Source: Terebella lapidaria
Taxonomy: Eukaryota; Annelida; Polychaeta; Terebellida; Terebellidae
DNA: 64,000 nt
Direction: 5' to 3'
Assembly: GCA_949152475.1 (NCBI GenBank)
Contig: OX424556.1
Coordinates: 11,900,664-11,964,663, forward strand
The notes beneath the pieces are model-generated. The model was not told the origin of the DNA. It did not search any database and was given only the letters and a program-made list of their open reading frames with translations. The first letter of the stretch is position 1; every line of letters begins with the position of its first letter. A program made the position numbers and the translations under genes. Positions 1 through 64,000 of the stretch are shown here, piece by piece.

Positions 1-1069
1 AATCCCATAACTGGTGAAAAGATTACAGTTGATAAGGTAACTTCAACGTTATGCTAGAAAAAATGATTCTTTAATCTTTTTACACTAACAATTTATGGGA
101 TAGGATGGTTCGGGCCATATTGCAAGCACATCCAGTTTAAGCAGCTCCAAGTTAGATGGAACTGTGTTTGAATATCTAGGTCAGATTGTATAATATGTAC
201 GCTGTTGTTGGATATTTTGCAGCAAACACCATCAACTCGAGTTCGCCAGCCGCCAGGAGGACCCACCACCAAACTCTGGTGAAAGGATACCAGATCATCC
301 TAGTAGGAAATTGCGGATTCCTGTCAAACTGCAGATGTCGCTGAGTTGAACATGACAAAATTTTGGTTGCCTGTTGACTATGTCAGATCTGCAAATGTGC
401 AGCTGTCAATTGATTATAATGTATTAGAGAAGCTTCACAGTGCTTGAATCAGTGATCTTGTTGTATTTATCAGTTCTGAGTTTGTATTTCATAGTTAATA
501 TTACATACCTTTCACACTACATCATTTCCCACAAACAAACAATGATATTATCCACACAGTCACTATTGTGTGATTACAGTGTGGGGAGTGAAAATTCAAT
601 GTATTAAGAGACTGACCTTGAGGAGTATGAAAATACCTGAGTGTTGTAACATAATGTGAAAGTAGTCATCTTGTGAAATTTGCTTGTTTATTGTGGTCAT
701 TTACGTACTGAATTATGTAATTGATAGCCAGTTGAAAACTATACTTGGTGAGAGTTCTTCCTATGTCTACAATTACAATTGTTCTGCTCGTTAATTGACT
801 TACTGAACATTACTTACTATTTGATAACTCGTAAATTACACCTTGTTAAAAGCAATCAACTCCTTCTAAAAGCATTGTCAATTTTCTACATTTTCATCAA
901 TACTTCATCACTGATCATGTATTGCATGCCATGACTGAAAACATTTTTTATTTGCATGTAGTTCTGTTGTGGTCCCCTACCATGTATTGCTTTGTATGAA
1001 TTTTCTGTAACTCATCACTTGTGTCACAAGTTTGTGTTATTCAGCAAATTCTGTTAATGCCTTGATGTT

Positions 1070-1147
1070 CTGGATTAGAAGTGTGTTTGCCAAAAATGCT
1101 TCAACGCTCTGGATTAGAAGTGTGTTTGACGAAAATGCTTCAACGAC
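1070..1147 (+). repeat. 39-bp tandem duplication
   Basis: Two adjacent copies of a 39-bp unit starting CTGGATTAGAAGTGTG (1070-1108 and 1109-1147) differ at only a few bases. It is a simple local duplication in non-coding DNA. Confidence 0.85.
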
Positions 1148-1529
1148 TTGCCTTAAATCAAATGCGTATAAAGTCTAATACTGCAATGGTAACTCGCTGC
1201 TCACCTGGGTTCTGCAATTGAAGCCACTTTAATAGGCTATGTGAACATCTTTTTATAGCAGATTTTAGATTTATGAGGTAAATGTTATATAGTTTGGTGG
1301 CGAAAAACTTAGCAATTTCATCGGTGCAAAAGATGTGATAGAGGTTGATTGTTGCCACAAGAAAAAAAGTCTTTGAGTGTCAAGATTTAACTGGGTTAAT
1401 AGATGGCGATACGAACTTTGTTCATTCCATAAATTTGTGTTTGTTTTGTAACTGTTTCATTTTCCAGGTGTATCAGTTGCATGCATTTACTTTAGTCTCC
1501 CAATGAGTTAATGTTCTATTTTCTATGCA

Positions 1530-1535
1530 AATAAA
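1530..1535 (+). terminator. Candidate poly(A) signal AATAAA
   Basis: An AATAAA hexamer is followed about 30 bases later by a GT-rich stretch, the usual layout of a metazoan cleavage and polyadenylation site. No upstream coding exon is visible in the window, so the gene it would serve is unknown. Confidence 0.35.
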
Positions 1536-1974
1536 ACTTTATTTACGTTTTGGTAATATCCGTGTTATTTGTGGTCATAGCTAATTTCAATGGGATGTTA
1601 TGCACATTGTATGCTGGCGCGCACATTGAGGATATCTTGGGACCTGATGTGCTTTCACTGAAAATTTAGATACAGGAAAGTCACGTTATGACGTCACTTG
1701 CAAATCTATATTATACATAACAATGCATTCTATACTTGCAGAATACCATGATCTAATGAAAGGGAATCTTATGAATGCCGGTAGCCAGATTTGATTTAGA
1801 TATTTCATTTGTAGCCTACCCTTGAATTGAAAGCAGCAGTTGCATAGTCAAAAACATACTGAAACGATTACACAGATTATTGAAGGCAAATTCGATTATG
1901 TTTTATCTCGAAAAAGATGAAAAAACGGCAGGTTACTCTGCTTATGGATCAGGTGGTTGAATCGAATGACGTCA

Positions 1975-2105
1975 ATTTTTAGGTTACCTATTACCGTGGC
2001 GTTGTGTCCGTCGTCATCGTCCGTGTACATTTTCATCTTTGAAGTTTACGATCAAATCTTTATGAAATTTTGCAGAAAAATACCTAAAAATATTTCAAGA
2101 GGTAT
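1975..2105 (-). mobile_element. Partial 3' tail of a pearl-like element
   Basis: Read on the minus strand this is the distal part of a hairpin-ended element: an A-rich AAAATTTCAGAAA-like stretch, a GACG-rich microsatellite, a GCAACGCCACGG-like motif, then GGTAACCTAA. The terminal hairpin itself is reduced. It abuts the fuller copy at 2106 in the same orientation, so the two form a head-to-tail pair. Confidence 0.6.
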
Positions 2106-3622
2106 TTTTAGGTTACCGGACCTTTGGTCCGATAATCTATTGCCATGGCGTTGCGTCCGTCGTCGTCCACATTTTTATCTTTTTTGTTTACCGGCGAATT
2201 TTTCTGAAATTTTGCAAAAACTAGAGCAAGGGCTAAAAAAGATTACCAGAGAAATGTTAATCAATTGTGGACGTATAGGAAATGATATATGCTGAATATT
2301 CTCGTGACCTTGAATTTGACCTCTGACCTCATTTTCAAGGTCAGAGCACAAAATGGCTTATATCTCGCTTATTATCGACTTTGCAGCTTAGGAATCAATT
2401 GTGGACATATAGGAAATGATATATGCCGAATATTCTGATGACCTTGAATTTGACTTTTGACCTCATTTTCAAGGTCACAGGACAAAATGGCTAATATCTC
2501 GCTTATTATCGATTTTACAGCTTAGGGATCAATTATGAACATATAGGAAATGATATTTGCAGATTATTGTCATGACCTTGAATTTGACCTTTGATCTCAT
2601 TTTCAAGGTCACAGGACAAAATGGCTAATATCTCGCTTATTATCGATTTTACAGCTTAGGAATCAATTGTGGACACTATATAGGGAATGATATATGCTGA
2701 ATATTCACGTGACCTTGAATTTGACATCTGACATCATTTTCAAGGTCAAAGAACACAATGGCTGATATATCACTTGTTAATGACTTTACAGCTTATGAAT
2801 CAATTGTGGACATATAGGAAATGATGTATGTTGAATATTTCGATGACCCTGAATTTGACTTTTGACCTCGTTTTCAAGGTCAAGGCACAAAATGGTTAAT
2901 ATCTCGTTTATTATCGACCTTACAACTTTGCAATCAATTGAGCACATATAGGAAATGAAATGATATATGTATACTGAATATTGTCAAGACCTTGAACTTG
3001 ACCTTTGATATAATTTTCAAGTCAGAGCATAAAATGCCTGATACCTTGCTTATTATCAACTTTACAGCTTAATAATCAATTGTGAACATATGGTAACCGA
3101 TATATACTGAATATTGTCATGACTTTGAATTTGACCTTTGACCTCATTTTCAGGGTCAAAGCACAAAATGGCTAATATTTCGCTTCTTATTGACCTTACA
3201 GCTTTGCAATCCATTGAGCACATATAGGAAATGATATATGCTGAATATTTTGGTGAACTTTAATTTGACCTATGACCTCATTTTCAAGGTCAGAGAACAA
3301 AATGGCTAATATCTCGCTTATGATCGACTTTAAAGCTTAGGAATCAATTGCTAACATAGAGGAAATGATACATGCTGAATATTTTCATCACCTTGAACTT
3401 GACCTTTGACCTCAGTTCAAGGTCACATCACAAGATGGCTAATATCTCACTTATTATCGACTTTACTGCTTAAGAATCAATTGTGGACATACTAGAAATG
3501 CTATATTTTGAATATTCTCGTGACCTCGAATTGACCAATGACCTTATTTTCAAGATCACGAGACAAAAGGCTAATATCCAAAATATATATTGTCCGGTAA
3601 CCTTTCTAGGCCCTTGGGCTAA
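2106..3622 (-). mobile_element. Hairpin-ended (pearl/Helentron-like) non-autonomous element
   Basis: On the minus strand the element starts with TTAGCCCAAGGGCC (plus 3609-3622), followed by AGGTTACCGGACAAT. It ends in a 29-nt hairpin (plus 2110-2138) with 13-base arms and a 3-base loop. Between them lie about nine tandem units of roughly 130 bp, each containing TGACCTTGAATTTGACC, an AAAATGGCTAATATCTCGC-like stretch and GAAATGATATATG. No protein-coding capacity is apparent. Assignment to the bivalve pearl or Helentron-associated group is inferred from the core repeats plus the 3' microsatellite plus the hairpin. Sequence identity with named families was not tested. Confidence 0.7.
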
Positions 3623-5342
3623 TTTTCTTTCTGCTTCTCTGAAGTGTACTGTACTCGTCTTACCCAGGTGTAGCTCGGATCTGCTCCTTTCTACTCCAGA
3701 ACCGGAACATGCGTTGAAACGAATGCAAACACTATAAAATCACTGTTCTGGAGCAAATATTTTGCATGAATCGAATTTCACCCAATGTCTATTGCCGTTA
3801 AGCCAACAGCACCTTTGGTTCTACTTCCTGCAGAGATAATTACGTTGCCAGAAATTCGTGAAAATGTGTTTGTACTATTATAATATATACATTAGTATTA
3901 TTGATTAAACAAAATGAACAGTTCAAAGACGAATAAAAAAAAAATGTTGCGACGACAGCCTTGGGTTGTTACGGTTATCTGTTTCCCATCCGTGATGGGA
4001 TGACACAGAGTGCGTCCTGCATGATCACTGGAGCGTGACGAGAATGTGATCTACCGTACAGAGCTAAAACCATTTATTCACCGATTGGACCATTTCGACG
4101 TACACAATGTGTGCATATATACACGGACGGAAGTAATCGTGCAATAACCAAGAAATATTTAATCTAGAGAATGTATCCTCTGCTTTGTACTGACCTGACG
4201 GTGAGGTATACATATAATTAGACATTTCTGGGCGGTTATGCATAGGAGTCAACGGAGCGCAACCATTCGCGTTGACAACACGAACAGGTTACGTGTTCGG
4301 CCTGCTGTATACATCCACACATGAATCCTCGCATGATCTCAACTTTACGCCACACACGCATGTAATATATGTAAGTAAAAATTCACCAGAATATACATAT
4401 AGTTGAATTCAGTTCACTTGAGACTGGCTGACTGTGTGCACGTAACATGCATTCTCGCATATTTGACATCTATGATGCACACCGTTAAATGTCAAAATCA
4501 GAGGTGCATGTATATCAGTATATAGCCCGGTGTATGGCCTACAGAGACTCTTGAACTGGGAACATGAGTCGCTGTGAATGCGAGGATATTTCTAGAATTT
4601 CTGGGGATCATCCAACTAAATATGTACTCAAGGTACCTTCGTGCAGAACAATGCCCATGATGGTAGGGTCAATTATGAGCAATACTAAATATCATCCACT
4701 CATGTAAAATCATAAATCATGACATGCATTTGATTTTGTCAGTGTACGTTGGCGTATGGATGCGTTCGCCCATTGATGTGAAACAGACTTAAAATTTATG
4801 TTCATTTTCGGGATGTTTTTTGTTAAAAGTTGTTGGTGAATATATGACCCTCATGTTTTGAGCTAAAGCAAATGGCGTGTCCTTTTGCCAACGTATTTTC
4901 AAAATTGACACAAAAGTAAGTTTAATGTATATGTATACCACAATTTCATAAAGTTCGACAAATACATCACAGCTGGTGTTGGCGATATTGGCTTCATGTG
5001 GCAAAACTAAAAATTAATATCTATCTCTGTACATGTACAAGATGTGTGACCTTTTCCAAATATTGCGTTGGGTATCAAGCATGACTGGCGAGTAGGCACA
5101 CGGTGAAAAAAATCCTGAGGGGAAAAAAACAGAAAATGTCTGTGTCAGTGGAAGTTTCTTTTTATTCTAACGCTGAATTTCTTCCAGAACAGCGTAACTA
5201 CATATAGAATTCCAATATCTATATACATATCTCCTATTGTTTGTTAGGTCTTGAAGTTAGCCTACATATGAGGTGCAATTAGGATGGAATGGCGGTTGTG
5301 AGGTTACAGAAGTAAACTGGGAGCAGTGAGACTGTGTTGAGG
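3623..5342. other. Intergenic DNA upstream of the OATP gene
   Basis: I find no coding exon. The DNA is unique-looking and AT-rich, with scattered short repeats. The last 250 bases should hold the transporter promoter and 5' UTR. GAGGTTACAG just before 5311 could be a splice acceptor for a leader exon, but that is weak. Confidence 0.4.
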
Positions 5343-8300
5343 ATGGCCGGACGGACTCAGAAGCTCTCGAGTGCGCGGACTGCGTACCTGGAGCAGAAGA
5401 TCAAACACCACAATGAGGTGATACAAGAGGAAAGGCTGGCTCTGTTCGGGAGAGTCACACTCAAGAATGTCCCACTGTTTGTAGTAACGTATGGCCTACT
5501 GATGCTAGTAAGAGGAGCGATGGCACAGTACTCCATTGACACTATGTCGCACATTCAAAGACATTATAGATTGCATGGAAAGGAATTAGATTTCTTAGTA
5601 GGTTGTGACAAAATAGGACTCGCGGTTTCATTGATATTCGTGGTTTATTATGGAAACAAGATCCACAAACCATTGGCGTTGTTCTGTAGTTCTATGCTGT
5701 GTGCCTGTGCAACGATAATGTGCGCTGTACCATACTTTCTGGAATTGAACAATTCTCCAACCGTCCTAGAGTTGAACCAAACTCAAAGTACACAATCAGA
5801 CGGACTGGCGTTCTATGACGCCGGTCTCTGTCAGATAGATCGCAACAAATCGACATCTACGACGCAGTGTGAGCTGCTGCAGGCGGACGACCGAGCGTTC
5901 ACGGCCTTCTCATTGCTTGCCGCAGCAAACTTCATCCTGGGTGTGGCTACCAGCTTCCAGTTGACGCTGGGCGTCATCTACATTGAAGAGGCGGCACCCA
6001 GTGACAAGTCTGCTTTCTACTACGGTCAGTCTGTATTGGCCTATTGTACACGATCTGATACAAACATGGTTGTAACCACCATACGATAAATATATGCCAT
6101 TTGGGAAAGTGAAATAACAAGACATATCCTCTTTGAATATTTTCAGGTTTGATATTTTTTCTGCACTCATTTGGAGAGTTCCTTGGGTTGATGACTGCTT
6201 GGCAACTAACGAATATTTCCCTGAACCTGTCGGGTAACTATTGGCCTAATTAAAAAAAAAACAAGACATTTACTTCAAGCAATGGATAAATAGTGTGACT
6301 TTCAACCTTGTATTTCAATGAAATATTTGTATCCACTGGTTAGGTCCCCTGGAGCTGTCCGAATGGGACACAGGGGCCTGGTGGCTGGGGTATGTATTGA
6401 TCTCAGGCTTGTTCCTGTTCGTCCCAATACCTTTCATTTTGTATCCAAAGTGGATCGAAGAGCCGCGATGGCTTGTTCTACGGCGAACGCGTTACCTGAA
6501 CAGACTCCTGAAACGCCTAGAATATGAAAGGAAACAGTTGAAGAAGAGTGCAAAGAAGAAGAAGAAACGGCCCAAAAATAGTAGTCAAAAAGAGCAAGCA
6601 GACACCAAGTCTGATGGGAATAGAACAAACTTGGCAGGTGCACGTACAAACGAAGCGTTTAGTGCAGATGGGACGGATGATGCAACTCCAAGCACCAATG
6701 ATGAGCCAGAAAGTGCAGAAAATCTGTCACCACCAGATATACAAACTGCTTCCTCGGGAGATCCACCATTGGACGGCGCCCTACATGATGGAACACCATC
6801 TGCTGAAGCAGACCGAGATAAGCTACCATCTGATGAGGTAGTCCCAGATGAAGAACTTCAGAATGGGTCATCATCCAATGTAGCACTGCAAATTGGATCT
6901 CCATCGCATGTCATACTCCAAAATAAAATATCACCGAATGACCTTCAGGATCTACCACCAAATGTAGCCGACACATCCCAGGTCGCAGAAGATTCTCAAG
7001 TAGATTTTAGCCAAGATCAGACGATTGACAGAATACTGCAGATGGAAGAACCCGATAATCCTAAATCAGAGGATAATCCAAGCGAAAGTGGACAAAGTCA
7101 GACAAAGGCTCAGAAAAGGCAGTATTTATTAGGGAGACGTTTAAAAGGTAACTACTAACATATGTTCTACTTGTTCAAGGACTAATTAAGTAAGAGTGTA
7201 TCAAGAAGTTGGAGTTCGTGTGACACCGGTGCAATATTACAATGGTTGTTTTCTATTCAGACTTGCCACGGAATCTGTGGTTTCTGCTGCAACGTCCTGT
7301 TTTCATGTTGACGTTGGCAGCCAATCTGTTTGGTGCATACAGTCTGACTGGGTTCAGACCAACTGTACACGTGTATGTGGACACCAGATTTCCTGTCCAC
7401 CAACCGGCGGGCTTCGTTGTCACAGGTACCAGACGCCATTGTATTTTGTAATCACTGTATCCTATTTCATGGTATCAATAAAGGTAGAAATTATATGTTG
7501 CTCATGGATGTCACACCGTTCGTACCAGGTACCGTGTACACGTTATCAACATGTGCGGGGGTGATAATTGCTGGCTGTGTGTTATACAAACGTACACTCT
7601 CTCTGATGGCACACGTTAAAGCTCTGATGGTCCTGTACGCCATCTCCACTGTGCTGTACCTGGTCATGATGGCACCAGGCTGTGAGATCACGTACGCGAC
7701 AGGACAGGAAAGCTCGAGTAACTCAGGGTAGGAACATACATGCACATTCATGTCAAATATTGGATGTGTTAGGCTCGTTATATGCACTCGTGTTGGCATA
7801 TCTTGGAAGTTTTCAAATATACGGTACTATGAAGAGAATATAATAGTTAAAGTATGAAATGATTTGGTATATTTTCCCAAGGCGTGTTCATGGTGTTTGT
7901 CTTTGTCTAACAGTGTGTCTGTGGTGTGTAACAGTCGCTGTGACTGTTCAGACAGTCAGTATAACCCGCTCTGTGACAGTACCGGGACGACTGTCGTGTA
8001 CACGTCCCCGTGTCACGCAGGATGTCGGGACCTGGTTGTCCATCCTCAATCCAATAAAATGGTACGTGGATCAGATATCTCTGTTACTTGCTTGGAGAAA
8101 GATATGTCCACATCCTACAATCACATTCAAGGACTGAAAGTGTTTTGAATAAACTATTAGATTCCGGTATTAGATTCTAAATAGTTTGGATAGAATTCGT
8201 GTATATCAGCATGTTGTATTTCAACGTTGCATAGGTGTACTCGCGATGCTCCTGTGCCCCAAGCTCTCTCCTCTCTGTCTCCTATTGTAACATCTGCAGC

Positions 8301-9017
8301 TCTGGCAGGGTGGGCTACAGCATGCTGATGATGCTGGCCACCTTCTGCCAGGCTCTCGGTTATATCAGTCAGCTACAGATCTATCTGCGGTATGTTCTTG
8401 GCAACCATATATAAAAAATCTCTAACAAAGGAGTCGTTATGTGTGTCCCAACTGTCTTCACTTTGGAAACAGTGATGTCAGAATATCAGCCTTATTTCAG
8501 TGACCATTGTTTATTTCAATAACAGGTGCATCACTCCTAAGCTGAGATCCCTGGCCCTTGGATTCGCTGTGTGGACTGTACATCTACTTGGTATGTAGAC
8601 TGTGTACATTTAAACATGCCTTGCAATGTGAACTTCGCTAATTCCGGTACATAATTACATATTGGTCTTTTTTCAGCGTCAGTTCCTGGGTTTGCTGCAT
8701 ACACTGCCTTACAACGAACCTCTTGTACTCTGCTTGTCGAGGACTGCTATGAAGAAACGGTGTGCTGGAATTATCGCTTGGCTTCTCTGGGATATATCCA
8801 GAATGGAGCGACCGCAGTGTTTCATCTGGTGTCCCTGGCAGGATTCGTGGCTGTTTTTGTTGTGCTCAGGCGTCGCATGAGACTTGCAGATGAGAACACA
8901 AACTCACATCACATGACCCGTGATCGGGATACGAAGCAATCTGGTGATACCAGTACTTCCAACCCTGACAAACATGATGATGGACTGACAGGGTCTCAAC
9001 AAACCACAGAAGCATGA
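5343..9017 (+). CDS. Organic anion transporting polypeptide (SLCO/OATP family), nine exons
   Basis: Sodium-independent plasma-membrane carrier of the SLCO family, which moves large organic anions such as conjugated steroids and bile-salt-like compounds. Exons read as 5343-6024, 6147-6233, 6344-7147, 7261-7425, 7529-7727, 7914-8061, 8235-8389, 8526-8590 and 8677-9017. All introns are GT-AG and 86-186 bp, and the phases join into 2646 nt (881 residues plus TGA). Hallmarks: the WxxGAWWLG signature at residues 264-272 before a membrane segment; YIEEAAPSDKSAFYYG, equivalent to the family's PYIDDNV stretch; and a cysteine-rich Kazal-like extracellular loop near residues 647-710 (CNSRCDCSDSQYNPLC, YTSPCHAGC). 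The final segment near residues 740-840 resembles the family's LRS-ALG and VPG motifs. The cytosolic loop after PKWIEEPRW is unusually long (about 300-525), acidic and repetitive. Start: first in-frame ATG (MAGRTQ); the in-frame GTG at 5334 is less likely. The subfamily is not resolved. Exon 5's acceptor was chosen because it gives family-like spacing. Confidence 0.9.
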
Positions 9018-9040
9018 CCTAACAACTGCTATTTTTTGAC

Positions 9041-9046
9041 ATTAAA
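9041..9046 (+). terminator. Candidate poly(A) signal ATTAAA for the OATP gene
   Basis: ATTAAA, the commonest variant of the poly(A) signal, lies 24 bases after the OATP stop codon. It would give a very short 3' UTR. No AATAAA occurs before the repeat element that begins at 9140. Confidence 0.35.
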
Positions 9047-9439
9047 TTGTTTCTAATCATGGTGCTATAAGATTGCATCGATCCATCGCTATCCTGCATG
9101 CTCAACTAGACGCTTCCGGTCGCCTACGACCGCTTGGGTGTATCCCCCGTAGCCCTATCATCTCTGTTGCCCCAAATATATCGCTGTCAATTGTGAAAAA
9201 CTAGAGTAAGGGCTAAAAAAGATTACCAGAGAAATGTTAAATCTCAAGTCACAACTGTTTTCTTTTCCCCACCAAAATTGCTGCACTGATTTTCCGAGGT
9301 TATTGAAGGTCGAATTCAAAATCACCACTGAAATCTCTTTATATGAATTTCCATTCGACATGTTTGATAAAATAACGAAAATACAGATAGATCAATCTTT
9401 TCACCTATTTATATTTCAACTCAGAATATTTTACAAACT

Positions 9440-10330
9440 TGGTTCCAAGTTGAAATTCAAAGTAAAATTTGACCAAAAATGCATTTCAAGATGACAAAAT
9501 TGGAGCTAGATTGAACTTCTCACCATAAGTTATATTTCGATCCATAATACATGTATGTGCCAAACATGGTTTCAAGTTGAAATTCAAAGTAAAAGGTAAT
9601 CAAAACTGCATTTCAAGATGACAAAATTGGAGCCAGATCAAACTTTTCGTCATGAGCTATATTTTAACTCATAATACCTGCCCAACTTGATTTCAAGTTG
9701 AAATTAAAACTAAAAGTTTACCAAAACTGCATTTTAAGATGACGAAATTGGACCCAGATCAAACTTTTCGCCATGAGTTATATTTCAACTCATAATATGT
9801 GCCAAACTTGGTATTAAGTTGAAATTCAATGTAAAAGTTGACCAAAACTGCATTTCAAGATGACGAAATTGGAGCCAGATAGAACTTTTCGTCATAAGTT
9901 ATATTTTAACTCATAATATGTGCCAAACTTGGTTTCAAGTTGAAATTCAAGCTAAAAGTTTACCAAAACTGCATTTCAAGATGAAGAAATTGGAGCCAGA
10001 TCGAACTTTCCATCATAAGTTATATTTTAACTCATAATATGTGCCAAACTTGGTTTCAAGTTGAAATTCAAACTAAAAATTGACCAAAACTGCATTTCAA
10101 GATGACGAAAATGGAGCCAAATCGAACTTTTCACCATAAGTTATATTTCGACTCATAATATGTGCCAAACATGCTTTCAAGTTGAAATTCAAAGTAAAAG
10201 TTGACCAAAACTGCATTTCAAGATGACAAAATTGGAGCCAGATCGAATTTTTCACCATAAGTTATATTTTAACTCATAATTTGAGCCAAACATGGTCTCA
10301 AGTTGAAATTCAAAGTAAAAGTTGATCAAT
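9440..10330 (+). repeat. Tandem array of ~113-bp units
   Basis: About eight units, each with a TTTCAAGTTGAAATTCAA palindrome-like core, GACCAAAACTGCATTTCAAG, a GGAGCCAGATCGAAC-like stretch and an AACTCATAATATGTGCC-like stretch. It belongs to the interior of the 9140-11963 element. Confidence 0.85.
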
Positions 10331-10344
10331 GTTTTCATAAAAAG

Positions 10345-11220
10345 CTATTGTGATCAATAATAGACTTAACTAGCAAAAAAATAATGTTGACTTATTTGGT
10401 CACAGCCATAAAATCTCTACTGGACAAAGCCTTCACCTTGTTGAGCCCAATAATAAATATTTCTTGTCTTAACTATTTTCATTGTCGTCACTTATAGACT
10501 TAACATGTAAAAATAAAGTTAACTTATTCGGTTACACCCAGAAATTTCTACCGGACAAAACCTTAACCTTGTTGAGCTCAATAATAATTGTTTCTCATCT
10601 TAACTATTTTTATTGAGGTCAATAATAGACTTAAGTAGCAAAAAAAATGTTAACTTATTTGGTTACAGACATAAAATGTCTACTGGACAGAATCTTTACC
10701 TTGTTGAGCCCAATGATAAATATTTCTTGTCTTAACTATTTTTATTGTAGTCAATAATAGACTAAACTAGTAAAAATAATGTTAACTTATTCAGTACACC
10801 CATGAAATCTGTACTGGACATACTTTCACCTTGTTGAGCTTAATAATAAATATTTCTCATCTTAACTATTTTTATTGTGGTCAATAATAGACTTAACTAT
10901 TTTTATTGTGGTCAATAATAGACTTAACTAGTGAAAATAATGTTAACTTATTCAGTTACACCAATGAAATTTGTACTGGACAAAACATTTACCTTGTTGA
11001 GGTTAATAATAAATATTTCTTGTCTTAACTATTTTTATTGTGGTCAATAATAGACTTAACTATTAAAAATAATGTTAACTTATTCAGTTACACCCATGAA
11101 ATTTGTACTGGACAAAACCTTTACCTTGTTGAGCTTAATAATAAATGTTTCTCGTCTTAACTATTTTTATTGTGGACAATAATAGACTTAACTAATAGAA
11201 CTAATGTTAACTTATTCAGT
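10345..11220 (+). repeat. Tandem array of ~134-bp units
   Basis: Six to seven units with a CAATAATAGACTTAACTA-like stretch, AATGTTAACTTATTCAG, ACTGGACAAAACCTTTACC and TTGAGCTTAATAATAAAT. One unit near 10867-10930 has a small internal duplication. It is the interior of the 9140-11963 element. Confidence 0.85.
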
Positions 11221-11478
11221 AATATTGTCCTGTTTTCACTGGAAACTTCAGTTCTCCATTCTGAACAAGAAACCAGTGTCATTACCTTCCACTGTACAGG
11301 CTATTGGAATGATCGTACATGTCAAAATGGATATTTCAAAATTCTGTAATAAGTTAGGCTGTTAACATATTAATATGTATATGATCATTCTAAAAAACGA
11401 TTGGTTTCGTGTGACAGCCCTTCCCAACAACACTTCCAAATATTATCGAGATTCGTCAAAAATTGCCATCTGTAGAGC

Positions 11479-11820
11479 GTTCACAAGCCATGTGTCTCAA
11501 ACAGGCTGTTTTCAATGCAAAATGTGTCCCCAAACGACCAATTCAGTTGCCACGGCAACCAAAATCGATTGGTGTCGGGATCTTACCATAATATATGTGC
11601 CTGCGAAAAATAATGGTGATCGGGTGAGAATTGCGGCCTATAGCGCGTTCACAAGCCATGTGTCTCAAACAGGCTGTTTTCAATGCAAAATGTGTCCCCA
11701 AACGACCAATTCAGTTGCCACGGCAACCAAAATCGATTGGTGTCGGGATCTTACCATTATATATGTGCCTGCAAAAAATAATGGTGATCGGATGAGAATT
11801 GCGGCCTGTAGCGCGTTCAC
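11479..11820 (+). repeat. 171-bp direct repeat pair
   Basis: The block starting GTTCACAAGCCATGTGTCTC occurs twice, at about 11479 and 11650, almost identical over ~150 bp. Each copy contains the palindrome GTTGCCACGGCAAC (11545-11558, 11714-11727). The open frame across it is a by-product of the unit being a multiple of three. Confidence 0.85.
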
Positions 11821-11830
11821 AAGAAAATCT

Positions 11831-11928
11831 CTGCGGACGCGGACACGGACGCGGACACGGACGCGGACGCGGACGCGGACGCGGGCGCGGGCGCGGGCGC
11901 GGACGCGGACGCGGACGACGAAGCCAAA
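11831..11928 (+). repeat. GGACGC hexamer microsatellite
   Basis: Roughly 15 imperfect GCGGAC/GCGGGC hexamers. It sits just inside the terminal hairpin of the 9140-11963 element, where other copies of the family carry GACG or ACGG repeats. Confidence 0.9.
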
Positions 11929-12004
11929 TCCATAGTATCCGCCGAACTTTGTTCGGGGGATACAATTATACAGTGCCTATACTGTGTGTGTTTGTGTGTA
12001 CAAA

Positions 12005-12151
12005 CTAGCCCCACGGCCTGAAAACAACGAATTGACAATCTGATATTCAGCATGTTGTTTGTGACCATCTGATATTCAGCATGTTGTTTTCATGAAAACA
12101 ACATGCTGAATATCAGATTGTCAATTCGTTGTTTTCAGGCCGTGGGGCTAG
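12005..12151. repeat. Long perfect inverted repeat (foldback)
   Basis: A 56-base left arm (12005-12060, starting CTAGCCCCACGGCCTG) is matched exactly by its complement at 12096-12151. The 35-base centre holds another copy of the arm's inner half and ends in the palindrome GTTTTCATGAAAAC. A smaller perfect hairpin (about 12069-12117) is therefore nested in the same place. The sequence could form a cruciform, or a long hairpin if transcribed. Confidence 0.9.
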
Positions 12152-13812
12152 TACAAACACATGTACTAGTATTCACGTAACCATTGCTAGAAACGAGTGA
12201 TAGTAAACGTCTCATAAACTGTTGGTTACATTGATCATATTGGTGTTGATCCACATCAATTCATGAACGTTCACGGGACAACGTTTGCCGTGGACAGTCT
12301 AACCTCGATCTGCTGAAAGTAAACGTAAGACATTGCAAGTGACATAAGATTTACCAATCAAGGTCATTTTGTAAACTGCAATGTCACGACTAGGTATGCT
12401 GCATATGACTTTATATATATGTTCATAATACAAACATATAAACTCTATCAACAAGTATTTCGTCTGTAGAGACCAATTTACATATGTCAGGCAAGGTTTT
12501 GAGATTTGGCATTCAATGTCATTCAAGGTCAAATTCAAGGTTACCGAAAGGTGTGACATAAATACATGACTTCTTGTAAGCTTATACACAATCCTAACCT
12601 GTATGTGCAAGTGTTTAAGCCTCAGTGGCTAATTTACACATTTCACGCGGACATTTAGCACTCAAGGTCATAGCTCAACATCAGTTGTTCCATATGACTT
12701 CCTACATGCTCAATACTGCAAACTTAAGCTCTATCTACAAGTATTTCATCTGTAGAGGCAAATCTGGGCTTTTTTAAACCCAAAAATAGCTGTTTTGACC
12801 TTTCAAGGTCATCGAATGTCAAATTCACAGTCACCACACAAATCGCCATATATGACTTCCCATTTGAAAGTGTCAATTTCTAAGCTCTCTATCTTCAAGC
12901 GTTCTATGAGTACAGTTCTGGCAGCTCCCATTATTGGAGTATTTGACAAGGTTGCACACAAGCGTGTGTTTGTTTGTAGTATGGAGCAGTCCAATTAAAT
13001 GAATCCATTCTAGACTGCATTCACGGTGATTCAGTCTAGATATACAAGATGTAGTGTTAGAGCGGTCCAGTAATCAGGTAATATCACTTGTTATTATCAT
13101 TTTCCTGAACTCTAATGTCCGTTGACGAAAAAATACGGGCCTCGAATGAAACTGCTCTTCATTCGACGCCCGCGTCTTGTGAAGCTATGTAGTTCAAATG
13201 AGCTATGTAGTCGGGTACAGTGACAGTGCGAACGAAAGTCATAACATTGAAAACAACAACATGTCTGAAGGATTGACTGCGGGTAACAAACCAAACACTG
13301 CAGTGAACCGCTGTCCCATTCATTTATAATATAAACATATTATAGGTAACAAAATCAGCAAGACTACCCAACGTTTCTTCCCGAAACTTCATTAACAGAG
13401 ATATGTATACCCATTGAATATAGAGGAAGGCGCAGGATATGATACTTGGGCCGATACGTTTTGTAGAACCATGTCTCCGTTCATCATCCATGGGTGTCTT
13501 TTGAGAAATAAGTCACAAAATGACACTTGAAAATGACAATTATCAGACAATTAATCATATTTAGTCAAAAACCAAATTTCGGTTGGTGATCCTTGATGGG
13601 TATAGGTCGCCACAGTGAATTCTGGTGCCAAATGGATGTTTGCAAGTTCATGATTTTGTCACCTTTATATTTACATTATAAGTGAATGGAGGACTGGCGC
13701 ATTCCAGATTCGGGATTTTACATGCAGTTCGTCCTTAAGCCACTGCATGACTGTTGATGGATTTGTCAGAATATAACAGAATGATTGACATTGGCCAAGG
13801 CTCGGGCTGCCC
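12152..13812. other. Non-coding DNA with degraded repeat core
   Basis: Between about 12480 and 12960 the sequence resembles, in diverged form, the core of the 45126-49332 elements (CTCTATCTACAAGTATTTC, TTTGACCTTTCAAGGTCATC, CCATATATGACTTCCCATTTG). The rest, 12970-13812, is unique-looking and shows no gene. Confidence 0.6.
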
Positions 13813-13960
13813 GATGTCTTCTAAACGCTGGTACGCTGGTATACTGGTACAAGCATTGAGAGGCTTATTGAGGCATACACGAAATGAGCAGTATTGTTGA
13901 GTTCATGCACCTTGCAATGCTTGTACCAGCATAGCAGTGTACCAGCGTTTAGAAGACATC
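13813..13960. repeat. 46-bp inverted repeat with ~56-base loop
   Basis: The arms at 13813-13858 and 13915-13960 start GATGTCTTCTAAACGCTGG on opposite strands and pair over 46 bases with about three mismatches. The structure resembles a small foldback transposon remnant or a pre-miRNA-like hairpin. Nothing else supports either reading. Confidence 0.85.
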
Positions 13961-14150
13961 GCGGGCTGCCAATGTCTTGTCGGGCGTCCAATAGACTAGA
14001 TCTAGTCGAGCATTCCAACCGTCACACCACCAGCTTTCTCATTAGACTTAGAGAATGGTACTCTCAAATTGGGAAGTTATATATGGCGATTTGTGTGGTG
14101 ACCTTGAATTTGACCTTCGTTAACATTGAAAGGTCAAAACAACCATTTTT

Positions 14151-15480
14151 AGCTTACCGATCCATATGGGCCGATAAGCTATTGTCATGGTTTGTTGTCC
14201 GTCGTCCGTCCGGCAAAGAATTTTTTTTGCCTTGATGAATTTTTTGAAAATTTACTAAAACATTCCTTGGGCTAATAGCCTGAGAGATTTTTTTCCGGTT
14301 TTTTTTTATTCAATAGTTTTTGCCGATTTGGCGGCCATTTTTTGATGAAAAATGGCTAACTTTGGACATTGATGACCTTTTCCTCAAAGTTGTCTGATCA
14401 GTTTTGAGATAGATTTTTTCCCCAAAACATTCCCCTCATGTACCTCTATGCGGCGTATGAGTTTGGTTGCCCTTGAATCGCCGCTCTGCGTGTGGCAGCC
14501 ATTATGATTTTTCGACGGGTCCCAAATGGCATTTTCCCATGTTAAATTCTCCTAGATGCTTTAAATGGGACATATATATTGTTACCAATATCTCTCTTAA
14601 TATTGTGATTAGAAATTAGGGATTAGTTGTGAACATATAAGAAATATATATGCCGAATATTCTCATGACCTTGAACTTGACCTCTGATCGCATTTTCAAG
14701 GTCACAGCACAAAAATGGCTGATATCTCGCTTATTATCGACTTTTACAGCTTAGAAGACAATTGTGGACATATAGGAAATGATATATTTGAATATTGTCA
14801 TGACCTTGAATTTGACCTTTGATCTCATTTTCAAGGTCAGGGAAAAAAACGTCTGATATCTCGCTTATTATCGATTTTACAGCATAGGAATCTATTGTGA
14901 ACATATAGGAAATGATATATGCTGAATATTCTCATGACCTTGAACTTGACCTTTGACCTTATTTTGAAGGTCAGAGCACAAAACGGCTAATATCTCGCTT
15001 ATTATAACTGTACAGCTTGATAATCAATTGTGAACGTATAGGAAATGATATATGCTAAATATTTTCATGACCTTGAACTTGACCTTCGACCTGCTCAGAA
15101 TGGCTGATAGCTCGCTTATTATCGACTTTACAGCTTGGGAATCAATTGTTAACATATAAAAAATGATAAATGCTGAAAATTGTCGTGACCTTATTTTGAA
15201 GGTCAGAGCACAAATAACTAATATCTTACTTATTATCGACCTGATGGTAAGGAAATATATTGTGTACATTTAGGAAATGATATAAGCTGAATATTCTCAT
15301 CACCTCGAACTTGACCTTCGACCTTATTTCAAGGTCGGAGCACAAAATGACTAATATCTCGCTTGTTATTAATTTTATGGCTTTGGGTTCAATTGTGACC
15401 TGATGAAATAATATATGGTTAATATTGTTATGACTTTGAACTTGACCTTTGACCTCATTTTCCCTTCATAATGGGAGCTG
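14151..15480 (-). mobile_element. Hairpin-ended element, AGCTTACCG subfamily
   Basis: On the minus strand the 3' end is a 30-nt hairpin (14151-14180; arms AGCTTACCGATCC and GGGCCGATAAGCT), next to a GTCC-rich microsatellite (14197-14215). Further right are six to seven ~130-bp core units containing TGACCTTGAACTTGACC, ATATCTCGCTTATTATCG and GAAATGATATATGC. The 5' end is not clear; the array fades near 15480. The terminal hairpin replaces GGTTACC with GCTTACC. Confidence 0.6.
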
Positions 15481-15589
15481 TATGGAATAAACTCCTAGAA
15501 CACTTCAAGATATATCTTAAATATTGACAGTATCAAATGAGAAATCATTTATTGCAGTTTCGATGGTTTGAGAAAAATAAAAATAGCTC

Positions 15590-18264
15590 ACTCCTGAAAT
15601 ATTTTTAGGTATTTTTGTCCAAAATTTCAGAAAAATTCGACTGTAAAACTTTAAAGATAATAAAGGTTACCGGACAATATACATTTTAGATATTAGCCTT
15701 TTGTCCCGTTACCTTGAGAATAAAGTCATTGGTCAATTCAAGGTCACGAGAATAACCAGCATGTATCATTTCTAGTTCCACAATTGATTCCTGAGCTGTA
15801 AAGTCGATAATAAGTGAGATATTAGCCATTTTGTTCTCTGACCTTGAAAATGAGGTCAAATTTAAGGTCCTCAGAATGTTCGGGGTATATCATTTCCTAT
15901 AATGCCCACAATTGATTCCCAAGCTAAGTCGATAAGAAGCGAGATATTAGCCATTTTGTCCTGTGACCTTGAAAATAAGGTCAAATTGAAGGTCATGACA
16001 ATATTCAGCATATATCATTAGGAAATGCCCCTATGGTTCTGTCAGAATTTTTTGCACTTTTTGGTTTCCCGACGATTAACTCCATAACGCCTGGACGTTT
16101 CTCCAAGATTTTTTCACCAGTCATCACTCATATTACGTAAATGAACCCTATTGTTGTGGAGTCAGCTCCAAGTGGTGCTCGTGAGAATGAGTTTTCTGTC
16201 AAATGGTTTCCGGATGATAACTCCAAAAGTACTTGTGCTACATTTCTGGAACTTGACACATAAGTTGATATCATGTCAGAGAGGAATCCCATTGATTATG
16301 GGGTCAATCAGTCAAACGAATTTTGACCCAGAGTTCGAGAGATTTTGGTGAGTCATCCTTGAGGCCGACTACATATATCGGAAACGATGTGTTGTAGAGC
16401 GAATCGGACGTTATTTTCGGACTCCTGGGACTACATAAACATGTCTTAGGGGTATGTTGGGTAAACTTGGCCATGGTCCAAATTTTTTGTTGCCCAGTCG
16501 GCATTTTTCATTTTCGGCCATATCTCGGAAATGTTGGGTAAACTTGGCCATCTTCCAAATTTTTTGTTGCCGAGTCGGCATTTTTCATTTTCGGCCATAT
16601 CTCGGAAACGGTGCGTCGTAGAGCGAAACGGACGTTATTTTCGGACTCGTCATCCTAGACGAACATGTCTAAGGGGTATTATGGATGACCTTTGACCTTG
16701 ACCTTAAATTTTTTCGATGAGTGTGCATTTTTCGTTTTTATCGATATCTCGGAAACGGTGCGTCGTAGAGGGAAATGGACAATTATTTCCGGACTCGTGG
16801 CCCTACAGAAACATATCTAAGGGGTACTAGAGATGAACATTGACCTTGAAAGTTCGTTTTTCGTTTTCATCGATATCTCAGAAACGATGCTTCGTAGAGC
16901 AATAGAAACATGTGTTAATTTCGGACTTCTGGCCCTAGACAAACATATCTGAGGGGTACCTTGACCTGATTTTTTTTTGCCAAGTCGGCATTTTTCATTT
17001 TCGTCAATATCTCGGAAACTGTGCATCGTAGAGCGAAACGGAAGTTATTTTTGGACTCGTGGTCCTAGACAAACATATCTGAGGGGTATTAGGGATGAAC
17101 TTTGACCTGAAATTTTTTTTGCTGAATTTTTCATTTTCATCGATAGCTCGGAAACAGTGCGACCTAGAGCAAAACGGACATTAAACAGATAGTCTTAGGG
17201 GTATCAAGGTGTCCTTCACATACATTTAATTCCACAAATGTCTTATAGGTTTCATTGAGAGCTTCATCATTTTTTTGCTGAGTCAGCATTTTGTTTTTTT
17301 CATGCTTCACCCTGAAATGCCTCCAAGGCCTTGACCTCTAGTTGTATTGTGTATCGAAATGCCCCAAGGCCTCTATAGATGCCTTTACGGCTATGTTTTC
17401 CCAATTGATTCTATATAGCTGCGAAGTCGATAATAAGTGAGATATTAGCCATTTTGTGCTCTGACCTTGAAGATAAGGTCAAACTCAAGCTCATGAAAAT
17501 ATTTAGCATAAATCATTAGCTGTTAACGTAGTCTGCTACAAACAGTGAGGTAACGAAGAGTCAAAATTTAAGTTATTTCTTGGATATTATCTCTTCAAAA
17601 TGACCTATTTTGTAGAGTAACTGATCAGCATCCTAATACTGAAAGAAAATAGGGGGTCACCATGCTGGTTCCTTCGACAAATTCGATCAAAGTCACAAAC
17701 ATTTACCTAAAATGACATAAATTATGACATTTTTTGTCCGTATACACATCTTGCATCGTGTTTTCCTTGCGAAAGGATGCGGGGACTCCCTATTTTCTTT
17801 TCAGTTTTAGGATGCTAATCAGTTACTCTATAAAATATGTCTTTTTTTTTAAGTTCTAGATTATGTTGATACAGTTATTTTGAAAAACTCTTTGACCCCC
17901 TCCCCTCTCTGTTATATTCAGCATATATCATTTTCTACACGTGCACAATTAATTGCTAAGATGGAGATTCAATAATAAAATAGATGTTAGCCATTTTGTC
18001 ATGTGACCTTAAAAATTAAATCAGAGGTCAAGTTAAAGGTCATCAGAATATTCAGCATATTTCATTTCCTGCATGTCCACAATTGATTCTCAAGATGTAA
18101 AGTCAATAATAAACGAGATATTAGCCATTTTGTCCAGTGACCTTGAAAATACAATCACTGGTCAAATTCAAGGTCACAAGAAAAATTCAGAAAAAACAAA
18201 GGACGGACGGATGACAGATGAAATGCCACGACAATAGGTTATCGGACCACACGTCTGGTAACCT
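15590..18264 (+). mobile_element. Hairpin-ended element, plus strand, with a partial tail in front
   Basis: A tail fragment (15590-15663: ATTTTTAGGTATTTTTGTCC, AAAATTTCAGAAAAATTCG) is followed directly by AGGTTACCGGACAATATACA at 15673. The element runs to a 29-nt hairpin at 18236-18264 (arms AGGTTATCGGACC and CGTCTGGTAACCT), preceded by GGACGGACGG. The interior has the ~135-bp core units at both ends, around a different block of ~130-bp units (16040-17250). Confidence 0.65.
16040..17250 (+). repeat. Tandem ~130-bp units with ATATCTCGGAAACGGTGCG
   Basis: Successive units contain GTCGGCATTTTTCATTTTCG, ATATCTCGGAAACGGTGCG, TCGTAGAGCGAAACGGACG and AACATATCTGAGGGGTATT. The same unit recurs reversed at 38490-39294 and 49775-49960, so it is a second kind of core in this repeat family. 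Confidence 0.8.
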
Positions 18265-21200
18265 AACAAGTGATTGAGATACAGGACCTGTAGTCGTAAT
18301 CATAGCAAAACAATCACAAATCCATAAACTTTGTTTGGGAGAACAATGAGGTTAACACCATGATAGCAGTTAGGTATTTTATTGATAATCTATTCTCAAA
18401 TTGTACATTACTGTACATCACTTTGGACTTTGAATGGGCCCTACCGTCAGACCAGTCTTTTTTTTTACATGTTTAACCACCACCATTCCACACATCGAAC
18501 CTGTATGTACAATAATGATATCATACCCTCAACCCCCTACACTCAGTATAAACAACCCCAGTAATAGTCTCAATTCCACTCATACCAGAAATATACCAAG
18601 TCTGGAAATGGTGCAAAATAACATCATATACTCAAACATCCTTCAAAAACAGTCCACTGTATATAAATGTTTCAGTGATAACAAACATTGAATGACTATC
18701 ATCTCCATGTACATATATAAGAACAAGGATATTAAACTGCATCCAAAACACCTGGAAAATAACACAATTTTTAACATAGCACCAATGGCTCCAGTGATGC
18801 TGTATTTAGTTTTACTTTGTATTGTATGCCTTACTTTCTTTACTACAAATCACAAGGACAGTGTCACAGGACAGAATGCTTAAGCAATCCTGTTAACTTA
18901 ATATTAACCATTTCTGTAATTGCTTTTTCTTATGAATAAATATACAAATATCCTCCAGTCTAGCGTAATCTAGATTTCTCCCATTACGTGACAAGCATCA
19001 AAATGACTTGATATGGCTTAAAACAATTTGGTTTGTCAATTCTGACCATACCCCTAAGTTGTTAAATTATAGTTAAATTTCCAATAAATATATCTTAAAT
19101 AACAGGTCGATGGACACCTGTAAATACATTTTCACATAACAGAACAACACATACACCATCATATATAATTTACAAAGTACAATAACATGGCAAGATTACC
19201 CACAAACAAGGAATTTAGTATAGAAGGTAATTTGCATGACAACAAACTAAGTGGGACCTTCAAAAGAAATGAATTGCTACCAGAATGATCTGGATATTAT
19301 GTAGATTATGCTTGAATATTCATTAGGGTATCAGTAAAATACATAAATGATTGTGAATTTTGTATGAAAGCACTCAACGAGCTGAGACAAATGATCTGTT
19401 TTTGTTAGCATGCATTTTTTTTTTTGGCTCAAAAGTTATACCCAAATAATTTTAAAATCTGCACGCAATGATGTCATGAATATCTCGTTTGATTACTAAT
19501 CAGCTAACACGACTATTAAAAGAAGATTCTGTCCGTATCGGTCCTTAAAGCGATGTAACAGACAATGACACTGACATGCCTGGTTCACTCAGCTCAATGA
19601 GTGCTAAATATTAGACGTACCAGTAAATCATATGTACACTTTACTAGTACTTTAAAACTGAACAAAGAGCAGAGCTATGTGAGAGTTGTAGTACAGTGAG
19701 GAAAATGACTGTGGCTGAGAAGATTGGTGAATATCAAGCACACGTCAATTGAGTCATGTACAGCAGTCCCTGAATAGATGACCTCCCTGTCCAAAAACAC
19801 TTGTATTCACGAAAGATCAATCCAAGACTTTCTGTTAGATTAGACCTCATTCTCTCTCTAACAAGTGAAGTCTTACCTCACAGGGACTATTGTACATTGT
19901 CTAGACAGATCAGTGAAATACACAGATCTTGACTGGAAAATTTAACACAATGAAAAACACAGATCCAATCCACTCTGCTAAGCATACAGCAACAAAGGCA
20001 TCTCATCACTTACATCAACATTGGGATGGTCATATCATTTGTTACACACACTAATTCATGAGCAAATGAAATTTTGTAGACATAGATCTCACTGCAGATC
20101 ATAATGCAAAATGAACTGAGAGTTAGAGTCTGAATCCCAGCAAATCTTACCGCTGCACGTAGGACTAATACCCATTAGAAAAATAAAATGCATTAACCCA
20201 ATACATGATGTCATGCTTTTTTTTCGAATTTGTTTTTTGTCAAATCTTAAATTCAGCCACTTTCTTTCCAAATAGTACAAACAAAAAGCTCAACTTCTCA
20301 TTTTAGGTTAATTGTGCAATATAGTTTTGTTTTTGGACAAACAAACCCAGTAAATATACACGAATAAATGCATCTTTGAGAAATGCTACCTCCGATGATT
20401 TTAATCGAAAAACTCTCACATAATAACATATTTCGGAATGGGAACTGAGCAACTGCGTTACCAAATTAGATGAAGTACACACAAAAAGAAGTATTGGAAT
20501 CAATAGAATGAGACAAATATTCAGAGTCTACAAAGAAGGCAAAAAAATGGTTTCAGACAAAAATGAATATTTAACTTTAACAGTGCAAGTAACCAGCCAT
20601 GCAACTAAACGAACACAATATTGGCATGACCTGCTCAACAAAACATAGTGATTGTTTGTACATACATATATCAGTGTCATGGACAAAATACCTGCACTTT
20701 CTGAATTACTGACCCATATACATGTTATCTGGTACACACGAGTGATACTGAAATTGAGCTATTACATGTATGCAATTTGCATCCAATTTTGTAGCAATGT
20801 ATTGAACTCCACCAAATGCAAGAAAATGAAAATCAGAACATATCAATTTATGTGATTGGTAAATTTTTCATCTTTGAAACTTCACATTGGTCTCTGGCCA
20901 TCAGTGCACATTCAACATACCAGTAAGGAGGATTTTATCTGAAACAGAAACTTGTAAGAATGTCAAGCAAGCAACAATGGAATGAAGGTAATTAATCAAG
21001 CTTCAAGAAATAAAATGTAAAAAAAAATCTGGAATGTTGAAAGTACTGGATTGAATGTTACACTAGAATCTATAGCAATACATATTTGTATACATGTACA
21101 ACACAACATGCAAAAACATATTGCCTCTATGATCATGATAATAGCATTTGAATGTCCAACAGAAAAGTGTCAAATTAAACAAACCATCGACCAATTCAAT

Positions 21201-21658
21201 CTGTGTACAAACCTAAATACATGTCCCTGTTGTATTTGGTCCAGTTATATGTCTGATTTAGCCACCATTAATATTTAAGAAGCTATTTCTGTGATTCTAC
21301 TCACCTAACTACACTGCATCGAAACTAAGACTGTGTCCGACTAGCAATTGTTAGAAGTTAGTAGCTTATGTCAATTAAAAACAAAACCATGACAAAAGCT
21401 TTCTGTAAAATGAAACTTTCACATACATGTAGCTAATTCTATAAGAATACACGAGTTACTGATGGAACATAGATCCTCCGGCATTCAGCACAGTGTACAA
21501 TGTACATGCAAGCTTCTTCTTTTACCACTTCACACTTAAGCTACAATAATACTTGGCAGCACACCACTGGTCCCTGTTGTGCTGGGCTGTGACGGGGTTG
21601 TCTGTCTGTGTGGTGCAGTGATAAGGCGTGATGGAGCTGTCATGGAGCCAGGTGACGA
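18265..21658 (-). other. Probable 3' UTR of the 1061-residue zinc-finger gene
   Basis: This is a unique, AT-rich 3.4-kb stretch without coding frames or the surrounding repeat families. It lies directly downstream of the minus-strand zinc-finger stop codon. A minus-strand AATAAA at 18383-18378 sits near its far end, at the border with repeats. Repeat-free DNA between stop codon and poly(A) signal suggests a long 3' UTR. Transcript data would be needed to confirm it. Confidence 0.5.
18378..18383 (-). terminator. Candidate poly(A) signal, minus strand
   Basis: TTTATT on the plus strand reads AATAAA on the minus strand, about 3.3 kb after the stop codon of the zinc-finger gene at 21659. Other AT-rich hexamers occur nearer, so a shorter 3' UTR is also possible. 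Confidence 0.3.
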
Positions 21659-24600
21659 TTAGGTGGCCTCGGCTGTCTGCTCCTCCCCAGCTTGGCTGCT
21701 GATGTCCGTCTGACTCTCCTCCGTTGACTGTTTCGAGTCCTCATCCTGTTGGCTGTCCATGGCCGCAGCCTGTCCTGCAGAGTTGCTGACTGCCGATGCG
21801 ATCTTGCTGATGAGCGAGGAGGCAAAGCCGGCAGTGGGGACTTCTGCAGCCTGTGGGTCCTGAACAGTTTCCACAGCGTTGTCGAGTGCAGCCGGTTTGC
21901 TTCCACCTGTGCGGTCCAAGTCGATGACCATGACGTCGTCCTCGTCTGCCACGACATCCTCGTCTCCTTTCTGCTCCAGTCCCTCCATCTGTGTGTCCAG
22001 GTAGCTCTTGACATCCAGGATCTTCTGCTTCTCCTTCTGTAGGTACTCAGCCTTCATCACACCCACGTCACTCGGAACAAGCTGACCCTCAGGCGATTTG
22101 CTAACTGACTCTTCCTTTTTTACATCTTTTTCACCTTCAACACTGCACGATTCCTGATGCATTTTCGGATCTGGTGAGAGATTCAAGTCTTTGGATAAGT
22201 TGAAATTTTTGGACACGTTGATGTTTGTGGACAAGTTCAAGTCCTTGGACAGATTGAGGTCCTTGGATACGTTCAAGTCCTTGGACAGATTGAGGTCCTT
22301 GGATACGTTCAAGTCCTTGGACACATTCAAGCTGGAGTCTCTATGGCCATCCTTCTTCAAACTTGTCTCTCGTTCTATTTCTTCCTTTGACAGTTTGTCA
22401 GTCAGTAGCTGTTCATCATTGAAGCATTTCTTCATGTGAGAGAGTAGCGTGGCCTTCTTTTCAAAGTAGATCTTACAGTTACAGCAGATGGAATCCCGGT
22501 AGCTTTTCGTGTGAATGAAGCGATGTTCTTTGAGCGAGTCTGGACGAGCAAAATACTTGAAGCAGTCAGTACATTGATGTTGCTTACCAGTCATGTGGTA
22601 ACGGATATGGCGTGTGCGATTATTTCTACCCGTAAATGTTTGTGAGCAAAATTTACAAGGATATCGACCATGGGCAGACAGCGTGTGGTCCTCGAATGCT
22701 TGGAATCCAATACATATGAAACTGCAACCCCATTGGCCACAAGTGAACTCTTTGGTGTCGCTTTCTTTGCTGACTTGCAACAACTTGTCATGGGGAATGG
22801 GACTGAACGAGATGTTTGTATCTTTCTTTGAACGCATTTTGGGAGATACACTCCAGGAAGCCTCTTGCTTGACCAAGCTCACCTTGGGGATTGGCACTTT
22901 AGGGGTGGCTGCAGTGGGCGCGTTGGAGCTAACGAGGACAACTATAGGTGGCTTGGGCTCGATAGCTCTGTTACCATCTAAGGCCTTTGTAATGGATGAC
23001 GCACTAGCAATTGTCCTTGGAACATTCACCTTTTTCTGTGACGAACCTTTGCTTTTGGGCTTCGGTTTGCCTTTTTGTTCATTTTCCTTCTCTCTTTCTT
23101 CTGCAATCAGGACATCTTTGTTTTGGTACAAGTTCTCATTGACTTGCTTCATTATGTCTTCCAAAGACTGGTCAGCCATTCCGAATGTCGCAGGAAACTT
23201 TTCCAGTTTCGGTAACCCCTCTGCTGTTGCATCAGTGTCGAAACGCTGTCGCTTGATGTCTCCCATTTCCTGTACCCAATCTTCTGAGCCTCGCTTACCC
23301 GACACTGCTTTGGAGATGTCAGTCATCCCCTCCCCCTCGTCTTCTCCCACCAGACCACTGCTGACCAGCTTGGAGGGCTTGCTCTTACGCCTGCTTGAAC
23401 GCTTCATGAAGTCGGCCTCGTTACTGTCGTTCTCTTCTTTGATGACGAGAGGACTGCCGAAGTAGAGTCCCACATCCTCTGGCTCCTGGCCTGGACCCGT
23501 CAAAGAGAGTGATGGCGAGAGCTCACCAGATGCCGGGGAATCAAGGTCACCGCCCGCCACAGAGATCCTCTGCACAGTGTCTGGGTGGAGCGCCATCTCG
23601 TAGGTTCCATCGTTGGTGTCGTTCTCACTGGAACCGTCCATGCTGTCCTGGGAGCCATTTAAGACCGGTGTACTGCAGGCTGACTCCGGGTCGGTCAGCA
23701 CATGACCTCCTTCGACCAGTGACTGTGTGTGTGACAATCTGTGAGCCTGGAACTGATTTGCATCATGGAACACCTTCTCACATATACTGCAAGCATACAC
23801 ACAATGCTTCTCTTTGTGCACTTTGTACATGTGTAGACGCAAGTTGACAGCATTACGGAAAGATTTGGGACATTTGCTGCAAGAAATCAGGTCTGGAGTT
23901 TGCTCTGCCGCGTGCTTGCGCAAGTGTGCCTTGAGATCGGCTGAGCGGGAGAAGAGTTTCTTGCAGTAGCTGCATGCATGTGGTTTGACGCCAGCGTGGA
24001 GCCGCTCGTGACGTCGGAGGTTACAACGCATGGAGAACGTGTTGCAGCACTGGCGGCAGGCATAGCGCTTGTGCATCTCAAGGGTGTGACTCTGAAGGTC
24101 CTTGAAGTTCTCAAATGTGATGGCACACAGTTTGCAGGTGACGTTAGTCGCTGGCAGGATTTCGTCGAGATCCAGGTCCACGGAGCTCTCTGACTCTGCC
24201 TCTTCCTTGATATGTACGCCGTCATCATTGCCAGCCTCGGATCCTGCCTCAGATCCGTCCTTCTCCTTTTTCAGCCACACCGGCTGTGGTTGGTTCAGAA
24301 TCGTGGCTGAGGAAGAACTGTTGTCATGGTTATTCTTGTTGCCGAGGAGAGCTCGCAGAGACTGGTTGCTGACAGTCAGTGTCCCTGGCAAAGTATTGGA
24401 TGTGGAAGTTTCCAGCGTGACTGCCTGAGATGTACTGTTCTGTATTACACTAGCACCACTCTTCAGGTTCGGCAGGGACAAGTTCAGGGGCATGAGGCCA
24501 CCTTTCCTGACCGGGGTCGAGTGTTTGACACCACTGGGAGGCGTCTTACCTGAGACATTGGACACAATCTTGCCAGCTTCAATCACAACTTTTTTGCTCC

Positions 24601-24844
24601 CATCTTGTGAGTTTTTCTGCGATGGCAAGTTTTTTGGCTCTGGTTTCTCCAAGGCTTTGTGGATCTTTATCACGATTTGCTGAGAAGGCTCCCGTCCTGA
24701 CACACAGAAGATGCCATCGATTTCCAGTCGGCCTTCCCATGGAAGGCTCTGTGTACACAGTTCTACCAAGGCCTTCTGCAGCATGCTGTTCAGCAGCGGC
24801 TGGTACTGATACACCCACATCTTCTCAGCCTCCTGCAGCAACAT
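21659..24844 (-). CDS. C2H2 zinc-finger protein with novel N-terminal domain, 1061 residues
   Basis: Probable nuclear DNA-binding regulator; no named orthologue recognised. Residues 9-66 form a compact domain (LVELC, LEIDGIFCVSG, QQIVIKIHKAL) shared with the paralogue at 31086-33731. An acidic patch with IKEE follows (about 210-230). Five C2H2 fingers lie at 237-258, 262-283, 291-311, 322-343 and 352-372, then a long Ser/Lys-rich linker with basic patches (SRRKSK, KRQRF). A second cluster at 702-725, 730-750, 758-778 and about 787-807 ends in a CCHC-like finger. Residues 839-890 are a hexamer repeat of LNVSKD/LNLSKD. VMVIDLD at 971-977, in an acidic setting, fits a SUMO-interaction motif. The coding part is one exon. 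The ATG at 24844 is the first in frame after a splice acceptor at 24928-24927; the Met at residue 9 is an alternative start. It was probably produced by tandem duplication with its neighbour. Confidence 0.9.
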   Translation of the reverse strand: MLLQEAEKMWVYQYQPLLNSMLQKALVELCTQSLPWEGRLEIDGIFCVSGREPSQQIVIKIHKALEKPEPKNLPSQKNSQDGSKKVVIEAGKIVSNVSGKTPPSGVKHSTPVRKGGLMPLNLSLPNLKSGASVIQNSTSQAVTLETSTSNTLPGTLTVSNQSLRALLGNKNNHDNSSSSATILNQPQPVWLKKEKDGSEAGSEAGNDDGVHIKEEAESESSVDLDLDEILPATNVTCKLCAITFENFKDLQSHTLEMHKRYACRQCCNTFSMRCNLRRHERLHAGVKPHACSYCKKLFSRSADLKAHLRKHAAEQTPDLISCSKCPKSFRNAVNLRLHMYKVHKEKHCVYACSICEKVFHDANQFQAHRLSHTQSLVEGGHVLTDPESACSTPVLNGSQDSMDGSSENDTNDGTYEMALHPDTVQRISVAGGDLDSPASGELSPSLSLTGPGQEPEDVGLYFGSPLVIKEENDSNEADFMKRSSRRKSKPSKLVSSGLVGEDEGEGMTDISKAVSGKRGSEDWVQEMGDIKRQRFDTDATAEGLPKLEKFPATFGMADQSLEDIMKQVNENLYQNKDVLIAEEREKENEQKGKPKPKSKGSSQKKVNVPRTIASASSITKALDGNRAIEPKPPIVVLVSSNAPTAATPKVPIPKVSLVKQEASWSVSPKMRSKKDTNISFSPIPHDKLLQVSKESDTKEFTCGQWGCSFICIGFQAFEDHTLSAHGRYPCKFCSQTFTGRNNRTRHIRYHMTGKQHQCTDCFKYFARPDSLKEHRFIHTKSYRDSICCNCKIYFEKKATLLSHMKKCFNDEQLLTDKLSKEEIERETSLKKDGHRDSSLNVSKDLNVSKDLNLSKDLNVSKDLNLSKDLNLSTNINVSKNFNLSKDLNLSPDPKMHQESCSVEGEKDVKKEESVSKSPEGQLVPSDVGVMKAEYLQKEKQKILDVKSYLDTQMEGLEQKGDEDVVADEDDVMVIDLDRTGGSKPAALDNAVETVQDPQAAEVPTAGFASSLISKIASAVSNSAGQAAAMDSQQDEDSKQSTEESQTDISSQAGEEQTAEAT
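21914..21934 (-). other. Putative SUMO-interaction motif in the zinc-finger protein
   Basis: Residues 971-977 read VMVIDLD within an Asp/Glu-rich stretch (DEDDVMVIDLDRT). A short hydrophobic run of the V-I-D-L kind next to acidic residues is the usual SUMO-binding pattern. This is based only on motif match. Confidence 0.4.
22175..22330 (-). repeat. 18-bp coding minisatellite (LNVSKD/LNLSKD repeat)
   Basis: About eight to nine 18-bp units stand in frame within the zinc-finger gene and encode alternating LNVSKD and LNLSKD. Some units are DNA-identical neighbours, so the tract probably expands and contracts by slippage. The flanking units are more diverged (STNINVSKNF). Confidence 0.9.
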
Positions 24845-24926
24845 TCAAACGGTTTTGTCTGTGTCACAGTCAGTCAAAAATAAGCACAAGCTGTGGTTGT
24901 ACAATGCTGCTTGTCTTCAACATCAC
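24845..24926 (-). promoter_or_regulatory. Leader segment of the 1061-residue gene, with acceptor and small uORF
   Basis: On the minus strand TCCATTTCAG ends at 24927, a good splice acceptor, followed by 82 nt of leader before the start codon. The leader holds a short upstream ORF (24923-24870, 17 codons plus TGA), out of frame with the main start. The paralogue has the same order of acceptor, short uORF and start codon. Confidence 0.6.
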
Positions 24927-27840
24927 CTGAAATGGACAAAAAATACTTGTAGGACACCGAGTTAGAAATTCTCAGCAAATAGGCTTGGTTTGTAATGTAC
25001 CGGTAAATAGTTATCTAAGGTGGCACATGCACTCAAAGTCAATTAATACAATGACTGCATTACTGAATAATTGTAAGCATTTTCCAACATAAAACTCAAT
25101 TTAAATAAACATTTAGTATATTTACAATATCTAAGCTGTTATGAAACATGGTATATATATACTGTTATATAATGGTATGTTTTAGATGACCCTATTTTGC
25201 TGTACATAACTTGAGCATCTTAGGAGGATTAACATGTTATTAAGATGGGATATTAGGGGTTTTTCTTTCTAGTTAGATCACTTACTGCTAGTCATATTAA
25301 TATATGTACACACATGATATGGAATAATTTCACCCTGGATCAGTATTGCTTTTATTTGCTAGATGTAATTCAGCACGTGGCACTTAGAGACATGATAGCT
25401 ATCGGCAGACTGGAGTTTGTCCTGGTGCGGCTCAACATACAAGCGGGACCTCTACCTCCTAACCCCCCCCCACCCCCCCACCTCCACGCTGCTCTAGCTC
25501 CAACCTCCAGTCAATGTGAGTCCTGGGTCCTCAGTATCCCAGACTAAGTAAGTACTGCGTCTGTACACCATGTGACCAGGACAGTTTCCTGGTTCAGTTT
25601 GACAGTATCCTGGTTTACATGGGCACTAGTTATCAACGGACCCATTGTTCCAGGCTCAATGCTATCAGTACTCGATCCAAATGTGGAAATTTCAGGACTG
25701 ATTTCCTGAAATGGCGAGTAATATTAATACTGAATCCTTCCTATCAAACTGTCAACCTAAGTCATGTTATAGGGGTAGGATCCTCAGAATGATATTACTA
25801 TAATATGAGCATATGATGTATATTTGCTACTTCGAATACATTTATTATTCCCAATGTATCAACATGGTAGTTTATCCACTTGAGACATAGGATATAACTT
25901 TGGTGTATACCACACAATCATACAGTATCAGTAATATACTGTTGTCATAGCTCATTCACCATTTCCATTATACTAGTAAACAATATTTGTTCGGATTGAC
26001 AGCATATGAGTCCCAACACTCAGTTACCATATTGGTCCTAATAGTGGCATGCGCCCTAATTGAAAAATGTTCAATTTTTTTGCAGTAGCTGCACGCATGT
26101 GGTTTGACGCCAGGTTACAATTTTTGTAACCTTGTAATTTACTTCAAATCTTTTCAATAAGATCTTGTAAGAGTGTTCCAGTCCACCCATTTATGTTATT
26201 TGAATCATGATAAAGAGGATTGAAGGCTATAAGTTATACCAGTCATTGATTTTTTTGAATTTGACCTCAAGTTTGACATCATTTTTGTGTGCGCTGCTGC
26301 AGGAGGTCTTGATTTAGCACCCCGTGCTACAGGTACTCTTATTGGTATTATCAACAAAATTGAGATATGGGTAAAACAGGCTGCAATTGGCTGTTTCTTT
26401 TCGTTTAGATTATAGTACTGACATTCTACTACGATTTGAATGATATCAATTAAACTGATAAAATTAACCAGAAAAATCGGTAATTGTTTGTACAAGTGCA
26501 AATTACAAGATAATATACGAACTTCATGTGGTTACATGTATATGTTTTTTTCAGTAAGAGCAGTCATCCCCAAATATAATCACATTTGTAGAATCAAGGT
26601 ATGATAGTTTTACGAGAAATAATAATTTCTACAGTAAAGCTCAATGAATAAGTTTCAAAGTACATGTAAATGTTAAGAAACCGGTACAGAAATCATCACG
26701 GCCTCATATCTTTTATTTACCACAGAGAATTACATTGATATAGAGAATGAAGATAAATTTGTTGTATTTTCAATTTAAATCTCTCATTTTTTTGTAAATG
26801 GTAAAGGAATTTGACCTCATTTCTTACATACATGTAACTGAATGTCTTCACAAATGAACCAACATCAACAGTTCATAAGATACAGCAGTAACATATTGAT
26901 ATGTAGCTAACTGGCAACAATTGACATGTTTGTTCTGGTCTTTCCAGCATCAGAACAAAACCTATGAAAAGTTGAAAGCAGAAACTGGACCAGAAAAAAA
27001 TATGCTCTCCATTGACCTTGCAAACTTACATTCCTGAAATAGCAGTGAAAAAGAGTTACATAATCTGATTATTGCATGTATATTAATTTCCATAAGTCAC
27101 TATCAATAACTGCAAGGTGTCTCACTCTTATAACATGTATACATGTAAGTAGATCTACATAGGCTTAGTTTGTTTATTGCATGATATACATAGCAAACAC
27201 ATTCAAAACAAGCATGCCCAATCACTCAACCAGAACATTGTTATTTGCATGTACATTATCATATTATTACTACAGTCACAGTATATACCTAAATATCAGT
27301 ATCATACCTCAACTGTATATCACTTTGAAATCTCGTATATACCACAAACGCGCCATTATTTTGCGTTGACTTTTTTCCCATGCAATAACTCCGGACAATT
27401 GATGTGCGTATTGCCCCGTATGCTGGGCGATCTACAGGTAGCTATATTTGGCGACAAAAGCTCTCGGAATATATACAAACCCCTGATGACATGTCCAGCT
27501 ATATTGAGGGAAGCTATCAGAGGTTTGAATGGAACCATGTGTTGCCCGACCCGCTTGGCCGACATTGGGATTTTTACCTGGCATGTGCTCTCCTTTGTTG
27601 ACGTGGCTGCTTTCCACACATGGGCATATGGCGGCCGGAACAACGCCAGCAGGATCAGTCGGCCATATTTGGTCAATCCGCGCAGCGCTCACTCGCTCAA
27701 TATCAACTGCCCTACTTTAATTAGATCCGTCCAAATCACGCATCAATAGTCTCCGATTTTGTGGATGGCGACCCAAAACATACCACAATTGGCCGAACAC
27801 ACGAGTTTAATGTGTTGTTTGGATGATTGAACGGACAATT
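24927..27840 (-). other. Probable 5' intron of the 1061-residue zinc-finger gene
   Basis: AT-rich DNA with no coding exon on either strand. A C-rich tract (25463-25481) and scattered microsatellite-like AT runs occur. Candidate minus-strand donors include CCAG|GTAAAA near 27574 and GAG|GTATGA near 27308, either of which could pair with the acceptor at 24927. A small zinc-finger-like fragment is at 26080-26113. Confidence 0.45.
26080..26113 (-). pseudogene. Zinc-finger exon fragment inside the intron
   Basis: This minus-strand stretch reads GVKPHACSYCK. It matches the linker and start of the third finger of the downstream gene (coding strand near 23961-23996) at about 33 of 34 bases, and the adjoining codon differs only synonymously (AAG to AAA). 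The similarity stops abruptly on both sides. It may be a remnant of a duplicated finger exon or a gene-conversion patch. Confidence 0.6.
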
Positions 27841-28450
27841 TTCCAGCCGGATTCGGTATAGGATGGCCGTGTATGTCGCTGTGTGTCGCTAGCTTTCCGT
27901 CCGTCCGTGTGTTTGTCTGGCTTGGCGGTCGTTCCTTGCCCCCGCTGTCCGTGACAGCTTGTCCGCCCCTCGCTAGCTCGCCTCACAGCGCCCGCCCGCC
28001 CTCGATCAGGCTCCGCGTACCAGCCCGCGCTCCAGCCTTAACTCTTCAAGCAGCCGCTTCCACCCCCACACATGGTCGCCTTCCAGTCACAGGAAGTAGT
28101 CCATACAGCAGGTGCGCGGTCTCTCGCTCTATACCGCCATATCCTGGATCCCTCCCCTAGCTTCACCTCGTGTCAATCCGACCCCCCTCACCGCTGTCGT
28201 CACTAGCCAGATCTAACGATGGCGGACACAGGACACGACTCTACTCTATATGGCTTTGTATTCCTACAAGTTATATGCGAGCTCAAGCAACATATTTCCC
28301 AGCAGCAGCGAGCTAAATCCCGATGTATATTGCTGAGTTCAGTGGCGGGCTTGTCGTCATAACGTATCACAAAGATTTCAGCACATTTACGGCTAACACA
28401 CGAGTGCATTGATATCGCCCTTTCTCGGCCACGTGGTCCCATAGATGATG
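27840..28450. promoter_or_regulatory. CpG-rich region, candidate promoter
   Basis: Unlike the AT-rich surroundings, this stretch is GC- and CpG-rich (for example the GCGCCCGCCCGCC region near 27990 and CCGTCCGTCC near 27900). It lies 3 kb upstream of the minus-strand zinc-finger start codon and next to a plus-strand ATG in a good context at 28219. A shared, bidirectional promoter is possible. No TATA box is evident. Confidence 0.45.
28219..28362 (+). CDS. Small ORF (47 residues) or first exon, unknown
   Basis: An ATG in a strong context (AACGATGGCGG) opens a 47-codon frame beginning MADTGHDSTLYGFVFLQVIC and ending TAA. The first 30 residues look protein-like (LYGFVFLQVICELKQHISQQQ, a possible helix). 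It starts in the CpG-rich region and points away from the zinc-finger gene. It could be the first exon of a divergent gene, but I see no strong splice donor within it and no continuation to the right. I do not recognise it. Confidence 0.3.
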   Translation: MADTGHDSTLYGFVFLQVICELKQHISQQQRAKSRCILLSSVAGLSS

Positions 28451-28911
28451 ATAGTCGAGTCTACAGCTTGGGATGACATATTGATTGATTGAAATTAGTT
28501 GGACCGTATGCGTCAGCCAAATGCATAGACAGCGCGGCCTAGATCCTAGTAGGCTTCCTCGATATCTGCCCGCATACATTCTATTCATTATCCCAATACC
28601 GTCTGCATTGCTCTCCCCATGTATGCCATTTATCTGATGAACGGCTATTCAAACAGGTCATACATGACTGAATTTATCAATGACCATCTATATTTTCACG
28701 CATGACTGGTAAAATAAAACTAGGAATACTTGTAGAAATGACACAAGTCATACCATAGTACAGTATATCATGTGTATGCAATACCAGGAGTGTATCAAGT
28801 GTAATGAACAAGGTTTCCCAGAAATTAGGATAGTGAAAATTATATCATAGCCACAGCAATACACGGTAGACTTCTGTAAAACATTGAAAACAGTTTAATA
28901 TATAATTAAGC

Positions 28912-28917
28912 TTTATT
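28912..28917 (-). terminator. Candidate poly(A) signal, minus strand
   Basis: TTTATT on the plus strand reads AATAAA on the minus strand, 2.17 kb past the zinc-finger stop codon and near the edge of the AT-rich unique block. Confidence 0.3.
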
Positions 28918-30185
28918 GGTTCTTAAATATATTGATTACATTCTATAGAGATAAAAGTTTACAAAATAATGCAGTAAACTGCTATTTACACGGAATTCAA
29001 GTATTACACAATAATAATTTATTTACAAAATAATTAGGAGAATTTGTTACAGTATATACACATTACTTCAGTGAAAATTACATGTGCACATCAAAATTGG
29101 GAAACAAAATTCCAAGTCAAATTAACAATGTCCCTCTTTACCAATACCCCCAAAACAACTTCAAAATAAACGGAAATTTAAGTATAACAATGATGGAAAT
29201 GATGAACATTATAACAAATATATACACAATTAAACATTGCATCCACTGTCCGGAATGACAAATTTGGTAATGATTTATGTACAAAATATATTTCATGAAA
29301 ATTTCTGACATAACAAATATATAGTAGTTAATGCTCAACATGAGCTTAACCCTGGATAACAAGCATATATGATCACAATTTGTTGTTAGTTGCATCAATC
29401 CCTCTTACTGTATATTAGCTAATCACAAACTGATTGAAAACATCAACTGATGAAGGATTGCAATTATACATGTACAACTAACAAGATGAAACAAATTTTA
29501 TTTTTTTAAAAATTACTCTCTATCATTGTAATAAAAACCAACAAATTGCAATACATCAAGCTTTGACAGCAGCTCCATTATCAAACAGTTGTTGCAAACC
29601 CGTTAAAACCATACATTTCTCTACCTTTCTCCCAGACAATAGTGCAGGAAAGAGTAGGATATTCATCCAATGTTGCAGTACTGCAACATCACTTTATGAT
29701 CACAAATTATTCTGTTAATTCGTTTAGTATCATGCACATAAAGATATCAGATGAACAAGTTGATAATACAAATGTTTGATATATGCATGGTGTGTGGATC
29801 TCTGCATTTCAAGGGTGCTGTTCAGTAACAGATATGAGAATAAATTTCATATTCTGGCTCGTATCAGCTAATACATTCAACAAGATATAAACCACATTCT
29901 GTAAATCGGTTTTAAAAGGTAATGTTTATCAGGATTATTGTATTCAAATTTCTGTCTTTAAGATGACATACCTCAGCCACCATCAACATAGTTCTGTCAT
30001 TAATTGTGTGTACACAAAATACTGAAAGACCTGTCAACAAGGAACAAAATGTTGTCAGGAAATTATTCTATTTATATTAGAAAATACAAATATACATTAT
30101 AGTGCGGAAGACATGTGTTTTTTTAATTATATATTGGATCATGGAAGACCATTAGGATCAACATGGTAAATATGTCATCATTTGT

Positions 30186-30188
<3 letters not shown>

Positions 30189-30236
<48 letters not shown>
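30189..30236. repeat. (TA)n microsatellite
   Basis: About 24 uninterrupted TA dinucleotides, probably inside the 3' UTR of the 881-residue zinc-finger gene. It is likely length-polymorphic. Confidence 0.95.
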
Positions 30237-30240
<4 letters not shown>

Positions 30241-31085
30241 TATCTGCAAATATTAGGGGACAGTTATTCCCATACCAGTACACATAATCAGCACAAAATA
30301 TAAATCATTTATCTGCAAATATACAGTATATATATATTTTATAAATGGGAAGTAACATGTAAGGCACATTTGAGTACATAATTATATTCACAATGAAATT
30401 CATGTATGCCAATGTAAATGGAAGACATGCTAAGTCTTTTAAAACAACATGCACAGTTCAATCTGGAAGACATTAGACACTGTGGGGAACCAGTGGAATT
30501 TTGCATGAAGCCAGTCAAAATATGCATGGTACAATGCAAAACCTTCTAACAAGTCTTTGAAACAAATATTGGTCAACAAAGTTAGCACATTGAGCAACAA
30601 GATTAACAGCATATATCCCGTCGCTTTCATTCAGTACAAGTAGAAAATGCATTTATTCAATACTTTGTGTCTGTTAACTGCCCAAATTGAGGCAGTTGTA
30701 TGCCAGTAGGTAGTTACATGGTCCTAAAACAGCTGAAGTACAAATACTAGTATTAACTATACGGGACGCATGATCACGTTCAAAACATATATATATATAG
30801 ATGTATGTAGAAATAATGAATAAATCTCTTCATGATAGAAAATGAAACATATGTACACAATTCATTTACACATTGAAAATTCATTGCAAACTAAACTCGA
30901 CGAGTATATCATTTGCCAACAATGGATCACCAATTCATCAGAGAATCACTAACTGGACTGCATAAAACAAACTTTTGTAATACTGGGTCCACATGAGGAG
31001 GCATTTCAATTCAATTACCTACACTACCATATAAATAACAATACAACATGTACATTAAGACTTTCGTTGTACTTAATGGAGATGG

Positions 31086-33731
31086 TCACTTGGATTCATC
31101 TGCAGTCAGATCGTTGCCGTTGTCGATGCCGCTGTCGTCGACCTCTCGGACACTCCACTCACCGGTGGCGGCCACAAAGTCATTGGGGACATCTCGCCGC
31201 ATGCTCCAGTCTGCGCCGTAGAGACCGTCCAGGGCAGAGTTCGGCCGGCTGTCATCTGCAGGGTCTCGACCTGGGTCAGCCGGGCTGTCTACGGGACTCA
31301 CTGTCAGCTCCTTTGCTGCCTTGCCCACCGTCGGAAACGCTGTCTGGTGGGCTCTCATTCTGTGAATTTTGAGTTTGTCCCCTCTGGAAAACTTCTCATT
31401 GCAGTTGGGACAGCTATAAGGCTTATCACCTGTATGCAGGCACACATGGCGATCACGGTTGGCTTTCTGAGCAAATGTCTTTGAGCAGAACATGCAAGGG
31501 CTTCGGTTGTGTTCACTGAAGCAGTGCATTTCCAACTCTTGGAAGGATGGATGAATTGAACTACAAATTGAGCAAGTATATGGTCCTTCGGGAATCTCAA
31601 CGTTCATCAGTTTAGGAGACAGCAAAATGTTATTGTTATTGTTAGATTCTGGGCTGGCTGCATTCATTGAAGTTGATGCTTTCTCCGGACTCTTGGTCTT
31701 GTTTCGTTTGCTGGGAGTCTGTCTGGTGTTAGCATGGCGCTGGGTTTTCTCTGGGACGGGTTCCTGCCTGACCCTGGCATGTATCGTTTGGGACAGAAGA
31801 TTCTTGATTGGTTGACTGAGTGGGGACTGACGACCATCATCTGGGGTGATTTCAATTATCGGAGCTGGGTTGTCAGTGACGAGAAATTCGCCGCTGTTGG
31901 TGTGAGTGATGTAGCCTGCTGGTCCGCCATTGGACATCTGCTGTTCTGTGTCTTCAGGTGACTCGGGCTCCACTATTTCCACGTCACTCTCTGGAGACAT
32001 ATCTTCCATGTTTTTGACAGACTTCGGTAGTTTCTGTTTGCGCTTGTTCTTTGGTGTATCTTCTGTGTTTCTGGGATTGCTGGTTTTCTCGGCACGGTTT
32101 GGGTAGACATAGTGACCCTCCTGCTCAATGTGACTACAGATATCGGCATAGTTGTCATACTCTTGCTGGCAGACAGTGCAGGCGAAACCGGAGTCAGACT
32201 TCTGGTGTATCTCGAGGTGTTCTTCCAGCAGCTGAGCGGTCTGGAAGGTCTTGCTACACATGGTGCAGCGAAATGCATCCATGTTCTCCCGGTCCGCGTC
32301 AGACTGCTCCACATCCTCGTCGATGTTCAGGTGGATGTGAGTGGCTTCGTGGCGTCGCAGACTCGTCAGTGTGGGACAAATCTGCCGGCAGATACAGCAC
32401 TCAAAGATGTTGGTTTCATCACTGTGAACGAGTAGATGGTCGCTGTAGTGGAGAGGATCGTCATACAGCTTGGAGCAAGACAGACAGGTGTAGCAGCGAG
32501 CATTGTCTTGGTGAATGATGCGATGTTTGATCATTGTGAGCTTGTCTGCAGTACGGAAGCTGCAGGTTTTGCAGACAAGGCTAGCCTGGTGGGGACTGGT
32601 GGGGGCTGTGGACAGGTTCTGTGGCATACAGACATCGTCATCGTCGTCCCTGGAGGTCATGCACTGAGGGTGAACCTTGAGGTGCTCCTCGTACTGCTCA
32701 GCACTGGAGAAGCCCTTGTTGCACAGCTCGCAGATATTGGTCAGGACGGCATTGTGGTCATAGGAGTAGTGGGTGACCAGCAGCTTCTTGTCGTTAAAGC
32801 GCTTGGAGCAGGTGCCACATTTGTAGGCATGTTTGGTGGCATGATTGGAGAGGTGGTCCTTGCGGGAGAACGTTTTCCCACAGATCGTGCAGCCGTATGG
32901 ACGGTGGCCAGTATGCAGTCGCGAGTGTCGCTCCAGATTGGATCGAGATGTGAAGGTCTTGAAGCAGCTCTGACAGGTGAACACACTGTGAACTGCCTCA
33001 TTGTGGTCACTCAAACCCTCAAAGCTTTCAAACGTGTAACCACATGGCTTGCACTCAGGTATGCTGGGGATAGGTTGGTTGGGGGACCATCTGTCGCTTC
33101 GCAGTGGAATTCTTCGAGGGAAAATACTGAGTGGTGTGGAGGTGTAAGGGAACTGGCTGCCGGGTGGTGGGGACTGAGACTCTGACATGTCCACTTCAGA
33201 CGAGAAGTTGGTTGCCTGTCCCATACCTGGGGAAAGTGGGGCGACTTCAATCACGCCGCTGGAAGACGTATCTCGGTTCTGCATGCCGTTCTTCCGCAGG
33301 TCGTGTACTTCTCGCAGGTCTCTGGAATGATGGGAAGGGTTCATCAAGTGCTGTTTCAAGTTTGGGTAGCTGTCGGCTTCGTGAGACTTGGTCATGGCGT
33401 CATCCATCCGTGATCCTCGGACTGAGTCATCTATACGTCGCCTCTTCAGACTGTAATCTTCTGCGTTGTCTTCCTGGTGACTGGCGCTGACGACCGAGCT
33501 CCAACCTTCCCTTGGGCGAGCCAGGAAGTCTGTGAGAGCCAAACTCCCAGCATTGTTGCCTAGGCGCTCATGGATCTTGACAACAATCTCCTGGCCTTCG
33601 CTCTGACCACTAATGCACACGATGGCGTCCACATCAAACTGGCCCCCATACACCTGCTGGTTCTTGCAGACGTGCAGGATGGAATCCCTCAGCAAGCGGC
33701 TGATTGTTTGCTTCTCCCACTGCGAAGACAT
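31086..33731 (-). CDS. C2H2 zinc-finger protein with novel N-terminal domain, 881 residues
   Basis: Paralogue of the 21659-24844 gene and probable nuclear regulator; no named orthologue recognised. Residues 4-57 hold the shared N-terminal domain (LLRDSILHVC, FDVDAIVCISG, GQEIVVKIHERL). A basic KRRRI (97-100) may be a nuclear signal. The first cluster has five fingers at 227-248, 253-273, 281-301, 305-326 and 334-354. Five looser fingers lie at 387-407, 416-436, 446-465, 489-509 and 518-540. A linker contains VEIVEPE (584-590, possible SUMO-interaction motif), KNKRKQK and an Asn run. Three last fingers lie at 720-741, 746-766 and 774-795, followed by an acidic tail. The start is the ATG at 33731 (context GGCGGGATGTC). 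The frame stays open upstream to 33809, but only with a TTG, so the extension is not used. The coding part is a single exon. Confidence 0.9.
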   Translation of the reverse strand: MSSQWEKQTISRLLRDSILHVCKNQQVYGGQFDVDAIVCISGQSEGQEIVVKIHERLGNNAGSLALTDFLARPREGWSSVVSASHQEDNAEDYSLKRRRIDDSVRGSRMDDAMTKSHEADSYPNLKQHLMNPSHHSRDLREVHDLRKNGMQNRDTSSSGVIEVAPLSPGMGQATNFSSEVDMSESQSPPPGSQFPYTSTPLSIFPRRIPLRSDRWSPNQPIPSIPECKPCGYTFESFEGLSDHNEAVHSVFTCQSCFKTFTSRSNLERHSRLHTGHRPYGCTICGKTFSRKDHLSNHATKHAYKCGTCSKRFNDKKLLVTHYSYDHNAVLTNICELCNKGFSSAEQYEEHLKVHPQCMTSRDDDDDVCMPQNLSTAPTSPHQASLVCKTCSFRTADKLTMIKHRIIHQDNARCYTCLSCSKLYDDPLHYSDHLLVHSDETNIFECCICRQICPTLTSLRRHEATHIHLNIDEDVEQSDADRENMDAFRCTMCSKTFQTAQLLEEHLEIHQKSDSGFACTVCQQEYDNYADICSHIEQEGHYVYPNRAEKTSNPRNTEDTPKNKRKQKLPKSVKNMEDMSPESDVEIVEPESPEDTEQQMSNGGPAGYITHTNSGEFLVTDNPAPIIEITPDDGRQSPLSQPIKNLLSQTIHARVRQEPVPEKTQRHANTRQTPSKRNKTKSPEKASTSMNAASPESNNNNNILLSPKLMNVEIPEGPYTCSICSSIHPSFQELEMHCFSEHNRSPCMFCSKTFAQKANRDRHVCLHTGDKPYSCPNCNEKFSRGDKLKIHRMRAHQTAFPTVGKAAKELTVSPVDSPADPGRDPADDSRPNSALDGLYGADWSMRRDVPNDFVAATGEWSVREVDDSGIDNGNDLTADESK

Positions 33732-33853
33732 CCCGCCACCAGCTAGTCCTGTCCAGCCCACAACTATTTTTTGTAGTTGATATTTTCTATTGCCGTAAGT
33801 CCCTGTCAATCATTCTCTTCAGAAACGGAACACGTCAGGGATGTCTTCTGCAC
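33732..33853 (-). promoter_or_regulatory. Leader segment of the 881-residue gene, with acceptor and small uORF
   Basis: On the minus strand ATATTTTCCAG ends at 33854, a good splice acceptor, followed by GTGCAG and 122 nt of leader. An 8-codon uORF (33813-33787, ATG to TAG) precedes the main start. Both this gene and its paralogue begin the coding exon with AG|GTG. Confidence 0.6.
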
Positions 33854-36800
33854 CTGGAAAATATGAAAGATTCATTCAGTTAATTAACAAAATTTATGTG
33901 AATTGGTGGAGGAAATTGTGATCACATCTTGAATGACACTCACTACATAATTATGTTCAAGGGAAACATAATGGTGTGTTGTTTAACATTCTGAGTTCAA
34001 TGAACATCATTTTATTTTCATCACAGTTGGTTACCATTTTACTGGTAATTTTACACCAGTCCATACTTCCCTTCACGAACTTCTGTTAGGAGTAGTGTAC
34101 TTTACACATGCATAACTTGTAAACTTTTTTAATGTTGGTGTGCATGTACTCCGTGTTTTTGAACAACACTACACTTAATCTGTTTTTGGGTCACCGCCAT
34201 GCCTGGTCCTGATGTTATGTAATGCGTCTTTTATAAAAGTGAATGCTTGAAATGATAAAAAGACACTGTATTCACAGGACCATGGAGTGTCTTCTGTCCC
34301 ACTACCAGCGAAAACATCCAAGAAATGCGATGTTTGCTCATTAATGTGTACAATTCCCATGTAAAGGAAATGCTTCTGGCCACTGACATATAATTATTTA
34401 CTTTTACAAGTTACAACAGCTTGAGATGGTTTCTGCGCACAATAAACTTACCTATATGTAACTATCAGAGAATAACATTTACTGGAAACGATGAATATGA
34501 TCCAAAAGCTTTTGCCAGTGATGTGACCCTATTTGGAAGTTTAGACCCTGTTCTTCCAGGTTCCTGTCCTGCGTCTGACATGACCAAGTTGACAACCCAG
34601 CAGTTATATAGAACTTCCCTTACCTGTTGCTGCGTGCCTGTCCTCAAATCCCCCCTCCCCACCCCTTTAAATCTACCTGTCCCTGCCTGCATAGTAACAT
34701 ACCTCCACTGTCAGCCAACTAGCCACTGCTAAGCCACTTAGCTGGTAACAAAATCAGCCTGGTTTCAATGTTCACAGAGCGCTATGAATATTCATGAGCT
34801 TGTAGCAGCCTGTTTCCCTTTGAGCTGGAGTGGACTGCTATACACAAATATATGTGTGGCCAGGGGGCAGAGTCTCCACTGCCTCCCACTCTGCGCAGTT
34901 AGCGGCCCACAGGACTGCCACAAGTTTGTACAGGACCCAGACATTCCTCCTGAGGATCGAGGTGTCATGCTTGAAAAGTTCCGTTAGAAGTCCCCCTCCT
35001 ATCCAACACCACCCAGCCATCCAACAAGTGGCAGGCTTCTTGCTTGGCTGACTCCACACTCAGCCCCCCAGGCGCTCTGTATTCACACAGGGGAAAACTT
35101 TTCCCTTTTATGATCAGCCAGCATGATCACTACAAACACACAATATATGCGCACTCAACAGCCCAACCATTTTATCAGGTAGAATTTCTCAGAACTAGTT
35201 CACACAGGGGGAAATGTAACCTAAGGATCTACATACCTGTACTTGTGATCTTACTTCAACTTAATGACCATTCACTCATAGACTTACCTTAAAACAATTG
35301 CTCCTTAATGGCTTTAACTAACTGATTTATTATCCCAAACATATCTAGGTAATAACCCACACCAATATCCCAGTCTTCATTTAGGGAAACGTCATCACAT
35401 TCGATGATTCGATTTCGAGTCATATTTGATCATTTTTTGAGTGCCAAGCATTTAATTGATCCAGATCTATAAAATTCATTTATGAGGAAATTTTGAATTC
35501 AGAATACCCATTAATATGAAGACATATAAGTAGCCCAGAACACATCAGATCAATTTAGCTTTAATATCCTGTGAATTGCAATTTTATGCCCTGAAAGGCA
35601 CCAAACGAAATTGAATGGGTACAAACCCAAGCAGATTAAGACAGATCAATTAGTAACTATCCGGTACATGGACGAGCCCATAATACACATACAATAGGCA
35701 AGTGATGTGTGTCTAATACCGATATTCATTCAATAATATATTACTCTATACACCAATTTGCTAACACTGAATACTGGACCTTACCACTGCTTACTGGTAT
35801 ATATTGCACCCACTATTGAATCAGCACATAACATGCATAACATTTCAGAAGGATTATACAAGTCCCTGTAGACTATTCACCAGTACATATACTGTAACAT
35901 AATGAACATGAGACAAAAATCTGTTGGTATAAAGACCTAAGCTCAGGCAGAGATAGCTAAAGAAAACTTTTCCTTATTCACTTTGCTGAATGTACACTTT
36001 AATGTGACAGAGTAATTCAGTTCCTCTTTCTACAAACAAGTGACCTAAATAAACTCTTGACTGAATATGCGGTTCCCAGAATCGAGTTACTGTACCTTTC
36101 AGAGCCACGGGGCGTGAGGTCTTCCTACCTTCACTCGACTAATGATACATCCAATATGTGATCACTTATTTTGGTGATCAAGTCCAAGACAAAGTATTAG
36201 GTGGATTTGATCCTTATCTGGGGTCCCAGCCACTGGTTAATAATGTCGCAGCCTAGTCGCTGGGTACTTGAATGATTTCCACAATCTGTTGGCTATGTCC
36301 CAACAAGTCCCTTGGGACCCGACAACATGCGGGGCAGGGGGGTGTGCAACAGGCTACAAAGTCCTCTACAGGCCCATGCAGGCTTGGAAATGTGGGAACA
36401 ACCTCTGTGTGTACATACTGAAGCTGTATACAAGAGCAAACAAGGGGTCTCGCTCACATACACAGTGCTTGACATGAGTGGATTGGGTTAGATATTGTCC
36501 CAGCGCCGGGGCCGGCTGGCTGATCAATGCTATAAGCTGGGTCACCACTCCAAGCCTAAAGTTGACTCTCTCTCCCGCACTTGCGGATCTGCCTGGGCAC
36601 ACACAGCCTGGCGTTTTTTCACCAGTGCAGACTTTGTGTCACACTGTTCAGGGAAATCCAATCATTACACTTTCTGGCAGTCACATACACACAAAAGCGC
36701 CGTAAATAAAGTTGTCATCACAATTAACGGCGAAAGTCTCTTGACTGTGATGTCAAGTTCATATATAGCATGTGAATAGTACATGCATGGTACATAATTT

Positions 36801-38489
36801 ATATACTGGCATTCCAACACCATTTAAATGAAATGTAAAGCGAATTCCTTATGAGTGGAACAAACAGATGTCAAAACTCCCCATTTATTTACAGCACTGG
36901 ACCAGAAATACATAGGTATTTCTGACTGGACATGATCACTTCAAACTCCCTGAAGTGATGTCATCTGATTCCTGCTTACCTCACGCCTTTTCATATTTTC
37001 TATTCATTCAGTTTCTGTCATACTGGTAATCATTATCCATTTCCAGAATCTAGTGGCTGTAACTTTCAATTAAAGCTACAAGGTCAAATACGGCCTTGTA
37101 TCAGCCAACAGAAGGTCATAAGTTGAAGAATAACATGTGAACAAAATTAATGTTTTCAAGGAAACAAGATCAGCTACGGGCACTCAGGCAGAAATGGGTT
37201 TCTGCTACAAAGGTATTCCTTCAAGTTTGAAACTGAAACTGAAGGATTGAAACATGGGCTTCCCCACTCTCAAGAGACAATACAGAATACAGACTGCTGA
37301 AGTTGATTTCGTCTAACACACATCATCACAAAGGCTTTTTCTAACATCCCCATAATTGACAAATTCATAATGTGCCAAAATTACAAGTCTACTTGAATTT
37401 CAGCTGAATTATTCTAGTCGAAACACCTCGAAATATACTTTATTTTCTTACAATTTATAAGTTCTTGGAGTGCATCATCATGTTTGTGTTCCAACAATTA
37501 TCATGATAAATAAAATGTAGAGTGTAAGTTCATACATGTTTTATCATTTCTTCAAAATACAATCAAAGTTATGCCCATGCAACACATTCCCACTGTGGGA
37601 AGTCATGCTTGAATATCGTTCATCGGAGCAAGTTACTGTACCTGTAGAATCAGTGCCAATATGGGCAGGTATTGGCGCCACAAATCAGCGCCATCAGAAA
37701 CACATACCCTAAGGTTTTCTTGTGCCAGTTTTTAACCAGTCATAGTCTGCTCTCAGAATAAACCACAAGATCTTGTAAACATGTGACTGCATGAACCTAA
37801 TAGACCAGCATCTATATTTTCTCAATTTCTCTGTAGCTAATACCCACATTTATTTCTATTCTGGCACCACAAGACAGTGTTGATGAAATAAAATGTTTGT
37901 CAGAGTGACTGTGATTAGTTGCTTAGTATCAGTTGAGACAAATAAAATGATGATTCCAGACCATCAACGATCACATCTAAATCTTGGATCAGAACAGGAC
38001 AGTGCGACAACTCCTGAGTGTGCTGTATATTTCAGGCACTGCTTTCTGTCAAGATCGATGTGGTAAAAATTATTTAAAGGATCAAACTCAACAAAACAAG
38101 GGTGGTGCAGTATGTATCTACAAAATTGCATGAACAATGTCAGATGGGAAAATCAGGACCGGAGAGGAGTTCCAGTTTACACAATCGCCGGTTTGTACAG
38201 ATTCAGATTTCACTGAACAACATCTACCTCGGGCATATTTACGGAAAACTGGTCATGACAACAGTCAAACCTATTAAATGAAACTTGATTATAGAAATAT
38301 GTCCTGGGCATGTCTTTGCCTATGTTTGCCTGGATATGAATGGCACTCCTACATACATATGCTCGCACAGCACTATCCCATTTGTGTGAGCAAAAGTTTA
38401 TGATTTTGATGAATACTAGAACAGATTCATGGTATCAGAGATTCATGTTATAGTAAAGTACAAAACTAGACATCAAGGCCTAAAGATGC
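33854..38489 (-). other. Upstream or intron DNA of the 881-residue gene
   Basis: No coding exon is convincing on either strand. Several strong minus-strand donor sequences are present: ATAG|GTAAGT ending its exon at 34452, ACAG|GTAAGG at 34624, TAAG|GTAAGT near 35288, and GTGAG|GTAAGC near 36979. These could be alternative leader exons joined to the acceptor at 33854. Somewhat GC-richer patches at 34560-35060 and 36290-36700 are candidate leader or promoter regions. The rest is AT-rich and unique. Confidence 0.4.
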
Positions 38490-39294
38490 CTTGGAGAATT
38501 TCGTGTGCAGCTCTTTTAGTACCTAGCATATATCCCTCAAACACTTGTCTAGAGTCATGATGCATTTGAAAACGTCCAAGGTCAAAGTTGAACCGACATA
38601 CCACTTGAACATCTTTGTCTAGGGCGACGAGTTTGAAAGTAATGTCTGTTCTGCTGTATGATGCACCATTTCTGAGATATCGAAGACAATGAAATATGGT
38701 GACTCAGCAGAAAAATTTTAGGCCAAGGTCAAAGTATATCCTCAATACCCATACAATGTAAGACATGTTTGTCAAGGGCAAGCTGTGCAATGAGTCCAAA
38801 AATATTGTCCGTTTCACTCTATGATCATGATGATGCACCCTGTTCGGAGATATCGACAAAAATGGAAAATGCCAACTCAGCAAAAAAAATTCTGATCAAA
38901 GTCTGAGTTCATCTTTGATACCCCTTAGATAAGTTTGTCTTGGATGACAATTCCGAAAAAAAAGTCTGTTTCACTCTGCGGTGCTCCGTTTCTGAGATAT
39001 CGACTAAAATGAAGACTGAGCAACAAAAATTCAGGTCAAGGTCAAAGTTCACGCCTAATACCCCTCAAACATCTTTTTCCAGATCAATGAGTCCATAACT
39101 CACATCCGTTTGACTCTACGACACACCGTTTTCGAGATATCGACGGAAATTAAAAATGCCGACTCAGCAAAAAAACTCAGGTCAAGGTCAAAGTACATCC
39201 ATAACACATGTTTGTCTAGGGCCACGACCCCGAAAACAATGTCCGCTTCGCTCTACAAGGCACCGCTTTTGAGATATCAATGGAAAATGAAAAA
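38490..39294 (-). repeat. Reversed ~130-bp units (GATATCTCGGAAACGG type)
   Basis: The minus strand carries five to six diverged units with TTTCATTTTCGTCGATATCTC, GTAGAGTGAAACGGAC and GGGGTATT, as at 16040-17250. They abut the array that starts at 39295. Confidence 0.75.
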
Positions 39295-41151
39295 TTAGCC
39301 CAATGGGCTAGTAAGGTTACCGGAGAAATATACAGAGTTAAGCCGAGAAAGTTGAAAGTCAAATTCAAGGTGACCACTGAAATCGCCATATCTCTAACCT
39401 TGAAAATGGGATCAAAGGTTAAATTCTAGATCACCAAACTATTCAGCATACATCATTTCCTATATGTTCACTTTGGACCCCTAAGCTGTAAATTTGATAA
39501 TAAGCGAGATATAAGCCATTTTGTCCTGTTGACCTTGAAAATGAGGTCAAAGGTCAAATTCAAGGTCATTAGAATTTTCAGCATATATCATTTCCTATAT
39601 GTTCACAATTAATTCCTAAGCTGTAAAGTCGCTAATAAGCAAGATATTGGCCATTTTGTCCTGTGACCTTGAAAATAGGTCAAAGGTCAAATTCAAGGTC
39701 ATGAGCATTTTCAGCATATCATTTCCTATATGTTCACAATTGATTCCTAAGCTGTAAAATCGCTAATAAGCAAGATATTGGCCATTTTGTCCTGTGACCT
39801 TGAAAATAGGCAAAGGTCAAATTCAAGGTCACGAGCATTTTCAGCATATATCATTTCCTATATGTTCACAATTGATTCCTAAGCTGTAAAGTCGCTAATA
39901 AGCAAGATATTGGCCATTTTGTCCTGTGACCTCGAAAATGAGGTCAAAGGTCAAATTCAAGGTCACGAGAATATTCAGCATATATCATTTCCCACATGTT
40001 CACAATTGATTCCTAAGCTGTAAAGTCGATAATAAGCAAGATATCAGCAATTTTGTCCTGTGACCTTGGAAAAATGAGGTCAAAGGTCAAATTCAAGCAC
40101 ATCAAGGTCATGAGAATATTCTGCGTATATCATTTCCTATATGTTCACAATTGATTCCTAAGCTGTAAAGTCGATAATAAGCGAGATCTTAGCCATTTTG
40201 TCATGTGACCTTCAAAATGAGGTCAAAGGTCAAATTCAAGGTCATGAGAAAATTCAGCATATATCATTTCCTATATATCCACAATTGATTCCTAAGCTGT
40301 AAAATCGATAATAAGTGAGATATTAGCCATTTTGTCCTGTGACCTTGAAAATGAGGTCAAAGGTCAAATTCAAGGTCATGACAATAATCTGCATATATCA
40401 TTTCCAATATGTTCATAATTGATTCCTAAGCTGTAAAGTCGATAACAAGCGAGATATTAGCCATTTTGTCCTGTGACCTTGAAAATGAGGTCAAAGGTCA
40501 AATTCAAGGTCATCAGAATATTCAGCATATATCATTTCCTATATATGTCCACAATTGATTCCTAAGCTGTAGAGTCGATAATAAGCGAGATATAAGCCAT
40601 TTTGTGCTCTGACCTTGAAACTGAGGTCAGAGGTCAAATTCAAGGTCACGAGAATATTCAGCATATATCATTTCCTATATGTCCACAATTGATTCCTAGT
40701 CTCTAATCTCAATATCAAGTGAGATATTAGGCATAATGTGTCCCATTATAAAGCATAGGAGAATTTAACATGGGAAAGTCCCATTTGGGCCCAGTTTGGG
40801 CCAAAATGGCCCACTTCGAGCGATTCAAGCGCAACGAAATTTATAGACATCATAGGAGTACATACAAGGAGTCTTATGTATCAAAAAGAAAAAAAGTTAC
40901 TGAACAGATTTTGAGAAAATGGCCGCCAAAGTCCAAAATCAGGCATTTTTCGTCGAAAACGGCTGCCATTTTGAAAAAAATGCGAAAATCAAAAAACTAC
41001 CTCCTTCTTGAATTATTTTTGAGTATTTTTGTGCAAAATTTCAGAAAAATTTGCCCGTAAACAAAAAAGATAAAAATGTGGACGACGACGACGACGGACG
41101 ATGGACGCAACGCCATGCCAATAGGTTATCGGACCATAGGTCCGGTAACCT
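39295..41151 (+). mobile_element. Array unit E1, hairpin-ended element
   Basis: Begins TTAGCCCAATGGGCTA, then AGGTTACCGGAG. It contains about nine core units of ~135 bp with AGGTCAAAGGTCA and TTCAAGGTCA, then a CCCATTTGGGCCC / AAAATGGCCGCC tail block, a GACGAC microsatellite and a 29-nt hairpin at 41123-41151 (arms AGGTTATCGGACC and GGTCCGGTAACCT, loop ATA). The next unit follows after six A residues. Confidence 0.75.
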
Positions 41152-41157
41152 AAAAAA

Positions 41158-42425
41158 TTAGGCCAAGGGCCGAAGATAGGTTACCGGACAATGTTTAATA
41201 TTTTAGATGTTAGCCAGGTCAGTGGTTGAATTCAGGGTCAAGAGAATATTCAGCATATATAACATTAGGCATATATCATGTCCACAGTTGATTGCTAAGC
41301 TGTGAATTCAATAATCAGAGAGATATTAGCAATTTTGTGCTGTGGCCTTGAAAATGAAGGGGCGTAGGTCGAATTCAAGGTCATCAAAATATTCAATGTA
41401 TATCATTTTCTATATCATGTCCACAATTGATTCCCAAGCGATACAGTCAATAGAGGAGCAAGATATGAGCCAGTTTGTCCTGTGACCTTGAAAATGAGGT
41501 CAGAGGCCAAATTCAAGGTCCCGAGAATATTCAGCATATATCATCTCCTATATGTCCACAATTGATTCCTAAGCTGTGAAATCGATAATAAGTGAGATAT
41601 TAGCCATTTTGTCCTGTGACCTTGAAAATGAGGTCAAAGGTCAAATTCAAGGTCATGACAATAATCTGCATATATCATTTCCTATATGTTCATATTTGAT
41701 TGCTAAGCTGTAAAGTCGATAACAAGCGAGATATTAGCCATTTTGTCCTGTGACCTTGAAATGAGGTCGAAGGTCAAATTCAGGGTCATTGGAATATTCA
41801 GCATATATCATTTCCTATATGTCCACAATTGATTCCTAAGCTGTAGAGTCGATAATAAGCGAGATATATGCCATTTTGTCCTGTGACCTTGAAAATGAGG
41901 TCGAGGGTCAAATTCAAAGTCATCAGAATATTCAGCATATATCATTTCCTATATGTCCACAATTGATTCCTAGTCTCTAATCTCAATATCAAGTGAGATA
42001 TTAGGCATAATGTGTCCCATTATAAAGCATAGGAGAATTTAACATGGGAAAGTCCCATTTGGGCCCAGTTTGGGCCAAAATGGCCCACTTCGAGCGATTC
42101 AAGCGCAACGAAATTTATAGACATCATAGGAGTACATACAAGGAGTCTTATGTATCAAAAAGAAAAAAAGTTACTGAACAGATTTTGAGAAAATGGCCGC
42201 CAAAGTCCAAAATCAGGCATTTTTCGTCGAAAACGGCTGCCATTTTGAAAAAAATGCGAAAATCAAAAAACTACCTCCTTCTTGAATTATTTTTGAGTAT
42301 TTTTGTGCAAAATTTCAGAAAAATTTGCCCGTAAACAAAAAAGATAAAAATGTGGACGACGACGACGACGGACAATGGACGCAACGCCATGCCAATAGGT
42401 TATCGGACCATAGGTCCGGTAACCT
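41158..42425 (+). mobile_element. Array unit E2
   Basis: Begins TTAGGCCAAGGGCC and ends in a 29-nt hairpin at 42397-42425. The segment around its 3' half repeats the end of E1 at a fixed offset of 1274 bp with almost no differences. One visible change is GACGATGGAC against GACAATGGAC. Confidence 0.75.
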
Positions 42426-42431
42426 AAAAAA

Positions 42432-43966
42432 TTAGGCCAAGGGCCGAAGATAGGTTACCGGACAATGTTTAATATTTTAGATGTTAGCCAGGTCAGTGGT
42501 TGAATTCAGGGTCAAGAGAATATTCAGCATATATAACATTAGGCATATATCATGTCCACAGTTGATTGCTAAGCTGTGAATTCAATAATCAGAGAGATAT
42601 TAGCAATTTTGTGCTGTGGCCTTGAAAATGAAGGGGCGTAGGTCGAATTCAAGGTCATCAAAATATTCAATGTATATCATTTTCTATATCATGTCCACAA
42701 TTGATTCCCAAGCGATACAGTCAATAGAGGAGCAAGATATGAGCCAGTTTGTCCTGTGACCTTGAAAATGAGGTCAGAGGCCAAATTCAAGGTCCCGAGA
42801 ATATTCAGCATATATCATCTCCTATATGTCCACAATTGATTCCTAAGCTGTGAAATCGATAATAAGTGAGATATTAGCCATTTTGTCCTGTGACCTTGAA
42901 AATGAGGTCAAAGGTCAAATTCAAGGTCATGACAATAATCTGCATATATCATTTCCTATATGTTCATATTTGATTGCTAAGCTGTAAAGTCGATAACAAG
43001 CGAGATATTAGCCATTTTGTCCTGTGACCTTGAAATGAGGTCGAAGGTCAAATTCAGGGTCATTGGAATATTCAGCATATATCATTTCCTATATGTCCAC
43101 AATTGATTCCTAAGCTGTAGAGTCGATAATAAGCGAGATATATGCCATTTTGTCCTGTGACCTTGAAAATGAGGTCGAGGGTCAAATTCAAAGTCATCAG
43201 AATATTCAGCATATATCATTTCCTATATGTCCACAATTGATTCCTAAGCTGTAGAGTCAATAATAAGCGAGCTATAAGCCATTTTGTGCTCTGACCTTGA
43301 AACTGAGGTCAGAGGTCAAATTCAAGGTCACGAGAATATTCAGCATATATTATTTCCTATATGTCCACAATTGATTCCTAAGCTGTAGAGTCGATAATAA
43401 GCGAGATATAAGCCATTTTGTGCTCTGACCTTGAAACTGAGGTCAGAGGTCAAATTCAAGGTCACGAGAATATTCAGCATATATCATTTCCTATATGTCC
43501 ACAATTGATTCCTAGTCTCTAATCTCAATATCAAGTGAGATATTAGGCATAATGTGTCCCATTATAAAGCATAGGAGAATTTAACATGGGAAAGTCCCAT
43601 TTGGGCCAAAATGGCCCACTTGGAGCGATTCAAGCGCAACGAAATTTATAGACATCATAGGAGTACATATCAGGAGTCTTATGTATCAAAAAGAAAAAAA
43701 GTTACTGAACAGATTTTGAGAAAATGGCCGCCAAAGTCCAAAATCAGGCATTTTTCGTCGAAAACGGCCGACATTTTGAAAAAAATGCGAAAATCAAAAA
43801 ACTAAAAAATACCTCCTTCTTGAATTATTTTTAAAGATTTTTGTGCAAAATTTCAGAAAAATTCGCCCATAAACAAAAAAGCTAAAAATGTGGACGACGA
43901 CGACGACAACGGACGACGGACGCAACACCATGCCAATAGGTTATCGGACCATAGGTCCGGTAACCT
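42432..43966 (+). mobile_element. Array unit E3
   Basis: Begins TTAGGCCAAGGGCC after an A run. Its first ~800 bp are nearly identical to E2. It then has extra ~133-bp core units and a more diverged tail, and ends in a 29-nt hairpin at 43938-43966. Confidence 0.75.
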
Positions 43967-45125
43967 AAAAATTAGGCCAAGGGCCAAAGATATGTTACCG
44001 GACAATGTTTGATATTTTAGGTGTTAGCCAGGTCACTGGTTGAATTCAAGGTCAAGAGAATATTCAGCATATATAACATTAAGCATATATCATGTCCACA
44101 GTTGATTGCTAAGCTGTAAGTTCAATAATCAGAGATATATTAGCAATTTTATGCTGTAGCCTTGAAAATGAAGAGGCAAAGGTCAAATTCAAGGTCATCA
44201 AAATATTCAGTGTATATCATTTTCTATATCATGTATATCATGTCCACAATTGATTCCCAAGCCATACAGTCAATAGAGGAGCAAGATATGAGCCAGTTTG
44301 TCCTTGGACCTTGGAAATGAGGTCAGAGGTCAAATTCAAGGTCACAAGAATATTCAGCATATATCATTTCCTATATGTCAACAATTGATTCCTAAGCTGT
44401 AAAATCGATAATAAGTGAGATATTAGCCATTTTGTCCTGTGACCTTGAAAATGAGGTCAAAGGTCAAATTCAAGGTCATGACAATAATCTGCATATATCA
44501 TTTCCTATATGTTCATAATTGATTGCTAAGCTGTAAAGTCGATAATAAGCGAGATATAAGCCATTTTGTCCTGTAACCTTGAAAATGAGGTCGAAGGTCA
44601 AATTCAAGGTCATCAGAATATTCAGCATATATCATTTCCTATATGTCCACAATTGATTCCTAAGCTGTAGAGTCGATAATAAGCGAGATATAAGCCATTT
44701 TGTGCTCTGACCTTGAATCTGAGGTCAGAGGTCAAATTCAAGGTCATCAGAATATTCAGAATATATCATTTCTTATATGTCCACAATTGATTCCTAAGCT
44801 GTAGAGTCGATAATAAGCGAGATATAAGCCATTTTGTGCTCTGACCTTGAAAGTGAGGTCAGAGGTCAAATTCAAGGTCACGAGAATATTCAGCATATAT
44901 CATTTCCTATAGGTCCACAATTGATTCCTAGTCTCTATTCTCAATATCAAGTGAGATATTAGGCATAATGTGTCCCATTATAAAGCATAGGAGAATTTAA
45001 CATGGGAAAGTCCCATTTGAGCCGAGTTTGGGCCAAAATGGCCCACTTCGAGCGATTCAAGCGCAACGAAATTTATAGACATCACAGGAGTACATATGAG
45101 GAGTGTTATTTATCAAAAAGAAAAA

Positions 45126-46170
45126 TTAGCCCAAAGGCTAAGATAGGTTACCGGACAATTTTGGTTTGGCCATGGCAGCATTGGCAGGTAACAGACCTTG
45201 AGATTTACCAATCAAGGTTCGCAGTGTAAACATATGACCTTGGGATTTACCAATCAAGGTCATACGTATGAACTTCGATGTAACCATTACATGTATGTGT
45301 GCGGCATTTGATATTCTATATGTTGGGTGGAATCGTTTAGGCCGCTCAGGTCAATTTACACATTCCAAGTCAGACATTTGGCACTCAAGGTCATCTGACG
45401 TCAAGTTTAAGATCATCATTAGTTGTGTCATATATGTCTTCCTATATGTTCATAATGCAAACATGAGCTCTATCTGCAAGCATTTCATCTACAAAGGCAA
45501 ATCTGGGCATTTTTTGACCCCAAAATGGCTGTTTTGACCTTTCAAGGTCATCGAAGGTCAAATTCAAGGTCACCACACAAGTCGCCATATATGACTTCCC
45601 ATTTGAAAGTGCCAATTTCTAAGCTCTATCTTCAAGCGTTCTATGAGTACAGTCAGGACAGCTCCCATTATGAAGGAAGAAAGTGCCGAAAATTTTCTAA
45701 GTCCAAAATTTTTTTCAAAGGGTGAAAAAATTTTTTTGCCCTAGAAATGGCCCAAAATGGATAGTAATGCGATTTGGGGCGAAAAAAAATTTTTTCGCCG
45801 ACCCGCCAAAAATTCAAAATGGCCGCCACACGGAAACCGGCAGATTTAGGGCAACCAAACTTATACATATCACAGAGGTATATGAGGGGAATCTTTTGAA
45901 ACCAAAAACTCAAAACTGATCAGACAGTTTTTGAGAAAATGGCCGTCAAAGTCCAAAATTGAGCGTTTTTCGACAAAAACGGCCGCCATTTTGAAAAAAA
46001 TGCGAAAATCAAAAAACAAAAAAATACCTCCTTCTCAAAATATTTTTAGGCATTTTTGTGCAAAATTTCAGAAAGATTCGATCGTTAACTTTAAAGATAA
46101 AAATGTTAACGCCGGACGGACGGACGCAACGCCATGCCAATAGGTTATCGGACCAAAGGTCCGGTAACCT
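45126..46170 (+). mobile_element. Nested element B1
   Basis: Starts TTAGCCCAAAGGCTAAG, a small hairpin-forming end, then AGGTTACCGGACAATTTTGG. It ends in a 29-nt hairpin at 46142-46170. It sits in the A run of E4: the uninterrupted copy at 43690-43710 reads CAAAAAGAAAAAAAGTTACTG across the point where B1 is inserted. The core has one TTTGACCTTTCAAGGTCATC block and a GGCCGCCA-rich block. Confidence 0.75.
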
Positions 46171-46286
46171 AAAAAAGTTACTGAACAGATTTTGAGAAAA
46201 TGGCCGCCAAAGTCCAAAATCAGGCATTTTTCGTCGAAAACGGCCGCCATTTTGAAAAAAAATGCGAAAATCAAAAAACTAAAAAA

Positions 46287-47807
46287 TTAGCCCAAAGGCT
46301 AAGATAGGTTACCGGACAATTTTGGTTTGGCCATGGCAGCATTGGCAGGTAACAGACCTTGAGATTTACCAATCAAGGTTCGCAGTGTAAACATATGACC
46401 TTGGGATTTACCAATCAAGGTCATCCGTATGAACTTCGATGTAACCATTACATTGTATGTGTGCGGCATTTGATATTCTATATGTTGGGTGGAATCGTTT
46501 AGGCCGCTCAGGTCAATTTACACATTCCAAGTCAGACATTTGGCACTCAAGGTCATCTGACGTCAAGTTCAAGGTCATCATTAGTTGTGCCATATATGTC
46601 TTCCTATATGTTCATAATGCAAACAGGAGCTCTATCTGCAAGCATTTCATCTACAAAGGCAAATCTGGGCATTTTTTGACCCCAAAATGGCTGTTTTGAC
46701 CTTTCAAGGTCATCCAAGGTCAAATTCAAGGTCACCACACAAGTCGCCATATATGACTTCCGATTTGAAAGTGCCAATTTCTAAGCTCTATCTTCAAGCG
46801 TTCTATGAGTACAGTCCGGACAGCTCCCATTATGAAGGAAAAAAGTGCCGAAAATTTTCTAAGTCCAAAATTTTTTTCAAAGGGTGAAAATTTTTTTTTG
46901 CCTAGAAATGGCCCAAAATGGATAGTAATGTTATTTGGGGCGAAAAATTTTTTTCGCCGACTCGTCAAAAATTCAAAATGGCCGCCACACTGAGATCGGC
47001 GATTCAAGGGCAACAACACTTATACACGTCGCAGAGGTATATAAGAGGAATCTTTTTAAGCAAAAATCTCAAAACTGATCAGACAGTTTTTGAGAAAATA
47101 CAGACCAGGTGCAAATTTGAGCGTTTTTCGACCCAAAAATGGCTGTTTTGACCTTTCAAGGTCATCCAAGGTCAAATTCAAGGTCACCACACAAGTCGCC
47201 ATATATGACTTCCCATTTGAAAGTGCCAATTTCTAAGCTCTATCTTCAAGCGTTCTATGAGTACAGTCCGGACAGCTCCCATTATGAAGGGAAAAAGTGC
47301 CGAAAATTTTCTAAGTCCAAAATTTTTTTCAAAGGGTGAAAATTTTTTTTTGCTCTAGAAATGGCCCAAAATGGATAGTAATGCGATCTGGGGCGAAAAA
47401 ATTTTTTTTCGCCGACCCGCCAAAAATTCAAAATGGCCGCCACACGAAAACCGGCAGATTTAGGGCAACCAAACTTATACATATCACAGAGGTATATGAG
47501 GGGAATCTTTTGAAACCAAAAACTCAAAACTGATCAGACAGTTTTTGAGAAAATGGCCGTCAAAGTCCAAAATTTAGCGTTTTTCGACAAAAACGGCCGC
47601 CATTTTGAAAAAAATGCGAAAATCAAAAAACAAAAAAATACCTCCTTCTCAAAATATTTTTAGGCATTTTTGTGCAAAATTTCAGAAAGATTCGATCGTT
47701 AACTTTGAAGATAAAAATGTTAACGCCGGACGGACGGACGGACGGACGGACGGACGACGGACGCAACGCCATGCCAATAGGTTATCGGACCAAAGGTCCG
47801 GTAACCT
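46287..47807 (+). mobile_element. Nested element B2
   Basis: Same ends as B1, with the hairpin at 47779-47807 preceded by a perfect GGAC tetramer run. It is about 480 bp longer than B1 because the CAAAATGGCTGTTTTGACC core block occurs twice, near 46684 and 47135. It is inserted in the second A run of E4 (after AAAAACTAAAAAA). Confidence 0.75.
47725..47762 (+). repeat. (GGAC)n microsatellite
   Basis: A run of about seven GGAC tetramers stands just inside the terminal hairpin of B2. An equivalent, slightly shorter run is at 49256-49285 in B3. ACGG-type tetramers at this place are a known feature of bivalve pearl elements. Confidence 0.9.
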
Positions 47808-47812
47808 AAAAA

Positions 47813-49332
47813 TTAGCCCAAAGGCTAAGATAGGTTACCGGACAATTTTGGTTTGGCCATGGCAGCATTGGCAGGTAACAGACCTTGAGATTTACCAATC
47901 AAGGTTCGCAGTGTAAACATATGACCTTGGGATTTACCAATCAAGGTCATCCGTATGAACTTCGATGTAACCATTACATGTATGTGTGCGGCATTTGATA
48001 TTCTATATGTTGGGTGGAATCGTTTAGGCCGCTCAGGTCAATTTACACATTCCAAGTCAGACATTTGGCACTCAAGGTCATCTGACGTCAAGTTCAAGGT
48101 CATCATTAGTTGTGCCATATATGTCTTCCTATATGTTCATAATGCAAACATGAGCTCTATCTGCAAGCATTTCATCTACAAAGGCAAATCTGGGCATTTT
48201 TTGACCCCAAAATGGCTGTTTTGACCTTTCAAGGTCATCCAAGGTCAAATTCAAGGTCACCACACAAGTCGCCATATATGACTTCCCATTTGAAAGTGCC
48301 AATTTCTAAGCTCTATCTTCAAGCGTTCTATGAGTGCAGTCCTGACAGCTCCCATTATGAAGGAAAAAAGTGCCGAAAATTTTCCAAGTCCAAAATTTTT
48401 TTCAAAGGGTGAAAATTTTTTTTTGCCTAGAAATGGCCCAAAATGGATAGTAATGGTATTTGGGGCGAAAAAAATTTTTTTCGCCGACTCGTCAAAAATT
48501 CAAAATGGCCGCCACACTGAGATCGGCGATTCAAGGGCAACAAAACTTATACACGTCACAGAGGTATATAAGAGGAATCTTTTTAAGCAAAAATCTCAAA
48601 ACTGATCAGAAAGTTTTTGAGAAAATACAGACCAGGTGCAAATTTGAGCGTTTTTCGACCCAAAAATGGCTGTTTTGACCTTTCAAGGTCATCCAAGGTC
48701 AAATTCAAGGTCACCACACAAGTCGCCATATATGACTTCCCATTTGAAAGTGCCAATTTCTAAGCTCTATCTTCAAGCGTTCTATGAGTACAGTCCGGAC
48801 AGCTGCCATTATGAAGGGAAAAAGTGCCGAAAATTTTCCAAGTCCAAAATTTTTTTCAAAGGGTGAAAATTTTTTTTTGCTCTAGAAATGGCCCAAAATG
48901 GATAGTAATGCGATCTGGGGCGAAAAAATTTTTTTTCGCCGACCCGCCAAAAATTCAAAATGGCCGCCACACGGAAACCGGCAGATTTAGGGCAACCAAA
49001 CTTATACATATCACAGAGGTATATGAGGGGAATCTTTTGAAACCAAAAACTCAAAACTGATCAGACAGTTTTTGAGAAAATGGCCGTCAAAGTCCAAAAT
49101 TGAGCGTTTTTTCGACAAAAAACGGCCGCCATTTTGAAAAAAATGCGAAAATCAAAAAACAAAAAAATACCTCCTTCTCAAAATATTTTTAGGCATTTTT
49201 GTGCAAAATTTCAGAAAGATTCGATCGTTAACTTTAAAGATAAAAATGTTAACGCCGGACGGACGGACGGACGGACGGACGACGGACGCAACGCCATGCC
49301 AATAGGTTATCGGACCAAAGGTCCGGTAACCT
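47813..49332 (+). mobile_element. Nested element B3
   Basis: A near-identical copy of B2, joined head-to-tail after five A residues. It has the same double core, a GGAC run at 49258-49280 and a hairpin at 49304-49332. The high similarity of B2 and B3 points to recent tandem amplification. Confidence 0.75.
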
Positions 49333-49765
49333 AAAAATGCCTCCTTCTTGAATTATTTTTAAGTATTTTTGTGCAAAATTTCAGAAAAATTCGCCTGTAA
49401 ACAAAAAAGATAAAAATGTGGACGACGACGACGACGACGGACGACGACGGACGCAACGCCATGCCAATAGGTTATCGGACCATAGATCCGGTAACCTAAA
49501 AAGTTACTGAACAGATTTTGAGAAAATGGCCGCCAAAGTCAAAAATCAGGCATTTTTCGTCGAAAACGGCCGCCATTTTGAAAAAAATGCGAAAATAAAA
49601 AAACTAAAAAATACCTCCTTCTTGAATTATTTTTAAGTATTTTTGTGCAAAATTTCAGAAAAATTCGCCCGTAAACAAAAAAGATAAAAATGTGGACGAC
49701 GACGACGACGGACGACGGACGCAACGCCATGCCAATAGGTTATCGGACCATAGGTCCGGTAACCT

Positions 49766-50460
49766 AAAATGCCAACTCAGCAAATAAAATTCAGGTCCAC
49801 GTTCATCCCTAATACCCCTCAGACATTTTTCTAGGTTGACAAGTCTGAAATGAGGTCAAGGTCAAAGTTCATCTGAAATATCCATCAGACAGTTTTGTCT
49901 AAGGTGACGTGTCTGAAAATAGCGTTCGTTTCGCTCTACGAGGCACAGTTTCCGAGTTATGCAGGAAGCCTCTTGCTCAGCAAAAAATCTTCCAAGCTCT
50001 AGGTTGACTTGACCATATGACCCCAAAATCGATAGGGTCCTTCCCTGGCGATATATGGACCTCCATGCAAAATTTTGCAGACATTTATTTCATCCTCATA
50101 GACCTCGGAAGGCTCGGATCCAGCTCCAAAACTATTCAGCACTTCTAATACTGGTATGTCCGATCAGTGGTGTTTTGAGTCAATCTGTTGAGGCATTTTC
50201 CAGTTATTGCGTGGAAAAAGAAACGGAGGAAAGTGAAAAAGAAAAACATAGCACCAAGGGTGCTGTAGCTTACCGGCAATCATGTGAATTGCGTAGAATA
50301 CTGAATACATATAAATTGTTACACTGATGTTAAAAACAATATGTTAAAACATCTTCGTAAATGTTGATAGAAACACATTTCCTGTATGGACTATAATACG
50401 AAATCAAGTTACATCTTGAAAGATTTTTTTCGTTAATGACAAATTTTCACAGACAGTCGA
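49766..50460. other. Repeat remnant and unique DNA
   Basis: 49775-49960 is a diverged, reversed copy of the unit found at 16040-17250. 49961-50460 looks unique, with no gene and only weak short open frames. Confidence 0.55.
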
Positions 50461-51696
50461 TTCAAAGGCAACAAAACTTATACACATCACAAACGTAAAA
50501 TAGGAATAATCTTATACATGATTTAGAGGAAAACTGTCTGAATAGATTTCGATAAAATGACCACCCAAAAGCAAAATTCATCGATTTTTTCGACAAAAAA
50601 GGTCGTTTTGACCTTTCATGGTCATTGAAGGTCAAATTCAAGGTCACCACTCAAACCGCTCAAACCACAGTCACCACTCAAATATATGATTTCCCATTTG
50701 AATATGCCAATACTTAGGCTCTATCTTGAAGTGTTGTATGAGATTACTCTGCATAGCTCCCAGTATGAATTTGGGTGAAATTTTCTAAGTCCAAAACAAT
50801 TTTCAATTTTTTTTTTTTTTTGCTGGAAATGGCTCAAAACGAATAGATCTAGTGACTCGATTTGGGAAAAAAAAATTTTTTTTGGCCGACTCGTCAAAAA
50901 ATCAAAATGGCCGCCCCACGCAGACCGTCATTTCAAAGACAACAAAATTTACACACATCATAAAGGTACATAAGGAGAATCTTATAAAGTACATGATTTT
51001 GAGGAAAACTGTCTGAATAGATTTCGAGAAAATGACGACCAAAGGCAAAATTCATCGTTTTTTCGACAAAAAAGGTGGTTTTGACCTTTCAAGGTCATTG
51101 AAGGTCAAATTCAAGGTCACCAATCAAACCGCAATATATGATTTCCCATTTGAATGTGCCAATACTTAGGCTCTATCTTGGAGTGTTCTATGAGATTACT
51201 CTGCATAGCTCCCATTATGAAGGAAAAATTGGGTGAAATTTTCTAAGTCCAAAAAATTTTCAATGGAAATGGCTCAAAATGAATAGTGACTTGATTTGGG
51301 ACAAAAAAAATTTTTTTCACCGACCCGTCAAAAAATCAAAATGGCCGCCACACGCAGACCGGCGATTCAAGGGCAACGAAATTTATACATGTCATAGAGG
51401 TACATGAGAGGATTGTTTTGAAACAAAAATCTCAAAACTGATCAGACAGTTTTTGAGAAAATGGTCAACAAAGTCCAAAATTGGCAATTTTTCGTCAAAT
51501 ATGGCCGCCAAATCGGCAAAAACGATTCAATCAAAAAAATTAAAAAAACGTTTTTAGATATTGGCCTGAGATATGTTCTGACAAATTTATGGGGAAATCA
51601 TCATGCCAAAAAAAAGTTACAGACCCGGACGGACGACGGACGACAGACGACGGATGGACGAAAAACCACGATAATAGCTTGTCGGCCCGGTAAGCT
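50461..51696 (+). mobile_element. Hairpin-ended element, AGCTT subfamily, with duplicated core
   Basis: Two ~480-bp tandem copies of a B-like core (GGTCGTTTTGACCTTTCATGG, CCATTTGAATATGCCAATAC, AAAATGGCCGCC) are followed by a tail with GACGGACGACGGACG and a short hairpin at 51676-51696 (arms AGCTTGTCGG and CCGGTAAGCT). The terminal sequence matches the AGCTTACCG subfamily at 14151, in opposite orientation. The 5' end is not clear. Confidence 0.6.
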
Positions 51697-52129
51697 AAAA
51701 ACTCCGACAAAATCACAAGGGCATTTCTTGCCGGCATGCCATAAAAAAAGTGAAAAATCCTGTCTGTGAACTTGGGAATGCTGCCAATAATATTCGATGG
51801 ATGGCTAGCTTGTACTTTAGTATACTAGTAGCGTTAGGGATCGACCAGTGTTCTTGAGAAAACTATTTTAGCCTGATGGCTGCAATCAAGAACTACAGTG
51901 TATTCAAGTCAATTTTGTTTGTTATTATCGTTCAACACGAGTTTTTTTGCAATATTCATTGATTTTTGTCGAAAACGAGGTAGGCAAAATGTGGGCGATA
52001 AAAAATCAGGATCAGAAAATCCTGGTCAATGGGAGCTGCCCCCCCAAAAAAAAAAAAAAAAAAAAAAATTGGAATATTTCAGATCTCTCTATCTCTGATC
52101 ATTTCCGAGGTGTACCAAGATATACTTTT
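51697..52129. other. Short unique stretch with a poly(C)/poly(A) run
   Basis: No gene is visible. A seven-C run followed by about 23 A residues (52039-52068) could be an old retroposon tail or simple slippage. It lies just before the LINE. Confidence 0.4.
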
Positions 52130-53931
52130 ATATAAACTTTTGTATATTTTGTGTGATTTATAACTTTGCAGACAAACTGGCACTGAACATGTGTGAGAAA
52201 AATGATAAAAAATTTTGGAGCCTTGTTAAAAACAAGCTGAACAGTAAAATCCCACTTCCTAGTAATATCGATGGTGTATGTGGTGAGGCAGGTATCACTG
52301 ATATGTGGAAGACTCACTATCAGAATATTTTTACTACGGTTGCCGATAGTAACTGTCAGGAATTATCATCTCAGTTAGCTGACCAAGTGATTGTTTTAGA
52401 TCAAGACATGGTGGTCGCTGCTAGTGAAGTACAGGGAATAGTTTGTGGTCTTAAAGGGGGTAAGGCTTCAGGCCCCGATAATATTACGGTGGAACATTTG
52501 AAATATTGCCATCCATTAATCGGTTCACTGTTGGCTCAACTCAGTACATCTATGTTTATTCATGGGTATATGCCTGAATGCTTGGTTCAGTCCATCATCA
52601 TTCCAATTATTAAAAATAAACACAGTAGTATCACTGATAAACATAATTATCGACCGATCTGTTTGTCCAATGTTTTCACTAGAATCTTTGAAAAAATTAT
52701 TTTGAACAGAGTTGATGTTTTTCTTGTGTCCACTGCAAACCAGTTTGGTTTCAAGAGGAAGCATGGAACTGATCTGTGTGTGTTTGCTCTCAAAGAATTA
52801 CTCAGGTTTTATGTTTCACATGGTTCATGTATGTTCATTGCATTTTTAGATGCTACAAAAGCGTTTGATCGGGTCAATCACCACAAGCTTCTTGTAAAGT
52901 TAAGTAATACTGGTATCCCTACCTATGTCATACGACTTATTGCCTATTGGTACAGTATTCAAACTATGTCCATTAGGTGGGGCGGACAGGTGTCTGAACC
53001 CTTTAGGATAACAAATGGTGTTAGACAGGGTGGTACCTTATCTCCTCTCTTGTTTAATTTATATATTAATGACCTGAGTACTACACTGAATAATATTCCT
53101 GTTGGGTGTTGTATCGACAACAAGATTACTAATCATTTACTTTACGCTGATGATCTAGTCTTAATTGCACCGTCGGCTAAAGGGTTACAGGCCCTCCTCG
53201 ATCATTGTTTCGCCTTTGGCATTGATAATGATATTATATTTAGCTCAACCAAGTCACAAGTTATGGTATGTAATAAGGAAAAGTTTAATATCATTGAACC
53301 CTCTAAACTGTCTTTGGGCTCTAATGTGTTAGCAGAGGTTGACTGTTATAGATATCTAGGTCACATTGTAAACTCAAAATTATGTGACGATGATGACATC
53401 AAATCTAAACGCAGTGTTTTGTATGCTAGAGCCAATATGCTGATCCGAAAGTTTTACTTTTGTTCTGATGTTATTAAAGTAAAATTGTTTAATGTACATT
53501 GTCGTAATATATATATGGTCGGCCTCTGGGCCAAATTTAGTAATTCCTCCTTTAATAGTATCAAGGTTGCTTACAATAATGCCTATAGAATTTTGCTGAA
53601 CCGGCCCTGGCGATGTAGTGCAAGTCAGATGTTTGCACATTCTCATGTTGATAATTTCCATACATATCTTCGAAACACAGTGTATGGCCTTAAGTGCAGA
53701 GTGCTCCATTCCGCCAACAGTATTTTGGTCACTCTTGTATCCAGTGATGTCTTCCGTGAATCCGTCCTTGTCAAACTTTGGAATTTATCTTTGTTTACTG
53801 TTCTTGTGTGAACGTGTTTTTTACATGATATTTTTATTTTTGTAATCTGTATGTTTTTATACAACTCATATTTATTGTAGGTGTCTATGGACCATGGTGT
53901 CTGAAATAAAGATCAAACATCAAACAAACAT
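52130..53931 (+). mobile_element. 5'-truncated LINE with open reverse-transcriptase frame
   Basis: An open frame of about 552 codons (52153-53811) covers most of a non-LTR reverse transcriptase. Visible motifs are GGKASGPDNI, NYRPICLSN, AFLDATKAFDRVNH, NGVRQGGTLSPLLFNLYIND, the catalytic LLYADDLVLIAPS, and DCYRYLGHIVNSK. No endonuclease lies upstream, so the copy is 5'-truncated, as is usual for LINEs. The frame ends at TGA near 53811, followed by ~120 bp of 3' UTR and an AAACATCAAACAAAC-like tail. I see no RNase H domain. The clade is uncertain; it resembles the Jockey/CR1/I assemblage. The undamaged frame suggests a young insertion. Confidence 0.85.
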
Positions 53932-56248
53932 AACTTCATTAACTCATTTCATAATTTATACTAAAGCAGTAATATTGGTAGGATATTTTATGAAAATATT
54001 CACATAAGTAACATCATTGAAAATGCAACATGAGCTTGGCCAGTCTGGAAGGCACCTTTTCGCCCAAGAAAATTTGCAAAATTGGTGTCTCGCATAGATC
54101 TAACACTGTTTGAGGCGTGCAATTCTGCCAATTCAGTGCCGGGCTGTGATACCTCACTGTCTCTTTTGTCGAGTTTTAGGAGGGGGTCAGATTCATTTGA
54201 GATGGGGGGGGGGGGGGGGGAGTCATGCACCAGGTGCCCTCCCCCCTGGATCCACCTATGGAGGTGGGGACGCTGGCCTGCGACTGTGCGAGTGGGATAG
54301 ATCTATCTTTGGAGGTGGGACACCTGTTGTAATTATGTCATGAATAGCAATGCCAATAGATCAATAGCCTACACGGTGAGCCATGCGATCACCGTGATAT
54401 GATATACAGCATCACCTGATCACAGCAACAAAGCTCAAAGTTGGGTCGACAACTTCCGTCTGTGTCGGGACGTCACATTTCAGTTCGTGACATATAAGTT
54501 GGGGAGTGGGACACTGCTGACAGCCACACTTACCGGTCTGATAAACTGGCTAGATGTGTTTCACGCTGACACCAATGTCACAATAAATACGGTACATGGA
54601 ACAAATGACTCTCTGAGTAGCGTAAACAATTATTTGAAAGGAAATGGATACCTACCGAACTGAAAGTCCGCCTGTCGAGTTGTTGTGTCACTTGTGGGTT
54701 GGGAAGAGGGGGGCGGTTCTTCTGTCACCAGCCACAGGGGGGCGCCACATGAAATTGTCTCGTGCATTCACCAGGTAGCGCCAGTGGGCACTCGTGAGGA
54801 TTTCAGAGCTAAACGCGCGCTTTTTAAATGAATAGATCTAACAATAGCGCGTTTCTTACACTTGGTAGAACATGAACCTGGCAGGATATTTTTGCGCATT
54901 TCTTACACCTGGTAGAACATGAAGAAAGACTTACGTGGTAGAAAGTTAAACCAGTTTCCAGAAAGTTATAGGCCTAGGCCGACCCCCGGATCATACCCCC
55001 CCCCCCCCCCCCAAAAAAAAAATGGAGTTCTAAGCAGGTAAGCCTATAGGTAGGCCCCTACTGTTTTGAAGTTCCTAATAGGCCACTAACTACTAGGATA
55101 TGCCTATAGTAGTAGGCATACCACAAGGCTATCCTTACGTTGCACAACATTAGCCTACCACATGACAACTCCCGGGAACAAGTTCCGCTTGAAATATTTG
55201 ATCCCCATTCTAAATGTCAAAAATAGAAACGAAGCGAACCCATCTGAAGGGCGGTACCTTGAGTGGTGGTGGCGGACCTGTGTTCTCTTTATACCAATGT
55301 TGAGGTGTTTTACCAGTAGATCACTGATGTACAGTGTCGTATCCTGACTTTGTATCAGTGGCGGTTGACCTGTACCAGCGACTGTCAGGCCATAGGGCCT
55401 ATGTATCTAACTTAATATGTATCAAAATCAAAAATATTATCTCCAAATTCATGATCGAACAGTCATGTGAAATTATGATATGTACGGAACAAAACGATCT
55501 ACAAACATCCATGGCAGGAAGATTCTGCGTGTTTTCCTCCTCTAGTTTGGACACCTAAATTATGAGTAATCAGCAGTATGAACCCCTAAAACCAAATTTG
55601 GCCGCATCATGCCTGCTGGAATCGTCAAAACAGTAGGATGTGGAGTTTCAAAGGAGCTGTCCGGTCCTGGACAGCGGAACCATTCAGACCCTCCCAGGTG
55701 GATTCCATAGGTTGCTAAACTTCTATAAAACATCCTACTCATTGCTTATAGACTAAAATTTTGAGTAAAAATGTGGCTGCAATTATTAAAATATGGCGCT
55801 ACATGTATTCAAGGATGGCAGTAAGTATAAGTATGGATACGTCAGGTGAAACCCCATCATCATTGAAACTTTATAACAATGAAACAATTATAGTATGGCA
55901 TCATGTGAGTATCTGTCGATTAATATCTCTTGTCTTCGTGTCAGCACATGTTCTGCAGAAATACAATGCCTATTGACAATGCCCGTTCAATCAGGTGAGA
56001 TGTCATAGCTTCAGAGAATTGCTGGTAACTCATCTGTCTTCATCGACCAGGAAATGGGGTACCTGCTGGTGCGATGTGCTTTTGGGGCTCTAAAACAGTC
56101 TATTATGCCCAAGAAGTACAAAAAAACGTCATGTCCATTGTTTGTATTATGCAAAAACAAACATGACAAAAATTTAATGTAACATTATTACGTTTTTGTA
56201 TGAATTTGGCAAGTAGACTGTTTCTATGGTTTGTCTATACCCGAATTA
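53932..56248. other. Non-coding DNA with G and C homopolymer runs
   Basis: No credible gene. G-runs of ~15 (54206-54220) and C-runs of ~16 followed by nine A (54997-55021) stand out. A direct repeat (TTTCTTACAC-TGGTAGAACATGAA) occurs at about 54850 and 54898. There are scattered CpG-containing patches near 54420-54850. Confidence 0.4.
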
Positions 56249-58599
56249 CATGGTGGCGATCCTGGTGGCAAACAGGAACCCCATTGTCCCACGCAAGTTT
56301 TGATGACTATAGATTATAGAGTCTGCTCGTAGAAATGTAACCCATGGTACTGGTAAATAGGTGGGTGGTGTACCATGGCATACCCAAGCAGGTACACTTG
56401 GATCAGGACACACAATTCGAAAGCCCTCTGTTCCGGGGCCTTGCAGAAATGCTAGGGAGTACCAAGGGCAGGACCACCCCCAACAGGCCCAAGTCTGACG
56501 GATAGGTTGAACGGTTCAACCAATCTGTCCCCAATATGCTAGCGGCCTTTGTCAACAATCGTGCAAATGACTGGGATGGCCACCTCCTTCTTAACGTCTT
56601 ACCGGATGATGGAACCAGATGATGTTCTAATCTTGGATACATCCGGTCAGCATCCAGAGACTCCGGACGAACGGATACGTCGAATGGTTGGCCCGACTGA
56701 TTCGTCAGATGGGAGTCCAGACGACTTACCGCCAGTTGTCCTCGGTGATCCGCAGGTGCCACAGGAGTCTCCAGACATCACGGATGGATGGCGGCCACGT
56801 CATCAAGCACATGCGCCGTCACAGTACAGGTGGGACTGACGTTCCGCTCATATTGACGTGGAAGGTGTGGTATCCATCTATCACCCCAAGGATGGATTTT
56901 AGGTAGTTCCGCAGGAGTCCGGACCACTTAATACCGCGATCACAACTTTATGGTGGTCCACAGGTGTAAGAGGATGGACACTTCGTGCCATAATGCCGCC
57001 ACCCCGCATCCGACCTCCCATAGTTTCTAATGCTAATGTCGTCCAGCAAGCCTATCCGCATCATGTGGACTGTTGTCTGGCGTAGTAATCCCAATGCCTG
57101 CACCGACCGGACCACTTTTGCAGACTTGCCGGATGCCCGAGGGTCCTTGCCGGACCTTGCCGGACTTGCCGGATGCCCGAGGGTCCTGGGGCAGAAAGAG
57201 GTTGGGACTTTCGTCCGCTGCGGTAAAAGCATCTATGGGGGCTGGCTATGGACGCAGGGATAGTGTCCGGATGTGTGGATTCTTTCAGGTGACCTGCTTT
57301 GGTGTGGCATCACCCGTGAGCAACTACTCTAGTTAAGTATATATAGAAGTTCAAGGTTTCTAATGGCAGGAAACCATTTTCACCATTATTTTAATGGGTC
57401 CGGTCATGGTCGGCACATATGGCTCGACTGTAACAGGCAGAATACATACGCCTTCGTGTGATCCGGCCAGAATGATCGAAATCCCTTCCCTTCTTCTAAG
57501 AAGAGGGTCGAATTGTATTTGCGACAGCATACTTTGTGGTTTCAAATCTCTATCATTACATTTATAAGGTCAATATGCCAATGAACTGTGATTGTCTGGT
57601 GCTGGACTCCGTCCGCGGGCAGTTCGGGATGAACACTGGCAATTGATTTCATCATATTTTAGGTTTTCTAGCTTGGGCGTCGGCATGGAGGGCTTCACCC
57701 CCTAACCCCCGGGTTACGGATCTGTCGGCTTCTTGTCTAAATCTACTAAACTGCGCTCCCTTAGTCGATTTGTGGCCACGTAGCTTTGCTCAGTGGTTTT
57801 TCTGTATGCTGTGGTTGTTAGTGGGCGTCTGGTCAACGCCCACAGGCCGAACAAGTGTTTGGAAGCTACTGTGCGCATACACATTTGCCTTGTAAGCGTA
57901 CTTTCGATTTTGAGAAGTGATTTTGCTTATTTACCTATATTTCATAATATTATTTATAGGTGGATTATTTGAACCACAAAGACGCTACTACTTCGTGGAA
58001 ATTCAATGTGGAAATTCTATTTTTTCTCGATTAATGTCACAATTGAGATTTATTTATGTGATATATTTCCTCCCTGGTGCAACAGAGAGTTTAAAATCAG
58101 GAAATTTGGCTCTCGAAAGAGGGGTGTAAGAAATTGTGTACATGTTGGCAGTGGCGGAATGCCATGAACTAAGACAAAAGTTTGGGGAATGATATGATTA
58201 TTTTATTGTTGCTTTTACTTTTTATATTTGTTCCATCCACAAGTGGATGGTGACTGTCAATTTGCTCTATCCTACTGTAGTGATTATTTCTTGTTATTGA
58301 CCGCCAGTGCGGCAGCTATACGCTGATGTGATTTAATTACTGATTAACATAACGGGATCCCCAGGGATGACCTACAAAACTTTTGGTCACCTTCATACCT
58401 GGTATGCTAGGAGTGGAGGAGATAATTGAAAAACGCAATCCGATTGTCGCTCTGTGCTATTGTCTGTCAGAGAATAGACGTTTCTATATGAAGATATGTG
58501 TACATGCTGAGCATGTAGAATTGTTGTCTTTGTTTTCATACATCGCATGCATAGCCGGTGTAAGCTGGTCATTCAAGAGTTGGCCCTGGTGGAGACAGA

Positions 58600-60260
58600 T
58601 CTGCGGATCTTGACTCCCAGTGTCTACCGAAACAGAGCTTTCGGATATGTCAGAGCATTCTGACAGGGAGGACACGGGAGGGAAGGTGCCTCTGGATCAT
58701 GATCGCAAGATCTCATCTGGGGATGAGTCCCTTGAGCGCGAGCACTCGAGACAAACTCGTCCTCCGGACAGTGGCTAGTTGACTGCATACGGAGTAGACT
58801 CTTCCGGATCAGAATATGGTTCCCACAGTGATGTCGAGAGTGTCCTCAGCAGGACTGACCTCGCGGCTAATGGGGGGCTTGATGACAGTGGAGCCCAGCA
58901 GCTGCTACATACTGATCCCTGCTTTAAACAGTTGATGAATGTAGGCGAGCAGGGCTCTGTAGCTTCGGAACTGCATCTACATTCAACTGAGGAGATGCCC
59001 ATGTTTCTTCAGTTGGATGGGGAATCTTGTCTGGACAGACATCCGGGTGGCTGTGGTTGTCCGGACAAGACTCCATGCGGTTCTACAGCTGCAGACTCTG
59101 GTCTGTTTGCTGAGGAAATATCCGCGAGTTGGGCCGACCGAGTTGAGGCACAGCAGTCTACGCCCCCGGATGGGACATGACTCGCATGAGACTGTTGCCA
59201 AAGGGAAAGACGACACTGAACAGGAGGGCTTCATAATGCTTGTGTACAGGTTGTCCTTATGCAAGGCCCAGCGAATCACGTGGAAGCAGATGGAAGCTGG
59301 GGCAAAACCTAAATCCGCCAACCACGGCGCGTCTGAATCCGGTGCCAAGTCCGGCATGAGAAATCTGCCGCCAAGAGCAAGCGGAAACCCCGAAAGAGTC
59401 CGAGGGCCTCGACCTCCAGCAGCACTCCAATTCCCAGGTCCGGAAATTGGCGAGGTGGTGCCAACGCGCCGGCTCCTTCTGGGAGCCGCGTGGACGGCAC
59501 ATCTGCCCCACCCGGACCAGGTATTAAGGGCCCCTGAACCACGTTGCCCATCGAGGGACCCAAAGGGAGAATCGAAGGGACCCAAAGGGAGATCTTCTTG
59601 GCAGCCATCCATTCGGACCTGGGATGGTCAGGGTTTGGGGCTCTGATGTACGCATGGGAAGAGTACCCCTGAGATCACCCCCAGCGATGCACTCTCATCC
59701 ATGCAGCGGAATACCTTGTGGCATAGATAGATCGTTCTCTGGAAAAGCCACTCCGGTACTGAGCTGAAGCCATGCGGGTCGCGTTCAACCTTGCACACGA
59801 CCAGGGGTTGACGGAAGGGAACCAGCGTAGCCTTGAGAGCTACCAGACTCTGGCAATCGCCCAAGTCAGTTACACGATGCTGAGCTTGCTCAAACTTGCC
59901 TGCGAGAGGTCGTTGATGACTCTGGGTCATCCGCCCTTGGACAGGTCGATGTGCGCCACTCAGACACCTCTGGAGCTGGCGCTTTACTTCATTTCAGTCC
60001 AGAAATGGGGAGAGCGGACAGGGTGGAGATGTTCGTCGCGGTAGCTGAGCTAGACGCAGAGGGCCTCCCTCCTTCCATCCACACAGCCCTGCCAGAGCTG
60101 GCGTCATCGGGGTCGCCCACCAAGCCCCTTCGGACATTGCCAGTGATGCCGACTCCGCCGCCCGGGGGGTATGCTCTACTGCCCCCACTTCGGGATAGGC
60201 GGAGGAAGCCGTCGTCTTCCAATGAAAATGAGGACGATGGCAAGATGGACGAAGACTAGA
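58600..60260 (+). mobile_element. GC-rich, formerly coding-like block within the LTR fossil
   Basis: This stretch has higher GC and longer open segments than its neighbours, with low-complexity, acidic and Ser/Gly/Pro-rich translations. It lies before the polypurine tract and LTR, so it may be a retroelement gag-like or accessory region. I cannot match it to a family, and it is broken. Confidence 0.3.
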
Positions 60261-60602
60261 GGGCCTCGTCGCTGCATGAAGCACTCCCTTGGCACACCAT
60301 CCCTTTTGGCGGAAGACCTTCCTAGGTCATCATCCTTTATGGAATGCCTCGTTCAAAATATTAGCTTGTTTATTAGGGTTTATTAAAAAATTCTTGGAGT
60401 ATTACAGTGTAGTCCGTAAGCCCTGGGGTTGATCCCCATTCTTCCAAATCAGACTCTTAAGGTCTGATCTTCAGCATCAAAACTTCTGGGTACCGCTCAC
60501 CTTGCTTCCTTCTGGTTCTGCCATGTGATATTTCGGTCGTGTCTCCCAGGATTTGAGCCAAGGTGGAACATGTTGGGGACCAACGTTGTAAGAAGGGGGT
60601 AA

Positions 60603-61267
60603 TGTGGCGATTTTGCCCAAAGATTGTTTCTCACACACCATATCGTTTTGGCCGCTTTCCCTTCGAAGCTTGTGTGTCTCCTTCGAGACACATTGTCTTT
60701 CATCGATCCACTGTACTGTTTCTCTGGACTGTGACATCACACCCTTGGTCTCGAGCCCTGGCGGCTATAAATACTGTCATGCCACTTTGACTTTGAGTTG
60801 TCTCGAAGCAGGCAAGGCACGATGTCGACGGTGGGCACATCCATGTGCTCCATGTCCCTTTTGTCAGGCTAGAGAGGGTCCTAGGGCCCCAGGGGCAATT
60901 CCAATCAGGGGCCCAGGAGGGGGGTTACTTTCATACGGGCACTCACGCACCCATGGATCGGTAGTCCTTCGCACTGGGATGGTGCGTACAGGCTCTGGCA
61001 GACCGTCGAGCTATCCAGGGTTCTAACCCCATGGTGGACCCTCAGCAAGACTGGCCAGCAACATGCCCACGTGCTCGTGTCTCAGGAAGCACTTACATGG
61101 CTTTTGGGCTCGACATACCGGGCCATATAACCATAATGATATTATGCTTGATGTTAAGTATCGGGCGGACTAGTACTAGGTCATAGTTAAGTAATCACTA
61201 CGCCTGCCATGACTGTTCCCAAGGTGCAGGGCACTTGCGCCCTAGGTAGCGGGCATCAAACGTTACA
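60603..61267 (+). repeat. LTR of the Ty3/gypsy-like fossil
   Basis: Begins TGTGGCGATTTTGCCC directly after a polypurine tract and ends at a TTACA, giving TG...CA ends and ~665 bp. A TATAAAT-like promoter element is near 60770. The first 16 bases equal those of the solo LTR at 63075. The 3' border is inferred from that comparison. Confidence 0.55.
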
Positions 61268-62907
61268 TTTCTATAATCTGATTTTGTTTACGACTTGTTT
61301 ACATCGTTTTTTGAAGAAATGGTATCGTTCTATAACTTGGCATACTTCATTTTGGAGTCAACGGCAAGTTTCTACTGACTTGCAGACTTCTAGATTGCAA
61401 ATATTGAAGAAGCTGGCAATCTAACCCAATGTCAAGGTGCAGTCCTAAAACGGGATCTCGAGAGCCTGCATATTCGAGGATAATGTTCCTGTGTACATCC
61501 ATCAGGATTCGAAGTATTATTGGGGTGTATTCTACCCAAAAATGTTGATTTCGAAAGATTCTACTCCTACAAAAGCGAGTAAATGCACAAAATTGTGCGG
61601 ACCCAGAAATATGACGGCTAATTATATAAATTAACATTGGGATAAATTGCCAACGTTTTCAATTTTCGCGAAAGAGGTTTTAAATTCGGTAGAACATTGC
61701 CGTTTGACTCCCAGGTGAAGTAGATCTATACCAAGTAATAATCCGATACCATTTATCATCGCAAAAATATCAGCAAAAAAACAGTGTAAACCAGTCAGAA
61801 AAGTATGGTTCGCTTTACCACCGTGCTCATATCGTGTGCGCCTCCAAGCGAGAGCCTTGCATCATAACGTCCAAAATCATCCGCTCGGCTCAGAAATATA
61901 TGACCAATAGGACCACGGCTCCGGTGCACAAGAGTCAAATACATGTAAAGCCCGGTGTGTGATCGAACGAGATCAGTGTGGAGGAAGAGGAAAAGCACAG
62001 ACGTCTCAGGTAATAAAACTTTACTTCATGCAGTAATGATCAGGTTTCTAAATCTGAAATATGATACCTTATGCTTCTTCAATTGATTTTGGACTCTACG
62101 TCTCTAGGCAATTGATTATGTAAGATACATGAAACAGCATGGTTAGATTCCATGATGCTTGACATGTAGTAACCGGTACACGCAGGACAAGCTACTGGCT
62201 GCGCAGGACGAGCTACTGGCTGACTGGATAATTGATACCAGGGGGGGGGGGGGGGGGGGGGTGCAGGAAATAAAGAAAGTAGGGTGGGGGGTTGGGGGGG
62301 GGGGGGTGGGTGTTGCTGCGGCGGCTATTATCAAAGGGCGGATTTAACCCTATGCTACCTGAGGTATTTTCAGAGCCACTCATGGGAATCTTAATTAATT
62401 TGGGAATATTTAGATATCTTCAAATTTGGTATTTTCCACAGAAACAAATTTCTGAAGCTTAAAGGAGGACTTCCAATCAAATTCAAATGCAATTTGCTAA
62501 CATATGAGTTTCACACACATGAAGTATTCATTCAGATTAGATCTACTTTAAAATCTATGAAATTATATTTTTAAAACTACTACCGAATGTAAAATCGAGA
62601 AGAAACCAAACTTAAAGCCTAAGTAAAGTCAAAATAGATGTTCAAATTATATATTTTATATTGAAGCATACATCGAAATAAACACATTGGTTTTTACGAA
62701 ATCGATTTATTTTCATTAGTTATCAAAATATTAAACTATTTGTGCGCAATTTAGGCCATATTTTCAATGTGATATTTTGCCTCATTAGGTATTATAATTA
62801 GTATTCATGACGTCACACCGGGGTATTGATTTTTATTAGTAACTCAGAGTGTCATTTTGACGTTCATTTGCATGGTATTACAAATGTAAATTATTGGAAT
62901 ATGTAGC
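61268..62907. other. Non-coding, AT-rich DNA with a long G tract
   Basis: No gene seen. A ~20-base G run (62242-62261) followed by more G-rich sequence to 62308 is the most marked feature and could form G-quadruplexes. Confidence 0.4.
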
Positions 62908-63074
62908 TATATGAGTTTATACCATGATTATGTAGAGTGGTACACCAGCATAGCAACCATTCCTTTGATACTACCCCTAGCAACCATGGTTGCTATGGGT
63001 GTGACTCTCAGCCTAAAAGCAAAATTGGTTTTCAAATGCTTCGTATGAGATAAATAAATGAAAATAATTGATAT
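62908..63074 (+). repeat. 168-bp repeat, left copy
   Basis: Starts TATATGAGTTTATACC and ends ATAATTGATAT, nearly identical to 63815-63982 at an offset of 907 bp. It contains the 18-bp palindrome TAGCAACCATGGTTGCTA (62978-62995). Confidence 0.9.
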
Positions 63075-63810
63075 TGTGGCGATTTTGCCCTAAGCACGCG
63101 GCAGGTGATTGTAAACATACATGCCATTTATGTGGCCTTTTCGTTCTTGGCCTTGTTTTGACACGCTCCGTTCGAGCGTGCGTTGCCACGGCAACGCATT
63201 GTAATTTACGCTCCAGTAAACTATAACAATGGTTTGATTATACCTCGCGTGAGTCCTACAGCTTGTGGTGTATTATATATACACTGGAGGCTGCTCGGTC
63301 AAGGAGATTGTCCGAGAGAGAGTGACTGGGACACACACGAGGCTCGCCATGAGCTTTGTGTTCCCTAGTTGCGAGTAGTGGGCTCTTAGAGCCCTGGGGA
63401 CGATTTCCATGGGGAGGCCCGGGCTGGGAGAGACAAGTTGCTGACTCGGGGGCGCAAGCCCTGTGGATCGCCAGTTCTCTCCCTTCCCGGGACGTGTGAC
63501 ATAGGCTCTGGCCAGCATGTCGGGACTGTACGGGGTTCCGTCCCCGAGGCAGACCGCGGCTCGCCAGGCCCCTCCAGTTAACACCGTGGTGATGAACCAG
63601 TTTCTGAACGGTGTCCGTAGGCCTGGGAGTGTCAGGTGGGCTGTTACCTGGTTACCGTTAATGCTAGAGTGGTTACCGTGTCCGCAGTGACCTCCGGTGA
63701 GCGGCGCCGCCGCAAGGATCCGGAATAGCGGATGCGCGTCCGCAAGGACTCGCGGTGAGAGGACTATCCTCGAGGATCCCGAAGAGCGGACGATAGTCAA
63801 TAACTTTACA
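63075..63810 (+). mobile_element. Solo LTR (Ty3/gypsy-like)
   Basis: A 736-bp insert begins TGTGGCGATTTTGCCC and ends CTTTACA, with TG...CA ends. It is flanked by ATAT on both sides (63071-63074 and 63811-63814), fitting a 4-bp target duplication. The first 16 bases match the LTR at 60603. No internal retroelement genes are attached. A TATATATAC promoter-like stretch is near 63275. Confidence 0.65.
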
Positions 63811-63814
63811 ATAT

Positions 63815-63982
63815 TATATGAGTTTATACCATGATTATGTAGAGTGGTACACCAGCATAGCAACCATTCCTTTGATACTACCCCTAGCAACCATGGTTGC
63901 TATGGGTGTGACTCTCAGCCTAAAAGCAAAATTGGTTTTCAAAGGCTTTGTATGAGATAAATAAATGAAAATAATTGATATT
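63815..63982 (+). repeat. 168-bp repeat, right copy
   Basis: A second copy of the 62908-63074 unit with only a few differences (for example AAAGGCTTTG against AAATGCTTCG). The two copies would be directly adjacent if the solo LTR were absent. Confidence 0.9.
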
Positions 63983-64000
63983 TTCACTTTTTTGAGCCAC

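What the first reader, a model, noticed from the sequence alone, without database searches (positions are those of the whole stretch)
21659..33731. Unrecognised N-terminal domain shared by two neighbouring zinc-finger genes
Both proteins start with a ~55-residue module of the form L..-xxx-C...-G-x-(L/F)-(E/D)-(I/V)-D-(G/A)-I-x-C-(V/I)-SG...-(Q)-(Q/E)-I-V-(I/V)-KIH-x-x-L. It lies outside any finger and is not a BTB, KRAB, SCAN or ZAD motif that I know. The fingers also match: first finger CKxC..TFExF, and last cluster FQ..E.H..S.H....PC.FCS.TF. The genes are thus tandem duplicates with a conserved non-finger head, likely for partner binding.
Basis: partly seen in the sequence, partly recalled or inferred. 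Interest (0 to 1): 0.7.

Follow-up and report, generated by a model that had tools for sequence, protein, structure and literature searches.

The report
New head domain on zinc-finger genes
Two neighbouring zinc-finger genes begin with the same small protein module, for which no name was found, and about fifty genes of this animal genome carry it, most of them on one chromosome-sized contig, which looks like a separate counterpart of the KRAB and ZAD zinc-finger families.

Summary
Both minus-strand genes start with a ~55-residue module outside any finger (15 of 48 residues identical), and each head finds the other across the 761.6-Mb genome at E about 6e-5. The module is not private to this pair: I count 49 distinct heads at 52 places, 43 with E <= 1e-3 in at least one search, six weaker. 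Thirty-eight of 49 lie on contig C8 (5.7% of the assembly). The tree splits them into scattered group I (8 heads, window genes as sisters, 98/85) and C8-centred group II (41 heads). C2H2 fingers were seen or linked downstream for 21 of 49 heads; the other 28 were not read far enough. Group II linkers are rich in the SUMO-acceptor consensus (42 sites, 4.2 expected); group I is not clearly so, gene A having six sites and gene B none. The nearest named domain, STN1_2, reaches E 3.4e-4 in one of 47 heads, under its curated cut-off. Two-row models give helix-strand-strand at moderate confidence. Best reading: a family of zinc-finger regulators whose head makes a protein contact, probably pairing. 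That role is inferred, and other animals could not be searched.

The parts
21659..24820 (-). Gene A: 1053-aa head + C2H2 protein, one open coding frame
24650..24820 (-). Head of gene A (residues 1-57); predicted helix 3-25, strands 32-40 and 48-55
23729..24136 (-). Gene A first finger cluster (residues ~229-364), collinear with gene B
22424..22744 (-). Gene A last finger cluster (residues ~693-799)
24263..24274 (-). First of six SUMO-consensus (psi-K-x-E) sites of gene A (residues 183, 204, 460, 650, 900, 922)
   Evidence: consensus match only
24927..24928 (-). Putative splice-acceptor AG 5' of the coding frame of gene A (5' UTR exon edge)
   Evidence: read by eye; no transcript evidence
31086..33731 (-). 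Gene B: 881-aa head + C2H2 protein, one open coding frame
33561..33731 (-). Head of gene B (residues 1-57); predicted helix 4-25, strands 31-41 and 47-56
32673..33050 (-). Gene B first finger cluster (residues ~228-353)
32109..32579 (-). Gene B middle finger cluster (residues ~385-541)
31347..31574 (-). Gene B last finger cluster (residues ~720-795), collinear with gene A's last cluster
33854..33855 (-). Putative splice-acceptor AG 5' of the coding frame of gene B
   Evidence: read by eye; no transcript evidence

Best explanation
The head is a ~55-residue N-terminal domain (a helix followed by a beta-hairpin in the models) that defines a family of about 50 genes, C2H2 zinc-finger regulators wherever the sequence was read far enough. 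Shown here: the module, its N-terminal position, its repeated pairing with C2H2 fingers, purifying selection on close group II heads, and group II linkers rich in SUMO-acceptor consensus sites. Inferred: the fingers choose the DNA site; the head makes a protein contact, most likely pairing with another head (homo- or heterodimer); in group II, and perhaps in gene A, a SUMOylated linker recruits repressors. The window pair are old tandem duplicates of the scattered branch (group I); a second branch (group II) multiplied on contig C8, there often as a head exon with finger exons further downstream.
For: Family: 49 distinct heads at 52 places, 38 of 49 on C8. HHalign of five group I rows against the other 44 rows: probability 98.7; against 28 core group II rows 97.4. 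Tree: split 96/96, A-B sisters 98/85. Fingers: 14 of 42 three-kb loci match a strict finger pattern downstream on the head's strand (13 after I drop L072, which lies in another frame inside the head exon), against 0 of 42 upstream and 1 of 42 on the opposite strand; also C8:24160 (seven fingers after an intron), C9:10383 and C1:50538. On C8, 12 of 13 zf-C2H2 places listed, from 6 of 7 clusters, lie within 45 kb downstream of a head on its strand; block-shuffled mean 0.24, 0 of 20000. SUMO consensus in group II, first 150 residues after the head: 42 sites in 25 of 36 linkers, shuffle mean 4.2, maximum 11; reversed motif 2, mean 4.1. Over all 44 linkers five altered motifs occur 2-4 times, under their means. 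Selection: 13 of 51 close head pairs have a finite dS and all 13 have dN/dS of 0.04-0.5, median 0.09; 38 are saturated. Fold: both two-row models helix-strand-strand.
Against: Nothing here shows a protein contact, a dimer, SUMOylation or repression. Models are moderate (pLDDT 67.5 and 69.9, pTM 0.43 and 0.50) and rest on the same two sequences. The SUMO signal belongs to group II: group I has 7 sites in 8 linkers, mean 1.9, shuffle maximum 8, and gene B has none. Linkers and head pairs are paralogous, so these counts are not independent. For 28 of 49 heads no finger was seen. The 45-kb limit was set after seeing the list; at 5 or 20 kb only 1 of 13 places qualifies. Finger places with no head nearby exist on C8 (1669555; 6798890-6800344). 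Six of 49 heads are weak. With the core group II profile gene A scores only E 1.5 among the window's frames.
Confidence: 0.6

Rival explanations
1. The head is a corepressor-recruiting box (works like KRAB, not like SCAN/BTB/ZAD): a monomeric helix-hairpin that binds one conserved cofactor, with SUMO as a second silencing arm in group II.
For: Head exon + linker + finger exon layout and clustering resemble KRAB and FiNZ genes as described in PMC10547256 (passages); group II linkers carry SUMO consensus; close group II heads are conserved while linkers differ.
Against: The other 46 aligned heads are 10-32% identical to head A, more divergence than expected if all bind one surface of one cofactor. 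No cofactor is known.
Confidence: 0.3
2. The head is the remnant of a winged-helix (recognition helix + wing) and touches nucleic acid.
For: 26 of 47 heads match Pfam STN1_2 (CST subunit STN1, C-terminal part; winged-helix nature recalled) at E <= 1, best 3.4e-4, over most of the head (profile 56-108 of 167 in the five heads listed).
Against: Best score 21.0 bits, under the curated cut-off 27.2, and the best of 47 related queries; neither window head matches it (for A; for B); a profile of 47 heads lists no STN1 chain in the PDB at E <= 10; Foldseek of both models finds nothing with E <= 0.001.
Confidence: 0.07
3. The heads are only a leftover N-terminus of duplicated zinc-finger genes and have no function of their own.
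For: A and B are duplicates, so shared N-termini need no special cause.
Against: In the 13 close pairs with a finite dS, dN is far below dS, and 38 more pairs keep >= 66% identical heads with saturated silent sites; the head is kept in scattered genes on C1, C2, C9 and C14.
Confidence: 0.03

Closest known systems
KRAB-ZNF family (tetrapods)
   Same: N-terminal module upstream of C2H2 arrays, lineage expansion, clustering; head exon separate from finger exons in several group II genes
   Different: KRAB recruits SETDB1 through TRIM28 (PMC10547256 passages) and is helical (recalled); the present head is helix + hairpin in the models and gave no Pfam KRAB row
FiNZ-ZNF family (cyprinid fish), PMC10547256
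   Same: Head without known relatives on a lineage-expanded finger family; head exon followed by finger exon
   Different: FiNZ is 28 residues, glutamate-rich and unique to cyprinids, 684 genes in zebrafish (passages); this head is ~55 residues with two predicted strands, 49 found here
ZAD-ZNF family (insects)
   Different: ZAD binds zinc through four cysteines (recalled); the head has one conserved cysteine (45 of 49) and gave no Pfam zf-AD row
BTB- and SCAN-ZNF families
   Same: N-terminal dimerisation domain before C2H2 fingers (recalled)
   Different: No Pfam row for either; about half the size of a BTB and not all-helical like SCAN (recalled)
lola / mod(mdg4)-type loci (Drosophila)
   Same: Common 5' exons joined to one of many alternative 3' exons (mod(mdg4) abstract start; lola recalled) resemble one C8 head followed by six finger exons
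   Different: BTB head there (recalled); alternative splicing here is not shown

Membership tests
KRAB / SCAN / BTB / zf-AD zinc-finger families | Head matches the Pfam model of the named domain | tested here: not met
   47 of the 49 heads scanned against Pfam-A at E <= 1; none of these four is among the ten families listed; full proteins A and B show only finger families and sub-threshold rows
ZAD | Four zinc-binding cysteines in the head (recalled) | tested here: not met
   One cysteine column conserved (45 of 49 heads); the column of window C39 is mostly G in group II
FiNZ | 28-residue glutamate-rich N-terminal sequence | tested here: inconclusive
   Head is ~55 residues with helix + hairpin; no FiNZ sequence was in hand for a direct comparison
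STN1_2 | Score over the curated Pfam cut-off | tested here: not met
   Best 21.0 bits against 27.2, five heads listed
C2H2 zinc-finger proteins | C2H2 fingers over the curated cut-off | tested here: met
   PF00096 63.3 bits in A and 88 bits in B, cut-off 25.2
Expanded head-ZNF family | Same head in many finger genes of one genome | tested here: met
   49 distinct heads; fingers seen for 16 and linked by distance for 5 more of 49, 28 not read far enough
Expanded head-ZNF family | Restricted to, or expanded in, a lineage of species | not testable with these tools
   No other animal genome is searchable here; scans of viral contigs and of prokaryote genome contigs confirmed none
Tandem duplicates (A and B) | Adjacent, same strand, sisters in the tree, collinear domains | tested here: met

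The most novel reading that the evidence does not exclude
This animal lineage has its own, independently evolved counterpart of the KRAB/ZAD/FiNZ system: a helix-hairpin dimerisation head with, in its expanded branch, a SUMO-loaded linker, multiplied on one chromosome and joined there, by alternative 3' exons in at least one locus, to several finger arrays per head, so that a few heads serve many DNA specificities.
Probability: 0.3. Interest if true: 0.75.

Novelty: new variant of a known kind. Interest (0 to 1): 0.56.

Why it matters
Large zinc-finger families with their own N-terminal module are known from tetrapods (KRAB), insects (ZAD) and cyprinid fish (FiNZ). The passages I saw report large zinc-finger counts in molluscs and cuttlefish and name no such module there (PMC10547256, 12 of 27 places shown; PMC13218726, 12 of 15 places shown). 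A defined head makes an otherwise anonymous set of finger genes recognisable, countable and testable: does each lineage invent its own effector head, and do such heads converge on SUMO-dependent silencing?

Tried and rejected
Known domain: Pfam and NCBIfam scans of 12 heads, Pfam of 47 heads, PDB profiles from 12 and 47 heads and one single head. The PKA RI-alpha rows (E 0.0061-0.13; 0.0094-0.17) cover 18-21 residues of one helix and were rejected, as were farnesyl pyrophosphate synthetase and a delta-endotoxin (E 0.5-0.57) and the single-head row 4nqi (E 0.83). In one search two other Pfam families have one head each at E 0.0079 (DUF7726) and 0.0099 (Pga1); not pursued. NCBIfam gave one row, UriR, E 0.051 in one of 12. 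STN1_2 is kept only as a weak rival.

Fold comparison: Foldseek of both models against the PDB gave no row with E <= 0.001 (9 matches, best E 6.9; 56 matches, best E 0.97).

Occurrence elsewhere: viral contigs (6 pattern stretches, none confirmed) and genome contigs (24 pattern stretches, none confirmed). By their descriptions these hold viral and prokaryote contigs, so this says nothing on animals.

Literature: nine answered full-text searches, two of them for peptide strings typical of the heads (0 papers), listed no paper whose title or abstract start describes this head. Passages of two papers were read (PMC10547256; PMC13218726); the rest were seen as listings and abstract starts. The library lacks most subscription journals. 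I have a recalled, untested impression of similar N-termini in predicted proteins of other invertebrates.

No third head in the window: six-frame search with four head profiles. Weak rows at 44113-44250 + (E 0.016) and 49903-50004 + (E 0.076) were judged chance.

Dropped rows: C12:16228655 (L014, E 0.66, a 28-residue group-I-like stretch with an internal stop) is not among the 49. In some searches a script slip had overwritten the entries of L078 and L090 with chance fragments; L078 was rescanned on both strands (no finger pattern) and both are left out of the linker and selection counts.

Full report
What is there. Two open coding frames lie on the minus strand: gene A (Met at 24820, end 21659, 1053 aa) and gene B (Met at 33731, end 31086, 881 aa). 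Both carry C2H2 fingers well over Pfam's cut-off, and the only families over a cut-off are finger families. The two heads align without gaps over 48 residues, 15 identical and 32 positive, E 7e-12 for the pair alone. Against the whole genome each finds the other at about 6e-5, so the likeness is not chance.

It is a family. Single-head searches of the own genome gave 52 places with 49 distinct heads. Three places repeat a head: C1:50551575, C199:448978 (same protein, DNA differs) and C385:8753 (judged by equal scores only). One further fragment with an internal stop, C12:16228655, was left out. By my count over these outputs 43 of 49 have E <= 1e-3 in at least one search. The six weaker ones, with best E, are C2:35310 (0.0035), C8:38677 (0.014), C8:24175 (0.023), C8:19217 (0.031), C8:40067 (0.18) and C9:10383 (0.92); of these, C2:35310 and C9:10383 do carry C2H2 fingers. 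Thirty-eight of 49 are on contig C8 (43.07 of 761.6 Mb). In the 51 entries of the list, 48 have a Met between ten residues before and six after the head's start; the other three are two chance fragments and one stretch cut by its locus end. The module therefore sits at the protein N-terminus.

Two groups. The tree of 49 heads (62 columns, few for so many rows, bootstrap not settled) has a split (96/96) between group I, 8 heads (A, B, C1:97562, C1:50551, C2:35310, C9:10383, C14:15963, C8:38677), and group II, 41 heads, 37 of them on C8. A and B are sisters (98/85). The program warns of long branches, A among them, so exact places are unsure. HHalign of five group I rows against the other 44 rows gives probability 98.7, and 97.4 against 28 core group II rows. 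Singly, with the core group II profile against the window's frames, gene B scores E 2e-4 and gene A E 1.5, so A's link to group II rests on group I intermediates.

Fingers follow heads. In 42 loci of 3 kb, a strict finger pattern occurs downstream on the head's strand in 14, upstream in none and on the opposite strand in one. One of the 14 (L072) lies in another frame inside the head exon and I drop it, leaving 13. Further sequence shows fingers for C8:24160 (head exon, intron, then an exon with seven fingers), C9:10383 and C1:50538, making 16 of 49 seen directly. On C8, 12 of the 13 zf-C2H2 places listed (150 of 4298 candidates were scored there) lie 1.4-44 kb downstream of a head on the same strand. 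They form 6 of 7 clusters; shuffling clusters as blocks gives a mean of 0.24 and 0 of 20000 reach 12; none lies upstream within 45 kb. This adds five heads. The 45-kb limit was set after seeing the list; at 5 and 20 kb only 1 of 13 qualifies. Against the rule, fingers at C8:1669555 and C8:6798890-6800344 have no head nearby. So fingers are seen or linked for 21 of 49 heads and not read far enough for 28. Seventeen of 34 group II loci hold a phase-0 CAG|GTR donor-like site in the head frame (19 such sites in phase 0, 6 in phase 1, none in phase 2), which fits the phase of the finger exon in L099.

One head, many finger exons. Behind the head at C8:39006839 (minus) lie six finger exons on the same strand: one at 38989947 (47% identical to the query) and five at 38970136-38983859, four of them 100% and one 95% identical. 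The five sit in units of about 3.27 kb. The 3.7 kb read (L099) holds one complete finger exon with an acceptor-like start and a stop, the start of the next, and no head above noise. Alternative 3' exons of one gene, orphaned duplicates and an assembly artefact all fit.

Linkers and selection. In 44 linkers (all residues after the head in the same open frame, 10450 aa; some include fingers or run into introns) the SUMO-acceptor consensus psi-K-x-E occurs 52 times, in 31 linkers, against a shuffle mean of about 6.8 and maximum of 15; five reversed or altered motifs occur 2-4 times, under their means. A recheck splits this by group: group II, first 150 residues, 42 sites in 25 of 36 linkers, mean 4.2, maximum 11, reversed motif 2; group I, 7 sites in 8 linkers, mean 1.9, maximum 8, so not clearly enriched. 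Gene A has six such sites over its full length, gene B none. The SUMO arm is thus a group II feature, possibly shared by gene A. Among 51 close head pairs (19 heads, not independent), 13 have a finite dS; all 13 have dN/dS of 0.04-0.5, median 0.09; 38 are saturated at silent sites. Most of these duplications are therefore old and the head is under purifying selection.

Fold and known domains. AlphaFold2 with only the two window heads as alignment gives helix-strand-strand for both (pLDDT 67.5 and 69.9; pTM 0.43 and 0.50). Foldseek finds no significant PDB relative. No KRAB, SCAN, BTB or zf-AD row appears for 47 heads. The only recurrent Pfam row is STN1_2 (26 of 47 heads, best E 3.4e-4, 21.0 bits against a cut-off of 27.2, positions 56-108 of 167), not seen for the window heads and not mirrored in the PDB profile search.

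How it probably works. Shown: head, fingers, expansion, conservation, and SUMO-consensus-rich linkers in group II. Inferred: the fingers bind chosen DNA sites, the head makes a protein contact, and a SUMOylated linker draws in repressors. I favour dimerisation because a lone helix and two-stranded hairpin of this size usually need a partner to bury their hydrophobic faces, and because heads diverged between groups as pairing modules can; this is argument, not evidence. A corepressor box is the main rival.

Comparison and novelty. It works like KRAB-, ZAD-, SCAN- and FiNZ-type heads but fails membership in those that could be tested. Nine answered searches of an open-licence library listed no description; other databases could hold it unnamed. 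No other animal genome could be searched, so 'lineage-specific' is a guess.

The SUMO claim was narrowed to group II, donor sites were counted, the C8 finger places without a head and the dropped C12 fragment were added, and the STN1_2 E-value is told in the summary.

Noticed in passing
G000 C8:38970136-38990540 (L099 covers 38980300-38984000): Six finger exons on one strand behind a single head exon (C8:39006839), five of them in ~3.27-kb tandem units with 95-100% identical proteins; possible alternative 3' exons, very recent duplication or assembly artefact.
   Followed up: partly
G000 C5:1.1-2.8 Mb and 8.0-8.2 Mb: Dense C2H2 clusters; none of the head searches listed a place on C5, so this looks like a different finger family.
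   Followed up: no
G000 C1, C7, C11, C194: A finger in a 210-aa frame recurs with the same score at 15 places on four contigs, several within 10-20 kb of each other; possibly a mobile or amplified repeat.
   Followed up: no
G000 C334:77800-78400 (L090), C385:8753: Frameshifted copy of a group II head close to C14:27817813 and C8:5862666; head split over two frames, likely a pseudogene.
   Followed up: partly
L014 (G000 C12:16228655-16228738): A 28-residue stretch resembling the group I head with an internal stop codon (E 0.66); perhaps a decayed copy.
   Followed up: no
window 22182-22331 (-): In-frame 18/36-bp minisatellite in gene A coding a repeat of about DLNVSK/DLNLSK.
   Followed up: no
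window 2259-3578, 14627-15192, 39397-44930: Arrays of a ~134-bp tandem repeat of similar unit recur through the window, in both orientations judging by the consensus letters.
   Followed up: no
window 5316-7155 (+): Two open frames matching an organic anion transporter (OATP, Pfam E 5.7e-26 and 3e-6).
   Followed up: no
window 52099-53808 (+): Open frame of 570 aa with a reverse transcriptase domain (RVT_1 E 6.9e-36), probably a retrotransposon.
   Followed up: no
heads of group II (for example L028:1492-1677): Recurrent weak likeness to STN1_2, the C-terminal part of the telomere protein STN1 (26 of 47 heads at E <= 1); unexplained.
   Followed up: partly
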